DNA of 64,000 bases, taken from Microbacterium sp. 4R-513. Lineage in GTDB: Bacteria; Actinomycetota; Actinomycetes; Actinomycetales; Microbacteriaceae. Each line of letters begins with the position of its first letter. The stretch's first letter is position 1. Made by a program: the position numbers and the translations under genes. The notes beneath the pieces are model-generated. The model saw only the letters and a list, made by a program, of their open reading frames with translations, had not been told where the DNA came from and did not search any database. Location of the stretch: contig NZ_CP049256.1 in the NCBI RefSeq assembly GCF_011046485.1, forward strand, positions 1,364,001 through 1,428,000, read 5' to 3'. Of this stretch, positions 1 through 64,000 are shown piece after piece.

Positions 1-1047
1 GGCCTCGTCGGGGACGAAGTAGGGGCTCGTGAGGATGACCTTCTCGGTCGCGCCGTAGATGAGCGAGAGGAACAGGCGGAGGTTGTTCTCGGTCGAGTAG
101 GTGGGTCCGCTCGGCACGACCTGGCACAGCAGATCGCCCCTCGCGGGCATCGACTCGACGGCGACGTACTCGTCCGCGAGCTGCTGGCCGGTCTCGATCG
201 CCCAGTCCGAGAGGAAGACGACATTGAGAGCGGATGCCGCGGGCCCCTCCACGCGCGTCACGAGCTCCTGCCACTGCAGCCCCCGCTTGATGTTCTTCGG
301 CGAGTCGTAGCTGCGGTCGATGAGGTTCTGCGACCCGGTGAACGCGACAGTCCCGTCGACCACGACGATCTTGCGGTGATTGCGCAGGTCGGGGCGCTGG
401 TACTTCCCCTTGAAGGGCTCGACGGGAAGCATCCACGACCACTCGACCCCGATCCGGTCGAGCTCGGCCGTCATCTCCTTCGAGTTCTTGACCTTGCGCG
501 TCGCGACGTGGTCGGCGAGGACGCGGATCTTGACTCCTCGCTTCACGGCGTTCTCCATGGCGGTGAAGAAGGGGCGCGTCGTGTCATCCAGCCCGATGAT
601 GAAGAACTCGACGTGCACGTAGCGCTCGGCCCTGTCGACCTCCTGCGCCATCTGCAGGATCGACCCGTTGTAGTCGCCGTTGAGTGTCATCGCATTGCCG
701 TGGAGGGCCGGGATGCCGGTCAGCGCCTCCGCCTGCTGGAGCACGCGCTGGAACCACCGCGGCTCGTCCTCGTGTGGGGGCTCGAGGTTCGCGAGGGCCA
801 CGCGCTCGCGGATCTGCGCATCGATGCGAGCCTGCTCCTCGACGCGGCGCTTGGGCAGCTTGATGCTGCCGATGAGGAGGAAGAGCAGGATGCCGAAGTA
901 CGGGAACAGGAAGATCGCGAGGAGCCAGGCCATCGCGGCCGTGGGTTTGCGGCGCTTGGGGAGGATCAGGAGCGCGGCCACGATGATCGCGGCGTTCACC
1001 AGGACTCCCGCGATCCAGATCAGGTTCGCGGTCAGGGCGGGTTCCAT
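1..1047 (-). CDS. cls: Cardiolipin synthase-like phospholipase D family protein (3' end outside window)
   Basis: Membrane phospholipid synthase that would join phosphatidylglycerol-type lipids into cardiolipin. The first 349 residues are visible and the gene runs off the left edge. An N-terminal hydrophobic pair of segments (about residues 5-50, with LLAIFLFPYFGILLFLLIG) matches the usual PLD_N anchor. A complete HKD motif, HRKIVVVDG (HxKxxxxD), follows in the middle, and the visible part ends in SPYFVPDEA, typical of the inter-domain region of bacterial cardiolipin synthases. The second HKD motif must lie outside. Start ATG chosen because it gives the expected MEPALTANLIWIAG N-terminus. It is divergent from the AI-2E permease. 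Family assignment is firm; the exact substrate is inferred. Confidence 0.9.
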   Translation of the reverse strand, partial: MEPALTANLIWIAGVLVNAAIIVAALLILPKRRKPTAAMAWLLAIFLFPYFGILLFLLIGSIKLPKRRVEEQARIDAQIRERVALANLEPPHEDEPRWFQRVLQQAEALTGIPALHGNAMTLNGDYNGSILQMAQEVDRAERYVHVEFFIIGLDDTTRPFFTAMENAVKRGVKIRVLADHVATRKVKNSKEMTAELDRIGVEWSWMLPVEPFKGKYQRPDLRNHRKIVVVDGTVAFTGSQNLIDRSYDSPKNIKRGLQWQELVTRVEGPAASALNVVFLSDWAIETGQQLADEYVAVESMPARGDLLCQVVPSGPTYSTENNLRLFLSLIYGATEKVILTSPYFVPDEA

Positions 1048-1187
1048 GGCGAGAGTCTCCCGACGTCACGGGCGGGACCGGTCCCCGCCGATGTCCTGAA
1101 CCGTACCGCGCGACGGTGCCTACCGTGTCATCCCGAGCGGGTGATCCCCCGGCCTCGTGGGAGGCGCGCTCGCCGGGTCGTGGGGCC

Positions 1188-1193
1188 TACAGT
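1188..1193 (+). promoter_or_regulatory. Leaderless -10 box (TACAGT)
   Basis: TACAGT lies with its first T exactly 12 nt before the ATG at 1200, so transcription should begin at or next to the start codon. No Shine-Dalgarno sequence is visible. Confidence 0.6.
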
Positions 1194-1199
1194 GGCGCC

Positions 1200-2381
1200 A
1201 TGAGCGACTCGTCCGCCTCGATCGGCGCGCCCCTGCCACCCGCGGAGCAGCCGATGGCGGCGACCCTGGTGACGCCGGATGCCGAGGCATCCGTCCCCCG
1301 CGCGGAACCCGAGACCGGCATCAGGGGCAAGATCCTCGCCGTCATCGACCGGCCGCTCGTGGGGGGCTTCGCGGCGACCCTCGGCGTGCTCGGCGCTCTG
1401 CTCCTCGGTGCGGCGCTCATCTCGATCTCGACGATCCTCGTCTACATCGCGCTCGCCCTCTTCCTGTCGCTGGGGCTCGACCCCATCGTGCGGCTGCTCG
1501 AGCGCCACAACGTCAAGCGGGGCGCGGGGATCGGCATCGTCTTCGGCGCGTTCGCGCTGCTCATGGCGGCGTTCCTGATCTTCGTGCTTCCGCCTGTCCT
1601 GGCGCAGATCGGGCAGTTCGTGCGGGCCATCCCGGAGGGGCTCGACGAGATCCCGCAGGCCGACTGGTTCCTCGCGCTCCCTGCCGACTGGCAGGTCGGC
1701 CTCGGCGTCGCGATCGACCAGCTCGCGGCAACCCTGTCCGACCCGGCCTTCCTCGCCGCGCTCGGGGGAGGGGTGCTGTCGGTCGGGGTCGGCATCGTCG
1801 CCGCGATCTCGGGCGGGTTCATCGTCGTGGCGCTGACGCTGTACTTCCTCGCCTCGCTCTCGGCCATGAAGAACGCGCTCTACTCGCTCGCGCCGGCGCG
1901 GTCCCGGCCGAAGCTGAGCGACATGACGGAGCGCATCACCGGCTCCGTCGGAAGCGCCCTCATCGGCTCGGTCACGCTCTCCTCGCTGAACGCGATCGTC
2001 GTGTTCGTGCTGCACATCGTCATCGGACTGCCGTTTCCGGCCCTCATGGCGGTGGTGGCCTTCGTCATCACGCTCATCCCGCTGTTCGGCTCGGTCATCT
2101 TCTGGATCCTGGCGTCGGTCATCGCGCTCTTCTCGAGTCCGCAGCAGGCGCTCATCTTCTTCATCGCCTACCTCGTCTACATCCAGATCGAGTCCTACGT
2201 CGTGAGCCCGCGTGTCATGAACCGTGCGATCTCGATCCCCGCCGCGCTCGTGCTCATCGCCGCGATGGTCGGCGGCACCCTCATGGGCGTCCTCGGCGTG
2301 CTGGTAGCCCTGCCGGTGACGGCGTCGATCCTGCTCATCATCCGTGAGGTCGTCGTTCCCAAGCAGGACCTCAAGACCTGA
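1200..2381 (+). CDS. AI-2E family transporter
   Basis: Polytopic inner-membrane protein of 393 residues in the AI-2E exporter family (TqsA/YdiK-like). Members export varied small molecules, and the name does not prove autoinducer-2 transport. After a polar, proline-rich N-terminus of about 60 residues there are hydrophobic segments at roughly 65-110 (paired helices), 130-150, 215-245 and a cluster from 265 to 385. The C-terminal GGTLMGVLGVLVALPVTA is characteristic of the family. Upstream in-frame codons exist, but ATG 1200 is preferred because a -10 box sits 12 nt ahead and the hydrophilic extension looks non-native. A GC-rich hairpin follows the stop. Confidence 0.9.
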   Translation: MSDSSASIGAPLPPAEQPMAATLVTPDAEASVPRAEPETGIRGKILAVIDRPLVGGFAATLGVLGALLLGAALISISTILVYIALALFLSLGLDPIVRLLERHNVKRGAGIGIVFGAFALLMAAFLIFVLPPVLAQIGQFVRAIPEGLDEIPQADWFLALPADWQVGLGVAIDQLAATLSDPAFLAALGGGVLSVGVGIVAAISGGFIVVALTLYFLASLSAMKNALYSLAPARSRPKLSDMTERITGSVGSALIGSVTLSSLNAIVVFVLHIVIGLPFPALMAVVAFVITLIPLFGSVIFWILASVIALFSSPQQALIFFIAYLVYIQIESYVVSPRVMNRAISIPAALVLIAAMVGGTLMGVLGVLVALPVTASILLIIREVVVPKQDLKT

Positions 2382-2382
2382 G

Positions 2383-2413
2383 CGGGCCGCCCCGGCGCGG
2401 TCTCCGCGGCCCG
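2383..2413 (+). terminator. Possible GC hairpin after the AI-2E permease
   Basis: CGGGCCGC (2383-2390) pairs with GCGGCCCG (2406-2413) immediately after the stop. There is no T tract, so terminator function is only possible. Confidence 0.35.
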
Positions 2414-2492
2414 GAAGGGCGCTCGGGTAGAGTGGTCGGGCGCCTGGGCCCCCTTCCCGGCGCGCCGCAGAGATAGGCAGCCACCGATTCCC

Positions 2493-3713
2493 GTGACTCC
2501 CCCCGCGACTCCCGACAGTTCCGCCGTCGACACCGGCGCGCGCCCCGAGCGACTCACCATCCTCATCGGAGCGGACACCTTCTTCCCCGACGTCAACGGC
2601 GCCGCGCGGTTCGCCGAGCGTCTGGCGGCCGGCCTCGTCGCACGAGGCCACGACGTGCACGTCGCCGCGCCCAGCAAGACGCACCGCCAGCACGGCACGT
2701 TCCGCGAGGTCATCGAGGGCGAGGAGATGACGATCCACCGCCTGCCGTCGTGGCGCTGGTACCCGCACGACTGGCTGCGCTTCGTCATGCCCTTCCGCTC
2801 CAAGTACTACGCCCGCCGCGTGCTCAGCGAGGTGCAGCCGGACGTCGTGCACATCCAGTCGCACATCGTCATCGGCCGCGGGCTCACCCGCATCGCCCGG
2901 CAGCGAGGCATCCCGGTCGTCGCGACGAACCACGTGATGGCCGAGAACGTCCTGGACTTCACGATCCTGCCGAAGGCCGTGACCCGCCGCGCCGTCAAGC
3001 TCGCGTGGGACGACGCCAAGCGCACGTTCGACATGACCCGCGCGGTGACGACGCCGACGCGCAAGGCGGCCGAGTTCCTCGAGCACACGATCAAGATCCG
3101 CGACGTCATCGCGATCAGCTGCGGCATCGATCGGTCGAACTACACACCCGACCTGACCCCGCGCGACGCGAATCGCATCCTCTTCGTCGGCCGCCTCACG
3201 ACCGAGAAGCGGATCGACGACGTGCTGCGCGCCATCGCGAAGCTCGACCCGGCGCTCGATGTGCACTTCGACGTCGTCGGCGGCGGCGACCAGCGCCGCA
3301 ACCTCGAGCACCTGACGCACCAGCTCGGCCTCGAGAGCCGCGTCACATTCCACGGCCACACGTCCGAGGAGGAGCTCCGCTCCCTCTACTCGCGCGCCAG
3401 CGTCTTCGCGATCGCGTCGATCGCCGAGCTGCAGTCGATCGCGACGATGGAGGCCATGGCCTCGGGGCTGCCGGTCGTGGCGGCCGATGCCGTCGCTCTT
3501 CCCCACCTCGTGCACGACGGCGAGAACGGCTATCTCTTTGAGCCGGGCGACGTCGATCAGCTCGCCGCGCGACTCACGGATGTGCTGACCGCATCGCCAG
3601 AGGATCGCCTGCGCATGCAGCAGGCATCGCTCGACGGCGTCAAGGTGCACGACATCCACCGGACGCTCGACACCTTCGAGGCGCTCTACCGCGACGAACC
3701 GCTGCCCGAGTAG
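2493..3713 (+). CDS. GT4-family glycosyltransferase
   Basis: Retaining glycosyltransferase of 406 residues with a two-Rossmann GT-B fold, resembling actinobacterial mannosyltransferases of the PimB/MgtA type. It would transfer a sugar from a nucleotide donor to a lipid or cell-envelope acceptor on the cytoplasmic face. The acceptor site begins with ADTFFPDVNGAARF. The C-terminal half contains VGRLTTEKRIDDVLRAI and the donor-binding IAELQSIATMEAMASGLPVV (E-x7-E type). Start GTG at 2493. A TAGAGT box at 2428-2433 could start a transcript with a leader of about 50 nt. It lies 7 bp ahead of a second GT4 gene, so the two are probably co-transcribed. Sugar and acceptor cannot be read from the sequence. 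Confidence 0.9.
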   Translation: MTPPATPDSSAVDTGARPERLTILIGADTFFPDVNGAARFAERLAAGLVARGHDVHVAAPSKTHRQHGTFREVIEGEEMTIHRLPSWRWYPHDWLRFVMPFRSKYYARRVLSEVQPDVVHIQSHIVIGRGLTRIARQRGIPVVATNHVMAENVLDFTILPKAVTRRAVKLAWDDAKRTFDMTRAVTTPTRKAAEFLEHTIKIRDVIAISCGIDRSNYTPDLTPRDANRILFVGRLTTEKRIDDVLRAIAKLDPALDVHFDVVGGGDQRRNLEHLTHQLGLESRVTFHGHTSEEELRSLYSRASVFAIASIAELQSIATMEAMASGLPVVAADAVALPHLVHDGENGYLFEPGDVDQLAARLTDVLTASPEDRLRMQQASLDGVKVHDIHRTLDTFEALYRDEPLPE

Positions 3714-3720
3714 GCCCGCC

Positions 3721-4920
3721 GTGCACGTCGTGATGTTCGGCGACCAGCACGTCGAGTCGCTCGGCGGGGCCCAGGTCTCGATGCGTCTGCAGCGGCGGTT
3801 CCTCGAGCGTGCCGGGCACACCGTCACGATCGTGGCACCCGCGATGCACGGGCCGCGCGGGAAGGCCGTCCGGCCCGACCCCGCCTACGTCGACCTGCCG
3901 TCCATCCCCCTCACGCCCGATCGCGAGTACTCCTTCACCTGGCCCGGCTCCCGGACCGACAGATGGGTGGATGCCGCGCTCCGCGGCCGTCCGGCGGTCG
4001 ACGTCGTGCACGTCCAGGCCGACTTCTGGGGTGCGTACATCGGCCACCGGTTCGCTGCTCGGCACCGGCTTCCCGTCGTCCACACGATGCACAACCGCGT
4101 CGACGTCGGCATCGAGGCGACGGCTCCCATGCCGAAGCTCGTCCTCCGCGTGCTCAACGCGTGGGAGCGCCGCGCCCTGGGCGGGGGCGGGGCGGGCGTC
4201 GACGGCTGGGCCTATCTGCGCCGCTTCGCGGCCCGCAGCGCGGCCGTCACCGCGCCGTCGAGCCATTTCGCCGGGCGCCTCGAGCAGCACGGCGTCGTGC
4301 CAGCCTCGGGCCGGGTCGACGTCATCTGGAACGGGATCGATGACGAGGTGCTCGACGCCGCGCTGGCCGAGCCGTCGAACGGTCGCACTCCCGGACCGCC
4401 GAGGTTCGTCTGGCTCGGACGCATGAGCCCCGAGAAGCGGCTGCTTCCCTTCCTCGAGGCGCTCGCCGAGTCCGGCGTCCGCGCCGACATCGAGATCATC
4501 GGCGGCGGCGGACAGCTCGGCGCGGCGCGCCGGCTCGTCGAGAAGCGGCGGCCCGCGGCATCCGTCGTCTTCGCCGGCAGGCAGACCTACGCCGAGACCC
4601 TGCGCCGCATCCGAGCCGCCGATGCGGTCGTTCAGACCTCGATCGGCTTCGAGACGCAGGGGATGACCGTGTTCGAGGCCGCATCGCTCGGGACGCCCTC
4701 GATCGTGAGCGACCCCGACATCGCGGCCGAGCTGGGCTCGGGCTTCTGGCGGGTGCGGGATGCCTCGACCCCCGCGCTCGCGGACGCGCTGCGGCGGGCC
4801 GCCGCCGACGTCGAGGCCGGGACGGCGCCGGTGCCCGATGCGTCGATCCGCGAGCGGTTCCGCCAGTCCTCGAGGACGGCAGCCATGGTCGAGGTCTACG
4901 ACCGGGTGCGCGCCCGCTGA
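3721..4920 (+). CDS. GT4-family glycosyltransferase
   Basis: Second GT-B glycosyltransferase (399 residues), 7 bp after the first, from a GTG start. N-terminal domain starts MHVVMFGDQHVESLGGAQVS. The donor domain has LGRMSPEKRLLPFLEAL and FETQGMTVFEAASLGTPSIV, the usual GT4 signature with two glutamates. Acceptor-side residues differ clearly from the upstream protein, so these are not a simple duplication. They may act one after the other on one glycolipid. No transmembrane segment or signal peptide is seen, in keeping with a peripheral cytoplasmic enzyme. Specificity unknown. Confidence 0.9.
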   Translation: MHVVMFGDQHVESLGGAQVSMRLQRRFLERAGHTVTIVAPAMHGPRGKAVRPDPAYVDLPSIPLTPDREYSFTWPGSRTDRWVDAALRGRPAVDVVHVQADFWGAYIGHRFAARHRLPVVHTMHNRVDVGIEATAPMPKLVLRVLNAWERRALGGGGAGVDGWAYLRRFAARSAAVTAPSSHFAGRLEQHGVVPASGRVDVIWNGIDDEVLDAALAEPSNGRTPGPPRFVWLGRMSPEKRLLPFLEALAESGVRADIEIIGGGGQLGAARRLVEKRRPAASVVFAGRQTYAETLRRIRAADAVVQTSIGFETQGMTVFEAASLGTPSIVSDPDIAAELGSGFWRVRDASTPALADALRRAAADVEAGTAPVPDASIRERFRQSSRTAAMVEVYDRVRAR

Positions 4921-4938
4921 CGCGGGGCGGCGGCGTGG

Positions 4939-5055
4939 CTAGGGAAGGCGGGTGCGGTCGGTCGGCGTCCGGCGGTAGCCGTCCCTGGGGAGGGCGGCGA
5001 TCGTCGAGGCGAAGGCGACCACGGAAAGGGCTGCGAGAAGAATCACCATCAACAT
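4939..5055 (-). CDS. Small single-pass membrane peptide (38 aa)
   Basis: A 38-codon reading frame starting ATG at 5055 and ending TAG at 4939. The product begins MLMVILLAALSVVAFASTIA, a clear transmembrane helix. A positively charged tail follows, including RDGYRRTPTD and ending TRLP. From memory, short peptides with one helix followed by RDGYRR occur next to other genes in Microbacteriaceae, but I know no assigned function. It diverges from the GlxA-type regulator, and its start codon lies in the block of TGGCAG/CTGCCA half-sites. Most likely single-pass membrane; topology and function are open. Confidence 0.6.
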   Translation of the reverse strand: MLMVILLAALSVVAFASTIAALPRDGYRRTPTDRTRLP

Positions 5056-5128
5056 GGCAGAAACGCTACGCTTGCGCCGGAACTGCCACGAGTGGCAGGA
5101 TGGACAGGCATCGTGCGAAAACTGCCAC
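5053..5128 (+). promoter_or_regulatory. CTGCCAC half-site cluster, putative operator of the GlxA-type regulator
   Basis: A perfect inverted repeat CTGCCAC-GA-GTGGCAG spans 5083-5098. A further CTGCCAC is at 5122-5128, and an inverted half TGGCAG at 5055-5060. The cluster fills the divergent region between the 38-aa membrane peptide and the regulator gene, which fits autoregulation. Binding is inferred. Confidence 0.55.
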
Positions 5129-5170
5129 CGTGAGGGCGGCCTCGATGCATCGGCTCGCTACGACCGGGAG

Positions 5171-6175
5171 ATGCCCATGAAGACCGTCGCCGTCATCGTC
5201 CAAGACGGGTTCGCGCCCTTCGAATTCGGCCTCGCGTGCGAGGCGTTCGGGCTCGACCGCTCGGATGACGGCATCCCGAACTTCGACTTCCGCATCGTCA
5301 CGCCCGAACCCGGGCCTGTCAGCGCCAACATCGGCTTCTCTATCAACGTCGAGCACGACCTCACGTTCGCGGACGAGGCGGACCTCGTCGTCGTGACGCC
5401 GATCCCGCGCCGGTCGTGGGGGAGCGTCGACGAGCGGGTCCTCGACGTGGTGCGGCGCGCCGCCGCCCGCGGCGCGTGGGTGCTGAGCGTGTGCAGCGGG
5501 TCGTTCGTCATGGCGGCCTCGGGCATCCTCGACGGGCGCCGTGCCACGACCCACTGGAAGTACGCCGCGACGATGAAGGCGATGTATCCGTCGATCGACG
5601 TCGACCCCGACGTGCTCTACGTCCAGGACGGCCACCTCATCACGAGTGCCGGCACCGCCGCGGGCCTCGACGCCTGCCTGCATCTCCTGCGCCAGGAGCT
5701 GGGCGCCGAGATGGCCAACAAGATCGCGCGCCGCATGGTCGTGCCGCCGCAGCGCGACGGGGGGCAGGCGCAGTTCATCGACCGGCCGCTGCCGGAGGTG
5801 CAGAGCCTCTCGCTCGCGCCGGTGACCGACTGGATGCTCGAGAACATCCGCCTCGAGCTCACCGTCGACCAGCTCGCCGCGAAGGCGCACATGTCGCCGC
5901 GCACGTTCGCACGGCGCTTCAAGGCCGATTTCGGAGCCACGCCGGCGGCGTGGCTCGCCCGCCAGCGGATCATCCACGCCCAGCGCCTCCTCGAGAAGAC
6001 CGACCTGGGCCTCGACCGCATCGCGTACGAGAGCGGGTTCGGCTCGGCCGCTGTGCTGCGGCAGAACTTCGCGCGCGTGCTCGGCATCACCCCGACGGCC
6101 TACCGCGCGCGCTTCTGCTGCACGGCTCCCGCTGCCCGGGCTGCGCAGAAGGATGCCGAGGTGCTCGTCGCCTGA
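5171..6175 (+). CDS. GlxA-family transcriptional regulator (DJ-1/PfpI-like domain plus AraC HTH)
   Basis: Transcription factor of 334 residues. Residues about 1-185 form a DJ-1/PfpI-like class I glutamine-amidotransferase-fold domain: it opens [18 protein letters not shown], and the nucleophile-elbow region is [15 protein letters not shown] with the cysteine present. Residues about 215-315 form the AraC double HTH, with [20 protein letters not shown] and the second-helix signature [20 protein letters not shown]. Proteins of this type usually activate genes for amino-acid-derivative or aldehyde metabolism; the effector here is unknown. ATG 5171 chosen over the upstream in-frame ATG because homology begins here. 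ATG 5177 is also possible. Palindromic half-sites immediately upstream suggest autoregulation. Confidence 0.9.
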
Positions 6176-6232
6176 CGCGCTCCCCTTGGCTACGGACGGC
6201 GTGGCGAAGCGCCGGGGGTGATCGGCCGCGCA

Positions 6233-6261
6233 TTGCCGCGGCATCCTTCGCCTGCTAAACT
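6233..6261 (+). promoter_or_regulatory. clpB promoter, -35 TTGCCG / -10 TAAACT
   Basis: TTGCCG (6233-6238) and TAAACT (6256-6261) are separated by exactly 17 bp. The -10 overlaps the HAIR-like operator, so a bound repressor would block polymerase. Confidence 0.7.
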
Positions 6262-6283
6262 TGAGCCAGAACGACTCAAGTTT
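6257..6283 (+). promoter_or_regulatory. HAIR element (HspR-type operator) before clpB
   Basis: AAACTTGAG (6257-6265) and CTCAAGTTT (6275-6283) are 9-bp perfect inverted arms separated by 9 bp. This matches the known HspR-associated inverted repeat, CTTGAGT-N7-ACTCAAG, with one mismatch. It overlaps the -10 box. HspR itself is not in the window. Confidence 0.85.
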
Positions 6284-6308
6284 TAGTCGCAAAGCTTCCA
6301 GGAGACAG

Positions 6309-8516
<2,208 letters not shown>

Positions 8517-8538
8517 CGTCGGCACGCGAGCCCGAGCG

Positions 8539-8578
8539 ACGGATGCCCCGTCCCGCAGGTGCGGGACGGGGCATCCGT
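8539..8578 (+). terminator. Bidirectional intrinsic terminator between clpB and the nitroreductase gene
   Basis: Perfect 18-bp arms (8539-8556 and 8561-8578) with an AGGT loop and TTCTTC after the right arm. It sits between two convergent genes. Confidence 0.85.
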
Positions 8579-8593
8579 TCTTCGTGGTTTGCG

Positions 8594-9175
8594 TCAGTCG
8601 TTCACGAGCACCGACTCGGCGACAGGACGGCGCACGCGGGGGGCGTTCTCGCGCGCCTGCAGCTCGTCGGAGGCGGTGCGGATGTCGCCGAGCTCGCCGA
8701 CGGCCATGACGGTCACCGGCACGAAGCCCTCGGCGAGACCGAAGCCGGCCGCGATCGCCGCGTGGTCGAAGCCGCCCATCTGGTGCGTCGAGAGGCCCGC
8801 GGCGTGCGCCTGGACCGTGAAGTGGGCGGCGACCTGGCCGGCGTCGTACTCGGCCCAGCGCATCGGCTTGCCGTCGCGCTCCGTCTCGGCGATGAAGACC
8901 ACGAGAGCCGCGGCGTCGCCGGCCCACGCGCTGTTGAAGCCTGCGAGCGACGCGAGCACCTTCGCGTGCGACTGCGAACCGCGGCGGGCGACGATGACGC
9001 GCCACGCCTGGGTGTTGGCGGCGGTGGGGGTCCAGCGCGCGGCCTCGAGGGCGCTCGCGAGGGCGGCCTCGTCGATGACGGCGTCGCGGTCGAAGATGCG
9101 GGTGCTCCAGCGCTCGGCGAGGATGTCGAGGATCGGGGCGTCCGTCTCGGCGGTGCGGTCGATGAGAGTGGACAT
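8594..9175 (-). CDS. Nitroreductase family protein
   Basis: FMN-dependent NAD(P)H oxidoreductase of 193 residues. Near the N-terminus are LAERWSTRIFDRDAVIDEAA and LEAARWTPTAANTQAWRVIV, the phosphate- and flavin-binding features of the family (usual RRSxRxF and APSxxNxQPW). The C-terminal half contains HQMGGFDHAAIAAGFGLAEG, usual in this branch. Expected to be a cytosolic homodimer reducing nitro- or quinone-type compounds. ATG 9175 chosen because AAGGAGA lies 7 nt upstream; an upstream in-frame start gives only a basic, cysteine-rich tail. Converges with clpB across a terminator. Confidence 0.9.
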   Translation of the reverse strand: MSTLIDRTAETDAPILDILAERWSTRIFDRDAVIDEAALASALEAARWTPTAANTQAWRVIVARRGSQSHAKVLASLAGFNSAWAGDAAALVVFIAETERDGKPMRWAEYDAGQVAAHFTVQAHAAGLSTHQMGGFDHAAIAAGFGLAEGFVPVTVMAVGELGDIRTASDELQARENAPRVRRPVAESVLVND

Positions 9176-9288
9176 GGGCGTCTCCTTGGGTTGAGCGGTT
9201 CTGCGGGGACGCCTTCGGCCCGGATCTATGCAACAGCATGAATCCCGGAACCATTCCCGCACGTCCCGGCCAGCGGGAGCGGGTGGGC

Positions 9289-9294
9289 TACGGT
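9289..9294 (+). promoter_or_regulatory. Leaderless -10 box (TACGGT)
   Basis: First T exactly 12 nt before ATG 9301; no ribosome-binding site visible. Confidence 0.55.
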
Positions 9295-9300
9295 CGGATC

Positions 9301-9765
9301 ATGCGGATGGCAGGCTCCGGCCGTTTCGTCTTCGTCGCCCAGTGGGTGGCGGCGGTGCTGCTGCCCGTGTTCTTCTTCCTCGGCCGCAGCCTCGTCGGCG
9401 CTGAGCTCGGGTGGCTCGCCCTCGTGGGGATCGTCTACGGGATCTTCGTCATCCTGATCCTGCTCGTGCCGCCGCTGCTGACGCTCTTCGACACCGAGGG
9501 CCGCCGCCGGCGCTCTACGCGGCTGCTGTACGACATCTCGAGCTTCGTGCTGTGGGCGGGACTCGTCGTCGGCGCGCTCACGGCCCCCGACTCCGGCGAC
9601 AGCGGGCACCTCGACTCCGCGTTCACGACCTGGACCGGCGCTTCGTACGAGGTGTCGCAGGCGATCTTCATCGGCGCCGCCGAGGTGACCGGCATCGCCT
9701 ATCTCGCGCAGCTCGTGACCGCGATCATCGGCATCGTCCGCGGCCGCCGGGTCGCCGCATCGTGA
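9301..9765 (+). CDS. Hypothetical four-helix membrane protein
   Basis: A 154-residue protein with four hydrophobic helices at about residues 8-30 (FVFVAQWVAAVLLPVFFFLG), 35-60, 80-100 and 120-145. Charged loops are short, including DTEGRRRRSTR between helices 2 and 3. No catalytic motif or known family is recognised. Start ATG 9301 rests on the -10 box 12 nt upstream. Its stop overlaps the GTG of the following UbiA-type gene (GTGA), so the two are translationally coupled. A role linked to the prenyltransferase is possible but unproven. Confidence 0.8.
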   Translation: MRMAGSGRFVFVAQWVAAVLLPVFFFLGRSLVGAELGWLALVGIVYGIFVILILLVPPLLTLFDTEGRRRRSTRLLYDISSFVLWAGLVVGALTAPDSGDSGHLDSAFTTWTGASYEVSQAIFIGAAEVTGIAYLAQLVTAIIGIVRGRRVAAS

Positions 9766-10605
9766 GGATCGTCCGCGCGCTCTGGGGTTCGACGCATCCG
9801 GGACCCACGCTCGTCGTCACGGGTCTCGCCCTCGCGCTCGGGATAGCCGTGGGGCTCGACCCGTGGCGGCTCGTGCTCCTGACCATCGCCGTCTTCTTCG
9901 GCCAGCTCTCGATCGGCCTCTCGAACGACGCCGTCGACGCTCCCCGCGACCGCGCCGTCGGGCGCACCGACAAGCCGATCGCGCGGGGCGACGTCAGCGA
10001 GCGCGCCGCCTGGGCGGCCGCGATCACGACCGTGGCGCTCGCACTCGTGCTCTCGGCTCCCCTCGGGTTCGGGATGCTGGCGGCCCACGCCGTCTTCCTC
10101 GCCTCGGCGTGGTCGTACAACGCCGCTCTGAAGTCGACGCCGTTCTCGATCGTCCCGTTCCTCGTGAGCTTCGGGATCTTCCCGTCCCTCGCGACGCTGG
10201 CCGCGCCAGACCCCGGAGTGGCCGCGCCGTGGGGGGTGGATCGCGGGCGCCGCGCTCGGCGCGGCCGTGCATCTGACGAACGTCCTTCCCGACCTCGACG
10301 ACGACCGGCGCACCGGGGTCCGCGGCCTGCCTCACCGGCTCGGAGCCCGCGCCTCGGCCGTCGTCGCGGCGGCCGGCATCGTCGTGGGCGCGGTCGCGGT
10401 GCTCGTCGGGTCGTCGGGCGCCGACCTCGGCGCCGTCGCGCCGATCGGCTGGGCGTTCTTCGCCGCCGTGGTGCTCGTCGCGGTCGCGACCGCCGTGCTG
10501 GCTCTCGTCCGGCCCCCGACGAGGCTGCTGTTCCGCCTCGTCATGCTCGCGGCGCTCCTCCTCGCCGCGCAGCTCGTCGCGACGGGCGGCGCGGTCGCGG
10601 CTTGA
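9762..10605 (+). pseudogene. UbiA-family prenyltransferase, disrupted by a +1 shift in a G6 run
   Basis: Membrane prenyltransferase that would attach an isoprenoid chain to an aromatic acceptor. The first frame (GTG 9762) encodes the first Asp-rich motif, NDAVDAPRDRAVGRTDKP, and several helices, then ends coherently at AAPWG. The second frame continues GWIAGAALGAAVHLTNVLPD and contains the second Asp-rich motif, DLDDDRRTGVRGLP, and the last helices, ending at TGA 10605. The break falls in six Gs at 10231-10236; removing one G gives an uninterrupted 280-residue UbiA protein. As written, the product lacks its second metal/diphosphate-binding motif. It is either an assembly insertion, a true mutation or phase variation. 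It converges on a type III PKS operon, so the substrate may be that operon's phenolic lipid (inference). Confidence 0.85.
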
Positions 10606-10649
10606 GGCCCGGCCGGCCGCCGGCGGCGAGACCGGCCGGCGGCAAGTAC

Positions 10650-10713
10650 GTACGTTCTCGTCGAAAGCACCCGAAATGTGCGGGCATAACGTGTGGTTTC
10701 GGCGAGATCGTAC
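10650..10713. repeat. Imperfect 21-bp inverted repeat between convergent UbiA and PKS operons
   Basis: Arms 10650-10670 and 10693-10713 match in 18 of 21 positions (core GTACGWTCTCGYCGAAA) around a 22-bp loop. It could be a bidirectional terminator-like hairpin or a small extragenic mobile repeat. There is no T tract. Confidence 0.55.
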
Positions 10714-10753
10714 GCTTTCGCCGCCCTGGAAAGGGGGGCGGGGCGGGCGGCGC

Positions 10754-11890
10754 TCAGGCGTCGCGGTCGAAGCCCATCGAGTAGGCGTGGGCGAGGAGGC
10801 GGGCGCCGGGCGGCAGGAGCGCCACGCGCAGCCCGGCGCCGCGCACGGCGTGGGCGGCGGGCCCGAGCCCGCGGCCCAGCGAGGTGTTGAGCGTCGCGAT
10901 CGCGGCGGCCGTGCGCGCGGAGGCGATGCGGCGCCTCTCCCAGCGTGCGAGCTCGGCGTCGGGGGCCGTGCCGGAGTGGGCCCAGGCGGCGAGGAGCGGC
11001 GCGAGGGTCGCGGCATCCAGCAGTCCGAGGTTCATGCCCTGCCCGCCGATGGGGCTCACCTCGTGGGCCGTGTCGCCGATGACGAAGAGGCGATCGCGCC
11101 GAAGTGCGGGGGCCACGACGCGGCGGACCTCGAAGGGGGTCGCGGTCGTGACGAGCGCCGCGTCCTGCCCGCGCTGGTCGAGCGCTCGCCGCAGCCGATC
11201 CCGGCGCGCTTCGCTCGACACTTCTCGCGGCGCGGGATCCCACGCGACGAACCGGCGCCTCCCACCCGGAAGCGGGAACGACTCGAGCACGCCGGAGCGG
11301 TCGATGTCGATGACGGCCAGGTCGGCCTCGGCGGGGGCCGCGACATCCGTCATGAGGTACCGGTCGGCGTACGCGCGCACGCCCAGCGCGCCCCGCCGGT
11401 ACACCAGCGGGCGCGCACGCCATCCGCCCGCGACCACGACGAGCGGCGCTGACAGCTCGCCGTCGTCGACCTGCACGCGCACCCGGCGCGCCTCGGGCAG
11501 GAGGTGCTTGACTGCCGTACCGCGGCGGGCGGGCGGCGCGCCGGCGGCCAGCGCCTGCTCGGTGGCTGCCTGCGGCAGCGCCGCGACGAACGGGAAGCGC
11601 CGGTTCAGCCGATCGAACCGCACGACGCCGAGCGTCCGCCCGTCTGACCGCGCCTCGCCGCGCGTCACGCGCACCGCCGAGGCGAGGAGCCGCTCGGTGA
11701 TCCCGGATGCCTCGAGCGCGGCCAGCACCGGAGAATGCACGCCAATTGCCCGCGACCCCTCGCCCGGCACGGTGCGCTGCTCGAGCAGCGCCACCTCGAC
11801 GTCGCGGCGGGCGAGCTCGGCGGCGAGGAGCGTGCCGACCGGCCCCGCGCCGACGACGATGACCTGAGGCCCGCCGCCCCGCTCAGCCAT
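10754..11890 (-). CDS. FAD-dependent monooxygenase (SrsC-like aromatic hydroxylase)
   Basis: Flavoprotein hydroxylase of 378 residues. The N-terminal Rossmann motif is VIVVGAGPVGTLLAAELARR (GxGxxG). The mid-C-terminal FAD ribityl motif is RLFVIGDTAHEVSPIGGQGM (GD at the usual place). It is the last gene of a PKS - methyltransferase - hydroxylase operon, and its ATG overlaps the methyltransferase stop by 8 bases. In the known srsABC operon of Streptomyces griseus the flavoprotein hydroxylates the alkylresorcinol ring to the quinone level; the same step is inferred here. Start at MAERGGGPQV chosen because the longer frame upstream only mirrors the methyltransferase tail. Confidence 0.87.
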   Translation of the reverse strand: MAERGGGPQVIVVGAGPVGTLLAAELARRDVEVALLEQRTVPGEGSRAIGVHSPVLAALEASGITERLLASAVRVTRGEARSDGRTLGVVRFDRLNRRFPFVAALPQAATEQALAAGAPPARRGTAVKHLLPEARRVRVQVDDGELSAPLVVVAGGWRARPLVYRRGALGVRAYADRYLMTDVAAPAEADLAVIDIDRSGVLESFPLPGGRRRFVAWDPAPREVSSEARRDRLRRALDQRGQDAALVTTATPFEVRRVVAPALRRDRLFVIGDTAHEVSPIGGQGMNLGLLDAATLAPLLAAWAHSGTAPDAELARWERRRIASARTAAAIATLNTSLGRGLGPAAHAVRGAGLRVALLPPGARLLAHAYSMGFDRDA

Positions 11891-12782
11891 CGGCACGCGC
11901 CTGCGCAGTCGACGCGGCCGCGCCCTCGGGCAGTGCCTTGGCATCGGACGCCGCCGGGCCCCCGACCCGCGCGTCAGCGTCGGACGCCGCCCGGCCCTCG
12001 CCCCGCGCCTGTGCATCGGACGCGGCCTTGCTCCGCGCGACGGCGTCGGCCGACGCGCCCTCGACCCGCACCTCGCCATCGGACGCCGCCCCACCCCCGG
12101 CCCGGGCCTCCGCGACGATGCGGAAGGGCGAGGCATCCGTCACCCGCCACGGCGCGCCGAGCGAACCTGCGAGCTCGTCGGCGTGGTAGCTCCGGCGGAT
12201 CGACCGGAGTCCGTCTGTGCGCAGGAACGTGCCCGGCGCGAACGGCGTGACGGCGATGGCGTAGAGCCCGTACGCGGCGCGGCTGCGGCGGATGTCGGAG
12301 TGCAGCACGATGCCGTCGCTCAGCGCCCGCGAGTCGGCCGCGAATGCGGCGAGCTCGTCGGCGCCGAGGTGGTGGAGCACGTTGTTCGACAGCACGGCGT
12401 CGAACCGCTCGCCCGCGGCGCCAAGGGACGAGGCATCCGTCGCCCGGAACTCGATGCGCGAAGAGGCGCGCTCGCGCGCGACGTCGAGCGCCCGCGGGTC
12501 GGGGTCGGCGCCGATCCATCGAACGTCGAGGCCGTCCCGCTCGGCGAGCCGGGAGAGGCGCGCCACGAGGTCGCCTCCGCCCGACCCGAGATCGAGCACG
12601 CGCGCGGGCCGATCGAGCGAGCCGAGGAAGGGCCCGAGTCTCGATCGGTACAGCCGGCTCCATCCGCTCCAGAGGCGGTTGACGACGTCGAAGCGGCGCA
12701 AGGTGGCGGCGAGGCGCGCGGGGTCGCAGTCGGGGTCGTCCATGAGCTCGACGACGACGGTGTCGCGGGCTCGGAGCGTCAC
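11883..12782 (-). CDS. Class I SAM-dependent methyltransferase with repetitive C-terminal tail (SrsB-like position)
   Basis: Methyltransferase of 299 residues starting at a GTG that overlaps the PKS stop (GTGA). The SAM-binding motif I is RVLDLGSGGGDLVARLSRL; acidic motif near IGADPDPRALDVA; motif IV region FDAVLSNNVLHHL. The catalytic domain ends at about residue 230. The last 68 residues are a low-complexity tail of degenerate 11-12-residue units beginning AASDA, unlike the compact methyltransferases usual in this position. It probably methylates the hydroxyl groups of the resorcinol product (inference from operon order). The in-frame region upstream of GTG 12782 is a shadow of the PKS gene. 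Confidence 0.87.
   Translation of the reverse strand: MTLRARDTVVVELMDDPDCDPARLAATLRRFDVVNRLWSGWSRLYRSRLGPFLGSLDRPARVLDLGSGGGDLVARLSRLAERDGLDVRWIGADPDPRALDVARERASSRIEFRATDASSLGAAGERFDAVLSNNVLHHLGADELAAFAADSRALSDGIVLHSDIRRSRAAYGLYAIAVTPFAPGTFLRTDGLRSIRRSYHADELAGSLGAPWRVTDASPFRIVAEARAGGGAASDGEVRVEGASADAVARSKAASDAQARGEGRAASDADARVGGPAASDAKALPEGAAASTAQARADG
11886..12089 (-). repeat. Degenerate tandem repeat encoding the methyltransferase tail
   Basis: About six imperfect units of 30-36 bp encode AASDG.., ASADA.., AASDAQARGEGR, AASDADARVGGP, AASDAKALPEGA and AASTAQARADG. All units keep the frame. This is the kind of sequence that varies in copy number by slippage. Confidence 0.8.
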
Positions 12783-13888
12783 GCCGTGGTCCTGCGCAGG
12801 AGCGCCGACTCGACCGTCAGACCCGGGCCGAAGGCGAGGGCGGCGATCTGCGCGTCGCCGAGGTCGTCGTCGCCGAGCAGGTCGCGCAGGATGAACAGGA
12901 TCGTCGCGCTCGACATGTTCCCCTGCCGGCGCAGCACGTCGCGCGACGCGGCGAGCGCCTCGGGGTCGAGGGCGAGCCCCGACTCGACGCGGTCGAGCAC
13001 GCTCCGCCCGCCCGGGTGCACGGCCCACACATCGGGCTCCACGTCACCGAGGAACGAGCCGACGGCGCCGCGGATCTCGCGGCCGATGATCCGCGGCACC
13101 TCGGCGGTGAGGACCATGTCGAAGCCCTCGTCGCCGATGGTCCACACCATCTCGGACTCGCCCTCGCTCGTCAGCACGGTCCCGAAGCGCTCGAGCTGGA
13201 GTCTCGGTCCGTCGCCGAATGAGCGGGCCGACACGACGGCTGCCGCCGCTCCGTCGGCGAAGACGGATGCCGCGACGATCTGCTGCGGATCCTCCGAGGA
13301 GCGGATGTGCAGGGTGCACAGCTCGGCGGCCGCGACGAGCACGACGGCGTCGGGCTGGGAATCGCAGATGCGGGATGCCGCGCGCAGGCCCGGCAGCGCC
13401 GCCGCGCAGCCCATGAAGCCGATGTGGTACCGCTCGACCGCAGCCGAGAGGCCCAGGTCTTTCACCAGCCGGAAGTCAGGGCCCGGCGCGAACATGCCGG
13501 TGCACGATACCGTCACGACGTGCGTGACCGCCTCGGGCGCGACTCCGGCGCCGGCCAGCGCGCGGGCGGATGCCTCGGCGAACAGGGGCGGCGCGAGCCG
13601 GATGTAGGCGTCGTTGCGCACGCCGGTCGAGGGTGCGCGGATCGTGCCGTCCTCGCCGGCCAGCGGCATCCCGCTCTCGACGACCGCGGGCACGCCCGAC
13701 GCGACGGCCACGAGGTCGGCGAGCACGGTGTTGCGGTGCTCGATCGCCGACGCGTCGAAGGCGGCGTGGATGAGGCGCTGTGCGACGCGGCTCAGACCGG
13801 GCTGCGACTGGAAGACATCGCGCGCCGCCTCCTGCGAGACGCGAGCGGGGGGTACGGCTGTGCCGATCGACAGGATGCTCGCGGTCAT
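12779..13888 (-). CDS. Type III polyketide synthase (SrsA/alkylresorcinol synthase-like)
   Basis: Homodimeric chalcone/stilbene-synthase-fold enzyme (369 residues) that extends an acyl starter with malonyl-type units and cyclises it to a resorcinol or pyrone. All three catalytic residues are visible: Cys161 in YHIGFMGCAAALPG, His in VWAVHPGGRS, and Asn in RRQGNMSSATI. Co-transcribed with a methyltransferase and FAD hydroxylase (four-base stop/start overlap), the gene order of srsABC, which makes membrane phenolic lipids in Streptomyces. ATG 13888 chosen over TTG 13894 because TAAGGT lies 11 nt upstream, suggesting a leaderless mRNA. Starter and product are not predictable. Confidence 0.93.
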   Translation of the reverse strand: MTASILSIGTAVPPARVSQEAARDVFQSQPGLSRVAQRLIHAAFDASAIEHRNTVLADLVAVASGVPAVVESGMPLAGEDGTIRAPSTGVRNDAYIRLAPPLFAEASARALAGAGVAPEAVTHVVTVSCTGMFAPGPDFRLVKDLGLSAAVERYHIGFMGCAAALPGLRAASRICDSQPDAVVLVAAAELCTLHIRSSEDPQQIVAASVFADGAAAAVVSARSFGDGPRLQLERFGTVLTSEGESEMVWTIGDEGFDMVLTAEVPRIIGREIRGAVGSFLGDVEPDVWAVHPGGRSVLDRVESGLALDPEALAASRDVLRRQGNMSSATILFILRDLLGDDDLGDAQIAALAFGPGLTVESALLRRTTA

Positions 13889-13893
13889 GGTCA

Positions 13894-13899
13894 ACCTTA
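13894..13899 (-). promoter_or_regulatory. Leaderless -10 box (TAAGGT) of the PKS operon
   Basis: First T is 11 nt before ATG 13888; transcription would begin at the start codon. Confidence 0.5.
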
Positions 13900-13953
13900 G
13901 GCACGACCGCGCACCCGGCGGGGCGGAATGGCGCAGTCCGCGCCACGAGCCGA

Positions 13954-13984
13954 ACGGGCGGCGTCAGGAGGGTGCGCCGCCCGT
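13954..13984 (-). terminator. Hairpin terminator candidate after the MFS gene
   Basis: ACGGGCGGCG (13954-13963) pairs perfectly with CGCCGCCCGT (13975-13984), 11-base loop, about 10 bp past the MFS stop. Confidence 0.5.
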
Positions 13985-13994
13985 CGACCCGCGG

Positions 13995-15446
13995 TCACGC
14001 CTCAGTCGGCCTGCCCTGTGCCTCGTGAGACGCCTCGGTCGCGGCCCGGTCCTCGTCGTCGGCATCGGGCAGTTCGCCCATGCGCCAGAAGGGGCCGGTC
14101 ACGACGAAGAGGGTCGCGAAAATCTCGCCGATCCCGCCGATCCACAGCGTCGGCACGACGCCGATCCACTCGCCGAGGGCACCGAACAGCAGCGCGCCGA
14201 TCGGCATGACACCCCACACGACGAAGCGGATCGAGGCGTTCATACGGCCGAGGAGGCGCGTCGGGGTGATCCGCTGGCGGAAGGTCACCTGGGTGATGTT
14301 GTACAGCAGCACCGTGAAGCTGCCGATGAAGAAGGCGACGACGAGCATCGGCAGCGCGAGCGTCGGGAACAGGGCGACGAGCGGCACGAGGAGCGGCGCG
14401 AAGCCGAAGAGGAGCGAGGAGACGGGGATGGCGCGGGCCTCGCCGATGCGCTTGACGATGTGCGGCGTCGCGATGGCGCCGAGCAGCCCGCCGACGGAGG
14501 CGAGCGTGAAGACGAGGCCGAACGCGGCGGGGCTGATGCCGAGCTCGCGGAGCGCGAAGATCGGCAGCAGCGTCGTCGAGGCCATGCCGAAGAAGTTGGC
14601 CATGCCGGTCGTGCCGACGATCCGGCGCAGGAGCGGGTTGCCGAACACCCACTTGAGGCCTTCGCCGATCTCCTTGACGAGCGGCTCATGCTCGTGCGCC
14701 CGGCGGAGGACCTCGTGGTCCTTCGTGAACAGCAGCGCGACGAACGACGCGAGGTACGTGCCGACGGTGATGAGGATCGCGAAGGGCGCCGCGATGACCC
14801 CGACGAGCCACCCGCCGAAGGCGGGGCCGGCCATTCCGGCGAGCTGCTCCGTGGACTGCAGCTTGCCGTTCGCCTCGGCGATCTGGTCGCGGCGCACGAG
14901 CGACGGGATGATGCTCTGGTTCGACACGTCGAAGAACACTGTCGCGACGCCCATGATGAGCGCGACGACGTAGACGTGCCACATCTGCAGCACGCCCAGG
15001 AAGGCGAGGAGCGGCAGCATCCCGAGCGCGACGGCCCGGACGAGGTCGGCCCAGATCATGACGTGACGCTTGCGCATGCGGTCGATCCAGGCGCCCGCCG
15101 GCAGTCCCACGACGAGGAAGGCCGCGACGTTGGCGGCCGTCAGGACGCCCACCTCCCACTCGGTCGCGTGCAGCAGCAGCACAGCGAGCACGGGGATCGC
15201 GAGCTCGGTGATCTGCGCGCCGAACTGGCTGAGAGCCTGCCCGCTCCACATCGTGAGGAAGTTGCTGTCCCGCCACAGCGACCCCTTGGGCGCGACAGCG
15301 GCGGCGCCGCGCGGGGCGAGGTCCTGGTCGGCTTCGACGGCGTCGTCGGCAGATCCGCGCGAGGTGGGGAAGGATGCCTCGGCCCGCGCCTCGGCGAGAA
15401 CCTGGGGCTCGACGTCGGCGTCGACTCCCTCGGGTGATTGGGACAT
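13995..15446 (-). CDS. MFS transporter (drug/metabolite exporter type)
   Basis: 483-residue inner-membrane transporter of the 12-helix MFS type, with a 65-residue polar acidic N-terminal leader before LWRDSNFLTMWSGQALSQFG. The helix 2-3 loop contains GLPAGAWIDRMRKRHVMIW, the MFS motif A region (G..aDr..rR). Later FGGWLVGVIAAPFAILITVG and RITPTRLLGRMNASIRFVVW are typical of the macrolide-efflux/enterobactin-exporter branch. Start at MSQSPEGVD chosen because a TTGACA/CACACT promoter with 17-bp spacing ends 7 nt before this ATG. Perfect inverted repeats overlap the promoter, so expression is likely repressed. Substrate unknown. Confidence 0.9.
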   Translation of the reverse strand: MSQSPEGVDADVEPQVLAEARAEASFPTSRGSADDAVEADQDLAPRGAAAVAPKGSLWRDSNFLTMWSGQALSQFGAQITELAIPVLAVLLLHATEWEVGVLTAANVAAFLVVGLPAGAWIDRMRKRHVMIWADLVRAVALGMLPLLAFLGVLQMWHVYVVALIMGVATVFFDVSNQSIIPSLVRRDQIAEANGKLQSTEQLAGMAGPAFGGWLVGVIAAPFAILITVGTYLASFVALLFTKDHEVLRRAHEHEPLVKEIGEGLKWVFGNPLLRRIVGTTGMANFFGMASTTLLPIFALRELGISPAAFGLVFTLASVGGLLGAIATPHIVKRIGEARAIPVSSLLFGFAPLLVPLVALFPTLALPMLVVAFFIGSFTVLLYNITQVTFRQRITPTRLLGRMNASIRFVVWGVMPIGALLFGALGEWIGVVPTLWIGGIGEIFATLFVVTGPFWRMGELPDADDEDRAATEASHEAQGRPTEA

Positions 15447-15447
15447 G

Positions 15448-15489
15448 TCAATCAGTGTGCGCCACCGATTGAGGGTTGTCAATCGGTGG
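15448..15489 (-). promoter_or_regulatory. MFS promoter with perfect inverted-repeat operator
   Basis: CCACCGATTGA (15462-15472) and TCAATCGGTGG (15479-15489) are perfect 11-bp arms around six bases. A third same-strand half, TCAATCAGTG, is at 15448-15457, 31 bp (about three helical turns) from TCAATCGGTG. On the minus strand TTGACA and CACACT (17-bp spacer) fall inside. Confidence 0.7.
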
Positions 15490-15571
15490 ACCGCACGGGC
15501 GGCTGGCCCTCTGGACACGCGCCCCGGTCTGGAGGATCGTGAGACGGGGGCCCGACCGATGGGGAGATGCC

Positions 15572-15982
15572 ATGTTCACACCGAATCGACCGTTCTCGAG
15601 CTTCGCCGTCCCTGACCTGGACGCCGCCGTCGCGTTCTATCGCGACACGCTCGGACTCGACCTCACCGTCTACGAGGAGATGGGCGGCGGCTTCACGATC
15701 GCCCTTCCGCAAGGCGGCGCGGTCTTCGTCTATCCGAAGCCCGACCACGAGCCCGCCGTGTTCACGATCCTGAACTTCAGCGTCGACGACGTCGATGCCG
15801 CGGTCGACGATCTCAACTCACGCGGCGTCGTGACGAAGATCTACACCGACCCCGACTACGGCACCGACGAGAAGGGGATCTCGCGGGGGTTTGAGGGGGG
15901 CCCCGACATCGCGTGGTTCCGCGACCCGGCGGGCAACGTGATCGCCGTCGGCGAGATGATGGCGCAGATGATGGGCGGATGA
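15572..15982 (+). CDS. VOC (glyoxalase/bleomycin-resistance) family protein
   Basis: 136-residue cytosolic protein with paired beta-alpha-beta-beta-beta modules. It shows FSSFAVPDLDAAVAFYRDTL at the start and DIAWFRDPAGNVIAVGEM at the end, the usual metal- and ligand-contact positions. It begins MFTPNRPF at ATG 15572 with GGGGAGA 8 nt upstream. Divergent from the MFS gene and just ahead of an ArsR-like regulator; the three may belong to one response to a toxic compound, but the substrate is unknown. Confidence 0.88.
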   Translation: MFTPNRPFSSFAVPDLDAAVAFYRDTLGLDLTVYEEMGGGFTIALPQGGAVFVYPKPDHEPAVFTILNFSVDDVDAAVDDLNSRGVVTKIYTDPDYGTDEKGISRGFEGGPDIAWFRDPAGNVIAVGEMMAQMMGG

Positions 15983-15992
15983 AGCGCCCCCG

Positions 15993-16020
15993 CGACTGAT
16001 CGGGAAACATCGATCAGTCG
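15993..16020 (+). promoter_or_regulatory. Operator palindrome before the ArsR-like regulator
   Basis: CGACTGATCG (15993-16002) and CGATCAGTCG (16011-16020) are perfect 10-bp arms separated by 8 bp, ending one base before the -10 box at 16022. The ATCAGT core also occurs in the MFS operator half-sites. Autoregulation inferred. Confidence 0.65.
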
Positions 16021-16021
16021 C

Positions 16022-16027
16022 TAGAGT
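16022..16027 (+). promoter_or_regulatory. Leaderless -10 box (TAGAGT)
   Basis: First T exactly 12 nt before GTG 16034; abuts the palindromic operator. Confidence 0.6.
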
Positions 16028-16033
16028 CGGACC

Positions 16034-16603
16034 GTGGGCGCTGCCGAAGACCGCATCGAACTCCGCCCGGGGGATCCCGAGGCGGAGGCGCGCATGCGCG
16101 CGCTGAGCTCTCCGCTGCGCCTGCGCATCCTGCGCCTGTGCGCCTTCGAGTCGCGCACCAACAAGGAGCTCGCCGACCTTCTGCACGTCAACCCCGGCAC
16201 GATGCTGCACCACGTGCGCACGCTCGTGAACACGGGCTACCTCGCCGCCGAGCCCGAGCGCGCCGGCGCCCAGGGCTCCCGCGAGGTGCCCTACCGGGCC
16301 ACGGGCCTGTCGTGGCGCACGTCGATGCCCGGCGGCTCCTACACGCTCGTCGAGACCTTCCTCCAGCAGATCGAAGGCCTCGCGGACGGGGACCTCGACA
16401 CGACATGGCTCGGCCTCAAGCTCAACGAGGAGCACAAGGAGGAGCTCCAGCAGCGCCTCATGGACCTCGTCAACGAGTTCAAGGACCGCGGTCCCGATCC
16501 GGACGGCGACACCTACTCGCTCTTCACGGCCTTCCATCCCGACGACAATCCGCCGGGTCCGGGCTCGGCGAGCGCGCAGAGCTCAGCGAGCGCGCCGGGG
16601 TGA
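16034..16603 (+). CDS. ArsR-like winged-helix transcriptional regulator
   Basis: 189-residue DNA-binding protein. The winged-helix domain (about residues 18-85) includes MRALSSPLRLRILRLCAF and the recognition region NKELADLLHVNPGTMLHHVR, as in ArsR-type and related HTH_20 regulators. A helical C-terminal half (EGLADGDLDTTWLGLKLNEE onward) may bind ligand or dimerise; the last 15 residues are a Ser/Ala/Pro/Gly tail. Start GTG 16034 is supported by a -10 box 12 nt ahead. A perfect palindrome abuts the promoter. The likely target besides itself is the nearby MFS exporter. Confidence 0.85.
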   Translation: MGAAEDRIELRPGDPEAEARMRALSSPLRLRILRLCAFESRTNKELADLLHVNPGTMLHHVRTLVNTGYLAAEPERAGAQGSREVPYRATGLSWRTSMPGGSYTLVETFLQQIEGLADGDLDTTWLGLKLNEEHKEELQQRLMDLVNEFKDRGPDPDGDTYSLFTAFHPDDNPPGPGSASAQSSASAPG

Positions 16604-16656
16604 GCCGGGATCAGGACTGAGCCGCGGTCAGGGCTGAGCCGGGATCAGGACTGAGC
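16601..16656. repeat. 22-bp direct repeat at the regulator/zwf 3' ends
   Basis: The same 22-bp sequence (starting TGAGCCGGGATCAGG) occurs at 16601-16622 and 16635-16656. One copy covers the regulator stop and the other the zwf stop. Probably a small duplication between convergent genes. Confidence 0.7.
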
Positions 16657-18108
16657 GGCGGCCTCAGGGTCGGCGGCGGGCACCAACGGCGCTTCGAAGC
16701 TCCCGGTTCCCAACGCCGGCCAGTCCTCGGGTCCTGCCGAGCCCGCGGGGTACTCCTCGAGGGGAACGGCGCCGCTCCGCCAGGCGTCGAGGACGGGCTG
16801 AACGATGCGCCAGCACTGCTCGGCGGTGTCGCCGCGGACCGACAGCGTCGGGTCGCCGTCGAGGATTCCCTCGAGAACTTCGCTGTACGCCCGGCGCTCG
16901 CCTTCGCCGAACTCCGACTCCAGGGCGGCGCGGTCGAGGTGGAACGGGTCGCCGGGGCCGTTGAGGTTCAGCTCGAGCGACATCCGGTCGGGTCCGAGCG
17001 AGAGGCGGAGAACCGAGGGCGCGGTCGATCCCTCGAACCCGGTCGGCAGGTGCGAGACGTCCTTGAAGCGCATCACGATCTCGCTGACCTTGGCGCCGAG
17101 ACCCTTGCCCGACCGGAGGGTGAACGGGACGCCGGCCCACCGCGAGGTGTCGACCTCGAAGGTCACCTCGGCGAGCGTCTCGGTCTCATGGGAGGGGTCC
17201 ACACCCGGCTCGTCGACGTAGTCCGGCAGCTGCCGCTCGCCGATCGAGCCGGCGGTGTAGCGCGCGCGTCGCGAGTGGGCCGCGGCATCCCCTTCCCACA
17301 CCTTCGTGGCGCGCAGCGCCGCCGCCTTCGCGTCGCGGAAGTCTACGGCGTCGAGGGTCGCCGGCGGGTCCATCGCGACGACCGCCAGCACCTGCAGCAG
17401 GTGGCTCTGGATCATGTCGATCATCGCGCCCGCGGTGTCGTAGTAACCCGCGCGCCCTTCGAGCCCGAGCGTCTCGTCGTAGCGGACGGTGACGTTCTCG
17501 ATGTGGTCGTTCGACCAGACCGGCTCGAACACCCGGTTGGCGAAGCGCAGGCCGAGCACGTTGAGCACGGTCGACCGGCCCATGAAGTGGTCGATCCGGT
17601 ACACCTGCTCCTCGGGGACCAGCGTCGTCAGCTGCTCGTTCAGCCGCCGAGCGGTCGCCTCATCGCTTCCGAACGGCTTCTCGAGCGCCAGGATGAGCCC
17701 GTCCGGGAGGTCGACCTTCTCGAGGGCCCGGCACCCCTTCTCGGCGATCGCGGGCGGAACGGCGAAGTACAGCGCGATGCGCCCCTCGCACTCCTTCAGC
17801 AGGCCGGCGAAGTCCTCCGAGTCCGTGATGTCCGTGCGGCGATAGGTGGTGTGCTCCCGCACGTCCTTGACCGTCTCCCCATCGGCCTTGGCCGAGGCGA
17901 ACGCCTTCTCGACGATGCCGCGCCACCTCTCGTCGTCCCAGTCGTCCATGCCCGCTCCGATGAGACGCACCTTGCGGTGGGGCTCCTCGGTCAGCAGCTG
18001 CGCGAGTGCGGGGAGGAGAAGTCGGGACGTCAGATCGCCCGAGGCCCCGAGGATGCACAGGGTCGTGTCGATCGATTCCACCGGGTCGCTCGTCTGGGAC
18101 GCGTTCAT
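16645..18108 (-). CDS. zwf: Glucose-6-phosphate 1-dehydrogenase
   Basis: Oxidises glucose-6-phosphate to 6-phosphogluconolactone with NAD(P)+, the entry to the oxidative pentose phosphate pathway. 487 residues, normal length. N-terminal dinucleotide motif ILGASGDLTSRLLLPAL; catalytic motif EEQVYRIDHFMGRSTVLNVL, where family members usually have RIDHYLGK (Phe-Met here; the His is kept); substrate-binding region EKPFGSDEATA. The copy sits alone, not in the usual tkt-tal-zwf-opcA cluster, and its His motif departs from the norm, so it may be a second isoenzyme (inference). ATG 18108 has a TACAGT -10 box 12 nt upstream. Divergent from a GH15 hydrolase. Confidence 0.92.
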   Translation of the reverse strand: MNASQTSDPVESIDTTLCILGASGDLTSRLLLPALAQLLTEEPHRKVRLIGAGMDDWDDERWRGIVEKAFASAKADGETVKDVREHTTYRRTDITDSEDFAGLLKECEGRIALYFAVPPAIAEKGCRALEKVDLPDGLILALEKPFGSDEATARRLNEQLTTLVPEEQVYRIDHFMGRSTVLNVLGLRFANRVFEPVWSNDHIENVTVRYDETLGLEGRAGYYDTAGAMIDMIQSHLLQVLAVVAMDPPATLDAVDFRDAKAAALRATKVWEGDAAAHSRRARYTAGSIGERQLPDYVDEPGVDPSHETETLAEVTFEVDTSRWAGVPFTLRSGKGLGAKVSEIVMRFKDVSHLPTGFEGSTAPSVLRLSLGPDRMSLELNLNGPGDPFHLDRAALESEFGEGERRAYSEVLEGILDGDPTLSVRGDTAEQCWRIVQPVLDAWRSGAVPLEEYPAGSAGPEDWPALGTGSFEAPLVPAADPEAAAQS

Positions 18109-18114
18109 GGCGTC

Positions 18115-18120
18115 ACTGTA
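18115..18120 (-). promoter_or_regulatory. Leaderless -10 box (TACAGT) of zwf
   Basis: On the minus strand the first T (18120) is exactly 12 nt before ATG 18108. Confidence 0.6.
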
Positions 18121-18169
18121 ACCCTCTGAGAATCGGCCTTCGGGGGGCTTGCGCTGGGAGAATCGGACG

Positions 18170-20017
18170 ATGGCGATGCCGATCGAGGACTATGCGCTGC
18201 TGAGCGACTGCCACTCCGCGGCGCTCGTCTCCCGCGAGGGGTCGATCGACTGGCTGTGCCTCCCGCGCTACGACTCGGCCTCGATGTTCGGAGCGCTTCT
18301 CGGCACCGACGACCATGGCCGCTGGCAGGTGCGCCCGCACGACAAGACGGCACGGGCGACCCGCTCGTACGACGGCGACTGCTTCTCGCTCGTCACGCGC
18401 TGGGAGACCTCCTCGGGCGTCGCCGAGGTCGTCGACCTCATGCCCTACGGAGGTCACCGCGCCGACGTCGTCCGCCGCGTGCGGGGCATCTCCGGCTCCG
18501 TCTCGTTCTCGGAGGAGCTGCGCATCCGTTTCGGCTACGCGCGGGCGCTCCCGTGGGTGCGACAGGTCGGCACCGCCGCCGAGCCGGCTCTCGTCGCGAC
18601 CGCGGGACCCGACGCCATCGTCGTGCGCGGGCCGCGGCTGCATCCCTCGAATCACTCGCACACCGCGCGCTTCGACGTCGCCGCCGGCGAGACGGTCGAC
18701 CTGCAGCTCACGTGGTTCCGCTCGCACCACCCGGTGCCGCGCCCCATCGACGTCGACGAGGCGATCGCCCGGACGAGCGCGTGGTGGGCGGAGTGGGCGG
18801 GCCGCATCGACTACGACGGTCCGCACCGCGAGGCCGTGATCCGATCCCTCCTCGTGCTGCGTGCTCTGACGTATGCGCCGACGGGCGGCATCGTGGCGGC
18901 GGCGTCGACGTCGCTGCCCGAGGACTTCGGTGGCGTCCGCAACTGGGACTACCGCTACGTCTGGCTGCGGGATGCCTCGCTCACGCTCGAGGTGCTCCTC
19001 GACCACGGATTCCTGCGGGCGGCCGAGGAGTGGCGCAACTGGCTCGTCCGCGCCGTCGCGGGGGACCCGGCCGACGTGCAGATCATGTACGGGGTGGCGG
19101 GGGAGCGCGACCTCGCGGAGCACGTGATCGAGAGCCTTCCGGGGTACGACGGCGCGGCGCCCGTCCGCACGGGCAACGGCGCCGTCGACCAGTACCAGGC
19201 CGACGTCATCGGCGAGGTCATGGTGGCCCTCGAGGCCGCCCGGATGGCCGGCGTCGACGAGACGCGCTTCTCCTGGCCGCTGCAGCGTTCGCTGCTGAAG
19301 TTCGTCGAGGCCAACCTCGATCGCCCCGACAACGGCATCTGGGAGATCCGCGGGGAGCCACGGCACTTCACCCACTCCCGCGTCATGATCTGGGCCGCGT
19401 TCGACCGGGGCGTTCGGGCCGTGCGCGAGGCGGGCCTCGATGGACACCCGGAGCGCTGGGAGCGCCTCCGGGATCGCATGAAGGCCGAGATCGACCGGCA
19501 CGGCTATGACGAGAGCGTGGGCCACTTCGTGCAGGCGTACGGCTCGACCGAGGTCGATGCGTCGCTCCTGCTCCTTCCCGAGGTCGGCTTCTGCAGGCCC
19601 GACGACCCCCGGATGCTGCGCACCGTCGCCGCGATGGAGCGCGACCTCATGCACGACGGCCTGCTCCACCGCTACCGCACGACGACGGGGGTCGACGGCA
19701 TCCCGGGTGGCGAGCATCCGTTCCTCGCCTGCTCGTTCTGGCTCGTCGAGCAGTACGCGACGAGCGGCAGGCGCGACGACGCCGCCGAGCTCATGGACCG
19801 GCTCATCGACCTCACGAACGACGTCGGCCTGCTCTCGGAGGAGTACGACGTGGAGGGCCGGCGGCACGTCGGCAACACTCCGCAGGCGCTCTCGCACCTG
19901 GGCCTCGTGCGCGCCGCCGACGCCCTCCTCGGACGTCGTGGCCGGGCCGCCGACCGCCGTCGGTACAACGGCGGCGACGGCACCCGCGGCTCGGACGCCG
20001 GCGACGCGGCACCCTGA
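18170..20017 (+). CDS. Glycoside hydrolase family 15 protein (glucoamylase/trehalase-like)
   Basis: 615-residue cytosolic hydrolase of alpha-glucosides. The N-terminal beta-sandwich starts YALLSDCHSAALVSREGSID, then WLCLPRYDSASMFGALLG, a hallmark of the actinobacterial GH15 group that includes mycobacterial trehalase. The (alpha/alpha)6 barrel carries FGGVRNWDYRYVWLRDASLT, with the substrate-binding region, and GSTEVDASLLLLPEVGF nearer the catalytic base. No signal peptide. Glucose released could feed the pentose phosphate route through the divergent zwf, which fits the pairing. ATG 18170 gives MAMPIEDYALL; ATG 18176 also possible. Trehalose versus glucan specificity cannot be decided. Confidence 0.9.
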   Translation: MAMPIEDYALLSDCHSAALVSREGSIDWLCLPRYDSASMFGALLGTDDHGRWQVRPHDKTARATRSYDGDCFSLVTRWETSSGVAEVVDLMPYGGHRADVVRRVRGISGSVSFSEELRIRFGYARALPWVRQVGTAAEPALVATAGPDAIVVRGPRLHPSNHSHTARFDVAAGETVDLQLTWFRSHHPVPRPIDVDEAIARTSAWWAEWAGRIDYDGPHREAVIRSLLVLRALTYAPTGGIVAAASTSLPEDFGGVRNWDYRYVWLRDASLTLEVLLDHGFLRAAEEWRNWLVRAVAGDPADVQIMYGVAGERDLAEHVIESLPGYDGAAPVRTGNGAVDQYQADVIGEVMVALEAARMAGVDETRFSWPLQRSLLKFVEANLDRPDNGIWEIRGEPRHFTHSRVMIWAAFDRGVRAVREAGLDGHPERWERLRDRMKAEIDRHGYDESVGHFVQAYGSTEVDASLLLLPEVGFCRPDDPRMLRTVAAMERDLMHDGLLHRYRTTTGVDGIPGGEHPFLACSFWLVEQYATSGRRDDAAELMDRLIDLTNDVGLLSEEYDVEGRRHVGNTPQALSHLGLVRAADALLGRRGRAADRRRYNGGDGTRGSDAGDAAP

Positions 20018-20021
20018 CCCG

Positions 20022-21128
20022 TCAGCGGGCGAGCGCCTCTTTGAGCGAGACCCGTCCGCCCATCCGGAGCAGGGAGTTCTCGTAGATCCGCGCGCCCACG
20101 AGGATCGCGCCCACGCAGGTCGCGATGAGGATCGCGAGCGAGAGCAGCGGCTCCCACCACTGCGCCTGTCCGAGGAAGAGGCGCATGGGCATGCCGACGG
20201 GCGCCGAGAACGGCACGTACGACATGATCGCGAGCACGGTCGGGTTGTCGTTGAAGAAGATCACGAGGAAGTACGGCGCCATGATGAGCATCGTGAGCGG
20301 CGTCGTGGTCGAGCCGATGTCCTCCTGACGCGACACCATCGAGGCTGCCGCCGCAAAGAGCGACGCGAGCAGGATGAAGCCGAAGAGGAAGAACACCGCG
20401 AACCACGCGATCGGGCCGCCGAGTCCCTGCAGGAGCGCGGTCTGCCCCGTGATCGTCAGCCCGACGACGGCGATCGCGGCGAGCACGAGGATCTGCGCCA
20501 TTGCGAGGATCGTGTTCCCGATGACCTTGCCCGCGAGGAGGACGCGCACCGGGATGGCCGAGATGAGCAGCTCGACGACGCGCGTCTGCTTCTCTTCGAC
20601 GACGCTCTGCGCGATCGTGCCGCCGAAGAGCGACGCGGCGAGGAGGAACACGATGCCGAAGCCGATCGCAGCGATGTAGCCGAGCGCAGCATTGCCCTGC
20701 TCGGGGTCGAGCAGCTGGACGGGCGGCAGCTCGGCGAGCTGGAGAAGCAGCTGCGTCGGGGCGCTGGAGTCGGCGACGACGGCGTAGCCGAGAGGCGACG
20801 ACGCGTCGCCCACGACGGCGGCATCCACGTCGCCGCTCCGGACGGCGGCCTCGGCGGCGGAGCGGTCGGCGACGTCGGTGACGTCGAGGCCCTGCACATC
20901 GGCGACGTACTGCTGGGCGTCGGGCGTCACGGCGACGGGCGTGCCGGTGTTGTTCGCCGCCGCGAAGCCTCCCCAGATGACCAGGGCGAGGGCGCCGATG
21001 AAGAGGATCGCGGTCGAGATGACGAAGGCCTTGCTGCGCAGCTTCGAGCCGATCTCGCGCTCGGCGACGAGCCAGATGCCCTGCGCGGCGCTCAGGCCGG
21101 CGGACGGGCGGGTGGTCGGGGTGCTCAC
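20022..21128 (-). CDS. ABC-2 type transporter permease (NatB-like)
   Basis: 368-residue membrane subunit. First helix after the leader KLRSKAFVISTAILFIGALA, then an extracytoplasmic domain of about 130 residues (ADVQGLDVTDVADRS onward), then five or six helices. Motif VVEEKQTRVVELLISAIPVR is typical of NatB-type ABC-2 exporters. GTG start 21128 overlaps the ATPase stop (GTGA). It forms one exporter with that ATPase; a sensor kinase/response regulator pair lies directly upstream. Substrate unknown (sodium, peptides or cell-wall-active drugs are all possible). Converges with the GH15 gene with only 4 bp between stops. Confidence 0.9.
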   Translation of the reverse strand: MSTPTTRPSAGLSAAQGIWLVAEREIGSKLRSKAFVISTAILFIGALALVIWGGFAAANNTGTPVAVTPDAQQYVADVQGLDVTDVADRSAAEAAVRSGDVDAAVVGDASSPLGYAVVADSSAPTQLLLQLAELPPVQLLDPEQGNAALGYIAAIGFGIVFLLAASLFGGTIAQSVVEEKQTRVVELLISAIPVRVLLAGKVIGNTILAMAQILVLAAIAVVGLTITGQTALLQGLGGPIAWFAVFFLFGFILLASLFAAAASMVSRQEDIGSTTTPLTMLIMAPYFLVIFFNDNPTVLAIMSYVPFSAPVGMPMRLFLGQAQWWEPLLSLAILIATCVGAILVGARIYENSLLRMGGRVSLKEALAR

Positions 21129-22009
21129 TGGATGACCTCCTTGAAGATCTGGGCGAGGGACGGATGCTGCGGCGCGAAGCTCGCGACATCCCCCTGCGCC
21201 ACCGCCCGGCGCAGCACGCGCTGCGCCGTCTCGTCGCTGTCGACGTCGAACACGGCGTACCCGCCGGCGAAGTCCCGCACCTCGACGCCCGGCTCCGACC
21301 GGAGCCAGCCGGCGTCGCCCGCCGACACGAGCTCGAAGCGGCGGCTCGAGTGCTGCGCCCGCAGCTCGTCGCGTGCCCCTGCCGCGCGGATCGTTCCGCC
21401 CGCGATGATCACGAGGTCGTCGCAGAGCCGCTCGACGACGTCGAGCTGATGCGACGAGAAGAGGACGGATGCCCCGGCAGCCGCCCGCTCCTGCAGCACT
21501 CCCGCGACGACGTCGACAGCGAGCGGGTCGAGTCCCGAGAACGGCTCGTCGAGGATGAGCACCTCGGGGTCGTGCACGAGGGCGCCCGCGATCTGGGCGC
21601 GCTGCTGATTGCCGAGCGACAGCGTCTCGACGTTGTCGTTCAGTCGCTCGCCGAGTCCGAGCTGCTCGAGCAGAGCCTGCGCGCGGGCCGCGGCATCCGT
21701 CTTCGGAAAGCCGTGCAGGCGCGCGAGGTAGGTGATGTGCTCGTGCACCTTCATCTTCGGGTAGAGCCCCCGCTCTTCGGGCATGTAGCCGAAGCGGCGC
21801 CGGTCGGCCGTCGTCACCTCGACGCCGTCGAGGGTCACCGACCCGCCGTCCTTCGCAAGCACGCCGAGGACGATCCGCATCGTCGTCGTCTTGCCCGCGC
21901 CGTTCCCGCCGACGAAGCCGGTCAGGCGTCCGGGCTGAACGGCGAATGCGACGTCGTCGAGCACGAGCCTCCCTCCGTAGCTCTTCGTGATCCCGGTCAG
22001 CTGCAGCAT
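21125..22009 (-). CDS. ABC transporter ATP-binding protein
   Basis: 294-residue ATPase partner of the ABC-2 permease. Walker A FVGGNGAGKTTTMRIVLGVL; ABC signature region LSLGNQQRAQIAGALVHDPE, with the signature's last positions as LGNQQR rather than LSGGQ; Walker B EVLILDEPFSGLDPLAVDVV; H-loop ASVLFSSHQLDVV. C-terminal 90 residues form the extra domain common in NatA-like subunits. ATG 22009 has GAGGAGG 5 nt upstream. Confidence 0.92.
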   Translation of the reverse strand: MLQLTGITKSYGGRLVLDDVAFAVQPGRLTGFVGGNGAGKTTTMRIVLGVLAKDGGSVTLDGVEVTTADRRRFGYMPEERGLYPKMKVHEHITYLARLHGFPKTDAAARAQALLEQLGLGERLNDNVETLSLGNQQRAQIAGALVHDPEVLILDEPFSGLDPLAVDVVAGVLQERAAAGASVLFSSHQLDVVERLCDDLVIIAGGTIRAAGARDELRAQHSSRRFELVSAGDAGWLRSEPGVEVRDFAGGYAVFDVDSDETAQRVLRRAVAQGDVASFAPQHPSLAQIFKEVIQ

Positions 22010-22225
22010 CGGCTCCTCCTCGTCGTCGGGCGGTGTGCCGCCCTCTCGACTCACGGTACGGATGAGCGGGCGCCGGGGCCTCCCCCTCGGGGTGGAGATC
22101 CGGCCCCCTCGGCGGTCGGAGGTTCCGATCCTGACGGCCCACTCCATGGCCTTGCCCCGCCGGAGGTGGGCTCTGCCGAGCTTCGACGAAAGGCCCGGCC
22201 GGAGCATCCGTCGCCCCCGCGTCCG

Positions 22226-22924
22226 TCAGGCGAGCCCGTGGCGGTGCGCGTACACGACCGCCGCGACGCGGTCCCGCGCCCCGAGCTTCGCGAGGACGTT
22301 CGAGACGTGCGTCTTCACCGTCGCCTCGCCGATGTGCAGGTGGGCGGCGATCTCGGCGTTGCTCAATGCCTGGGCGACGAGCTGAAGCACCTCGGCCTCG
22401 CGGTCGGTCAGGTCGACCGTGATGCGCTCGGGGTCGGGCTCGCGCGGCGACCGGGCGACCCCCGCGGCGACCGGAGCGGACTGCGCGAACCGCGCGATCA
22501 CGCGGCGCGTCACCTCCGGTGCGAGGAGAGCGTCGCCGGCGGCGGCGACCCGAACGGCGTTCACGAGCTCTTCCGGGCCGGCGTTCTTGAGCAGGAATCC
22601 GCTCGCACCGGCGCCGAGCGCGTCGAAGAGATAGTCGTCGCGGTCGAACGTCGTCACGATGACCACGGCGGTGTCGATGCGTTCGTCGGCGACGATGCGC
22701 CGCGTCGCCTCGAGACCGTCCATGTCGGGCATCTGCACGTCCATGCAGACGACATCCGGCTGCAGAGCGGATGCCGCGGCCACCGCCTCGGTCCCCGTCG
22801 ACGCCTCGCCGACGACGACGATGTCGCCCGCCACCTCGAGGATCATGCGGAAGCCGGCCCGCATGACGGCGTGATCGTCGACGAGCAGCACACGGATGGC
22901 CGGCACGGGATAGCCGGCGCTCAC
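22226..22924 (-). CDS. NarL/LuxR-family two-component response regulator
   Basis: 232 residues. The receiver domain has acidic pocket VLLVDDHAVMRAGF, phospho-acceptor Asp in VVCMDVQMPDMDG, Thr in VIVTTFDRDDYLF and Lys in GFLLKNAGPEE. C-terminal LuxR HTH: LTDREAEVLQLVAQALSNAE then GEATVKTHVSNVLAKLGARD. GTG start overlaps the kinase stop by four bases. Together they probably sense an envelope or drug signal and control the ABC-2 exporter immediately downstream. Confidence 0.93.
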   Translation of the reverse strand: MSAGYPVPAIRVLLVDDHAVMRAGFRMILEVAGDIVVVGEASTGTEAVAAASALQPDVVCMDVQMPDMDGLEATRRIVADERIDTAVVIVTTFDRDDYLFDALGAGASGFLLKNAGPEELVNAVRVAAAGDALLAPEVTRRVIARFAQSAPVAAGVARSPREPDPERITVDLTDREAEVLQLVAQALSNAEIAAHLHIGEATVKTHVSNVLAKLGARDRVAAVVYAHRHGLA

Positions 22925-24189
22925 GACCGCACCCGCTCGGCCAGGGGCACGTGCAGTCGCACGAGGAATCCGCCGCGCTCGCGAGGCCCGATCTCGATGG
23001 AGCCGCCCGAGGCGGCGGCGCGCTCGCGCATGCCGACGATGCCGAGGCCCGGGCGGTGCGGGGTCGAGCCGCGTCCCGTGTCGGTGACCTCGAGCTCGAT
23101 GGCGTCCTCGCCATAGCGGAGGCGCACGTCGGCCGAGGCATCCTTCCCCGCATGCCGGCGGGCGTTCGTGAGCGCTTCCTGCGCGACGCGGTAGGCGTTC
23201 ACCTGCACGAGGTCGGGGAGCGGCCGGGGCTCGCCGACGATCGTGAGGGTCGTCGGCAGGCCGTTGGCGTTGGCATGCGCGACGAGTTCGTCGAGGCCGT
23301 CGAGGCGCAGGATCGAGCCGCTCGGCGCTTCGGCCGTCGACGTGCGCAGCGTCTCGAGCAGTTGCCGCAGCTCGGTGAGGGCGGAGCGGGCGGATGCCTC
23401 GACCCCGAGCAGCGCGTCACGCGCGGCGTCTGGATCCCGGTCCATGACGGCGCGCGCCGCACCGGCCTGCACGCCCATCGCCGAGACGTGGTGCGCGACC
23501 ACGTCGTGCAGCTCGCGCGCGATGCGCACGCGGTCCAGCGCGACGGCCTGCGCCGCGGTCACCTCGCGCTCGCGCTCGAGCTCGTGCGTGCGCTCCTGGA
23601 GTGTCGCGCGCTCGATCGCCGAGGCGTACGCCCGGTCGCCCATGTAGTACGCCCCGCCGAAGAACGCGGCATTGACGAGGAACTGGATCAGCATGAACGC
23701 GACGAAGGGCGAGAACAGCCCCTCGCGGGAGAGACCCTCGTCGGTCGGCGCTGTCGCCGACTGGAAGGTCGTGACCAGCAGCCACACGAACATCCCGATG
23801 ATGATGCCGATGCGCACGTACATCGCACGGCGGCGGTCGTCGACCCACGCGCCGACCGTGTACATGGCGATGAAGACGGCGATGTTGCCGACGTAGATCT
23901 CGGGGATCCGCAGGGTCACGCCGACGAAGAAGACGACGGCGACGGCGACGGCGACGAACTCGGGGTAGCGGCGGCGCAGCGCGAGGGGCGCCGTCAGTGC
24001 GAATGAGTAGAGGAGCGCGGAGCCGAGCCCCTTCGCCGTGTCGGTGCCGTAGACCCCGGCCACGATGCCGAGTGCGGCGCTGAGGACGGCGCAGAGGAGC
24101 AGGCCGGCAGCCAGCCAGAGGTCGTTCCGGTGGTCGCGCGGAGTGGGCGCCGGACGGCGCAGCGGTCCCGTGGGCGGGGGAGCGGACAT
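22921..24189 (-). CDS. DesK-type sensor histidine kinase
   Basis: 422 residues. Six hydrophobic helices in the first 190 residues (for example WLAAGLLLCAVLSAALGIV and IGIIIGMFVWLLVTT), with no large extracytoplasmic loop, so it probably senses within the membrane. A short coiled coil (LERERE region) leads to the HisKA_3 box RIARELHDVVAHHVSAMGVQ with the phospho-accepting His. The HATPase domain has VAQEALTNARRHA (N box) and GRGSTPHRPGLGIVGMRERA (G boxes). Operon with the response regulator by GTGA overlap. Starts ATG 24189. Confidence 0.92.
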   Translation of the reverse strand: MSAPPPTGPLRRPAPTPRDHRNDLWLAAGLLLCAVLSAALGIVAGVYGTDTAKGLGSALLYSFALTAPLALRRRYPEFVAVAVAVVFFVGVTLRIPEIYVGNIAVFIAMYTVGAWVDDRRRAMYVRIGIIIGMFVWLLVTTFQSATAPTDEGLSREGLFSPFVAFMLIQFLVNAAFFGGAYYMGDRAYASAIERATLQERTHELEREREVTAAQAVALDRVRIARELHDVVAHHVSAMGVQAGAARAVMDRDPDAARDALLGVEASARSALTELRQLLETLRTSTAEAPSGSILRLDGLDELVAHANANGLPTTLTIVGEPRPLPDLVQVNAYRVAQEALTNARRHAGKDASADVRLRYGEDAIELEVTDTGRGSTPHRPGLGIVGMRERAAASGGSIEIGPRERGGFLVRLHVPLAERVRS

Positions 24190-24253
24190 CCCTCCACGCT
24201 ACGGGGGAGCGGGTGCCTCGACATCCCCCGTGCGAGGGAGGAAACACGGATTT

Positions 24254-24291
24254 ACTTGCTATTGACAAGCGAACTTGCTTTTTGCAACTAT
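24254..24291 (+). promoter_or_regulatory. Promoter with HxlR-type operator repeats
   Basis: TTGACA (24262-24267) and AACTAT (24286-24291) are 18 bp apart. ACTTGC occurs at 24254-24259 and 24273-24278, 19 bp apart, with an inverted CAAG between, so the repeats flank the -35. Likely bound by the HxlR regulator encoded downstream. Confidence 0.55.
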
Positions 24292-24374
24292 GGTTCGACA
24301 AGCTCACCAACCGCGGTGAGAACCAACCCAACAGAGGGTGGACGGCAAGGAAGCCCACCGGCAAGGAGCAGGAA

Positions 24375-24815
24375 ATGCCCACGAACATCTTCGTCAACCT
24401 CCCGACGGATGACCTCGACCGCGCGAAGGCGTACTACACGGCCCTCGGCTGCGATCTCAATCCCAACTTCACCGACGACAATGCGGCGTGCATCGTGTGG
24501 AGCGACGACATCTACTTCATGGTGCTCACGAAGGCCTACTTCTCGACCTTCACCGACAAGGAGATCGCCGACCCGCGGACGCACTCGCAGGTGCTCTTGT
24601 CGATCAGCCGCGACTCGCGCGACGATGTCGACAAGATCATCGAGGCGGGCGTCGCCGCCGGCGGCACGGCCCCAGGCGACCCGCAGGACTACGGCTTCAT
24701 GTACGCCCGCGACCTCATCGACCCCGACGGCAACGGCATCCAGTTCATGTGGATGGACCCGGAGGCGGCCGCCAAGGGACCCGAGGCCTACATGGCGGAG
24801 CAGGCCAGGGCGTAG
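24375..24815 (+). CDS. VOC family protein
   Basis: 146-residue glyoxalase-fold protein with MPTNIFVNLPTDDLDRAKAY at the start, a YYTALGCDLNPNFTDD strand pair and DLIDPDGNGIQFMWMDPEA at the end. This subgroup (often annotated as a PhnB-like or lactoylglutathione-lyase-like protein) commonly travels with small regulators. AAGGAG lies 8 nt before ATG 24375. First gene of a three-gene unit with an HxlR regulator and a DHFR-like reductase. Likely handles a reactive small molecule; the substrate is not known. Confidence 0.9.
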   Translation: MPTNIFVNLPTDDLDRAKAYYTALGCDLNPNFTDDNAACIVWSDDIYFMVLTKAYFSTFTDKEIADPRTHSQVLLSISRDSRDDVDKIIEAGVAAGGTAPGDPQDYGFMYARDLIDPDGNGIQFMWMDPEAAAKGPEAYMAEQARA

Positions 24816-24817
24816 TC

Positions 24818-25522
24818 GTGGCCTCCCGCAGCTACGGGCAGTACTGCGGAGTGACGTCGGCCGTCGAGCTGATCGGCGAGCGGTGGGCCGTGCTCATCGT
24901 CCGCGATCTGCTCGTCGGCCCTCGCCGTTACACCGATCTGAAGCAGGGGCTGCCCAAGATCCCGACGAACATCCTCTCCACGCGGCTCAAAGAGCTGCAG
25001 GAGAGCGGCGTCGTGCGCCGAGTTCCGCTCCTGCACTGCGGCCTCGTCTACGAGCTGACCGACTACGGACGGATGCTGGAGCCCATCGTGCTGGCCCTCG
25101 GTCGCTGGGGCTTCCGGGCGATGGGCGATCCCGGTCCGGACGACGTCGTGACGGCGGACTCGCTGACCATGGCGCTTCGGACGTCTTTCCGGACGGATGC
25201 CGCGGCATCCCTCCCTCCCGCGATCTACGAGCTGCATGTCGGCGACATCGTGCTGCGCGTCCAGGTCGAGGGCGGCGACCTCTACGTCACCCAGGTCGCA
25301 CCGGCGGGGCGGCCCGTCGATCCGCTCGCGCGCAGGGCCCCGGGAGGAGAGACCGGACTCGTCTTCGCGGCGGGCCCCGGCATCCGTCGTCTCATCTCGG
25401 GGGAGCTCACGCCGGGCGAGGCGATCGACCAGGAGGTCCTCGCGGTCGTCGCCGGCGATGCCACGCTGCTCGATCGGTTCGCGGCCACCTTCCACATCGA
25501 CGACGCCCTGGCGGCGGCCTGA
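24818..25522 (+). CDS. HxlR-family winged-helix transcriptional regulator
   Basis: 234 residues. HxlR wHTH at residues 5-100: YCGVTSAVELIGERWAVLIV, then PRRYTDLKQGLPKIPTNILS and YELTDYGRMLEPIVLAL. A cysteine (Cys10) sits at the position used as redox sensor in some HxlR/DUF24 proteins. A C-terminal domain of about 120 residues (SCP2 sterol-carrier-like by its strand pattern, ELHVGDIVLRVQVEGGDLYV) follows. GTG 24818 lies 3 nt after the VOC stop. Probably autoregulates the operon through ACTTGC repeats at the promoter. Confidence 0.88.
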   Translation: MASRSYGQYCGVTSAVELIGERWAVLIVRDLLVGPRRYTDLKQGLPKIPTNILSTRLKELQESGVVRRVPLLHCGLVYELTDYGRMLEPIVLALGRWGFRAMGDPGPDDVVTADSLTMALRTSFRTDAAASLPPAIYELHVGDIVLRVQVEGGDLYVTQVAPAGRPVDPLARRAPGGETGLVFAAGPGIRRLISGELTPGEAIDQEVLAVVAGDATLLDRFAATFHIDDALAAA

Positions 25523-25543
25523 ACCCGAGACGAGGATGAACCC

Positions 25544-26182
25544 ATGACGAACGAGACGAACGGCCGCGGCCGGATCTTCATCGACCTCTTCACGACCCTC
25601 GACGGCGTCGCGCAGGCGCCGGGCGGTCCTGACGAGGACACGTCGGGCGGATTCCCCTTCGGCGGGTGGCAGGCGCCCTTCCGCGACGAGGTCATCGGGC
25701 GCGAGATCATGGCGGGCATCTCGAACATGGACGCGCTGCTGCTCGGCCGGCGCACGTACGACATCTTCGCCGCGTACTGGCCGAACTACCGTGACGGCGA
25801 GGACAATCCGATCGCCGAGAAGCTCAACGCCGTGTCGAAGTACGTCGCGTCGCGCGACGAACTCTCGACGGACTGGGCGGGAACGACCCAGCTCGGCGAC
25901 GACGTGCTGGCCGAAGTCGACGCCCTGCGCGACCGGCACCGCGAGATCCACGTCATCGGCAGCGTCGACCTCGCCCACACGCTCATCGACGCGCAGGTTT
26001 TCGACGAGCTCGTGCTGTGGGTGTACCCGGTCGTGCTCGGCCAGGGCAAGAAGGTCTTCCCCGACGGTGTCGCGCCGACTGCGCTGCGCCTCGTCGCGCC
26101 CGCGGTGACGGGCGACTCGGGTGCCGTCTCGCTGCGCTACGCCCCGGCGGGGAAGCCGACGACCGGGGATCTGACGCGGTAG
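25544..26182 (+). CDS. Dihydrofolate reductase family protein (RibD C-terminal-like)
   Basis: 212-residue NADPH-binding reductase of the YwjB/RibD-C group. Family features: RIFIDLFTTLDGVAQAPGGP at the N-terminus, MDALLLGRRTYDIFAAYWPN in the middle, then EIHVIGSVDLAHTLIDAQVF and LVLWVYPVVLGQGKKVFPDG. Not the essential folA. Third gene of the VOC-HxlR operon, 21 bp after the regulator. Last gene before the less GC-rich accessory region. Confidence 0.9.
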   Translation: MTNETNGRGRIFIDLFTTLDGVAQAPGGPDEDTSGGFPFGGWQAPFRDEVIGREIMAGISNMDALLLGRRTYDIFAAYWPNYRDGEDNPIAEKLNAVSKYVASRDELSTDWAGTTQLGDDVLAEVDALRDRHREIHVIGSVDLAHTLIDAQVFDELVLWVYPVVLGQGKKVFPDGVAPTALRLVAPAVTGDSGAVSLRYAPAGKPTTGDLTR

Positions 26183-26475
26183 GTGGCGCCTGTCGGCGGC
26201 TCGCGATGCTCTGCGGCAGACGCCCGCGGCCGGCATATCGGGCTCGGTCACGACAGTGCCGCGGGTCGCTGACGGGTACGGAACGGATCCTCATACCCGC
26301 ACCGCACGAATAGCGGACGGGCGCGGGCATTGCTGTGCAGGTAAGCGCCGCGTACGGTCCCATCGTGTCAGTTGATGGACACGGCGCGCCGCAGAACTCG
26401 TAACTCGCATTGGACGTCGGCCGGGATATCGGGGATCCGTGCGAGAGGCTCCGCGAGCCGGTCGGCCTCTGATGC
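26183..26475. other. Gene-free left edge of the accessory region
   Basis: No convincing gene. The minus strand from 26475 to 26368 continues the frame of the NACHT gene past its TAG for 35 sense codons (beginning ASEADRLAEPLARIPDIPAD) to a TGA. No tRNA or att-like repeat recognised. Confidence 0.5.
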
Positions 26476-29217
26476 CTATGCGAGGAACCGCTGTCCCTGC
26501 GGGACTCTTGAGGCATAGTGCCTGAGGAGAAGCCGTCCGAGAGTTGCGGCGGCAGGGTCCTTCTTGACGGCCCGCCCCACCGCCCTCGCCAGCGCGCGCC
26601 GCGCAGGCTCGCGTTCGAGGGCGGTCCAGAGATCTACCGAGACCACGAGCTGGGACTCCACCAGCATCCGGGGGTCGGCGCTCCTGAGTGCCTCGAGGAG
26701 AAGGATGCCTTCGGGAATCTGCTCGACGACCTGCCCAAGTTCGGTTGCCAGAGCGTCGACGCCGCTCTGGCCGCTGCGCAGCGCTGGCTTGACGTAAGTG
26801 CGTCCCTCCGTGAGAGTCGTGCGAGCCTGCTTCGCGAGGTCGCTCATGCCGCTCTTGTTCTCGCTCAGTACCAGCGTCGCGAGACATGACGAATTTTCTC
26901 GACTGAGCTCGTGTAGCGCTTCAAGCACGATCGCGACTTCTTTGGTCGGCTGCCTTAGCGCCATGTTCAATAGTTCCGAGAGGCTGCGGGGCACGGACAA
27001 CGTGGTGTCGGCGAACTGGGACACTGCGCTCTCAAGCAGGCGTCGTCTAACCCCAGGGAACTCGATGGCCAAATTGTCGACGTAGAGATCGCCCGCGAGG
27101 CCGGCACCGATCAGGGCGATTGGGGTATCCGCACTCTTTGAGTCGTATGTGGCGACCAGGTCGATGAGCTTGTAGATCACATGCTCTTGTCGTTTGAACA
27201 CTCGACCGGCCGCGAGTAGCCAGGTGTTCCGCCAGTGGCTGGAGGGTACGAGGGCGAGCAGATTGTCGAGGACGGTTTGTTCGTCGCCCTCCGTGAGCGC
27301 GCGAGCGGCCATGTACTCCTGAAGAGAGCGGACTTCGAACTGGTACCCGGGTGCCTTCCGCGAAACGAGCATCACGAGCCGCTCGGTGGAAAGCTTCATG
27401 AGGGTATCTGCAAGCGAGTCGGACTCGCCCTCGTCGTACCCTGCGGTCTTGTTGAGCCGACGGCGGAGGATGCGGGCGATCTCGTTCTTCGTGAGCGCTG
27501 CGTCGGAGTTGCCGGCTTTCTCAGACCTAGCTTGCAACTTCAGGCCCGCCTGTTCGTGAAGATGATCGACGTGCGGACGAAGGGACTTCAGCTCCGAGAA
27601 CGCCTCGCTCTTCGCTAGTTCTCGGTCGTAGATGACCCGGTAGTAGCGATCGAAGAGCTCGAACCTGTCCGACGGAAGGTCAACTGCTTCCTCTGCCAGC
27701 GCAGTCATTATGGTGACCTGCAACGGCGTCGTCATCAGTCTTTGCGTGACCCGCTCGTGGACAGCCTCGATCAGGCGCTCAGAGACCTGCTGGGCCAAGT
27801 CAGGGTCGTCGGCGGAACGCAGGCGAGTGAGCGCGTCAGAGTAGTTAAGAGCCTCCGCCTCCGTGAACTCCAGCAAGTCCAGTTGGGTGCAGGGAATAGC
27901 TTCGCGGAACTCTCCTCGGTATCCCTGCGGTCTCGTGGTTGCGACGACGAACAGGTCCACGCCTGCAGCGTTGAGGTCGCTTACCAGCGTCCTGACCGCA
28001 TCCATGAGCCTCGTGCGATCTCGAGCATTCGGGATTTCGTCAAGGCCGTCCAGCACGAGACAGACCGGCCAGGTTCGCATCCACTCCAATAGCGCCGCAG
28101 GCTCGGCCGAGCGCCCAGCGACGATGATCGACCCGGCGATGTAGCTGAGCAGCGAGAACGGTCCTTTCGTGGTCGCAATGGAGGTCCCGGCTTTGGCGAG
28201 CTCTACGACGAAGGGCCAGCGGCGGCGCTCAGGGGTGGGAATCCCGGCTTCCTTCAGTCTCGCGGCGAGATCTTCGTAAGCTCGAACGGCGGTCGCGCCG
28301 TAGCGGCTCACGTCCGTGTCGGCGAGAAACGCGACTCGGTAACCGTGCGCGATGACCTGCGAGATGGTGCTCTTGCCCTGACCGGGGCCACCAACGACCA
28401 CTGCAGCTCTCGCTCCACCGCCGATGCCGTTTGACAGATTGTCGTCGCCAATCCGGATCACGCTCTCCGCGGTCATCGTACGATTACGATCAGCCGGGTC
28501 GCCTTCTGCCCACTCAACGTCGCATGGAAGGTCGATTGCGATGTCGGCGAGGCGCACTTTCGATGAGTCGTTGTAGCCAGAATCGCCGGTGCGTACCCAC
28601 TGGCGGTTGACGAGTTCGGACACCGCGTGTCCTGCGAGATGCTGAATCTCCAAGGCAGTTGCGGCGGAGAAGAACTCGTCGAGCTTGAGCAGAAAGTCAC
28701 CAGTGACGATCAGCTCGAAGTACCGCTGGCGGATCGCGGTGTGCTGGTCGAGCATCGTGCGGATCTCGTCGTAGTCCCAGACGTACCAGCCTTCGAGCTC
28801 CAGTTCAGTAGCAGCTGACTCCATGTAGCGGTCGAACTGGTCTCTGCCGCCGGTGCTTTTCGTACCGCTGAGCACGACATTGGTCGCGAAGAGCAGGTAC
28901 TTCGGGGTCCTGTCGCCCACACGCTTCTTAGCGAGCCAGCCGCGCACCTCTTTGCGTGCTTCTTCGAGGAACCACTGCCAGCCCTCGGTCGTCGACGCGA
29001 CTTTGTGCTTGTACTTCATCTGGATGACGCCGTAGCCGTTCCACTTGAGGCCGGCACCGCGTGGGAAGTTCACCTTGCCATTGAACGTGGCGTCCCGCTG
29101 ACCGTCACGACCAGCGCCAAACGGGCGCACTCCGTTGCCGAGTTCTGCCTTCGCTAAGGCCTGCAGCATGTGCTCGAACTGCTGCCAGCCCATTCTGCTC
29201 AGGTCGTAGTCGCCCAT
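26476..29217 (-). CDS. Mrr-like nuclease fused to a NACHT NTPase (putative defence STAND protein)
   Basis: 913 residues. Residues 8-75 resemble an Mrr-type restriction-endonuclease fold: GWQQFEHMLQALAKAELG (Glu15), GAGRDGQRDATFNGK (Asp38/Asp42) and GVIQMKYKHK (Gln66-x-Lys68). Mrr enzymes use Asp and Q-x-K. The NACHT core has Walker A VVVGGPGQGKSTISQ (276-284) and Walker B VCLVLDGLDEIPNARDR (385-400), then VVATTRPQGYRGEF and YQFEVRSLQEYMAARAL, as in NACHT/AVAST-like proteins. The C-terminal 250 residues are helical and would be the sensor. By analogy, a trigger would oligomerise the NTPase and activate DNA cleavage. ATG 29217 follows GGAAGGA. Divergent from the 1,317-aa protein. Function inferred, not proven. 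Confidence 0.88.
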   Translation of the reverse strand: MGDYDLSRMGWQQFEHMLQALAKAELGNGVRPFGAGRDGQRDATFNGKVNFPRGAGLKWNGYGVIQMKYKHKVASTTEGWQWFLEEARKEVRGWLAKKRVGDRTPKYLLFATNVVLSGTKSTGGRDQFDRYMESAATELELEGWYVWDYDEIRTMLDQHTAIRQRYFELIVTGDFLLKLDEFFSAATALEIQHLAGHAVSELVNRQWVRTGDSGYNDSSKVRLADIAIDLPCDVEWAEGDPADRNRTMTAESVIRIGDDNLSNGIGGGARAAVVVGGPGQGKSTISQVIAHGYRVAFLADTDVSRYGATAVRAYEDLAARLKEAGIPTPERRRWPFVVELAKAGTSIATTKGPFSLLSYIAGSIIVAGRSAEPAALLEWMRTWPVCLVLDGLDEIPNARDRTRLMDAVRTLVSDLNAAGVDLFVVATTRPQGYRGEFREAIPCTQLDLLEFTEAEALNYSDALTRLRSADDPDLAQQVSERLIEAVHERVTQRLMTTPLQVTIMTALAEEAVDLPSDRFELFDRYYRVIYDRELAKSEAFSELKSLRPHVDHLHEQAGLKLQARSEKAGNSDAALTKNEIARILRRRLNKTAGYDEGESDSLADTLMKLSTERLVMLVSRKAPGYQFEVRSLQEYMAARALTEGDEQTVLDNLLALVPSSHWRNTWLLAAGRVFKRQEHVIYKLIDLVATYDSKSADTPIALIGAGLAGDLYVDNLAIEFPGVRRRLLESAVSQFADTTLSVPRSLSELLNMALRQPTKEVAIVLEALHELSRENSSCLATLVLSENKSGMSDLAKQARTTLTEGRTYVKPALRSGQSGVDALATELGQVVEQIPEGILLLEALRSADPRMLVESQLVVSVDLWTALEREPARRALARAVGRAVKKDPAAATLGRLLLRHYASRVPQGQRFLA

Positions 29218-29388
29218 GTGGGTCCTTCCCTCAGATGTGGCACTGAGGTCCCATTGTGATGGCCGGCGGCCGCCGATGCCGACGGGGCTCACTAGCGCTA
29301 TGGAGCCGAAGCGCACGCAAGAGGATTCCCTTGCACCGCATCGCCCGCGAGCGGCAATCCACCCACGCGATCTGCCATGTCAATCCAC

Positions 29389-29434
29389 TTCTACAAAACC
29401 TACATTCGCCACCTCCTCTTGTGTAGAATGTAGG
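29389..29434. promoter_or_regulatory. Nested inverted-repeat operator between the NACHT and HTH-giant genes
   Basis: CCTACATTC (29399-29407) and GAATGTAGG (29426-29434) are perfect 9-bp arms. TTCTACA (29389-29395) and TGTAGAA (29422-29428) form a second overlapping pair. Together they cover the -10 box and the bases up to the ATG. The HTH at the N-terminus of the adjacent protein is the obvious candidate ligand. Confidence 0.65.
29424..29429 (+). promoter_or_regulatory. Extended leaderless -10 box (TG-TAGAAT)
   Basis: TAGAAT, preceded by TG, has its first T exactly 12 nt before ATG 29436. No Shine-Dalgarno sequence. Lies inside the inverted repeats. Confidence 0.65.
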
Positions 29435-29435
29435 T

Positions 29436-32400
29436 ATGGACGAGTTCATTGGAGTCGGCGAAGCGGCGAAGCGACTGGGGCTTCACGTGAACACGGTGCG
29501 GAACATGGCGAGGGATGGCCGACTGCCGGTAGCCAGCATCCCCGGCTCAAACCGGATCAAGTTTCGGGCCGAGGACATCGATGCCTTTGCTGCGGCCCGG
29601 GGCGAAGAGATCACGCCCAACGTTCGAGTCCGCGACGTCGAGCCTGAGCGGGTGACAGCGAACGACCTGAATGCGTGGGGCGGCAGAGTCGCTCAGGAGA
29701 AGGCGCCCGAAATGCTGCGCCGCCTTCTCGATGCGACACCAGGCATCACCCAGCTTTCCGTGCGAGCTGGCGACGGCGTCGCGCTTCGTGGCTGGGATGG
29801 ACTCGCGATGTCTGACGGCATGCACGCCAGCTACCTTCCTGCGGGTCGGCTGCGCTTCGAACTCGGTACTGACCAGAATGCCGCGGGTAAGGCAGAAAGC
29901 GACTATAAGAATCGCCTCGCCCTGCCCAGGGATGAACGCATCGTGACGAATTTTGTGTTCGTGACGACGAGGCGTTGGCCTGGCAAGACTGCGTGGGCTG
30001 AGGGCAAGTCCGCGGAAGGTGAGTTCTCGAGTGTGTCGGCGCTGGATGCCGATGACCTTGAGGGATGGCTTCAGAAGACCCCGTCAGCTCACATCTGGCT
30101 CTCGGAGCTTCTTGGTCGCTACCCGCGAGATGTGCAGACGATCGAACGATGGTGGGATGAGTTCCGGCTGTCGATGCGGGTGGAGTTGCCCGAGCAGCTA
30201 TTCGCCACAAGTCAGGAGTTCGTGCGCGAGCGTATCGCGGCACTCCTTGGCTCGACTGACTCGCGACGAATGCTCACTGTTCAGGGTCGTTCGATCGAGG
30301 AAGCTCTCGCTGTCACGTACGTGGCGCTGCATGCCCTTGAGGATCGGCCGTCGGCCATCCTCGTGAAGAGCGCCGCGGCTTGGGCGCGGCTTTCAGAAAG
30401 CAATGTGCCGCATCTTCTTATCCCGACGTTCCCGGAGCCGCCCCTCGCGTTGGCTGCCAGTGGGGGGCACCCGGTCATCCTTCTTGCGCACAAAGGGATG
30501 GCCGTCAAGCCCGGCGCCGACCTCGTCGAAGTCGCGGTCCCTGGGCGCAGCGAGACGTCACGGGTCCTCCAGGAATCGGGTATTGCATCACGCGAAGCGG
30601 AGAGGATGGCCGCGCTCTACCGCAGAAGTCCGAAGGCATTCTTCCGGTCCCTGGCGTTGGACTCCCGGGCTCAGTCCGCGGTTCCCGATTCGCACCGAGA
30701 TGATCTAGCGGCTGCTTCGCGCCTAGCGCTTGCGGTGCAATGGACGGCGGACGACGGCGACCGTGCTTTGCTCGAACGCTTGGTTCGTGCCAACTGGGAC
30801 GAGCTTGAGTCGGTGATTGTGTCGCTCTCCAGCGGTGATGATCCCGTATTCGTGCGCGCGGGAGATGCCTGGCGAGTGGCAGCACCGGTCGAAGCGTCGC
30901 TCTCTCTGTTCCCTGCCCTGACGAGCTCCGACCTCGAGCGGTGGGCGGAGGTGGTCGAAGGAGCATTGTTCGAGCACAACCCGCTGGATATTCCGGACGC
31001 GGCTGCACGTTTTGCCGCGCAGTTGCGCGGGGAGAAGCGGCCTCACTCGCGCGAGATCGAAGAGGGCCTCGCGGGAGGGGTCGCGCTAATGGCACTGATT
31101 GGAGGCGAGGTCGCGGGCCGCGCGGGGGTGGATTGGGCTGAGCGTGTAGTCGGTCGGATATTGTCGCGGGCTTCGGGGCTCGGGACCGAAGGCTGGAAGC
31201 GCATCGCACACGTGCTACCCACTCTCGCGGAAGCCGCGCCCGAGTTGTTCTTGGATACGCTGTTGGACGACCTGGGAGACGAGGCTCCAAGCCTCAAGAG
31301 CCTCTTTCCGCCCGCCGATGAGCAGACGGATGTGCTGTCTCAGACTTCGCCGCATGTTTACCTTCTATGGGCGCTTGAAGTGCTCGCGCGTTCACGAGAA
31401 CACTTCCCGAGCGCGATGAACGTCCTGGCTCGGTTGACCGATTACGACCACGGGCGAGAAAACTCCGGTAACACCGCGTTCCGAAGCCTCGAGAACCTTC
31501 TCCTGCCGTGGGTCCAGTACACGGCTGCCGGAATGTCGTCAAAGATGTTGGTGCTTCATCGACTAGTCGATCGGCGGCCCGACCTTGGCTGGCGTCTCCT
31601 GCTCCAGCTGCTGCCGAACTCGAACTCGTTCTCGATGAGCCCAAGCAGCCCGACTTATCGAGATTGGGGCCCGGAAACGCAAGACGTCTCCGTCGCAGAG
31701 TGGGGAGCCTTTGTCGGTGAGGTGACTCAGATGATTGTCGATTTGGCGGGGACGGACGTAGACCGTTGGGTTGATGTCGTTCCCTTGCTGGACGATCTCC
31801 ACCCTCGTGATTACGACATTGCGACCGACGCGATGCTCGCTGCGGCAGCAGCTACGGATATGTCAACGTTGTCGGCGCGGAGGCTGTGGGATGCGCTTAA
31901 CGCTGAGATCCTGCGTCATGAGGAATTCGCCGACGCTCACTGGGCACTCTCGAACGAAAAGCTGGACAAGCTGCGGCACGTACTGGCGGCGCTGCCTGAT
32001 CCCGGCAAGGCATCGGAATATGCTGCCTTGTTCGGATGGGACCGGGGTCGGTTGGGCCTTAACGGTGACGACTCGGCAGCGACGCTCGACGTGCCCGCGA
32101 TGCAAAGGGCCGCGGTGGCTGAGATCGTGCAGGTAGGGCGCGATGAATTGGAAAGGTTGATCGACAAGGTCGGCAACCCCCACATCATCGGCGCTCTGCT
32201 CGTGGAGCTGTCTACCGCTGAGATTGATGGCTGGGCGCTCGACTGGCTGCTCGGTGAAAGGCAGGCCCGGCGACAGGCCGCTCAGTCCTACTTCGCGCGT
32301 CGATCGCTCACTGAAGGTGGATTGGCGTGGATCGAGGCCAGACTGCGCGAGCTGCACGAAGCACCGACGGATCGCCTGGCATTGGCGCTAACCATGGAAG

Positions 32401-33389
32401 CGAACACAGCGACATGGGATCTGCTGGAGCGCATCGAAAAGAGCTTGGTCGATGCCTACTGGTCCAACGTGAGTCCATGGGTGATCGGTGAAGGGGAACG
32501 GTCTCGGGCCTTCAAAGAGCTGCTCGACCGTCACCGCCCGGTCAGTGCACTCCAGCTGTTCGACTTTGCCCTCATCCATGAGGAGAAGGGCGGCCCGGTC
32601 GTGATGGGGCCCGACGATGCGACCGCGGCACTCGATGAGATCTTGAGTGGCAACTCGGCGGAGGAAATGAGGGGGGCATCGCACAGGATTGGAACCGCGC
32701 TCGACTACCTCGCCAACAAGGGGGCCTCGGACGGCGTGATGGCGCGGTACGAGTTTCTCTTCTCTCCACTGCTTGACCGAACGACGCACTACCCCGCCGC
32801 GCTCTATCGGGTACTCCGTTCGAACCCAGCAGAGTTCGTAGAGCTGGTTTGTCTTGCGACGCGACCGGCGAGCAAGCCGAAGGATGACTCGAGAGATCCG
32901 GCAGCATCTGCTCTCGCATGGCGTGTGCTTCGCGATTGGAAGCAGCTACCGGGTACGGACGGTACAACTTGGATCCCTGACGCTGAGGAATTGACGCAGT
33001 GGGTCATCGAGTGTCGTTCTCTGCTGGCAGAGCGCGATCGGGCAAAGGTGGGCGACGAGATGCTGGGGGCTATGCTCGCATACGGTGCAAGCGAAGCTGC
33101 TGAGGGATGGCCCGCGGTCGCGGTGTGCGAGGTGCTCGAGATCGTCGGCACTCACGAGATGGAGAACGGTTTCGTCGGCGGAGTGATGGGCGCTCGAGGC
33201 TCCTGGACCAAGGGCATCTACGAGGGTGGGGATCAGGAGCGGGAACTTGCCCACCGATTTAGGGCCCGCGCGGACGAGCGTGAGGACTGGCGCCGAGTGC
33301 ACCGCGCCCTCAAGGCGGTCGCACGTGGATACGAGCGACAGGCTCAGCGTGCGGACGCTGAAGCGAAATGGGACGCGGACGGGGCCTGA
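29436..33389 (+). CDS. Giant HTH / putative PD-(D/E)XK-like protein, partner of the NACHT gene
   Basis: 1,317 residues. Residues 5-55 are an excisionase/MerR-like HTH (EAAKRLGLHVNTVRNMARDG, then a wing and IKFRAEDIDAFAAARG). Residues 85-230 look like a restriction-endonuclease-type fold: RGWDGL (Asp121), RLRFELGT (Glu142) and AAGKAESDYKNR (Lys152), then FVFVTTRRWPGKTAW and DADDLEGWLQKTPSAHIWLS. Residues 240-480 resemble a STAND-like core, but where a P-loop is expected the sequence reads LTVQGRSIEEALAV, with no GKS/T. The remaining 830 residues are helical, repeat-like and unassigned. Base use is less GC-rich than in the flanks. Probably a sensor/effector of the same module that also represses it through its HTH. 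I do not recognise a named family. Confidence 0.85.
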   Translation: MDEFIGVGEAAKRLGLHVNTVRNMARDGRLPVASIPGSNRIKFRAEDIDAFAAARGEEITPNVRVRDVEPERVTANDLNAWGGRVAQEKAPEMLRRLLDATPGITQLSVRAGDGVALRGWDGLAMSDGMHASYLPAGRLRFELGTDQNAAGKAESDYKNRLALPRDERIVTNFVFVTTRRWPGKTAWAEGKSAEGEFSSVSALDADDLEGWLQKTPSAHIWLSELLGRYPRDVQTIERWWDEFRLSMRVELPEQLFATSQEFVRERIAALLGSTDSRRMLTVQGRSIEEALAVTYVALHALEDRPSAILVKSAAAWARLSESNVPHLLIPTFPEPPLALAASGGHPVILLAHKGMAVKPGADLVEVAVPGRSETSRVLQESGIASREAERMAALYRRSPKAFFRSLALDSRAQSAVPDSHRDDLAAASRLALAVQWTADDGDRALLERLVRANWDELESVIVSLSSGDDPVFVRAGDAWRVAAPVEASLSLFPALTSSDLERWAEVVEGALFEHNPLDIPDAAARFAAQLRGEKRPHSREIEEGLAGGVALMALIGGEVAGRAGVDWAERVVGRILSRASGLGTEGWKRIAHVLPTLAEAAPELFLDTLLDDLGDEAPSLKSLFPPADEQTDVLSQTSPHVYLLWALEVLARSREHFPSAMNVLARLTDYDHGRENSGNTAFRSLENLLLPWVQYTAAGMSSKMLVLHRLVDRRPDLGWRLLLQLLPNSNSFSMSPSSPTYRDWGPETQDVSVAEWGAFVGEVTQMIVDLAGTDVDRWVDVVPLLDDLHPRDYDIATDAMLAAAAATDMSTLSARRLWDALNAEILRHEEFADAHWALSNEKLDKLRHVLAALPDPGKASEYAALFGWDRGRLGLNGDDSAATLDVPAMQRAAVAEIVQVGRDELERLIDKVGNPHIIGALLVELSTAEIDGWALDWLLGERQARRQAAQSYFARRSLTEGGLAWIEARLRELHEAPTDRLALALTMEANTATWDLLERIEKSLVDAYWSNVSPWVIGEGERSRAFKELLDRHRPVSALQLFDFALIHEEKGGPVVMGPDDATAALDEILSGNSAEEMRGASHRIGTALDYLANKGASDGVMARYEFLFSPLLDRTTHYPAALYRVLRSNPAEFVELVCLATRPASKPKDDSRDPAASALAWRVLRDWKQLPGTDGTTWIPDAEELTQWVIECRSLLAERDRAKVGDEMLGAMLAYGASEAAEGWPAVAVCEVLEIVGTHEMENGFVGGVMGARGSWTKGIYEGGDQERELAHRFRARADEREDWRRVHRALKAVARGYERQAQRADAEAKWDADGA

Positions 33390-33461
33390 GTAGTAAGAAG
33401 AAGGGCGATTCTGCGTCGACTGTCAGAATCGGTCCGCGCCGCATGCACGCAGCGGTCGCGA

Positions 33462-33740
33462 CTATGGCGGTGCGTCCGCATTCCGCCGGCCCGAGTGCCC
33501 GTCCGTTGGGATGCAGTTGGAGGGAACGGCACGATCTGTAGCCCGCATCAGATTGGCTATCGACTCGAGATCCCTGTCGAATAGATGAAGCGTCCTCGTT
33601 GAGGGGGCCACCTGATCGATATCGCGGCCCGCAGCGCGGTCCTTGAGCGCACACTGAAGGGCGTTAACCGTCGAAACCCATCGCCCGTGCAACGTTGCGG
33701 TTGCAGAGCTAGGGTTCGGAGTGCGGGGCGCGTGGCCCAT
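33462..33740 (-). CDS. Hypothetical protein (uncertain)
   Basis: A 92-codon frame from ATG 33740 that overlaps the 3' end of the secreted-protein gene by 32 bases. It has a plausible helical stretch (TLHLFDRDLESIANLMRATD) but a proline-rich start and a GC-poor third-position pattern. No family, no clear ribosome-binding site. It may be the decayed end of an older gene. Confidence 0.35.
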   Translation of the reverse strand: MGHAPRTPNPSSATATLHGRWVSTVNALQCALKDRAAGRDIDQVAPSTRTLHLFDRDLESIANLMRATDRAVPSNCIPTDGHSGRRNADAPP

Positions 33741-34165
33741 CGCGTTCGAGCCGTTGCTCCTCGGTCAGGGTGTCAGAGCCTGTCGTCACTGGGTTGCCGT
33801 CGGGATCGATGTGCCAGCTGATCATCGTGACGGTTATTGTCGCAGGGCCGCTGTTGAAGGAAACCTGCTGGGAGGTTGGCAGTCCTGCCCCCCGCACGTC
33901 GATGCCGATAGTGGCGGGTTCGCCCGTGCACTCTGGCCCCCTTGGAGCATCCCCCTCCTGCATGTTTCTGCTGGACGCCCACCGTGACAGTCAGGTTGTC
34001 GCCGGGATCGCAGACATATGTGACGAACACTCTTGCGAAGTAGCCACTCTGCAACGATTCGTCGATGCTGAGGATCGAAACCGAGGCGGACGCGGGCGCG
34101 GCGTAGGTGAGCGCCAGTACGCCACCAATCGCCAGGGCCAAGAGCGGACGTAGGGCGGATCTCAC
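33709..34165 (-). pseudogene. Small secreted protein, disrupted by a +1 shift in a G5 run
   Basis: GTG 34165 follows GGGAGG. The first frame gives a Sec signal peptide (LRPLLALAIGGVLALTYAAP, cleavage after ASA) and a mature start SVSILSIDESLQSGYFARVF with one Cys (VTYVCDPGD). The frame then derails, while an adjacent frame carries on PECTGEPATIGIDVRGAGLP to TISWHIDPDGNP-like sequence and stops at 33709. Removing one G from either G5 run (plus-strand C runs at 33951-33955 or 33937-33941) gives a 151-residue secreted protein with a Cys pair, a common actinobacterial exported beta-sandwich pattern. Function unknown. May be an assembly error. Confidence 0.65.
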
Positions 34166-34420
34166 TTTTGCCTCCCGAACTGCAGGTCTGTTCTAACGAA
34201 GGCGGTGGGGGTTGACTCCCCTTATTCCGGATCGTAGGGGACGCGATTCTCCGGTTCAATAGCCGCGCGCCCTAGGTGAGGGCCTTCAGGCCAAGACTTG
34301 GCGCTAGGCGCGCCAGCGGTCGACAACTGCCCTCGCGCGGGTCCTCAAACGTTCAGGCGGGGTGGGTGGCTGCGCGTGCTTTTCGTGCGCGTCGGTCTTC
34401 GAGGATCACGCTAGGGCGAG

Positions 34421-34603
34421 TCAGCAGGGCGCGGCGTCTAGTCGATTCCTGCGCCACATCGCCAGAAGTGCGATGCCAGAGAAGAAGACGGCCGGGAGCA
34501 AGTACCACGCATTGAAGTAGGTCGCGGCTCCACAAGCCCCTCCGGCAATCCAGCCAATGACGATTCCGGATTCCAAAAGTCGGACCTTCCAGGCGCGTGT
34601 CAC
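34421..34603 (-). CDS. Small membrane protein (60 aa)
   Basis: GTG-started frame encoding two hydrophobic helices: SGIVIGWIAGGACGAATYFN and LLPAVFFSGIALLAMW, with a basic N-terminus (TRAWKVR) and a basic stretch (RRNR) after helix 2. Amphipathic breaks and charge balance look like a real two-pass protein. No family or partner recognised. Codon use is less GC-rich, like its neighbours in the accessory region. Confidence 0.55.
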   Translation of the reverse strand: MTRAWKVRLLESGIVIGWIAGGACGAATYFNAWYLLPAVFFSGIALLAMWRRNRLDAAPC

Positions 34604-34851
34604 AGCGGCACGATACGCGACCCCAGAGCTTCACTGAGCCGGTGCTAGGTGGCCTTTGGCAATGCTTAGCCGGGGTGACTACCACTGTTCGTATCAAGAC
34701 GCTGTCCGCGACCCAATCTGTCCTCCGGTGCGCCGCCCAGGTAGGGGTGAGCTACGGCGCTCGAACCTCGACCTCCGGCCCGCGTGCCGGACGGCGAGCG
34801 TGCGGATGCCGGTCCCTGAGCGGTCGCCAACGGCGAGCGGTCCGGGCCCAT

Positions 34852-34857
34852 TAGAGT
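34852..34857 (+). promoter_or_regulatory. Leaderless -10 box (TAGAGT)
   Basis: First T exactly 12 nt before ATG 34864. Confidence 0.55.
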
Positions 34858-34863
34858 CAGATC

Positions 34864-35016
34864 ATGCAGGAAGTCGCGACGCTCACGTCGATGGTCTCGG
34901 CCATGTGGGTGACGGTGGCGATCCTCGCTGGCGGGTTCGCTCGGACTCGCAACCGCTCACCGTGGTACTGGTTCCTGGGGGATCTCAAAGGTCTCAATCT
35001 GTTCCGAGCCGCGTAG
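34864..35016 (+). CDS. Small membrane peptide (50 aa)
   Basis: A 50-codon frame: N-terminal helix with VATLTSMVSAMWVTVAILAG, then a basic, aromatic tail with RTRNRSPWYWFLGDLKGL and LFRAA at the end. Supported by a TAGAGT -10 box at the exact leaderless spacing. Its 3' end overlaps the convergent coiled-coil gene by 23 bp. Similar Trp/Tyr-rich one-helix peptides exist in actinobacteria, but I cannot name a function. Confidence 0.55.
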   Translation: MQEVATLTSMVSAMWVTVAILAGGFARTRNRSPWYWFLGDLKGLNLFRAA

Positions 35017-35836
35017 TGAGGTGAATGCTGTCAGCGAGTTCGACTGAAGCCGTAAGCCGAACGTTGTCAGCGAACTCCAGTGCCTCGTCATTGCTCCACA
35101 GGGGCACCCCATAGCCTCGCTGGCGGGCGAGGTTCTGGGCCGAAGTGATTCGCTGCGCGAGCTGCATTCGCCGTTCCTCATTTTCCAGTCGGCGTTGCTC
35201 CAACTCCTCCCGGGCGATGGCGTTCTGCAACTGCTGTGCCTCGTTCTCGAGTATCAGCCGCTCCAAGAGAATGTACTTCTCCTGCACGGTTGCCTCGAGG
35301 GTTACGTCGCTTACGATGCGCTCAAGTTCAGCCTTGGAAGCCTCCTCGGAAGCCAACCGTTTCCGCGCCTTCGCGACGTTGAAGTAGTCAAGGAAGGCGA
35401 TGATTGAGCTCGCTGCATCCTTGCCAACCTTCGCCGACGCCACGATGTCGAGGGGATTGGAGTAGCTCACGGATCGAATTACAAGAAGTTCCTCTCTGGC
35501 CGTCGACAGAGCTGCGAACGGAGGCGTCACGTCGAAGTAATGATCGGCACCCGTATCCACGCGAACCTGGCGATCGGCCCCCGGGTTCGTAGGCCTTGGC
35601 TCAAAGGTCAACAGTCCGGTTGCGGCAAGGCAGCCGAGCGCTATCAAGTCAATCGCCGCATTGATGTACGCCACCGCTTCTTCCGCCGGCAACTTCGGCC
35701 TCGTGTTCGCATAAGCATGCAGCTCGACGGGTTCCTTGCCGACTTCACGGTCTGTTCCACGAGTCGTTATGACCGGCATCCGGCAGATCCCCCCAGCGAT
35801 ATACGTTCGATGAGCCCGCACGGCGTAAATCCCCAC
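34994..35836 (-). CDS. Hypothetical protein with C-terminal coiled coil
   Basis: 280 residues from GTG 35836, with GGAGGAG 6 nt upstream. Residues about 60-75 are mildly hydrophobic (AIDLIALGCLAATGLL). The middle contains LLVIRSVSYSNPLDIVASAK and IIAFLDYFNVAKARKRL. Residues 160-245 form a long charged coiled coil (EELEQRRLENEERRMQLAQR). The end is short and globular. No catalytic motif and no family I can name. It lies in the accessory region between a tiny membrane gene and a divergent PIN-like nuclease; a role with the latter is possible only by position. Confidence 0.7.
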   Translation of the reverse strand: MGIYAVRAHRTYIAGGICRMPVITTRGTDREVGKEPVELHAYANTRPKLPAEEAVAYINAAIDLIALGCLAATGLLTFEPRPTNPGADRQVRVDTGADHYFDVTPPFAALSTAREELLVIRSVSYSNPLDIVASAKVGKDAASSIIAFLDYFNVAKARKRLASEEASKAELERIVSDVTLEATVQEKYILLERLILENEAQQLQNAIAREELEQRRLENEERRMQLAQRITSAQNLARQRGYGVPLWSNDEALEFADNVRLTASVELADSIHLTTRLGTD

Positions 35837-36138
35837 ATTATCTCCTCCTCCTCCATCGGGCGCCAGCCGACGCGCTGACGGCGGCGGTGCCGTGTCCGAA
35901 CGAGCTGCGCCCCCGGGACCGACACCTCGAAGGCACCCAAAAGGCGGCGTGCGATTGGCGCGGGCGTTCGCCTGTCATGGCTCCGACGAAGGCCTCGGCT
36001 GGACTCCACCTATTTGCAGAGTGGCTCGCGCCGATCTCGGTCGTGGAGGGCGTCCGCTCAGCGGTCGTCTTCAGTACGCAAGCGGAAACGCAGCGAGTAG
36101 CGTGGGCCATCACCCGATGTGCAGGGGAGGCCGACTTC
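35837..36138. other. Divergent intergenic region, or N-terminal extension of the PIN-like gene
   Basis: Between the coiled-coil and PIN-like genes. The frame of the PIN-like gene is open through most of it (possible earlier ATG at 35977), but no ribosome-binding site supports that start. No repeat noticed. Confidence 0.4.
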
Positions 36139-37167
36139 GTGTTCCTATTCGTCGACGCGAACGCGATCGTGAGCAACCCGCTGCTCACCGGCAGGGAATG
36201 GGACGCAGTGGCAGACGCCGCGGTCTCCGAGATTCTCGACCTTTACGTACCGGAGCTGGCGGTCCAGGAGGCCGTTGCTCGCTATCGGGACTCGGCGCGA
36301 ACGAGGCAGCGGGAATTGAGGAAGCAGCTCCGTAGGTGGCCCCCGAGTGCACGGGTGCTCCTTGAGGATGCGGTTGCGGCGTCGGATCGTTTTGCGGACG
36401 GATACGATCGTGCGCTCAGGGAGCGGTTAACTCAAATGGGCGCCTACATCATCCAGTATCCGCGCGTCCCGCACGAAGATGTGGCGATGCGCGCTATCCG
36501 ACGGGGCGCGCCTTTCGACGCGGAGGGGAACGGATACCGGGATGCGCTGCACTGGCACTCATTTTTGGAGCTTCTGGAGGAGCTAGAGCCTGAAGATCCC
36601 ATTGCCGTTCTGTTGAGCGCCGATAAGAAGGCGTTTGGCCCGCTTCGTCACGAGGAGCTTCTCCGGGAAGTTGAGGAGCTCGGCGTTGAGTGGGAGGTCG
36701 ACTTCGTGACGCACGTCACCGACTTCGTTGTTCCAGGTCAGTTCTTCGACGAGGAACAGGCGCTCGACTATCTGCAGATGACTCAACTAGAGCGCGCGAT
36801 ACGCGAGTCTCTCCTCGCCGGTGGCTGGCCAGTCGACTTTTCGTCGACACTCGCTCGTCGCGCGAACTATGACAGCGCGGAAGTCGCGAAGGTCCTTGAT
36901 ATGCATGTCGAAGAACTGACAGTGCGTATGGAGCGGCGATCCCGAGACCTGTGGCTCACCTTCACCGCGAATGCGAAGTGTCGCATCCGCTTCGAGACGG
37001 TCGAAATCCTGGACGAGGAGGTTGGCGATTTCACCGTTGTGAAGGATGTGCAGCAGTGGACGCTAGAGGTTGAGGGGAGTGCATACTCCGAGCGCAGCGA
37101 GATTCGTTCTGTCTCTGCCATAAGGCTGGTGAGTGCCGAGAGCCCCTCGGATCGATTCGTTCCCTGA
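36139..37167 (+). CDS. PIN-like nuclease domain protein (DUF4935-type)
   Basis: 342 residues if started at GTG 36139, chosen because GGGGAGG lies 9 nt upstream and it places the first catalytic Asp at residue 6 (FLFVDANAIVSNPL), as usual for PIN folds. Further acidic positions: VPELAVQEAVARYR, GNGYRDALHWHSFLEL and AVLLSADKKAFGPL, the spacing of DUF4935-type PIN-like RNases. The C-terminal 150 residues (FDEEQALDYLQMTQLERAIR onward) form a separate domain, probably regulatory. No antitoxin-like small gene adjoins. Likely a defence or toxin-type RNase (inference). ATG 35977 in frame would add 54 residues. Confidence 0.8.
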   Translation: MFLFVDANAIVSNPLLTGREWDAVADAAVSEILDLYVPELAVQEAVARYRDSARTRQRELRKQLRRWPPSARVLLEDAVAASDRFADGYDRALRERLTQMGAYIIQYPRVPHEDVAMRAIRRGAPFDAEGNGYRDALHWHSFLELLEELEPEDPIAVLLSADKKAFGPLRHEELLREVEELGVEWEVDFVTHVTDFVVPGQFFDEEQALDYLQMTQLERAIRESLLAGGWPVDFSSTLARRANYDSAEVAKVLDMHVEELTVRMERRSRDLWLTFTANAKCRIRFETVEILDEEVGDFTVVKDVQQWTLEVEGSAYSERSEIRSVSAIRLVSAESPSDRFVP

Positions 37168-37268
37168 TCTAGGTGACGGAGAAGCCGCGCTGGTTGATCA
37201 GCAAGTCGCCAACGAGGGCTGGCAGTTGCGCGTGCGCAAGCGGGTCCTGCTGCGGGCGCTCACATCGA

Positions 37269-37853
37269 CTACTCAGCGCCCGCTCGTCGCGCCCACCTGC
37301 GCCACTCGTCCGGAATGGCAGTATCGGGCACGAAGCTCCGCCCGAACGTCACGTAGTGCGGAAGCATTCGCCCACGCCCGGACGGCGCTGGATAGGAGAG
37401 GTTGTGATGGTGGATCAGGCCGGCGCGCCGGACCTTCAGCAGCAGCCTCACCAGGCGCTCGACATGCTGCGCCTCGCTGTCGATCGGCGAGGCGTCCCGC
37501 AAGGACCAGCGCAGTACGCGCCATTGGACATCCGGGTCCTCGGAGTAACCGAGGCTGAGGTTCGCGTGGATGATGAGGTCGCGTTGTTGCAGCAACAGCC
37601 TTGCAGCATGGCACCACGCGAGCAGCTTTCCGCGCTCGACGTCAGACCAAGGCGGCACGCCGAGATCGCCCACGCGCGCCTCCAGTAGCCCGATCGCGCG
37701 CTTGGCGGACTGAAGTTGAGGGTTCGCGATCCCGTAGATGCGCGCGATGGCGTAAGCATGGTGCTCGACGTCGGCGGCGACGAGCACGAGATCACCGAGC
37801 GCGAGGCGCAGCTCCGTGGGCACGTCTCGCTCGATCCAGGTTGGCTCGTCCAC
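37269..37853 (-). CDS. Hypothetical helical protein (194 aa)
   Basis: Begins GTG 37853 (MDEPTWIERDVPTELRLALG). Mostly alpha-helical by pattern (LVLVAADVEHHAYAIARIYG; AWCHAARLLLQQRDLIIHAN), ending in a basic tail. The R-x3-D/H-x2-H arrangement around RDLIIHAN recalls HEPN-like R-x4-6-H motifs, but the match is loose and I do not assign it. No recognised family. A weak CAGACT box sits 12 nt upstream. Confidence 0.6.
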   Translation of the reverse strand: MDEPTWIERDVPTELRLALGDLVLVAADVEHHAYAIARIYGIANPQLQSAKRAIGLLEARVGDLGVPPWSDVERGKLLAWCHAARLLLQQRDLIIHANLSLGYSEDPDVQWRVLRWSLRDASPIDSEAQHVERLVRLLLKVRRAGLIHHHNLSYPAPSGRGRMLPHYVTFGRSFVPDTAIPDEWRRWARRAGAE

Positions 37854-38085
37854 GCGCTCAGTCTGCCCGAGCGGCGAGGCTCAACCTGGATCGACCCAGG
37901 GTCGGGTTCGGCGTTGGAAGCGCCTCCGGTCCGCGACGCACGCGCTCGAGAGTCGGTCGATCTGCGGGCTTTGCGCGTGGAGGGGCCGTCCGGTACATGG
38001 GTTGCGGCACTCGATTGAGAAGCCGGTTGCGGGCGGGGAGCGGGTCGAGCCGGGTCGATGACGCGGTCCGACCAGTGGGGTGCCG

Positions 38086-38091
38086 TAGGTT
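38086..38091 (+). promoter_or_regulatory. Leaderless -10 box (TAGGTT)
   Basis: First T exactly 12 nt before GTG 38098. Confidence 0.6.
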
Positions 38092-38097
38092 CGTTCT

Positions 38098-38727
38098 GTG
38101 CGAAGTCGGGCTATCTATGTCGAGACTTCGATCCGTGCCGACGTGGATGCGGTGTGGGATGCCACCCAGGACCCCGCCCAGCACGTGCGCTGGGATGTGC
38201 GGTTCTCGAGAATCTCGCCCGTCGGGGTGACCGTGGCCGGCGCCTCGACATTCACCTATGAACGGCGTGTCCCGTTCCACACCGTGCGGGGAAGCGGGGT
38301 CAGCCTGGGCGAGAAGACTGGTCTCGACGGGGCACGGACGTCGGCGTTGCGGTTCCAGACGGAGGATCGCTTGTCTCCGATCGCCGCGGGTCGGGGCTAC
38401 TGGAGGTACGTCGCCGATGGGCGGGAGGTCACGCTCTTCGTCACGGGCTACGACTACAACCCGGGGTGGGGTGTGCTGGACGTGGTCGTGCGCCCGCTTC
38501 TCGGGTGGGCGACGGCATGGAGCTTCGACCGGCTGCGGATCTGGTTGGAGACCGGTGTCCCGCCCGAACGATGGCCGCTATGGAGCGTGTTCTGGTGGTG
38601 GCGGTCGGACCGCCCACGTGCCTCCCGTTGTCTGCGAGCACCACGGGGCAGATCGCGGCGCGACGACCATCTCGCCGACGCGCCACCGTCCCTGGCGGCC
38701 CTGCCGGACCCGGAGGTGATCCGGTGA
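38098..38727 (+). CDS. SRPBCC-fold protein
   Basis: 209 residues. The first 165 resemble a START/SRPBCC ligand-binding fold (YVETSIRADVDAVWDATQDP; VRWDVRFSRISPVGVTV; GRGYWRYVADGREVTLFVTG). The last 40 are an arginine-rich, unstructured tail. Start GTG has a leaderless -10 box. Its TGA overlaps the GTG of the DUF4166 gene, so the two are translationally coupled. Probably binds a hydrophobic small molecule; ligand unknown. Confidence 0.8.
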   Translation: MRSRAIYVETSIRADVDAVWDATQDPAQHVRWDVRFSRISPVGVTVAGASTFTYERRVPFHTVRGSGVSLGEKTGLDGARTSALRFQTEDRLSPIAAGRGYWRYVADGREVTLFVTGYDYNPGWGVLDVVVRPLLGWATAWSFDRLRIWLETGVPPERWPLWSVFWWWRSDRPRASRCLRAPRGRSRRDDHLADAPPSLAALPDPEVIR

Positions 38728-39392
38728 CATCGATCTTCGAGGTGGCGCTCGGGGCTGAATTCGATCGGCTGCACCCCATGATGCGACGACGGTTCAGTGT
38801 GGGGCTGGACTCCGGTGAAGCATGCGTCGGGCGCGGAGTGATGACGAGCATCCGGCGCGGGCCGTGGTGGACCATCCCGTTCCTCCAGATCGGCCGCTTG
38901 CGCAACATCCTTGTTCCCGACACCGGCACCGACGTGCCGTTCGTCATCGAGAACTTCCCCTACCGCGATCCGCTCGGTCGAGAGACAGTCACGTTCGTGC
39001 GCGAGTACACCATCGGAGCGAAGCACCGCCGGTTTGACGCGACCATGATCCTCGACGACGGCCGGATCGTCGACTACCTCGGCACGCACCAGCACCTCGC
39101 CGTCGACCTCGACCTTCGCGTCGACGACCGTGGAGGGCTCCTTCTCACCTCGGACTCGCAACGCTTCTACGAAGGACCCATCGGCTTCCGCTTCCCCATG
39201 CTGTTCAGCGGTCGCGCCCGCCTCCACGAGTACTTCGACGACAGCGACCAGTCCTTCCACATCGACCTTGAGGTCCGCAACCGCCGCTTCGGGTTCCTCT
39301 TCGGATACCGCGGCGCGTTCCAGGCCGAATGGATAGTCGCGACCGACGCACCAGCCCGACTAAAGCCTCACCGCCACGAAGCCAGAACATGA
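38724..39392 (+). CDS. DUF4166 domain protein
   Basis: 222 residues from GTG 38724. Typical DUF4166 features: LHPMMRRRFSVGLDSGEACV, then VMTSIRRGPWWTIPFLQIGR, VPFVIENFPYRDPLGRETVT and the conserved IVDYLGTHQHLAVDLDLRVD, then SQRFYEGPIGFRFP. Biochemical function of the domain is not established; in other genomes it often accompanies saccharopine-dehydrogenase-like or SRPBCC proteins. Here it forms a two-gene operon with an SRPBCC protein. Confidence 0.88.
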   Translation: MTSIFEVALGAEFDRLHPMMRRRFSVGLDSGEACVGRGVMTSIRRGPWWTIPFLQIGRLRNILVPDTGTDVPFVIENFPYRDPLGRETVTFVREYTIGAKHRRFDATMILDDGRIVDYLGTHQHLAVDLDLRVDDRGGLLLTSDSQRFYEGPIGFRFPMLFSGRARLHEYFDDSDQSFHIDLEVRNRRFGFLFGYRGAFQAEWIVATDAPARLKPHRHEART

Positions 39393-39462
39393 CTCAGGCG
39401 CTCGCTACCCGGTCCCGGTGCGGGCCAGCCGCGCTCGCACCATGTGCGGTCGAGCTCGCACC

Positions 39463-40074
39463 TCACCCTGCGGGCGGGCGTCTGGCGAGGATCGCTCCAT
39501 GAGGTCGGGGCTTGGGCTCGCGTCCCGTTCTGGTGTGGGTCTCGACGACGTCAAACCCCGCGACCTCTAACTCGTTCGCCAACGCTTCCGGCGCCCAGCG
39601 GTAGGCGGTGACAACCGTGTGATCGAACGGCTCGACCAAGGGTCCGATGAAGAATCCCACCAACAGCGCGCCACCCCCCTGAACGACCCGAGCGAACTCC
39701 TCCAGCGTTGCGCCGACGGTGCTCGGCTCGTGATGGATGAGTGAGTACCAAGCGAGGATTCCGCCTACGCTGCCGCTTTCAAACGGCAGTCGGTTAATGT
39801 TGCCGAGTTCGAAAGGCACTCCCGGGTAGGCGTCGCGTGCGTGCTCGATGAACTCCGGTACCTCGTCGATGCCGCGGACGACGTGGCCCTCTTCGGTGAG
39901 ATAGGCGGACCAGTGCCCCGGGCCGCACCCGGCGTCCAGGATGGGGCCGTTGACGTGAGCCGCCCACGACGTGATCAACTCCACGTCGGACGGGTGGGCA
40001 GCCGCCGTCGAGCCCAGCGCTCGCACATACTCAGCCGCCCGATTCGAGTACGCAGCCTGGACGTCCAAAGACAT
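39463..40074 (-). CDS. Class I SAM-dependent methyltransferase
   Basis: 203 residues. N-terminal cap YSNRAAEYVRALGST; SAM motif I PILDAGCGPGHWSAYLTEEG; acidic loop RGIDEVPEFIEHA; motif II/III around RLPFESGSVGGILAWYSLIH. Small-molecule methyltransferase fold; substrate unknown. Start ATG 40074 with TAGGCT 13 nt upstream. Stands alone. Confidence 0.88.
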   Translation of the reverse strand: MSLDVQAAYSNRAAEYVRALGSTAAAHPSDVELITSWAAHVNGPILDAGCGPGHWSAYLTEEGHVVRGIDEVPEFIEHARDAYPGVPFELGNINRLPFESGSVGGILAWYSLIHHEPSTVGATLEEFARVVQGGGALLVGFFIGPLVEPFDHTVVTAYRWAPEALANELEVAGFDVVETHTRTGREPKPRPHGAILARRPPAG

Positions 40075-40081
40075 GATCGAA

Positions 40082-40087
40082 AGCCTA
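40082..40087 (-). promoter_or_regulatory. Leaderless -10 box (TAGGCT)
   Basis: First T (40087) is 13 nt before ATG 40074. Confidence 0.5.
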
Positions 40088-40257
40088 GAAGGGTATCCGG
40101 ACCGGCTTCCACGCGCGCGCCCGCCGGTCCGCCAACGCGCGCATTTCGGGGCCGTGGGTTCCGTCCACCCTGAGCGCAGCGAGAAGCGAGAGGGGTTCTG
40201 CTCACCCGGTCTTGTTCACGCTACCCCGCGCTTGTACGGCTCGCCCGATGCCGGGGT

Positions 40258-40914
40258 TTACCGGCCGATGGGGCGGAGCGCGAGTAGCTTCTGTGCGCTC
40301 TCGACGGCGTGGGCGGTCAGTGCGCTGGCGGGTGCGGAGTTGCCGAGCAGGCCGCCGATGGGAGTGAGTTCCAGTCGACGGGTGACATCATCGCTTCTCC
40401 ACTCCAAGACGTCCGTCCATTCCAGAACAATCCGGTCCGCTCGTGCTCGGCCGCGGGGCGACACGTTGACGTACTCGAGCGTGCGGATCTGGGCGGCTTC
40501 GATGAACTCCTTGTGCTGTGGAGGGAGCCCAGACCACAACGAGATCGAATTCTCGCGGATCACCAACACATGCGACCATGCCGAAGCAAGAGCAGGCGCG
40601 GAAAGCGCGAGTTCCTTCTTAGCCTCCTTGGAGATCGTCACTTCCAGGACAATCGCTGACGGATGGGCTGCTTTGATCAGCGCGATTCGAACCCTACGCC
40701 AGATGAGGATCACCGACGCGAGTATCAACCCGAGCCCAATCCCTAATGGAAAGGCGAACGCACGGGACAGGCGCGTGTACGACCGGTTCGCGAGGAGCTC
40801 ATCCATATTGTCCATCGTCAGCTCGGGAACGATGTGGTACAGCCGCGCCGCCAGCAACAGGAACAGCACCCCGAGCGGAGCCAACAGCGCCGCTCGTACG
40901 CCGATCCTCGTCAC
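40258..40914 (-). CDS. Hypothetical two-helix membrane protein
   Basis: 218 residues. Two hydrophobic helices at about 5-27 (AALLAPLGVLFLLLAARLYH) and 58-80 (AFPLGIGLGLILASVILIW), followed by a cytoplasmic domain of about 135 residues (SWSHVLVIRENSISLWSGLP-like strands; IRTLEYVNVSPRGRARADRI), a pattern seen in small PH-like or YcxB-type domains, but I cannot assign it. AAGGAGG ends 5 nt before GTG 40914 and only 2 nt before ATG 40917, so GTG is preferred. Confidence 0.7.
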   Translation of the reverse strand: MTRIGVRAALLAPLGVLFLLLAARLYHIVPELTMDNMDELLANRSYTRLSRAFAFPLGIGLGLILASVILIWRRVRIALIKAAHPSAIVLEVTISKEAKKELALSAPALASAWSHVLVIRENSISLWSGLPPQHKEFIEAAQIRTLEYVNVSPRGRARADRIVLEWTDVLEWRSDDVTRRLELTPIGGLLGNSAPASALTAHAVESAQKLLALRPIGR

Positions 40915-41137
40915 CATGACCTCCTTGTAGATCGTGCCATGACAGCGGATGCCCAAATCCCATGACCCCCGCACCTGCGAACACATCCAGCCGCCACCGG
41001 CTCCCTTCACGACGTCGGCCCCTGTCAAGACGCGACAACCGAGGGCGACGCCACCCCGAACGAGTCCACCGTCGTTCGCTAGTCGGTCGTCCTGTGTGCG
41101 TCCGCGTAGCAGCAGTAGCGCTCCCAATTGCGGATGG

Positions 41138-41920
41138 CTAAGCGCCCGCGGGCACGAGTCCGGATCCGAGCACGGCGAGGGACGGAAGCGTCAACGGGCG
41201 GTGCGCTGTGATCCGTTCGTATGCCGCACGCATGGCTTTTCGGCCGGCGTGGTCCTGGGCCTTGTACGTCGCTCCGATGCTCGCGATCCCGCTTTCGACC
41301 GCGGTCCACAGCTCATCCGCGTTGATCACGAAGTCCCACCCAACCAGGTCAGCCGCGACAGACTTCATGCCCGCCTCGGCCATCAGCTGCGTCAGCCCTT
41401 CTACGCTCCGCTCGAAGTCATCCGCAGCACGGAGCCGCTGGCCTGAAGGTGCCACCGCCCCGGATTCGCGCACAACGCCGTTCCAAAGTTCATTCATCGG
41501 ACTTACCGGAGCTGCTGGCCATATTGTTGCCAACACCATGCCGCCCGGGCGGGTCACCCGGGCTAGCTCCTTGACCGCCGCGCGCGGATCAGGGACATGG
41601 TTGATCACGAAGTTCGCGACCGTCACATCGAACGCACCATCTGCGAATGACAGGCGCGGAAGCGCATCCGTTCGAAAGGCGACCTCGGGGTGAAGCTCTG
41701 AGGCTAGCTCGACCATCCCGGGGTCCTGATCCACGCCGATGACCTGCAGACCGGCGGCCGCCATCACCGCGGCCGCGGAGCCGGTACCGGTGCCAGCATC
41801 CAGCCCTCGCGCGCCAGACGTCGCGGCCATCCGTTCGACCAGGAAAGGCAGGGCACCGCGACACAACCGCGCAAACGAAGCCTCATACCCGGCGGCCGTG
41901 CCCGCCCAATCCTTCGCCAC
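41138..41920 (-). CDS. Class I SAM-dependent methyltransferase (UbiE/COQ5-like)
   Basis: 260 residues from GTG 41920. Motif I ARGLDAGTGTGSAAAVMAAA; acidic loop VIGVDQDPGMVELASELHPE; motif IV DVTVANFVINHVPDP; post-motif LARVTRPGGMVLATIWPAAP. C-terminal lid is helical. TAGGTT lies 14 nt before the GTG. The IS30 element begins about 150 bp upstream of it. Longer in-frame starts upstream look non-coding. Substrate unknown. Confidence 0.87.
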   Translation of the reverse strand: MAKDWAGTAAGYEASFARLCRGALPFLVERMAATSGARGLDAGTGTGSAAAVMAAAGLQVIGVDQDPGMVELASELHPEVAFRTDALPRLSFADGAFDVTVANFVINHVPDPRAAVKELARVTRPGGMVLATIWPAAPVSPMNELWNGVVRESGAVAPSGQRLRAADDFERSVEGLTQLMAEAGMKSVAADLVGWDFVINADELWTAVESGIASIGATYKAQDHAGRKAMRAAYERITAHRPLTLPSLAVLGSGLVPAGA

Positions 41921-42067
41921 GAATAACCAACCTAAGGCAGCCCACAGGCAAGCACGCAAGCGGTCCCTGGCCGGGCTCCATACGCAATCGCCGCCGACTC
42001 CCGTTGCCCTGTGCGCCCCGCGCACGATAAGCCCGCCCGCGCACATGCCCGTTGGCGGTTCCTTGGG

Positions 42068-42087
42068 TTCTTGCGGTGGTCGCAACA
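42068..42087 (+). repeat. Left terminal inverted repeat of the IS30 element
   Basis: TTCTTGCGGTGGTCGCAACA. The reverse complement of the right end matches at 16 of 20 positions. Confidence 0.7.
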
Positions 42088-42095
42088 CTTACTGA

Positions 42096-43262
42096 ATGGA
42101 GAGTGTTGTGGCGGAGTTGGCGTTGAGGTTCCGGCTGGATCTGGTGCAGCAGGCGTGGGACGGCTTTCAGGCTGGGCAGTTCGCGAGCGAGGTCGGCGCG
42201 CAGATCGGCGTGAACCGCACGACGGCGAAGCGGATGCTCGTCGCGACCGGCGGCGTCCGGCCGCGGCGTGGTCGGAACCTGCAAGGCCGGTATCTATCGT
42301 TTCTCGAGCGGGAAGAGATCGCGTGCGGGGTCGCCGCCGGCGAATCGGTGCGGTCGATCGCGCGGCGGATCGGTCGGGCGCCGTCGACGGTGTCTCGTGA
42401 GCTGACCCGGAACACCGGGCGAGGCCGGTATCGGGCGTCATGGGCGCAGATGTCGGCGTTCGCGCGGGCGAGCAGGCCGAAGCCGGCGAAGCTGGCGACC
42501 AACCTGCGGCTGCGTGCCAGGGTGGAAGCGGACTTGGCCAGACGCCGATCACCAGAGCAGATCTGCGGTCGGTTGCGGCGAGAGTTCCCCGACGACCCGG
42601 AGATGCAGGTGAGCACGGAGACGATCTACCAATCGCTCTACGTGCAGTCCCGGGGCGCGTTGAAACAGGAGCTCACCCGGTATCTGCGCACCGGGCGGGG
42701 ACTGCGCCATCCCAGCCGGAAGGTGGGGCAGCGCAAGAACCGCATCCCGAACATGGTCAACATCGTGCAACGACCAGCCGAAGCCGACGACCGTGCAGTG
42801 CCCGGCCACTGGGAGGGTGACCTGATCATTGGGACGAGGAACCTGTCCGCGATCGGGACCCTCGTGGAGCGTTCCTCCAACTTCACGATGCTCGTCCCGC
42901 TCCCGGACGGTTACAAGCCAGATCAGGTCGCTCCAGCGCTCACCCACAAGATCCAACAGCTTCCCGTGCAGCTACGCCGCACCTTGACGTGGGATCAGGG
43001 GCCGGAAATGCGCGACTGGGAACAGGTCCGCATCGACACCGGCATCGACGTGTTCTTCTGCGACCCGCACTCGCCCTGGCAGCGCGGCATCAACGAGAAC
43101 ACCAACGGACTGCTCCGCCAATACTTCCCGAAGGGCGCCGACCTGGACGTGTTCACCGAAGGTGAGCTCGACGCCGTCGCCCGAGAGCTCAACGACCGAC
43201 CCCGAAAGCGACTTGAGTTCCAAACCCCGAATGAGATCATCAGATCGGTCCTGTTGCGATGA
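42096..43262 (+). CDS. IS30-family transposase
   Basis: 388-residue DDE transposase, intact. N-terminal HTH segments: ASEVGAQIGVNRTTAKRMLV and ESVRSIARRIGRAPSTVSRE, the latter the IS30 signature. Catalytic triad: Asp in VPGHWEGDLIIGTRNLSAIG, Asp in RRTLTWDQGPEMRDW, Glu in SPWQRGINENTNGLLRQYFP. C-terminal PRKRLEFQTPNEIIRSVL is usual. No frameshift, so it may still be active. Lies near the right end of the accessory region. Confidence 0.95.
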   Translation: MESVVAELALRFRLDLVQQAWDGFQAGQFASEVGAQIGVNRTTAKRMLVATGGVRPRRGRNLQGRYLSFLEREEIACGVAAGESVRSIARRIGRAPSTVSRELTRNTGRGRYRASWAQMSAFARASRPKPAKLATNLRLRARVEADLARRRSPEQICGRLRREFPDDPEMQVSTETIYQSLYVQSRGALKQELTRYLRTGRGLRHPSRKVGQRKNRIPNMVNIVQRPAEADDRAVPGHWEGDLIIGTRNLSAIGTLVERSSNFTMLVPLPDGYKPDQVAPALTHKIQQLPVQLRRTLTWDQGPEMRDWEQVRIDTGIDVFFCDPHSPWQRGINENTNGLLRQYFPKGADLDVFTEGELDAVARELNDRPRKRLEFQTPNEIIRSVLLR

Positions 43263-43271
43263 CCGCTTGAA
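43252..43271 (+). repeat. Right terminal inverted repeat of the IS30 element
   Basis: TGTTGCGATGACCGCTTGAA. It overlaps the last codons of the transposase. Confidence 0.7.
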
Positions 43272-43375
43272 TCCGCCGTTCCGTATACGCACGCTCCATC
43301 CGGAGCTGCACTCCGCAGCCCCGCACTCGTGCCCGCAGGAGCGTCGGGCGTCGGCGCTTTCGGAGGGCTCGGCGG

Positions 43376-43406
43376 GTTTCGAATACGCCGCTGCGCGGCT
43401 ACGCAA
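43376..43406. repeat. Degenerate GTTTCG...CTAC extragenic palindrome
   Basis: GTTTCGAATACGCCGC-TGC-GCGGCTACG contains GCCGC/GCGGC arms. It resembles the elements at 56240 and 61065. Sits between the IS and xthA in a 255-bp stretch with no gene. Confidence 0.4.
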
Positions 43407-43526
43407 ACACCGGGCACCACGGGGCGATCCGGCGTCGGGGGGCAGGGCGGGGCTGGTGCGGGTTCGGCGGCGGCCCGCTCGACGCAGACCGCCGAGGTGC
43501 GACGACGCGAGACGGACCCGTCGGCG

Positions 43527-44369
43527 TCAGAAGATCATCGGCCGGTCGGCGTCGTCCTCGTCGTCCGCGAAGTCCAGGTCGACGACCACGGGCACATGGT
43601 CGCTCGGCGCCTCCCCCTTGCGCTCCTCGCGGTGGATCGAGGCGCCTGCGACGGCGTTCGTGAAGGCCGGCGAGCCGAGGATGAAGTCGATGCGCATCCC
43701 CTCGTTGCGGGGGAAGCGCAGGCGCTTGTAGTCCCAGTACGTGAAGCCCGTCGGCACGAACGGGCGCACGGCGTCCGAGAGCCCGGCGGCCTCGAGAGCC
43801 GCGAATGCGGCGCGCTCGGGATGCGAGACGTGGGTCGAGAAGCCGACGACGACCGCGGGGTCGCCGTTGTCGGCATCCGTCGGCGCGATGTTGAAGTCGC
43901 CGACGAGCGCGAGTGCCAGCTCGGGGTTCGCCGCGAGGCTGGCGCGCGTGTACTCCTCGAGCGCCGCGAGCCACTCGAGCTTGTAGTCGTAGTGCGGGTC
44001 GCCCAGGGCCCGCCCGTTGGGGACGTACAGGCTCCAGACGCGCACCCCGCCGACTGTCGCACCGATCGCGCGCGCCTCGGGCGGGATGTCGGGCCCGAAG
44101 CGCCCCTTGTCGAAGCCCGGCATGGCGGGGAACGCGTGCTCGACATCGGCCAGCGGCTCACGGCTCGCGATCGCGACGCCGTTCCACTGCGAGAACCCGT
44201 GCGCCTCGACGTGGTACCCCGCGTCGTGGAACGCCTCGAACGGGAACTGCTCGGCCTTGCACTTGATCTCCTGCATCGCGAGAACGTCGATGCTCTCGCG
44301 CACCGCGAAGTCGACGATGCGGTCGACGCGAGCACGGATGGAGTTGACGTTCCAGGTGGCCAGACGCAT
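43527..44369 (-). CDS. xthA: Exodeoxyribonuclease III
   Basis: AP endonuclease / 3'-5' exonuclease of base-excision repair, 280 residues. EEP-fold motifs: MRLATWNVNSIRARVDRIVD, LAMQEIKCKAEQFPFEAF (metal Glu), SLYVPNGR, LALVGDFNIAPTDADNGD (Asp/Asn), FTYWDYKRLRFPRNEGMRID and APSDHVPVVVDLDF (catalytic His). Start ATG with TAGGCT 13 nt upstream. First clearly core gene to the right of the accessory region. Confidence 0.95.
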   Translation of the reverse strand: MRLATWNVNSIRARVDRIVDFAVRESIDVLAMQEIKCKAEQFPFEAFHDAGYHVEAHGFSQWNGVAIASREPLADVEHAFPAMPGFDKGRFGPDIPPEARAIGATVGGVRVWSLYVPNGRALGDPHYDYKLEWLAALEEYTRASLAANPELALALVGDFNIAPTDADNGDPAVVVGFSTHVSHPERAAFAALEAAGLSDAVRPFVPTGFTYWDYKRLRFPRNEGMRIDFILGSPAFTNAVAGASIHREERKGEAPSDHVPVVVDLDFADDEDDADRPMIF

Positions 44370-44376
44370 GGCGTCA

Positions 44377-44382
44377 AGCCTA
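44377..44382 (-). promoter_or_regulatory. Leaderless -10 box (TAGGCT) of xthA
   Basis: First T (44382) is 13 nt before ATG 44369. Confidence 0.5.
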
Positions 44383-44409
44383 GGACGGCCCGCCGACGGC
44401 GAGGAGACG

Positions 44410-44449
44410 GGAAAGGCCGGGTCGACGGATGCCGCGACCCGGCCTTTCC
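44410..44449. other. Strong 15-bp hairpin in a divergent promoter region
   Basis: GGAAAGGCCGGGTCG (44410-44424) pairs perfectly with CGACCCGGCCTTTCC (44435-44449). It looks like an intrinsic terminator but lies between two divergent genes, where none is expected. Confidence 0.6.
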
Positions 44450-44500
44450 GGGGCAGGCCGCGGGCGTCTCGCGGCCCGACCAGGCGAAAAGCAGGTCGGG

Positions 44501-44506
44501 TACAGT
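44501..44506 (+). promoter_or_regulatory. Leaderless -10 box (TACAGT) of the sugar operon
   Basis: First T exactly 12 nt before GTG 44513. Confidence 0.6.
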
Positions 44507-44512
44507 GTGGTT

Positions 44513-45700
44513 GTGGTGCGCCGCACGTCTCCTCCCGGCTCGCAGAGCTCGCTCCGCGAGGCGAACCGCGCGCGCCTCGTCGAGTCGCTCAAGCGCCACG
44601 GACGCCTGACTCAGGTCGAACTCGCCGGCAGCACGGGCCTTTCGCCCGCCACCGTGTCGAACATCGTCAAGGAGCTCACGGCAGCGGGCCTCCTGCACAC
44701 ATCCTTCACTTCGCGCAGCGGCCGACGCGCGACCCTCGTCTCGCTCGCGCGCCAGCTCGGGCTCGTCGCCGGGGTCCACTACACATCGCGCCAGCTGCAC
44801 ATTGCAATCGCCGACGTCACGCGCACGGTCGTGAGCCAGACCTCGCTCCCGCTTCCGCTCGACCACCGTCACGACGCGCAACTCGACCGCCTCGCGATCC
44901 TCCTGAGCGAGCTGATGGAGTCGCTCGGCAGCACGGTCGGCGACCTTCTGGCCGTCGGCCTCGCACTCCCCGCATCGATCGACCCGCGCACCGGCATGGT
45001 GTCGACGCCCGGCCTCCTCCGCGGCTGGGAGGGCGTCGACGTGGCCGCGAGCCTCATGGAGCGCATCGGGCGCCCCGTCTACGTCGACAGCGAGGCGAAT
45101 CTCGGGGGCCTCGCCGAGGCGCGCGAGGGCAGCGGACGGGCGGCCTCGTCATCCGTCTTCATCCGGGTCGGCCACACGATCAGCGCGGGCCTCATCGTGA
45201 ACGGTGATCTCTTCCGCGGCGTCAACGGCAAGGCGGGGCAGATCGGGCACGTGACGATCGACGAGAACGGGCCCATCTGCCGGTGCAGCAACCGCGGATG
45301 CCTCGAAACCTATGCCGGCGGGCCGGCACTCCTCTCGCTCTTCCCGCCGAGCGCCGGCATGCAGCGCATCAGCGACCTGCTGCAGGCTGCCGAGGACGGC
45401 GACGGGAGCTCCCGCCGCGTCATCGCCGACGCCGGCCGGCACATCGGCATCGCGGCAGCGAGCCTCTGCAACCTGTTCGACCCCGAGCTCATCGTGGTGG
45501 GCGGGGAACTCGCACAGGCCGGTGAGATCCTGATGGCGCCCATGCGGCACTCGCTCGAGCGCACAGCGCTCGCGTCCGCAGACGGTCTCCCCGAGATCGT
45601 CGGGGCGTCGTTCGGCGAGTGGGCCGAGACGCGCGGCGCGATCGCGATCGCGCTCGACCACGTGACCGTCGACGCGGAAGTGATCCCCGTCTCGGCATGA
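44513..45700 (+). CDS. ROK-family transcriptional regulator
   Basis: 395 residues. N-terminal MarR-like HTH (HGRLTQVELAGSTGLSPATV) and a ROK sugar-kinase-like domain. The zinc/ROK signature ICRCSNRGCLETYAGG is intact, and GLALPASIDPRTGMVSTPGL marks the substrate cleft. No clear phosphate-1 ATP motif, as in XylR/NagC/Mlc-type repressors that bind a sugar. GTG 44513 has a -10 box 12 nt ahead; GTG 44516 is the next codon. It heads the operon with a CUT2 sugar ABC transporter (ATGA overlap) and probably responds to that sugar. Confidence 0.9.
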   Translation: MVRRTSPPGSQSSLREANRARLVESLKRHGRLTQVELAGSTGLSPATVSNIVKELTAAGLLHTSFTSRSGRRATLVSLARQLGLVAGVHYTSRQLHIAIADVTRTVVSQTSLPLPLDHRHDAQLDRLAILLSELMESLGSTVGDLLAVGLALPASIDPRTGMVSTPGLLRGWEGVDVAASLMERIGRPVYVDSEANLGGLAEAREGSGRAASSSVFIRVGHTISAGLIVNGDLFRGVNGKAGQIGHVTIDENGPICRCSNRGCLETYAGGPALLSLFPPSAGMQRISDLLQAAEDGDGSSRRVIADAGRHIGIAAASLCNLFDPELIVVGGELAQAGEILMAPMRHSLERTALASADGLPEIVGASFGEWAETRGAIAIALDHVTVDAEVIPVSA

Positions 45701-46795
45701 TCCCGACCAGACGGATGCCGCGTACCCGGCGACGATCTTCGACCGTGTCCCTGCGCGGCGGCGCGCTCGCCGTCGCGCTGGCCCTGGCCGCCGCGGCCCT
45801 GACCGGCTGCACGGGCCAAGGGACCGGGACGGACGGCACCATCGCGCTGCTGCTTCCCGAGGCGAAGACCGCACGGTACGAGACCTTCGACCGCCCCTTC
45901 TTCGAGGACCGCGTCGCCGAGCTCGGCGACTTCCGCGTGCTCTACTCGAACGCCGACCAGGATGCGGCCAAGCAGCAGCAGCAGGCCGAGTCCGCTCTCG
46001 CAGCCGGTGCGCAGGTGCTCGTGCTCGACCCCGTCGACGCGAAGGCCGCCGTCAGCATCGTCGAGGAGGCGACGGCGCAGGATGTGCCGGTCGTCTCGTA
46101 CGACCGCCTCATCGCCGGCGGGGATCTCGCGTACTACGTCTCGTTCGACAACGAGAAGGTGGGGGTGCTGCAGGCGACCGCGCTCGTCGACGCCCTCGAC
46201 GCCCGCGGCGACGGGGGCAGCGGCATCCTGATGGTCAACGGCTCGCCCACCGACAGCAATGCGGCGCTCTTCCGCGACGGCGCTGCAACCGTGCTCGACG
46301 AGAGCGGGCTGCGGATCCTCGCCGAATACGACACGCCGGACTGGAGTCCCGACAAGGCGCAGGAGTGGGTCGCGGGGCAGATCGCGCAATACGGCGACGA
46401 CATCGCGGGGGTCTACGCCGCGAACGACGGCACCGCGGGCGGTGCCATCTCGGCCCTGCGAGCCGCGGCAGTCGAACCGCTCCCGATCGTGACGGGTCAG
46501 GATGCCGAGCTCTCGGCGCTGCAGCGGATCGTCACGGGCGACCAGTACATGACCGTCTACAAGGCGATCAAGCCGCAGGCGGAGCTCGCCGCGGAGGTCG
46601 CGGTGACGCTGCTGCGCGGGGGGGACGGTGACGGCGCCGATGGAGGTGGACGGCGTTCCGACGACGTTGCTCGATCCCGTCGCCGTGACGAAGGACAACA
46701 TCCTGCAGACCGTCGTCGCCGACGGTTTCTGGACCGTCGACGACATCTGCACCGCCGACTACGCCGATGCGTGCCGCGCGGCTGGCATCCTGTAG
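45697..46795 (+). pseudogene. Sugar ABC transporter substrate-binding lipoprotein, disrupted by a +1 shift in a G7 run
   Basis: Begins at ATG 45697 overlapping the ROK stop. A basic signal peptide ends in the lipobox LTGCTGQ (Cys28-30 region), so the product would be lipid-anchored outside the membrane. Type I periplasmic-binding fold with VVSYDRLIAGGDLAYYVSFD, like xylose/ribose-binding proteins. Seven Gs at 46618-46624 break the frame after VTLLRGG. With one G removed the protein continues TVTAPMEVDGVPTTLLDPVA and ends YADACRAAGIL at TAG 46795, giving 365 residues. As written it would lose its last strand and helix and read on wrongly. Assembly artefact or contingency site. Confidence 0.87.
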
Positions 46796-46799
46796 GCGG

Positions 46800-47684
46800 A
46801 TGTCGAACCCGGTCAGCTCTCCGCCCCGCCGCAATCGTGTGCTCACGATGCGTCGCATCGGCAAGCACTTCGGCGCCGTCAAGGCGCTCACCGACGTCGA
46901 CTTCTGGGTCAACGAGGGCGAGGTCGTCGCGCTCATCGGCGACAACGGCGCGGGCAAGTCGACCCTTGTCAAGATCCTCGCCGGCGTGCATCCGCCGGAC
47001 GCCGGATCGATCGAGTTCGACGGCGAAGAGGTCGAGATCGCCAGCCCCGCCGACTCGCAGGCCCTCGGGATCGAGACGATCTTCCAGGACCTCGCGCTCT
47101 GCGACAACCTCGACGTCGTCGCGAACCTCTGGCTCGGCCGCGAGCTCACGACGAGCGGGGGACTGGACGAGGTCGAGATGGAGCAGCGCACGTGGACGCT
47201 GCTGCGCGAGCTCTCGGCCAAGGTGCCCTCGGTGCGGATCCCCGTCGCCTCGCTCTCGGGCGGACAGCGCCAGACGGTCGCGATCGCTCGATCCCTCATC
47301 GGCGATCCGCGCGTCGTGATCCTCGACGAGCCGACGGCGGCGCTCGGCGTCGCGCAGACCGCCGAGGTGCTCAACCTCATCGAGCGTCTGCGCGAGCGCG
47401 GGCACGGCGTGATCCTCATCAGCCACAACATGGCCGATGTGCTGGCCGTCGCCGACCGCGTGGTGGTGCTCCGGCTGGGCCGCAACAACGGCGTGTTCAA
47501 TGCGGTCGACGTCACGAGCGAGACGCTCGTCGCGGCGATCACGGGAGCGGGCGTCGCCCGGCAGGAGGTCATCGAACCGACCGAGCCGTCCGCGCCGCGG
47601 GACGCGGGCGACGGGAAGATCATCCGGCTGCCGCCCGGTGGCAAGCGCGGCCGGCTCGGCGCCTCCGGCGGGAGTGAGCGATGA
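46800..47684 (+). CDS. Sugar ABC transporter ATP-binding protein, single-domain (CUT2)
   Basis: 294 residues, 4 bp after the binding-protein stop. Walker A ALIGDNGAGKSTLVKILAGV; Q-loop IFQDLALCDNLDVVANLWLG; signature ASLSGGQRQTVAIARSL; Walker B RVVILDEPTAALGVAQTAEV; H-loop VILISHNMADVLAVADRVVV. Ribose/xylose importers usually have a fused double ATPase of about 500 residues (RbsA/XylG); this one has a single ABC domain, as in FrcA-type systems, and presumably homodimerises. About 40 extra basic/proline residues at the C-terminus. Confidence 0.92.
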   Translation: MSNPVSSPPRRNRVLTMRRIGKHFGAVKALTDVDFWVNEGEVVALIGDNGAGKSTLVKILAGVHPPDAGSIEFDGEEVEIASPADSQALGIETIFQDLALCDNLDVVANLWLGRELTTSGGLDEVEMEQRTWTLLRELSAKVPSVRIPVASLSGGQRQTVAIARSLIGDPRVVILDEPTAALGVAQTAEVLNLIERLRERGHGVILISHNMADVLAVADRVVVLRLGRNNGVFNAVDVTSETLVAAITGAGVARQEVIEPTEPSAPRDAGDGKIIRLPPGGKRGRLGASGGSER

Positions 47685-48940
47685 GCGGCACGAAGGACGA
47701 CCGCGCGCCCCTGCTGGGCGACCCGGGGTCGGATGAAGAGCGGATGCTGAGCGCCGGCGCCGTCCGCCGGGCCGGCCTGGCCCTGGTCGAGCGCGTGCGC
47801 GGTGGCGATCTCGGATCACTCCCCGTCATCGTCGGGCTCATCGTCATCTGGACGGTGTTCCAGCTTCTCAACCCCGTCTTCCTCTCGAGCCGCAACCTCG
47901 TGAACCTGACGATGCAGTGCGCCGCGACGGGGACGATCGCCCTCGGCATCGTGCTCGTGCTGCTGATCGGCGAGATCGACCTGAGTGTCGGATCGGTGTC
48001 GGGGCTCGCCGCCGCGATCCTCGCGGTGACGTTCGTCGAACTGCAGTGGAATCCGCTGCTCGCGGTCGGCGCCGCGATCGTGGCGGGGGTGCTGGCGGGC
48101 CTGCTGTACGGCTATCTGTTCACGAAGTTCGGCCTGCCGAGCTTCGTCATCACGCTCGCGGGGCTCCTCGGCTTCCTCGGGCTGCAGCTGTGGGTGCTCG
48201 GGTCCGCCGGGTCGATCAATCTGCCGACCGACTCGTGGCTCGTGCAGTTCGCGCAGCAGATGTTCCTGCCCCCGTGGGCCTCGTACGCCCTCGCGGTGGT
48301 GGCCGTCGCGGCATACGCATGGTCGCTCGTCTCGCGTGCCCGGCGCCGGGCGGCGGCCAACCTCGTCAGCCAGAGCTACGCCGAGATCGCCGTGCGCTCC
48401 GTCGCGCTCCTCGTCTTCCTCCTGGTCTCGGCCTGGTACCTCAACCTGTGGCGCGGCGTGGGCCTCATGTTCTTGTTCTTCGTCGGTCTCGTTGTCGTCA
48501 TCAACCTCGTGCTCACCCGCACCCGGTGGGGGCGGTCGGTGTACGCCGTCGGCGGCTCGGTCGAGGCCGCGCGGCGCGCCGGCATCCGTGTGGACCGCAT
48601 CTACCTGAGCGTGTTCGCGCTCTGCTCGGCCCTGGCCGCGGTCGGCGGCATCCTCGCCGCTTCGCGGCTCGGCGCCGCGAACCAGAGCTCGGGCGGCGGC
48701 GACGTCAACCTCAATGCGATCGCCGCCGCCGTCATCGGCGGCGCGAGCCTCTTCGGCGGCCGCGGGACTGCGTTCTCGGCGCTCCTCGGCATCATCGTGA
48801 TCCAGTCGATCTCGTCGGGGCTCACGCTGCTGAACCTCGACTCGTCCGTCCGGTTCATGGTGACGGGAGTCGTCCTCGTCCTGGCCGTGATCGTCGACTC
48901 GATCTCGCGCCGGACCCGGGCAGCCACCGGCCGGGCGTGA
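47681..48940 (+). CDS. Sugar ABC transporter permease (CUT2)
   Basis: 419-residue membrane subunit, ATGA overlap with the ATPase. About ten helices; GIVLVLLIGEIDLSVGSVSG is the hallmark of RbsC/XylH-type permeases, along with GRSVYAVGGSVEAARRAGIR, the coupling-helix region, and AAAVIGGASLFGGRGTAFSA. A polar 45-residue N-terminal extension precedes the first helix. Completes the first transporter. The sequence YDRLI...YYVSFDN in its binding protein points toward a xylose- or ribose-like pentose (inference). Confidence 0.92.
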   Translation: MSGTKDDRAPLLGDPGSDEERMLSAGAVRRAGLALVERVRGGDLGSLPVIVGLIVIWTVFQLLNPVFLSSRNLVNLTMQCAATGTIALGIVLVLLIGEIDLSVGSVSGLAAAILAVTFVELQWNPLLAVGAAIVAGVLAGLLYGYLFTKFGLPSFVITLAGLLGFLGLQLWVLGSAGSINLPTDSWLVQFAQQMFLPPWASYALAVVAVAAYAWSLVSRARRRAAANLVSQSYAEIAVRSVALLVFLLVSAWYLNLWRGVGLMFLFFVGLVVVINLVLTRTRWGRSVYAVGGSVEAARRAGIRVDRIYLSVFALCSALAAVGGILAASRLGAANQSSGGGDVNLNAIAAAVIGGASLFGGRGTAFSALLGIIVIQSISSGLTLLNLDSSVRFMVTGVVLVLAVIVDSISRRTRAATGRA

Positions 48941-49095
48941 CTTCGTCGATTCGATTCGGTGCCTTCACTTGGCGAAGGCGTTGAGGGAACAGGCATCCAC
49001 CCTCTGTGCAATCTGTTGCGGTGTAAGCCCATTCGCGGAGCATAACGCCCGGAAAGCCTATTCCGGACGCTGGGGAAACTGTCAGCGACGCATTC

Positions 49096-49124
49096 TTGAA
49101 TCGCCGTTGCCAAAGCGTTACGTT
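49096..49124 (+). promoter_or_regulatory. Promoter of the second sugar transporter, -35 TTGAAT / -10 TACGTT
   Basis: TTGAAT (49096-49101) and TACGTT (49119-49124) with 17-bp spacing. It would give a leader of about 90 nt. The 280-bp gap between the operons otherwise holds no gene that I can support. Confidence 0.5.
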
Positions 49125-49220
49125 CACAACTTGACGACAAGAACCGCACTCGCGGATGATCGCATCAAGCGCGAAAGCCCGCGATGGCGCGCTCGCAAAT
49201 TCAACGACGAAAGGCGAATG

Positions 49221-50303
49221 ATGAGGAAGTCATCACTTCTCGCCACGGTTGCACTCGGTGGTGCGGCTGTGGCCCTTCTGGCGGGGTGTTCCAGCTCCGG
49301 CGGAGGGACCCCGACCGGTGACGCAAGCGGTGGCGGCGACGCCGCCGGTGGCCGCGCCTGCGTGATCCTCCCCGACGCGGCCTCGTCGCCCCGCTGGGAG
49401 AACTTCGACCACAAGTACCTCGAAGAGGGCCTGAAGGACGCCGGCTTCGAGGCCGACATCCAGAACGCCCAGGGTGACGTCAACAAGTACGCGACGATCG
49501 CCGACCAGCAGCTCACGAAGGGCTGCGGCGTGATGCTGCTCGTCGACTACCAGGGTGCCGCCGAGGGCGTCGCCGCCAAGGCCAAGGGCGAGGGCATCCC
49601 CGTCATCGCCTACGACCGTCCGTTCACTGGCGCCGACTACTACGTGTCGTTCGACAACACCAAGGTCGGCGAGCTCGAGGGTCAGACGGTCCTCGACGGG
49701 CTCAAGGCCGCCGGCAAGGACCCGGCGACCGCGACCGTCGTCTACATGGGCGGCGACCCGACCGACGGCAACGCCAAGATGTTCCACGACGGCGCCGTCA
49801 AGGTCATGGAAGAGGCCGGCATCAAGCCCGCGGCCGAGCCCCCGGGGGTCTGGGACCAGGCCAAGTCGCAGACCAACTTCGAGCAGGCCCTCACCGGCCT
49901 GGGCGGCAAGGTCGACGGCGTGTGGGTCGCGAACGACACCAACGCCGCCGGTGTCATCAAGGTGCTGCAGGACAACAACCTGACCGGCGTGGCCGTGTCG
50001 GGTCAGGACGCGAACGTCGCGGGCCTGCAGAACATCCTGCTCGGCTGGCAGACCGCCACGGTCTACAAGCCCGTCAAGGACGAGGCGACCGCGGCCGTCG
50101 AGACGGCAGTCGCGCTCCTGAAGGGCGAGAAGGTCGACGCGCAGGCCAAGCTCGACGATGGCACGCCCTACATCCAGGTCACCCCGATCCTCGTCGGGCC
50201 CGACAAGGTCAAGGACGTCATCGCAGCGGGCGACGCGAAGTACAGCGAGGTCTGCACGGCCGATGTCAAGGCCAAGTGCGACGAGTACGGCGTGACGGAG
50301 TAA
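49221..50303 (+). CDS. Sugar ABC transporter substrate-binding lipoprotein (CUT2)
   Basis: 360-residue lipoprotein. Signal peptide KSSLLATVALGGAAVALLAG then Cys of the lipobox LLAGCSS, followed by a Gly/Ser-rich linker. Type I fold with VIAYDRPFTGADYYVSFDNT, as in xylose-binding XylF (YDRLI-x5-D-x3-SFDN), and VAVSGQDANVAGLQNILLGW. Paralogue of the binding protein at 45697. ATG 49221 preferred to 49218 because AAGG is better spaced. A strong hairpin between this gene and the ATPase would keep its expression higher than the rest. Confidence 0.92.
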   Translation: MRKSSLLATVALGGAAVALLAGCSSSGGGTPTGDASGGGDAAGGRACVILPDAASSPRWENFDHKYLEEGLKDAGFEADIQNAQGDVNKYATIADQQLTKGCGVMLLVDYQGAAEGVAAKAKGEGIPVIAYDRPFTGADYYVSFDNTKVGELEGQTVLDGLKAAGKDPATATVVYMGGDPTDGNAKMFHDGAVKVMEEAGIKPAAEPPGVWDQAKSQTNFEQALTGLGGKVDGVWVANDTNAAGVIKVLQDNNLTGVAVSGQDANVAGLQNILLGWQTATVYKPVKDEATAAVETAVALLKGEKVDAQAKLDDGTPYIQVTPILVGPDKVKDVIAAGDAKYSEVCTADVKAKCDEYGVTE

Positions 50304-50315
50304 CTTCGGCACCGA

Positions 50316-50344
50316 GGGGCGCCACGACAGCGTCGTGGCGCCCC
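50316..50344 (+). terminator. Strong hairpin between binding-protein and ATPase genes
   Basis: 13-bp perfect arms (50316-50328, 50332-50344) with a 3-base loop, followed by TTAT. Likely a partial terminator or mRNA-stabilising 3' end setting binding protein in excess over the membrane parts. Confidence 0.75.
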
Positions 50345-50377
50345 TTATCCGTCTGATCACACCGCAAGGAAGCGAGC

Positions 50378-51166
50378 ATGTCAGAACCCATCATCGAACT
50401 TCGGGGCGTGAAGAAGTCATTCGGCCCCGTGAGTGTGCTCAAGGGCGTGGACCTCAAGGTCTACCCGGGGAAGGTCACCGCCCTCGTCGGTGACAACGGA
50501 GCGGGAAAGTCGACGCTCATCAAGGGCCTCGCCGGTGTGCAGCCCTACGACGAGGGAGAGGTCCTCGTCGACGGCGAGCACCGCCCGCTGCACACGCCGC
50601 GCGAGGCGGCGGCCCTCGGCATCGAGGTCGTCTACCAGGACCTCGCGCTGTGCGACAACCTCGACATCGTCCAGAACATGTTCCTCGGCCGCGAGGAGCT
50701 GTCCGTCGGCACCTTCGACGAGGGACGCATGGAGAAGGAGGCGTCCGACACCCTGCGGTCGCTGTCCGTCCGCACGGTCAAGTCCGTGCGCCAGAAGGTG
50801 TCGAGCCTGTCAGGCGGCCAGCGGCAGACCGTCGCGATCGCCCGCGCGGTGCTCAAGAAGGCTCGCGTCGTGATCCTCGACGAGCCGACGGCCGCGCTCG
50901 GCGTCGCCCAGACCGAGCAGGTCCTCCACCTCGTGGAGCGCCTGGCCGAGCAGAACGTCGCCGTGGTCCTCATCAGCCACAACCTGGCCGACGTCTTCGC
51001 CGTCGCCGACGACATCGCCGTGCTCTACCTCGGGCAGATGGTCGCGCAGATCGACACGAAGGACACCAACCGCGACGACGTGGTCGGCTACATCACCGGC
51101 ACGAAGACGATGGGCGTCGAGCTCATCGGCACGACGAACATCGACACCAACGGGGGTGCGGCATGA
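50378..51166 (+). CDS. Sugar ABC transporter ATP-binding protein, single-domain (CUT2)
   Basis: 262 residues, one complete ABC domain only. Walker A ALVGDNGAGKSTLIKGLAGV; Q-loop VYQDLALCDNLDIVQNMFLG; signature SLSGGQRQTVAIARAVL; Walker B RVVILDEPTAALGVAQTEQV; H-loop VVLISHNLADVFAVADDIAV. Highly similar in motif wording to the ATPase at 46800, so the two transporters are paralogues. Overlaps the permease start (ATGA). Confidence 0.93.
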   Translation: MSEPIIELRGVKKSFGPVSVLKGVDLKVYPGKVTALVGDNGAGKSTLIKGLAGVQPYDEGEVLVDGEHRPLHTPREAAALGIEVVYQDLALCDNLDIVQNMFLGREELSVGTFDEGRMEKEASDTLRSLSVRTVKSVRQKVSSLSGGQRQTVAIARAVLKKARVVILDEPTAALGVAQTEQVLHLVERLAEQNVAVVLISHNLADVFAVADDIAVLYLGQMVAQIDTKDTNRDDVVGYITGTKTMGVELIGTTNIDTNGGAA

Positions 51167-52431
51167 CCGCGAGCACCACGACCGAGGCCGGTCCCGACCC
51201 GGTCGCCGGCGACCTCATCGGAAGCGGGGTCGAGGGTGGGCTGGGCGACCAGCTGCGCGCCTGGTGGCAGCGCGTCCGGTCGGGCGACATGGGCGCCCTC
51301 CCCGCGATCGGCGGACTCGTCGTCCTGACGCTCCTCTTCGCTTCGCTGAGCCCGTTCTTCCTCACCGAGCGGAACTTCGCGAACCTCCTCAATCAGGCGG
51401 CGACGCTCGTCATGCTGGCGATGGCGCTCGTCTTCGTCCTCCTGCTCGGCGAGATCGACCTGTCCGCGGGTGTCACGGGCGGTGTCGCGATGGCGCTGTT
51501 CGTCGTGCTCAACGCGCAGTTCGGCATTCCGTGGCCCATCGCGCTGATCATCGGCTTCGTCTTCGGCATCGCGACGGGCGCCCTGATCGGCTTCTTCGTC
51601 GCGAGGGTGGGGATTCCATCCTTCGTCGTGACGCTGGGCCTGTTCCTCGGCTACCAGGGCCTCGCACTGCTCATCATCGGGTCGGGCGGGCTCTTCCGGC
51701 TGGAGGTGCCGGAGCTCATCGCTCTGCAGAACGGCAACCTTCCGCCGTGGGCCGGGTGGACGATGCTCGTCATCATCCTCCTCGTCTCGGCGGCCATGTC
51801 GTTCTGGGATCGCGCGCGCCGCCGCCGCGCCGGGGTTCCCAACCGCACGATCACGCTCGTCTGGGTGAAGCTCGCGGCCATCGCCATCATCGGCGGCATC
51901 GTGGTCTACATCCTCAACCAGAACCGTGGCCAGTCGATCATCGCGGTCGAGGGGGTGCCGATCATCGTGCCGATCGTGCTCGTCATCCTGTGGCTCGGCA
52001 CGTTCCTGCTCGACCGCACCAAGTTCGGCCGCTACGTCTACGCGATCGGCGGCAACGCCGAGGCCGCGCGTCGTTCGGGCGTGAAGGTCCGCTGGATCAA
52101 GTGGTGGGCGTTCGTGATCTGCTCGAGCCTCGCCGTCGTGTCGGCGCTGTTCAGCGTCTCGCGCGTCGGTTCGGTCGACGCGACAGTGGGACGCGACATC
52201 GTGCTGAGCGGTGTCGCGGCGGCCGTCGTCGGCGGCGTCAGCCTCTTCGGCGGGAAGGGACGCCTCATGCACGCCGCGATCGGCGCGCTCGTCATCGCGG
52301 TCATCACCAACGGCCTGGGTCTGCTGAATCTCGGCGCCGGCATCAACCTCATGGTCACCGGCGCGGTGCTGATCCTCGCCGCGACCGTCGACGCCCTGTC
52401 GCGCCTGCGCGGCAACGGCGTGCGCACCTGA
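51163..52431 (+). CDS. Sugar ABC transporter permease (CUT2)
   Basis: 422-residue permease with MLAMALVFVLLLGEIDLSAG (RbsC/XylH hallmark), GRYVYAIGGNAEAARRSGVK (coupling region) and AAAVVGGVSLFGGKGRLMHA. N-terminal cytoplasmic stretch of about 55 residues. Second copy of the tandem pair. An intrinsic terminator follows. The sugar is probably a pentose, and the ROK gene upstream of the first operon may control both. Confidence 0.92.
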   Translation: MTASTTTEAGPDPVAGDLIGSGVEGGLGDQLRAWWQRVRSGDMGALPAIGGLVVLTLLFASLSPFFLTERNFANLLNQAATLVMLAMALVFVLLLGEIDLSAGVTGGVAMALFVVLNAQFGIPWPIALIIGFVFGIATGALIGFFVARVGIPSFVVTLGLFLGYQGLALLIIGSGGLFRLEVPELIALQNGNLPPWAGWTMLVIILLVSAAMSFWDRARRRRAGVPNRTITLVWVKLAAIAIIGGIVVYILNQNRGQSIIAVEGVPIIVPIVLVILWLGTFLLDRTKFGRYVYAIGGNAEAARRSGVKVRWIKWWAFVICSSLAVVSALFSVSRVGSVDATVGRDIVLSGVAAAVVGGVSLFGGKGRLMHAAIGALVIAVITNGLGLLNLGAGINLMVTGAVLILAATVDALSRLRGNGVRT

Positions 52432-52450
52432 CGGGCCCGACCGTCAGCAC

Positions 52451-52485
52451 GGGAGCCCGGCCGGACGGCCGGGCTCCCCTTCTTT
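52451..52485 (+). terminator. Intrinsic terminator after the sugar transporter / pntB (convergent)
   Basis: GGGAGCCCGGCC (52451-52462) and GGCCGGGCTCCC (52467-52478), 4-base loop, followed by CTTCTTT. Confidence 0.85.
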
Positions 52486-52504
52486 GCGCCGGGCGATCTC
52501 CGCG

Positions 52505-53947
52505 TCAGAGCGCGCGGAGGATGTCTTCGACACGGTCCTTCGCGTCGCCGAAGAGCATCTGGGCGTTGTCGCGGAAGAACAGCGGGTTCTGCACGCCCGC
52601 GTATCCCGACGCCATCGAGCGCTTGAAGACGACGACGTTCTCGGCGTTCCACACCCGCAGCACCGGCATGCCGGCGATGGGAGAGGCCGGATCCTCGGCG
52701 GCGGCCGGATTGACGGTGTCGTTCGCACCGATGACGAGCACGACCGACGTATCGGCGAAGTCGTCGTTGATCTCGTCCATCTCGAGCACGATGTCGTACG
52801 GCACCTTGGCCTCAGCCAGGAGCACGTTCATGTGTCCGGGCAGGCGGCCGGCGACGGGATGGATGCCGAACCGCACGTCGACGCCGCGCTCGCGCAGTCG
52901 CGACGCGAGCTCTGCGACGGGGTACTGCGCCTGGGCGACGGCCATGCCGTACCCCGGCGTGATGACGACGCTCGAGGCGGAGCCGAGGAGCTCGGCCACC
53001 GACTCCGCATCGATCTCTCGGTACTCGCCGTCCTCCTCGTCCGACGAGCGCGTGGCCTCGATGCCGAAGCCGCCCGCGATGACTGACAGGAACGACCGGT
53101 TCATCGCCTTGCACATGATGTAGCTGAGGTAGGCACCCGACGAGCCGACGAGGGCACCCGTCACGATGAGCAGGTCGTTGTCGAGCAGGAATCCCGCGGC
53201 GGCCGCCGCCCAGCCCGAGTAGCTGTTGAGCATCGACACGACGACGGGCATGTCGCCCCCGCCGATCGATGCGACGAGATGCCACCCGAGCGCGAGGGCG
53301 AGCAGCGTCACGGCGACGAGGAGCCACAGCTCGGGCGTGATGACGTACCAGACCGTGAGCGCGACGAAGAGGACGAGCGCCCCGACGTTGAGCATGTTCT
53401 TGCCGGGGAGCATGAGGGGCTTCGACGACATCCGCCCCGACAGCTTGAGGAACGCGACGATCGACCCCGTGAAGGTCACCGCGCCGATGAAGACGCCGAT
53501 GAAGACCTCGGCGTTGTGGACGCCGACCAGGTCGGGCGGGACTTCGGCGGTCGAGGCGGCGCCGTTCCAGCCGACGAGCACGGCGGCGAGACCGACGAAG
53601 CTGTGGAACAGGGCGATGAGCTCCGGCATCCCGGTCATCTCGACGCGGCGCGCTCGCCACAGGCCGATCCCGCCGCCGGCGAGCACCGCGACGACGAGGA
53701 GGAGCAGCCCCGTGGACGCCTGCGGCTGTCCCCACAGGTCCTGCACGGTGATCCATGCCGTCGCGAGGAGCGCGATCGTCATGCCCGCGATCCCGTAGAC
53801 GACCCCGCGGCGCGCGGTGTCGTGCTTGCTGAGTCCCGCCAGGGCGAGGATGAACAGAAGAGCCGCGACGATGTACGCAGCGCTCGCGACCGATTCCGCG
53901 ACCGACGGAGCCGGCGCATAGGCGGCCGTGCCGGCGAGCGCGATCAC
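52505..53947 (-). CDS. pntB: NAD(P)+ transhydrogenase subunit beta
   Basis: 480-residue membrane subunit of proton-translocating transhydrogenase, which makes NADPH from NADH using the proton gradient. Eight or nine helices, then the NADP(H)-binding domain III with [40 protein letters not shown] and [23 protein letters not shown] 53947 overlaps the pntA stop by four bases. Converges with the sugar permease across a terminator. Confidence 0.95.
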
Positions 53948-55500
53948 CGGCTGCCGCCCTTCTGGAACATCGCGAGCATTCGCCGCGTGACCGAGAAGCC
54001 GCCGAAGATGTTGATGCTCGCCAGGAGCACCGCGATCGCCGCGAGCACCTGGACGAGGAGGAAGGGTGAAGCCAGCTGCAGCATCGCGCCGACGACGATG
54101 ATGCCCGAGATGGCGTTGGTGACGCTCATGAGGGGCGTGTGCAGCGCGTGGTGCACGTGCCCGATCACGTAGAACCCCACGACGACCGACAGCATGAGGA
54201 CCGTGAAGTGCTGGGGGAGTGGGTCGGGTGCGACGGCGGCGACGAGGAAGAGCGCGCCGATGCCGAGCGCGATGAGCCCCGTTCGCGCAGCCGCCGACAT
54301 CGCTCTCCGGGGCGTCGGCGCGGGGGTGGCGACGACGGATGCCGCGGCCGTCGCGTGCGGCTGGGGGGCCGCGGACACCGCCACGGGCGGCGGCGGCCAC
54401 GTGGACTCCCCGTCGCGGACGACGGTGATCGAGCGCTGCACGACGTCGTCGAAGTCGAGGACGAGCCGGCCGTCCTTGCCGGGCGTCAGGAGCTTGACGA
54501 GGTTCAGGAGGTTCGTGCCGTAGAGCTGAGAGGCCTGCGTCGGCAGGCGCCCGGCCAGATCGGTGTACCCGAGGATCACGACGCCGTTGTCGGTCACGAC
54601 GCGCTCGCCGGCGACGGAGCCCTCGACGTTGCCGCCCTGGGCGGCGGCCATGTCGACGATGACGCTTCCGGGGCGCATGGCCGCGACATCCGCTCCCGTG
54701 AGAAGGCGCGGCGCGGGGCGACCGGGTATCAGCGCCGTCGTGATGATGATGTCGACGTCGCGCGCCTGTGCCGAGTAGAGGTCGGCGGCCGCCCGGTCGT
54801 ACGCCTCGCTCGTGGCCTTCGCGTATCCGTCGTTCGACCGCATCTGCTCGTCGACCTCGACCGGGAGGTACTGTCCGCCGATCGAGCGCACCTGGTCGGC
54901 GACCTCCGGGCGCGGGTCGGTCGCCCGCACGATCGCGCCGAGACTCGACGCGGCGCCGATCGCCGCGAGCCCCGCGACGCCCGCGCCGGCGACGAGCACC
55001 TTCGCCGGCGGCACCTTGCCGGCAGCCGTGACCTGTCCCGTGAAGAACCGGCCGAACTCGTGGGCGGCCTCGACCACGGCGCGGTAGCCCGAGATGTTCG
55101 CCATCGAGCTGAGGACGTCCATCGACTGCGCACGGGAGATGCGGGGCACGGCATCGAGGGCGAGCGCCGTGATGCCGCGGGTCTCGAGCGACTCGCGCAC
55201 CTCGGGGCGGAGCGCCGGGCTCAGAAGCCCGATGAGCGTCGCCCCGTCGGCGAGCAGCGCGACCTCGTCGGGCAGGGGCGGGTCCACCTTCAGCACGATC
55301 GGCGCCGACCATGCCGTCGCACGGTCGACGATCGCGGCGCCGGCCTCTTCGAAGGCGGAGTCGGGGAACGCGGATGCCTCGCCCGCACCGCTCTCGACGA
55401 CGACCTCGTAGCCGAGCCCGCGCAGCTTGCCCACCGTGATGGGGGTGGCGGCGACGCGATTCTCGCCGGGCTGTTCAGCGACGATGCCGATCCGGGTCAT
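53944..55500 (-). CDS. pntA: NAD(P)+ transhydrogenase subunit alpha
   Basis: 518 residues, the full-length (E. coli-like) alpha form. The NAD(H)-binding domain I resembles alanine dehydrogenase: [40 protein letters not shown] and [20 protein letters not shown]. It is followed by a proline/alanine-rich linker (about residues 365-405) and four C-terminal helices ending [19 protein letters not shown]. Many actinobacteria split alpha into two chains; here it is one. Overlaps pntB. Confidence 0.95.
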
Positions 55501-55629
55501 CCAGGCTCCTGTGCTCGCATCCGAAAGCCGCCGCAGCGGCGGAAGCCGGGCTGCGAGGGCGCACTTCCTCCGACTCTAGGAGGCGTCACGGCATCCTGGA
55601 CCGTCCGAACGCTCACGAAGCTGTTTCGA

Positions 55630-55635
55630 TACGCT
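55630..55635 (+). promoter_or_regulatory. Leaderless -10 box (TACGCT) of pyrE
   Basis: First T exactly 12 nt before ATG 55642. Confidence 0.6.
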
Positions 55636-55641
55636 CGGCGT

Positions 55642-56220
55642 ATGACCGCCGCCTCGACAGCCGACCTCGAGCTCGACCGCCAGAACCTCATCGCCCTCAT
55701 CAAGGCCGAGGCGGTGTTCCACGGCGACTTCACCCTTTCGAGCGGCAAGAAGGCGACGTACTACGTCGACATGCGCAAGCTCACGCTCGACCACCGCGCC
55801 GCACCGGCGATCGGGCGGATCATGCTCGACCTCATCCGCGATGTCGAGGGCATCGTCGCCGTGGGAGGTCTCACGCTCGGTGCCGACCCCATCGCGAACG
55901 CCGTCATGCACGAGTCCGCGCGGACGACGACCCCCCTCGACGCCTTCGTCGTGCGCAAAGAGCCGAAGGATCACGGTCGCGGCCGGCAGGTGGAGGGGGC
56001 GGATGTCGCGGGCAAGCGCGTCGTCGTCGTCGAAGACACCTCGACCACGGGCCAGTCGGCGCTCAAGGCGGTCGAGGCGCTGCGCCGCGAGGGCGCCGAT
56101 CCGGTCGCGGTGGCCGTGATCGTCGACCGCAAGACCGGCGCCCAGGCCGCCGTCGAGGCCGAGGGTCTCCAGTGGCTCGCCGCGATCGACCTCGACGACC
56201 TCGGGCTCGACCCGCAGTAG
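55642..56220 (+). CDS. pyrE: Orotate phosphoribosyltransferase
   Basis: Transfers ribose-5-phosphate from PRPP to orotate, giving OMP in pyrimidine synthesis. 192 residues. Substrate loop FTLSSGKKATYYVDMRKLTL; catalytic lysine loop FVVRKEPKDHGRGRQVEG; PRPP motif VVVVEDTSTTGQSALKAVEA. Only the ATG at 55642 gives the normal family length, and a leaderless -10 box sits 12 nt ahead. Followed by a GTTGAGCG...GACGAAACG palindromic element. Confidence 0.95.
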   Translation: MTAASTADLELDRQNLIALIKAEAVFHGDFTLSSGKKATYYVDMRKLTLDHRAAPAIGRIMLDLIRDVEGIVAVGGLTLGADPIANAVMHESARTTTPLDAFVVRKEPKDHGRGRQVEGADVAGKRVVVVEDTSTTGQSALKAVEALRREGADPVAVAVIVDRKTGAQAAVEAEGLQWLAAIDLDDLGLDPQ

Positions 56221-56239
56221 CCGGGGGTCGGGGGTCTCC

Positions 56240-56280
56240 GGTCGTTGAGCGGAGGGCGCGCAGCGCCCGCAGACGAAACG
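56240..56280. repeat. Extragenic palindromic element / terminator after pyrE
   Basis: GGTCGTTGAGCGG, a perfect GGGCGC-GCA-GCGCCC hairpin, then GCAGACGAAACG. Same family as 61065-61097 (opposite orientation). Sits between convergent genes. Confidence 0.65.
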
Positions 56281-56299
56281 GCCCGGACGTGCGGGGTCG

Positions 56300-56422
56300 T
56301 CAGTCCCCGTCGCCGTCCTTGTCGCGGCGGTTCATGCGGACCAGCTGCACGACGAAGACGATCAGGGTGCCGGCGAGGGCGATGATCGTCACCCCGTAGA
56401 GCAGCGCCTGCTCGACATCCAT
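56300..56422 (-). CDS. Small single-pass membrane peptide (40 aa)
   Basis: ATG 56422 overlaps the YdeI-like gene's stop by one base (TGATG), so it is translationally coupled. Product: MDVEQALLYGVTIIALAGTL continuing IVFVVQLV (one helix), then RMNRRDKDGDGD, a basic-then-acidic tail. A helix with positively charged residues at its C-side suggests N-out, C-in. No known family; too short for most gene finders. Confidence 0.6.
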   Translation of the reverse strand: MDVEQALLYGVTIIALAGTLIVFVVQLVRMNRRDKDGDGD

Positions 56423-56997
56423 CAGTTCGGCCTCTTCCCCTCGGCGGCGTCCGCCACGATCTTCGCGATGCGCGCAGCGCGCGTGTCGGCCCGGCGCGCG
56501 GCATCCACTCCGGCGATGCCGAACTTGCGGCTCGACGGCGGGAAGGCGTCCCACTTCTCGCGCGCGACGGGGTCGGCGTCGAGCGCTGCAGCGAGGTCGT
56601 CGGGCTCGCGCATCGCCTCGGCGTTGTCGAGGATCGTCCACGACCCGTTCGCCTTCGCGACCTCGACCGCTCTGATGCCGGGGGGCGCCATGAGTCCCTC
56701 GCGCTCGAGGATCTCGAGCCGCGCCTTGTTCGTCGCGGCCCAGCCGCTCGATGCCCGCCGCGGCGCGAACCACAGACCGCTCGTCTGCTCGTCGAACGTG
56801 CGCACGGGCCCGTCGATCCAGCCGAAGCACAGCGCCTGCATGATGGCGTCCTCGTACTCGATCAGCACGAGACCGGAGCCCGGACGCGGCCGCACGAGCC
56901 AGACGCCTCTCGACGTCGCGTGGTTGGCTTCGAGCCACGCGCGCCAGGCCGAGGCATCCGTCGCCACGACCCTCTCGCCGTCGTCGAGCGCACCCAT
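56422..56997 (-). CDS. YdeI/OmpD-associated family protein
   Basis: 191 residues of the YdeI (bacteriocin-protection) type. Conserved blocks: WLEANHATSRGVWLVRPRPG, YEDAIMQALCFGWIDGPVRT, LWFAPRRASSGWAATNKARL and LILE-type EILEREGLMAPPGIRAVEVA, ending in the usual R/K-rich ARRADTRAARIAKIV. Molecular function poorly known. ATG 56997 with TAGGGT 12 nt upstream. Followed by a coupled 40-aa membrane peptide. Confidence 0.9.
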   Translation of the reverse strand: MGALDDGERVVATDASAWRAWLEANHATSRGVWLVRPRPGSGLVLIEYEDAIMQALCFGWIDGPVRTFDEQTSGLWFAPRRASSGWAATNKARLEILEREGLMAPPGIRAVEVAKANGSWTILDNAEAMREPDDLAAALDADPVAREKWDAFPPSSRKFGIAGVDAARRADTRAARIAKIVADAAEGKRPN

Positions 56998-57003
56998 GCC
57001 GCG

Positions 57004-57009
57004 ACCCTA
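57004..57009 (-). promoter_or_regulatory. Leaderless -10 box (TAGGGT)
   Basis: First T (57009) exactly 12 nt before ATG 56997. Confidence 0.6.
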
Positions 57010-57034
57010 CCGCGAGCCCGCGACATCCCGTCGT

Positions 57035-57114
57035 CCCCGGGTTTTGGGGCGGATTCCGGTCGTGACACGCCGCGACACGCCACGCCGACGCGACGGATTC
57101 CGCCCCAAACCGGG
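57035..57114. repeat. Large imperfect palindrome in the YdeI/HAD gap
   Basis: Left arm 57035-57058 and right arm 57094-57114 pair as CCGG-T3/4-GGGGCGGA around a 35-bp centre containing GACACGCC twice. Could be a terminator for the HAD gene or a small mobile palindrome. Confidence 0.6.
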
Positions 57115-57148
57115 AGAAGCGCCGGTCACGGGGGACAGGATGCCGCGG

Positions 57149-57958
57149 CTAGAGCAGCTCGGGCAGCTCGGTCTCGACGGGGTCGGGCAGCACGAGGTCG
57201 GCCACCGAGTCGAGCACCTCGTCGGGCCGGAAGGGGTAGCGCTCGATCTCGGCCGGGTTGCTGATGCCGGTCAGCACGAGGATCGTGTGCAGGCCCGCCT
57301 CGATGCCGGCGACGACGTCGGTGTCCATGCGGTCGCCGATCATGCCGGTCGTCTCGGAGTGCGCGCCGATGCGGTTGAGCGCCGAGCGGAACATCATCGG
57401 GTTCGGCTTGCCGACGACGTAGGGCTCCTTGCCCGTCGCCTTCGTGATGAGCGCCGCGAACGACCCCGTCGCGGGCACGACGCCCGTCGGAGTCGGGCCC
57501 GTGGCATCCGGATTCGTCACGATGAAGCGGGCGCCCGCGTTGATGAAGCGGATCGCCTTCGTGATGGCCTCGAACGAGTACTGCCGCGTCTCGCCCACGA
57601 CGACGTAGTCGGGCTGGGACTCGGTGATGATGTACCCGGCCTCATGGAGCGCCGTCGTGAGACCCGCCTCACCGATCACGAAGGCGGTGCCGCCCGGCAG
57701 CTGCGACCGCAGGAAGTCCGCCGTCGCGAGCGCCGAGGTCCAGATGCTCTCTTCGGGCACGTCGAGCCCCGAGCGGCGCAGCCGGGCACTCAAGTCGCGG
57801 GGCGTGAAGATCGGGTTGTTCGTCAGCACCAGGAAGGGCGTCCCGCTGTCGCGCCACTGGGCGAGGAGCTCGCTCGCCCCCGGGATCGGACGGTTCTCGT
57901 GGACGAGGACGCCGTCCATGTCGGTGAGCCAGCACTCGATGTCGGCGCGTGTCCGCAT
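57149..57958 (-). CDS. HAD-IIA family hydrolase (NagD-like phosphatase)
   Basis: 269-residue cytosolic phosphatase. Motif I ECWLTDMDGVLVHENRPIPG (DxD nucleophile pair), motif II VLTNNPIFTPRDL, cap domain DYVVVGETRQYSFEAITKAI, motif III/IV YVVGKPNPMMFRSAL and TGMIGDRMDTDVVAGIEAGL. Substrate of this group varies (sugar or nucleotide phosphates). ATG 57958 with TAGGCT 12 nt ahead. Confidence 0.92.
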   Translation of the reverse strand: MRTRADIECWLTDMDGVLVHENRPIPGASELLAQWRDSGTPFLVLTNNPIFTPRDLSARLRRSGLDVPEESIWTSALATADFLRSQLPGGTAFVIGEAGLTTALHEAGYIITESQPDYVVVGETRQYSFEAITKAIRFINAGARFIVTNPDATGPTPTGVVPATGSFAALITKATGKEPYVVGKPNPMMFRSALNRIGAHSETTGMIGDRMDTDVVAGIEAGLHTILVLTGISNPAEIERYPFRPDEVLDSVADLVLPDPVETELPELL

Positions 57959-57964
57959 GGGCCC

Positions 57965-57970
57965 AGCCTA
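57965..57970 (-). promoter_or_regulatory. Leaderless -10 box (TAGGCT)
   Basis: First T (57970) exactly 12 nt before ATG 57958. Confidence 0.6.
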
Positions 57971-58001
57971 TCCGGCGGCCCCGCGTCGTAATCTCGAAGC
58001 C

Positions 58002-58946
58002 GTGGCCCGACCCGACTGGGATCCCCAGCACCTTCCCGACCTGCATGGACGCACGTACCTCGTGACCGGTTCCAACGCGGGCCTCGGCTATTTCTCGACC
58101 GAGCAGCTCACGGCGGCGGGGGCCCACGTCTTCATGACGGGTCGGCACCCGAACCGCCTCTCGGCCGCGCGGAAGGCGCTTCTGCGCCGGGTGCCGGATG
58201 CCTCGGTCGAGAGCCTCCTCATCGACACGAGCAACCTCGGCTCGGTGCGCGCGGCGGCCGCGACCGTCCGCTGGCGCGGGGGTCTCGACGGCCTGCTCCT
58301 CAACGCCGGCATCGTGCACCCGCCCAAGGAGCGGGAGCAGACGCAGGACGGCAACGAGCTCGTGCTGGCGACCAACGCCCTCGGCCATTACGCGCTCGCC
58401 GGCGAGCTGCTCACGACGCTGGCCGCGGCATCCGGTCGCATGGTGTGGCTCGGCAGCATGTCCACGACGATCAGCCCGTTCGATCCCGTCGACCCGCAGC
58501 TCGTCGACACCTACACCCCGTGGCGGGCGTATGTGCAGTCCAAGGTGGCGACGAGCGTCCTCGGCTTCGAGGCCGATCGGCGCCTGCGGGCGGCGGACGT
58601 CGACGTCGCGAGCCTCGTGGCGCATCCCGGGTACTCCACGAGCGGTCGGACGGCGGGGATCCGGGGCGTCAACGAGCCGTCGCGCATGACGAGGTTCGTC
58701 GACAACCTGCAGGCCGGCTTCGCGCAGTCGAAGGAGCACGGCGCCTGGCCCCTCGTGCGGGCCCTCGTCGACCGCGAGATCGAGGGCGGCTCCTTCGTCG
58801 GACCGCGCCGGGGCACCCGCGGTGCGCCCGTCGTCGCGAAGCCCTCGCGCATCGTGCGGAGCTCCGACATCGCAGAGCGCATCTGGCAGCTCGCGGAGGA
58901 CTCGACGCGCGTGCGCTGGCCGTTCGCCAAGGCAGCGCGGATGTGA
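58002..58946 (+). CDS. Short-chain dehydrogenase/reductase (retinol-dehydrogenase-like)
   Basis: 314 residues. Rossmann motif YLVTGSNAGLGYFSTEQLTA (TGxxxGxG), NAG in GLLLNAGIVHP, Ser in MVWLGSMSTT and catalytic YVQSK (YxxxK). The long C-terminal part resembles SDRs acting on lipids or retinoids, but activity is unknown. GTG 58002 is preferred: TAATCT at 57989-57994 lies 13 nt upstream and the preceding in-frame codons are antisense to the HAD gene. Confidence 0.9.
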   Translation: MARPDWDPQHLPDLHGRTYLVTGSNAGLGYFSTEQLTAAGAHVFMTGRHPNRLSAARKALLRRVPDASVESLLIDTSNLGSVRAAAATVRWRGGLDGLLLNAGIVHPPKEREQTQDGNELVLATNALGHYALAGELLTTLAAASGRMVWLGSMSTTISPFDPVDPQLVDTYTPWRAYVQSKVATSVLGFEADRRLRAADVDVASLVAHPGYSTSGRTAGIRGVNEPSRMTRFVDNLQAGFAQSKEHGAWPLVRALVDREIEGGSFVGPRRGTRGAPVVAKPSRIVRSSDIAERIWQLAEDSTRVRWPFAKAARM

Positions 58947-58994
58947 CGGATGCCTCGGCAGCCGCCGGAGGAGCGTGCGCCCCGGACCCGTCCG

Positions 58995-59630
58995 TCAGGC
59001 GCTGAGCCACACCGCCGATGCGGCTCCGGCGGGCAGCGCGACGTCGGCACCATCGATGCGGAGGGTCGCGGCATCCCGCACCGTCGCCTGGGCGCCGACG
59101 GCGACACCTGCGGTCTCGATCGAGCGCAGGAGCTCGGGGTCGCGATCGCTCACGCGCAGGATGCGGCCGGAGTGCCCGGCCGCCGCCGCGCCGAGGAGGA
59201 TGAACGGCTCGCGGTGCACGTGGCCCGAGGCATCCGGGATCGCGTCGCCGTGGGGATCATGGGTCGGACGCCCGAGCCGCTCGTCGATGCCCTCGAGCAG
59301 GCGGTCGCTGATGGAGTGCTCGAGCACCTCTGCCTCGTCGTGCACCTCGTCCCACCCGTAGCCGAACTCGCGCACGAGCCAGGTCTCGATGAGCCGGTGC
59401 CGGCGGATGATGGCGGCGGCGCGGCGCTCGCCCGCCGCGCTCAGGGCGATGGGTCCGTACGGGCGGTGGGTCACGAGTCCCTGAGCCGCGAGCTTCTGCA
59501 CCATCTCGGTGACGCTCGAGGGAGCGAGGCCGAGCTCGGCCGCCAGCTGCGACGGCGTGATGCGGTCGGCCTGCCACTCGGTGTGGTGGTAGATCGTCTT
59601 GAGGTAATCGTCGACGGCGGGGGACGGCAC
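58995..59630 (-). CDS. mntR: DtxR/MntR-family metalloregulator
   Basis: 211 residues. Winged HTH VDDYLKTIYHHTEWQADRIT, SQLAAELGLAPSSVTEMVQK; dimerisation/metal-site helices with RHRLIETWLVREFGYGWDEV, HDEAEVLEHSISDRLLEGID (Glu/His ligands). A C-terminal FeoA-like SH3 domain from about residue 140 (GHSGRILRVSDRDPELLRSI). Lies directly downstream of mntH in the same orientation and is the likely ligand of the palindrome over the mntH start. Mn rather than Fe is inferred from the neighbour. Confidence 0.9.
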   Translation of the reverse strand: MPSPAVDDYLKTIYHHTEWQADRITPSQLAAELGLAPSSVTEMVQKLAAQGLVTHRPYGPIALSAAGERRAAAIIRRHRLIETWLVREFGYGWDEVHDEAEVLEHSISDRLLEGIDERLGRPTHDPHGDAIPDASGHVHREPFILLGAAAAGHSGRILRVSDRDPELLRSIETAGVAVGAQATVRDAATLRIDGADVALPAGAASAVWLSA

Positions 59631-59679
59631 GGGGAAAGGCTACCCGGGCCGTCGGGTCGCCGCCGGTGGGCGGCAGGGC

Positions 59680-61005
59680 TCAGGCGCCGGTGAAGACGAG
59701 CCAGAGGAGCGTCGCGTTGAGCGCGATGAGGAAGACGGATGCCGCGATCCCCGCCGCCGTCGTCGCCGGATGGCTGCGGAACCGGCCGAGCACGTCGCGC
59801 TTCGCCGTCAGCGCGACGAGCGGGATCAGCGCGAACGGAATGCCGAACGAGAGCACCACCTGGCTGAGCACGAGGGCGAGCGTGGGGTCGAACCCGACGG
59901 CGAGGATGATGAGCGCCGGCACGAGGGTCACGAGCCGCCGTGCCAGCAGCGGCACACGGATGTGCAGCAGTCCGTGCATGATCTCGGCTCCCGCATACGC
60001 CCCCACCGAGGTCGAGGCGAGGCCGCTTGCGAGCAGGCCCACGGCGAACAGGGTCGCGACGGCCGGGCCGAGCCCCGCGTAGAGGGCCGCGTACGCGCCT
60101 TCCAGCGAGTCGGTGCCGGGGACGCCCGCGAGGTTCGCGGCCGCCAGCAGCAGGATGCAGAGGTTCACCGTGCCCGCGATGATCATCGCGATCGAGACGT
60201 CCCACCGCGTCGCGCGCAGCAGTCGGCTGGTCGGGATCCCGCGCAGCTCGGCGAGGTCGGGCCGGAGGGACGGGTCGGTGCGGTCGGCCGCTCCGAGCGG
60301 TGCAGCCGCAGGGGCGAAGCGGTCGCGCGCGAGCGCGCTGTGCGCGTAGATCGCGTGGGGCATGATCGTCGCGCCGAGGATGGATGCCGCGAGCAGCACC
60401 GATCCGGAGTCCTCGAACCGCGGCACGAGCCCGGCGACGACGCCGGCCGGGTCGGGGGGCGCGACGAGCACGCCGAAGGTGAAGCCGACCGCGATGACGA
60501 CGAGGAGGCCGATCACGACGAACTCGAACGTCTTCGGACCGCGCCGCGACTGCACGAGGAGGAGGACGATCGAGACGGTCCCCGTGATGACTCCGCCCCA
60601 GAGGAGCGGGATGTCGAAGAGCAGGTTGAGGGCGACCGCGCCGCCGATGACCTCGGCGATGTCGGTCGCCATCGCGACGAGCTCGGCCTGGAGCCAGTAG
60701 GCGCGGCGGCCCCACTTGTTGCCGATGCGGGCGCCGAGCGTCTCGGGGAGGCTCTTGCCCGTCACGATGCCGAGCTTCGCCGAGAGGTACTGGATGAGCC
60801 ACGCCATGACGTTGCCCAGCACGACGACCCACACGAGCAGGTAGCCGTAGACGGCCCCGGCCGTCATGTTGCTCGCGACGTTGCCCGGGTCGAGGTAGGC
60901 GACCCCCGCGACGAGGGCGGGTCCTATCAGCCAGGCGACGCGGGGCAGTCCGCCGCGTCGCGCGGATGCGCTGACGGGCTGCTGCTCCATCGCAGTTTTC
61001 GGCAT
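59680..61005 (-). CDS. mntH: Nramp-family divalent metal (Mn2+) importer
   Basis: 441-residue proton-coupled importer with eleven helices. The metal-site helix 1 motif VAGVAYLDPGNVASNMTAGA (DPGN) and helix 6 GATIMPHAIYAHSALARDRF (MPH) are intact. ATG 61005 has TAAGTT 12 nt ahead and so would be leaderless; ATG 60990 is an alternative. The start codon lies inside a perfect 22-bp palindrome. mntR follows 49 bp downstream. Confidence 0.93.
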   Translation of the reverse strand: MPKTAMEQQPVSASARRGGLPRVAWLIGPALVAGVAYLDPGNVASNMTAGAVYGYLLVWVVVLGNVMAWLIQYLSAKLGIVTGKSLPETLGARIGNKWGRRAYWLQAELVAMATDIAEVIGGAVALNLLFDIPLLWGGVITGTVSIVLLLVQSRRGPKTFEFVVIGLLVVIAVGFTFGVLVAPPDPAGVVAGLVPRFEDSGSVLLAASILGATIMPHAIYAHSALARDRFAPAAAPLGAADRTDPSLRPDLAELRGIPTSRLLRATRWDVSIAMIIAGTVNLCILLLAAANLAGVPGTDSLEGAYAALYAGLGPAVATLFAVGLLASGLASTSVGAYAGAEIMHGLLHIRVPLLARRLVTLVPALIILAVGFDPTLALVLSQVVLSFGIPFALIPLVALTAKRDVLGRFRSHPATTAAGIAASVFLIALNATLLWLVFTGA

Positions 61006-61015
61006 GCCGAAAACT
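60994..61015 (-). promoter_or_regulatory. Perfect 22-bp palindrome over the mntH start, putative MntR operator
   Basis: AGTTTTCGGC-AT-GCCGAAAACT covers part of the -10 box (61012-61017), the transcription start and the ATG. A metal-bound MntR here would block initiation. Confidence 0.8.
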
Positions 61016-61017
61016 TA
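61012..61017 (-). promoter_or_regulatory. Leaderless -10 box (TAAGTT) of mntH
   Basis: First T (61017) exactly 12 nt before ATG 61005; overlaps the palindrome. Confidence 0.6.
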
Positions 61018-61064
61018 CCGCAGATCCTGGGGGATGGGGTGTCGTGGTTGCGCGGGGTTCGGCA

Positions 61065-61097
61065 CGTTTCGTCTCGCTTCGCTCGCTCGACGACCGG
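61065..61097. repeat. Extragenic palindromic element CGTTTCGTCTCGC...GCTCGACGACCGG
   Basis: Contains CGTTTCGTC and GACGACCGG around GCTTCGCTCGCTC. Inverted relative of the element at 56240. Located in the mntH/trmH divergent gap. Elements of this wording are, to my knowledge, frequent in Microbacteriaceae genomes. Confidence 0.6.
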
Positions 61098-61118
61098 GGG
61101 ATGGATGGTCGGGGCGGC

Positions 61119-61124
61119 TAGCCT
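61119..61124 (+). promoter_or_regulatory. Leaderless -10 box (TAGCCT)
   Basis: First T exactly 12 nt before GTG 61131. Confidence 0.6.
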
Positions 61125-61130
61125 GAGCGC

Positions 61131-61766
61131 GTGACCGACGCGCCCGAGTCCGCAGAGCCGCAGCTGCCGTACGGGGTGGGGCCGTGGCCTGGGGGACCGG
61201 ATGCCTGGCCGGACGACCCCCGGTACGACCCCGAGCTGCTGGCTCACGGCGACACTCGCAATGTGGTCGACGAGTACCGGTACTGGTCGATGGACGCCAT
61301 CGTCGCGGATCTCGACGGCAAGCGGCATCCGTTCCATGTCGCGATCGAGAACTGGCAGCACGACATGAACATCGGCTCGATCGTGCGCAGCGCCAACGCG
61401 TTCCTCGCCGCCGAGGTGCACATCATCGGCAAGCGCCGCTGGAACCGCCGGGGGGCGATGGTGACCGACCGCTACCAGCATGTGCGACATCACGAGGATG
61501 TCGCGGCTTTCGCCGAGTGGGCGGATGCCGCGTCCCTCCCGATCCTCGCGATCGACAACGTGGGCGACTCGCAGCCGCTCGACCGCGCCGAGATGCCCGA
61601 GCGCTGCGTGCTGCTGTTCGGTCAGGAAGGGCCCGGGCTCTCGCCCGAGGCGCTGGCCGAGGCATCCGGCACCATCGAGATCACGCAGTACGGCTCGACG
61701 CGTTCGATCAACGCCAGCGCCGCTGCGGCCGTCGTGATGTACGAGTGGTGCCGCCGCTGGGCCTGA
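61131..61766 (+). CDS. TrmH/SpoU-family RNA 2'-O-methyltransferase
   Basis: 211 residues, SPOUT knot fold. Motif 1 ENWQHDMNIGSIVRSANAFL (N and R), motif 2 CVLLFGQEGPGLSPEAL, motif 3 EITQYGSTRSINASAAAAVV. An N-terminal acidic/proline-rich extension of about 60 residues may contact RNA. Target (rRNA or tRNA) cannot be told. GTG 61131 with -10 box 12 nt upstream. Confidence 0.92.
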   Translation: MTDAPESAEPQLPYGVGPWPGGPDAWPDDPRYDPELLAHGDTRNVVDEYRYWSMDAIVADLDGKRHPFHVAIENWQHDMNIGSIVRSANAFLAAEVHIIGKRRWNRRGAMVTDRYQHVRHHEDVAAFAEWADAASLPILAIDNVGDSQPLDRAEMPERCVLLFGQEGPGLSPEALAEASGTIEITQYGSTRSINASAAAAVVMYEWCRRWA

Positions 61767-61793
61767 GCCCCGGGCGTCGGGCGTGCTCGCGGG

Positions 61794-63113
61794 TCAGGCG
61801 CCGGCCGTCATCCACGCGGCGCCGCGCACGCGCCAGCCGAGGGTCGCGAGCCGAGCGAGCATGTAGACGCCGAAGAACGCGACCGAGAGCCACGCGAGAC
61901 CGGCCGCGCCGGAGGGATGCAGCCACGCGAGCACGGCGAGGACCGGCACGAAGGGCACGAGGTTGAGGAGCCCCGCGATCGCGAGGTACCGGCCGTCGCC
62001 CGCGCCGATGAGCACTCCGTCGAGCACGAACACGATGCCGCAGACGGGCTGCGCGACGGCGAGCACGATGAGGGCGGGCTGGATGAGCGCCGCGATGGCC
62101 GCGTCGCCGGTGAAGAGCAGGCCGATGACACCCGACAGCACGCCGATCACAGCGCCCACGAGCACTCCGAACCAGGCTCCCCACGCCACGGTGCGCCCCA
62201 GCACGCGGTGCACGAGCCCCGGGTCTTCGGCTCCGAGCCCCTTGCCGATGAGCGCCTGCGCGGCGATCGCGAGCGCGTCGAGCGCGAAGGCCGCGGTCGA
62301 GAAGATCGTGAAGGCGACCTGCCACCCGGCGAGCTCGGCGGTGCCGAGGCCCGTCGCGACGACGACCGTCGCGAGGAGCGCCACCCGCAGCGACACCGTG
62401 CGGAGGAACAGCCAGCCTCCCAGCCGCGCCGAGCCCCGCACGCCCTCGCGCTGGGGGCGGACGGATGCCTCGTGCCGTCGCGCGAGACGCCCGACGACCA
62501 CGACATAGGCGGCGACCATGCCCCACTGCGCGACGACGGTGCCGGCGGCCGAGCCCGAGATGCCCCAGCCGAGGCCGTAGATGAACGCCCAATTGAGCAG
62601 GGCGTTGGCGGCGAAGCCGAGGCCTGCGATCCACAGGGGCGTCACGGTGTCCTGCATGCCGCGGAGGAGTCCCGTCGCCGCGAACACGACGAGCATGGCG
62701 GGAAGCCCCCACATCGAGATGCCGAGGTAGGCCTCGGCCTGCGCGGCGACCTCGGGCGCCGCACCGAAGAGCCCGACCAGGAACGGCGTGGCGACGAAGC
62801 CGGCCAGCGCGAGGCCCGCGCCCAGGCCGAGCGCGAGCCACATGCCGTCGATGCCGACCGACACCGCCTTCGTCGGGTCGCCCGCGCCGAAGCGCCGCGC
62901 GACGGCGGGGGTCGTCGAATAGGCGAGGAAGACCATGAGCCCGACGATCGTCTGCAGCACCGCCGAGGCGATCCCGAGGCCCGCGAGCGGCACGACGCCG
63001 AGGTGGCCGACCAGGGCCGCGTCGACGATCAGGAAGAGCGGTTCGGCGACGAGCGCCCCGAGAGCCGGCACGGCGAGCCGCAGGATGTCGCGATTCAGCG
63101 TGTCGGCGGCCAT
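61794..63113 (-). CDS. MATE family efflux transporter (DinF-like)
   Basis: 439 residues, twelve helices in two homologous halves. Family wording: LAVPALGALVAEPLFLIVDA and ALVGHLGVVPLAGLGIASAV at the start; SLRVALLATVVVATGLGTAE in the second half. Exports cationic drugs or metabolites with Na+ or H+ antiport. ATG 63113 with TAGGCT 12 nt ahead. Confidence 0.92.
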   Translation of the reverse strand: MAADTLNRDILRLAVPALGALVAEPLFLIVDAALVGHLGVVPLAGLGIASAVLQTIVGLMVFLAYSTTPAVARRFGAGDPTKAVSVGIDGMWLALGLGAGLALAGFVATPFLVGLFGAAPEVAAQAEAYLGISMWGLPAMLVVFAATGLLRGMQDTVTPLWIAGLGFAANALLNWAFIYGLGWGISGSAAGTVVAQWGMVAAYVVVVGRLARRHEASVRPQREGVRGSARLGGWLFLRTVSLRVALLATVVVATGLGTAELAGWQVAFTIFSTAAFALDALAIAAQALIGKGLGAEDPGLVHRVLGRTVAWGAWFGVLVGAVIGVLSGVIGLLFTGDAAIAALIQPALIVLAVAQPVCGIVFVLDGVLIGAGDGRYLAIAGLLNLVPFVPVLAVLAWLHPSGAAGLAWLSVAFFGVYMLARLATLGWRVRGAAWMTAGA

Positions 63114-63119
63114 CCCACG

Positions 63120-63125
63120 AGCCTA
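63120..63125 (-). promoter_or_regulatory. Leaderless -10 box (TAGGCT)
   Basis: First T (63125) exactly 12 nt before ATG 63113. Confidence 0.6.
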
Positions 63126-63144
63126 GAACCCGAAGCCGACCGCA

Positions 63145-63150
63145 TATCCT
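63145..63150 (+). promoter_or_regulatory. Leaderless -10 box (TATCCT)
   Basis: First T exactly 12 nt before ATG 63157. Confidence 0.6.
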
Positions 63151-63156
63151 GGTCCA

Positions 63157-64000
63157 ATGACCGAGAGCCCCCGATCCGGTCTCGTGCTCACTGAGCTGAG
63201 CCCTGAGATCCGCCCCCAGGACGACCTCTTCCGCCACGTCAACGGCGCGTGGCTCGACCGCACCGAGATTCCCGAGGACAAGGCCCGCTGGGGCTCGTTC
63301 CACCTCATCGCCGAGCAGGCCGAGAAGGACGTCCGGGCGATCGTCGAGGAGTCGCAGCAGGCCGACGAGGGCACCGAAGCCCGCAAGATCGGCGACCTGT
63401 ACACGAGCTTCATGGACACGGGGAAGATCGCCGAGCTCGGGGCGCAGCCGCTCGCCGACCGGCTGGCGCGCGTCGACGCCGTCTCGTCGATCCCCGAGCT
63501 GCTGCGGACGGTCGGCGAGTTCGAGCGCGACGGCGTGGGCGGCATGATGACGCTCTACGTCGAGCCTGACCCGGGCAACCCCACGCGCTACCTGCCGTTC
63601 CTCGTGCAGGGCGGGCTCTCGCTGCCCGACGAGTCGTACTACCGCCTCGACAACTTCGCCGAGACGCGCATCGCGTTCCGCGAGCACGTCGAGCGGATGC
63701 TCCAGCTCGCCGGCATCGACGAGCCGTCGGCGACCGCCGACCGCATCACGACGCTCGAGACCGAGCTCGCCGAGCACCACTGGGACAACGTCCGCAGCCG
63801 CGACGCGGTCGCGACGTACAACCTGAAGACGTGGGCCGAGGTGCAGGACCTCGTCGGCGTCGACCTGCAGCCCTGGCTCGACGGCGTCGCGCCGGGGCAT
63901 CCCGATGCCTTCGCGGAGGTCGTCGTCTACCAGCCGAGCTTCCTGGAGGGTCTCGGGTCGCTCCTGACCGAGGAGCGCCTCGAGGACTGGAAGGCGTGGC
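63157..64000 (+). CDS. M13-family metallopeptidase (3' end outside window)
   Basis: The first 281 residues of a neprilysin/PepO-type zinc peptidase. Typical N-terminal M13 wording: RPQDDLFRHVNGAWLDRTEI, EARKIGDLYTSFMDTGKIAE, QGGLSLPDESYYRLDNFAET and NLKTWAEVQDLVGVDLQPWL. The zinc motif HExxH is beyond the window. No signal peptide, so probably cytoplasmic, as in other actinobacterial members. ATG 63157 with TATCCT 12 nt upstream. Divergent from the MATE exporter. Confidence 0.92.
   Translation, partial: MTESPRSGLVLTELSPEIRPQDDLFRHVNGAWLDRTEIPEDKARWGSFHLIAEQAEKDVRAIVEESQQADEGTEARKIGDLYTSFMDTGKIAELGAQPLADRLARVDAVSSIPELLRTVGEFERDGVGGMMTLYVEPDPGNPTRYLPFLVQGGLSLPDESYYRLDNFAETRIAFREHVERMLQLAGIDEPSATADRITTLETELAEHHWDNVRSRDAVATYNLKTWAEVQDLVGVDLQPWLDGVAPGHPDAFAEVVVYQPSFLEGLGSLLTEERLEDWKAW

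Follow-up and report, generated by a model that had tools for sequence, protein, structure and literature searches.

Several described systems come close to the locus studied here. The passages concerned in PMC12169576 present bNACHT25 and bNACHT32 (clade 6) as PD-(D/E)XK–NACHT defence proteins, and those in PMC9122126 place STAND proteins with an Mrr_cat nuclease in P4-like satellites. Inactive STAND (iSTAND) modules are described, again in the passages concerned, in BREX BrxB, BrxF, PglW and PglZ fusions and in MoxR-vWA ternary systems, and are proposed to act as the sensor or switch for an effector (PMC12839542, PMC8195603, PMC7159879). Finally, the MerR-like helix-turn-helix (HTH) protein BldC occupies direct repeats of 9 bp in a head-to-tail arrangement (PMC5859096).

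Here we compare with these systems a locus of Microbacterium sp. 4R-513 (NZ_CP049256.1), analysed within a window of 64,000 nt to which all coordinates refer. Two large divergent genes of this locus had been taken, in a sequence-only reading, for a candidate two-component defence system. We consider it likely that they are independent cargo of a genomic island and not one system, the left gene encoding a nuclease–NACHT receptor and the right gene a self-regulating nuclease with a dead STAND module.

Genomic island and the nuclease–NACHT gene

The island (26183..43526) lies between a ribD-like gene (25544-26182, plus strand), which forms its left border, and an xth-like gene (43527-44369, minus strand) on the right. 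As first described, it is less GC-rich than its surroundings, with 64.0% GC compared with 70.9% and 70.4% in the flanks. Among 15 genomes searched, its own included, the gap between the ribD-like and xth-like genes is short in two (G526, 68 bp; G532, 38 bp) and longer in two more (~3 kb in G467, ~6 kb in G490), which have other genes inside it. Because the size of the gap differs between strains, we interpret the island as an insertion at a strain-variable site. The island also encodes a PIN_12 domain protein (35887-37167; Pfam, 57.2 bits), two proteins with class I methyltransferase domains (39463-40074 and 41138-42088; Methyltransf_25/11) and, at its right end, a transposase-like protein that combines HTH_38 with the core of an rve integrase (42096-43262).

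The left gene is encoded on the minus strand. At full length its ORF spans 26476-29316 and gives 946 aa from a GTG; close homologues span 100% of the 913 aa counted from the ATG at 29217 (26476..29217), a product made up of an Mrr-type nuclease, a NACHT NTPase and a C-terminal part. The structure model assigns residues 1-168 (28714..29217, minus strand) to an N-terminal Mrr-like PD-(D/E)XK nuclease domain that resembles AspBHI, MspJI and, as best match, Avs4. By alignment, Walker A of the NACHT domain corresponds to residues 276-284 (28366..28392, minus strand) and Walker B to residues 389-394 (28036..28053, minus strand). All of G276, G277, P278, G279, G281, K282 and T284 in Walker A, and D390, G391, D393 and E394 in Walker B, are invariant in the NACHT alignment of 48 rows. 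The window protein matches Pfam NPHP3_N with 27.5 bits (cut-off 24.8) and NACHT with 19.9 bits, under the cut-off of 26.7; PF05729 NACHT is found at E <= 0.01 in 48/48 alignment rows, window included. The NACHT alignments A2 and A5 took 47 and 91, respectively, of the 120 listed of 478 matches.

The nuclease model and the invariant Walker residues bear out the earlier description of an Mrr-like nuclease fused to a NACHT domain with intact Walker A and B. Two of the three nuclease residues then named stand, with Q66 and K68 at least 90% conserved in the 48 rows; for the third, Asp42, the majority consensus has E where the window protein has D. None of these rows departs from D38 or R41. The likeness drawn to proven antiphage nuclease–NACHT proteins also holds, in that the build is the same as far as the published accounts lay it out. 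Judged from alignment and model, the left gene is a familiar type of immune receptor, in which a predicted Mrr-type nuclease precedes an intact NACHT NTPase.

The giant protein and its family

The right gene (29436..33389, plus strand) encodes a giant protein of 1317 aa, whose ATG at 29436 is separated by 218 bp from the ATG at 29217; both ORFs and the distance agree with the sequence-only reading. Five parts can be assigned along its length. Residues 1-57 (29436..29606) form an HTH_17 domain of the excisionase/BldC-like type (an excisionase-like HTH had been proposed), detected with Pfam (PF12728, 42.9 bits, cut-off 27) and NCBIfam (TIGR01764, 37.1 bits, cut-off 28.8). A PD-(D/E)XK nuclease domain (D121, E142, K152 and R160) is placed at residues 68-227 (29637..30116). 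It is followed by a STAND-like NTPase fold that lacks both Walker motifs, at approximately residues 245-415 (30168..30680; model and Foldseek), and by a part at approximately residues 418-487 (30687..30896) that we infer to be a winged helix from its H-E-H-H-E-E order in the model. The presumed sensor, the C-terminal region of residues 488-1317 (30897..33386), is assigned from family conservation, a C-terminus of some 800 residues being conserved among relatives, and from the model of residues 488-560, which are mostly helices; modelling covered the N-terminal parts up to residue 560. Nuclease folds were modelled in the N-terminal regions of both proteins, in line with the first proposal. The 'about 1,000 further helical residues' expected after the nuclease gave way to the alpha/beta NTPase-type fold and the winged-helix order of the model.

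In a Foldseek search with residues 68-560, the best match was Avs4 (AVAST type 4; 8dgf_A, E 9.6e-7), followed by SAMD9, Apaf-1 and AVAST5. General AAA+ chains ranked equally high in a second structure comparison, in which the top-scoring solved structure for the nuclease was the modification-dependent enzyme MspJI. A profile search of solved structures with the giant returned five chains at E <= 10 (best 0.0075), comprising HTH and NTPase-like chains.

Relatives of the giant were compared in several alignments. A1 has 41 rows, consisting of the window and 40 of 41 matches (P0003, 97% identical, was dropped), and A3 retains 37 of these, P0005, P0031, P0040 and P0042 having been dropped for the residue limit. 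A4 comprises 78 of 80 loci and the window, L060 and L066 being dropped for a stop within the matched stretch. A set of 156 protein relatives was made up of P0002-P0043 and P0164-P0277, the latter from the 120 listed of 466.

The nuclease residues named in the sequence-only reading proved to be conserved in nearly all genome loci (D121 79/79, E142 79/79, K152 77/79), as is R160 (79/79). Among the ungapped rows of the 156 relatives, D121 is kept in 144/144, E142 in 146/147 and K152 in 147/147. Within the STAND-like fold, Walker A was found in 0/79 genome loci and 0/152 proteins, and Walker B in 0/79 genome loci, with a looser hhhD pattern in 6/79. Four protein rows (P0183, P0255, P0259 and P0265) have GKS or GKT within the aligned stretch, and no row has G-x4-GK[ST] there; a full Walker A motif occurs outside the aligned stretch, elsewhere in the chain, in P0037, P0205 and P0207. 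These counts of lost Walker motifs beside kept nuclease residues, taken with the modelled domain make-up, indicate that the giant is a STAND-like nuclease with a predicted dead NTPase in each relative examined.

Some relatives depart from this build in other ways. P0037 is 1658 aa long and has an extra C-terminal SMC/AbiEii-like ATPase with a P-loop near residue 1313; one row of the giant alignment, presumably P0037, matches the AriA and HEC-01A models. P0214 and P0027 are extended at the N-terminus, by 191 and 198 residues respectively, and these extensions match no Pfam family.

Upstream sites and the HTH module

The HTH class varies among relatives of the giant and includes HTH_17, HTH_3 (HigA-like) and ArsR-like domains (P0230 and P0265). 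In 75/156 relatives, fewer than 20 residues precede the position of residue 75, leaving no room for an HTH.

The region ahead of the gene was compared in 100 of 104 loci, those with a region of < 80 bases or a match starting after residue 100 being dropped. The clearest site upstream of giants with HTH_17 has AGTCCACAA twice in tandem, followed by a -10-like hexamer. At <= 4 mismatches, the consensus CACAAAGTCCACAAT was present in 24/30 HTH_17 loci, in 0/62 loci without an aligned HTH_17 and in 0/8 with another N-terminus, and in 119/3000 shuffles (dinucleotide shuffles, replaced by plain ones where the walk failed). At <= 1 mismatch it was present in 17/30 HTH_17 loci vs 0/3000 shuffles. It should be noted that the consensus derives from these loci themselves, near-duplicates included, and the HTH-less loci are therefore the fair control. 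The site ends exactly 16 bp ahead of an in-frame ATG or GTG in 20 of the 24 loci, and this 9-bp direct-repeat site is common to proteins that are merely 39-48% identical. With repeat registers set by hand, the two copies agree at 9/9 bases in L008, L012 and L085, at fewer in others and at 1/9 in L016. Members of the HTH_3 type have a different candidate site, a palindrome similar to GTCATAT-N5-ATATGAC and close to the ATG, found at <= 2 mismatches in 5/7 such loci and 0/93 others by a pattern read off the loci in which it was counted.

In the relatives, then, the putative promoter site goes with the HTH class, and autoregulation is the likely reason for an upstream site linked in this way to the HTH. 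Of the two directions of regulation, repression would be more likely than activation. We conclude from the sequence comparisons that the HTH in the giant family is probably an exchangeable autoregulatory module. The presence of different HTH domains with different promoter sites suggests that expression of the giant would need strict control, which fits a dangerous nuclease.

The window itself has a variant of this site. A candidate operator, TTCTACAAA / ACCTACATT with a 9-bp step (29389..29406, plus strand), is proposed from its resemblance to the relatives' site. It has 5/15 mismatches to the relatives' consensus, as in shuffles, repeats only 5/9 bases and ends 29 bp ahead of the ATG, a distance 13 bp greater than that in most relatives; at 5 mismatches, such a sequence would not stand out alone. 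A search of its own genome gave no second site of the window type at <= 3 mismatches, which is no proof of function. An alternative candidate operator is an inverted repeat (29398..29435; arms 29398-29412 and 29421-29435, 87% complementary) that extends to the base just before the ATG of the giant. The window giant most likely shares the autoregulation proposed for its relatives, with a changed site. Transcripts of the giant may be leaderless, given a -10-like hexamer so near the ATG; a sigma-70 scan of 29150-29500 found no promoter, so this reading rests on inspection by eye.

The HTH could alternatively serve the nuclease directly. The giant would then be a DNA-guided restriction enzyme, in which the HTH steers the nuclease to sites on the invader and the C-terminus is merely a scaffold. 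The joining of an HTH to a nuclease whose top solved match is MspJI speaks for such an enzyme, as do HTH classes that differ among members. However, the many relatives without room for an HTH indicate that the family can do without steering, and the HTH class tracks a site close to the start codon of the gene itself; we consider this explanation unlikely. A more speculative proposal, to which we give a slim chance, is that the HTH–nuclease–dead-STAND proteins are single-protein receptors that use DNA-bound storage in place of nucleotide-driven switching. Copies bound head to tail on the repeats of their own promoter would repress the gene and hold the nuclease inactive, an infection cue on the C-terminus would free the already assembled nuclease, and the HTH classes with their differing sites would be interchangeable versions of the holster.

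Distribution and neighbours of the giant family

A single peptide-pattern scan recovered at least 542 related stretches from many bacterial phyla and from two archaeal metagenome bins. We found no paper describing the giant among the open-access papers listed, and the family appears to be widespread and little-described. Relatives occur in 22/72,556 plasmid records, 11 of these conjugative. Integrases account for 6/135 ORFs among the neighbours of giants in a scan of 28 out of 29 loci chosen by hand. When 1341 ORFs from 94 loci were clustered, no neighbour cluster was present in more than 8/94 loci as a conserved partner would be, and the commonest one (8/94 loci) reads by eye as an integrase. 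Scattered defence genes are found near giants among the matches listed, a tally made without a background rate. In one genome (G658), the giant copy abuts a small gene (L133 10083-10493) that, by eye, resembles one for an XRE-type regulator.

Among 50,697 phage records there was no viral relative beyond one partial match over residues 84-399 with 22.6% identity, and comparison of the giant with a viral structure library gave general AAA+ matches only. In PADLOC-DB, a library that dates from 2023 and so precedes later-named systems, the window giant matches mad1 at residues 1-57, which is the HTH, and an MTase at chance level. Among the 25 of 102 families listed for 37 giant rows, the matches were mad1 in 19, PD-Lambda-4_A in 10 and MTase_II in 10, and the remaining matches listed were mostly to one row each.

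The build of the giant, its mobile settings and the scattered defence genes nearby suggest an antiphage function. The same mobility can be read differently, with the giant as an addiction, maintenance or stress regulator of mobile elements in which an antitoxin-like HTH is joined to a nuclease toxin and the target is not phage. The sources of two HTH_3 members, P0028 and P0030, call them HigA-family antidotes, giants are carried on plasmids, and the promoter site lies near the start codon. However, the STAND-like fold of the giant and its C-terminus, conserved over ~800 residues, are more like infection sensors than toxin–antitoxin proteins, and we regard an addiction function as unlikely.

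Relationship between the two genes

The two genes of the window each occur in another genome without the other. In G658, the giant block (window 29256-33653) is present at 95.8% DNA identity without the NACHT gene, and in G536 the NACHT block (window 26474-29258) is present at 92.3% DNA identity without the giant. Beyond either block, on both its sides, no further similarity to the window was found within 17 kb. The blocks meet at three bases (29256..29258) inside the region that had been taken for a shared promoter, which is in fact a seam that leaves ~40 bp with the NACHT gene and ~180 bp with the giant. Because each gene is found without the other and the blocks meet inside the promoter, the genes are not a unit, and separate histories are indicated by these alignments. 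The NACHT copy of G536 lies near a large ORF (L134 926-4432) that we take to resemble a TrwC-type relaxase; if this call is true, that copy would be on a conjugative element.

A homologue of the NACHT protein was found near the giant in 0/93 other loci fetched with a giant, a count that is incomplete for loci L082-L132, where flanks reach only ~1.5 kb and some contigs are short, and for a few weak or partial giant matches. Genome-wide counts are free of this flank-length limit, although at most two candidates were scored per genome and weak copies may be missed. Among 398 genomes of the family, the giant was present in 13 and the NACHT protein in 12, with both only in the genome of the window. 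Among 366 genomes of the genus, the giant was present in 15, the NACHT protein in 41 and both in three (G000, G467 and G477), compared with 1.7 expected (P(>=3) 0.23); without the window's own genome, two were observed and 1.5 expected (P(>=2) 0.47). In G467 the two genes are 56 kb apart and only residues 271-643 match, and in G477 they are on separate contigs. Thus, homologues of both proteins lie side by side in none of the loci and genomes searched (366 in the genus and 398 in the family) except the window, and the pairing proposed in the sequence-only reading is not conserved.

A divergent two-component defence system with one shared promoter, which would account for the layout with 218 bp between starts and for the co-presence of a relative of each protein within one record (3.68 Mb) of Microbacterium sp. 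1P10UB, is very improbable given the junction within the promoter, the 0/93 adjacency and co-occurrence at chance level in family and genus. We have rejected the two-gene system on these grounds, with the 1P10UB co-presence left against this judgement.

Discussion

With the two genes treated as independent cargo, each would act on its own. In the NACHT protein, the C-terminus would sense a cue caused by phage, the ATP-binding NACHT domain would then assemble, and assembly would gather the Mrr-type nuclease domains, leading to cutting of DNA and an end to the infection. In the giant, a cue is probably sensed by the C-terminal region and relayed by the inactive STAND-like fold, acting as scaffold, to the PD-(D/E)XK domain, which would then cut DNA. 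The HTH of the giant would bind its own promoter, in relatives on the 9-bp direct repeats, and limit the amount of protein, as an antitoxin does for its own operon.

Removing a false two-gene system leaves a sharper object, a family of immune-receptor-like giants in which each member examined has a nuclease domain but no energy-using switch. How a receptor of this kind could be activated without a nucleotide is a clear and testable question.

The left gene shares with bNACHT25 and bNACHT32 an N-terminal nuclease fold and a NACHT domain with intact Walker motifs, a likeness of domain build over the part ahead of the C-terminus, where bNACHT proteins have an NCH1 or SNaCT domain. The predicted nuclease domain of the same gene is closest to Avs4. 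Avs4 is also the nearest match to the modelled residues 68-560 of the giant, and both have the nuclease before the STAND module. As a candidate Avs/AVAST protein, the giant has the expected fold behind an N-terminal effector but not a working P-loop NTPase. Unlike Avs4, it is without Walker A and B and adds an N-terminal HTH, and the likeness is confined to residues 68-560.

The degenerate Walker motifs of its STAND fold bring the giant closer to iSTAND modules, as far as the published accounts of these describe them. However, the iSTAND modules of BREX and MoxR-vWA systems are parts of multi-gene systems, whereas the giant is encoded by one gene, which combines nuclease, HTH and a long C-terminus and has no constant neighbour in 94 loci. 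Like BldC (PMC5859096), the HTH_17 relatives of the giant have a MerR-like HTH and, by sequence, candidate sites of 9-bp direct repeats. The AATT-based repeat of BldC differs in sequence from the site of the giant relatives, and the giant carries its HTH on the same chain as a nuclease, with the candidate site ahead of the gene's own start codon.
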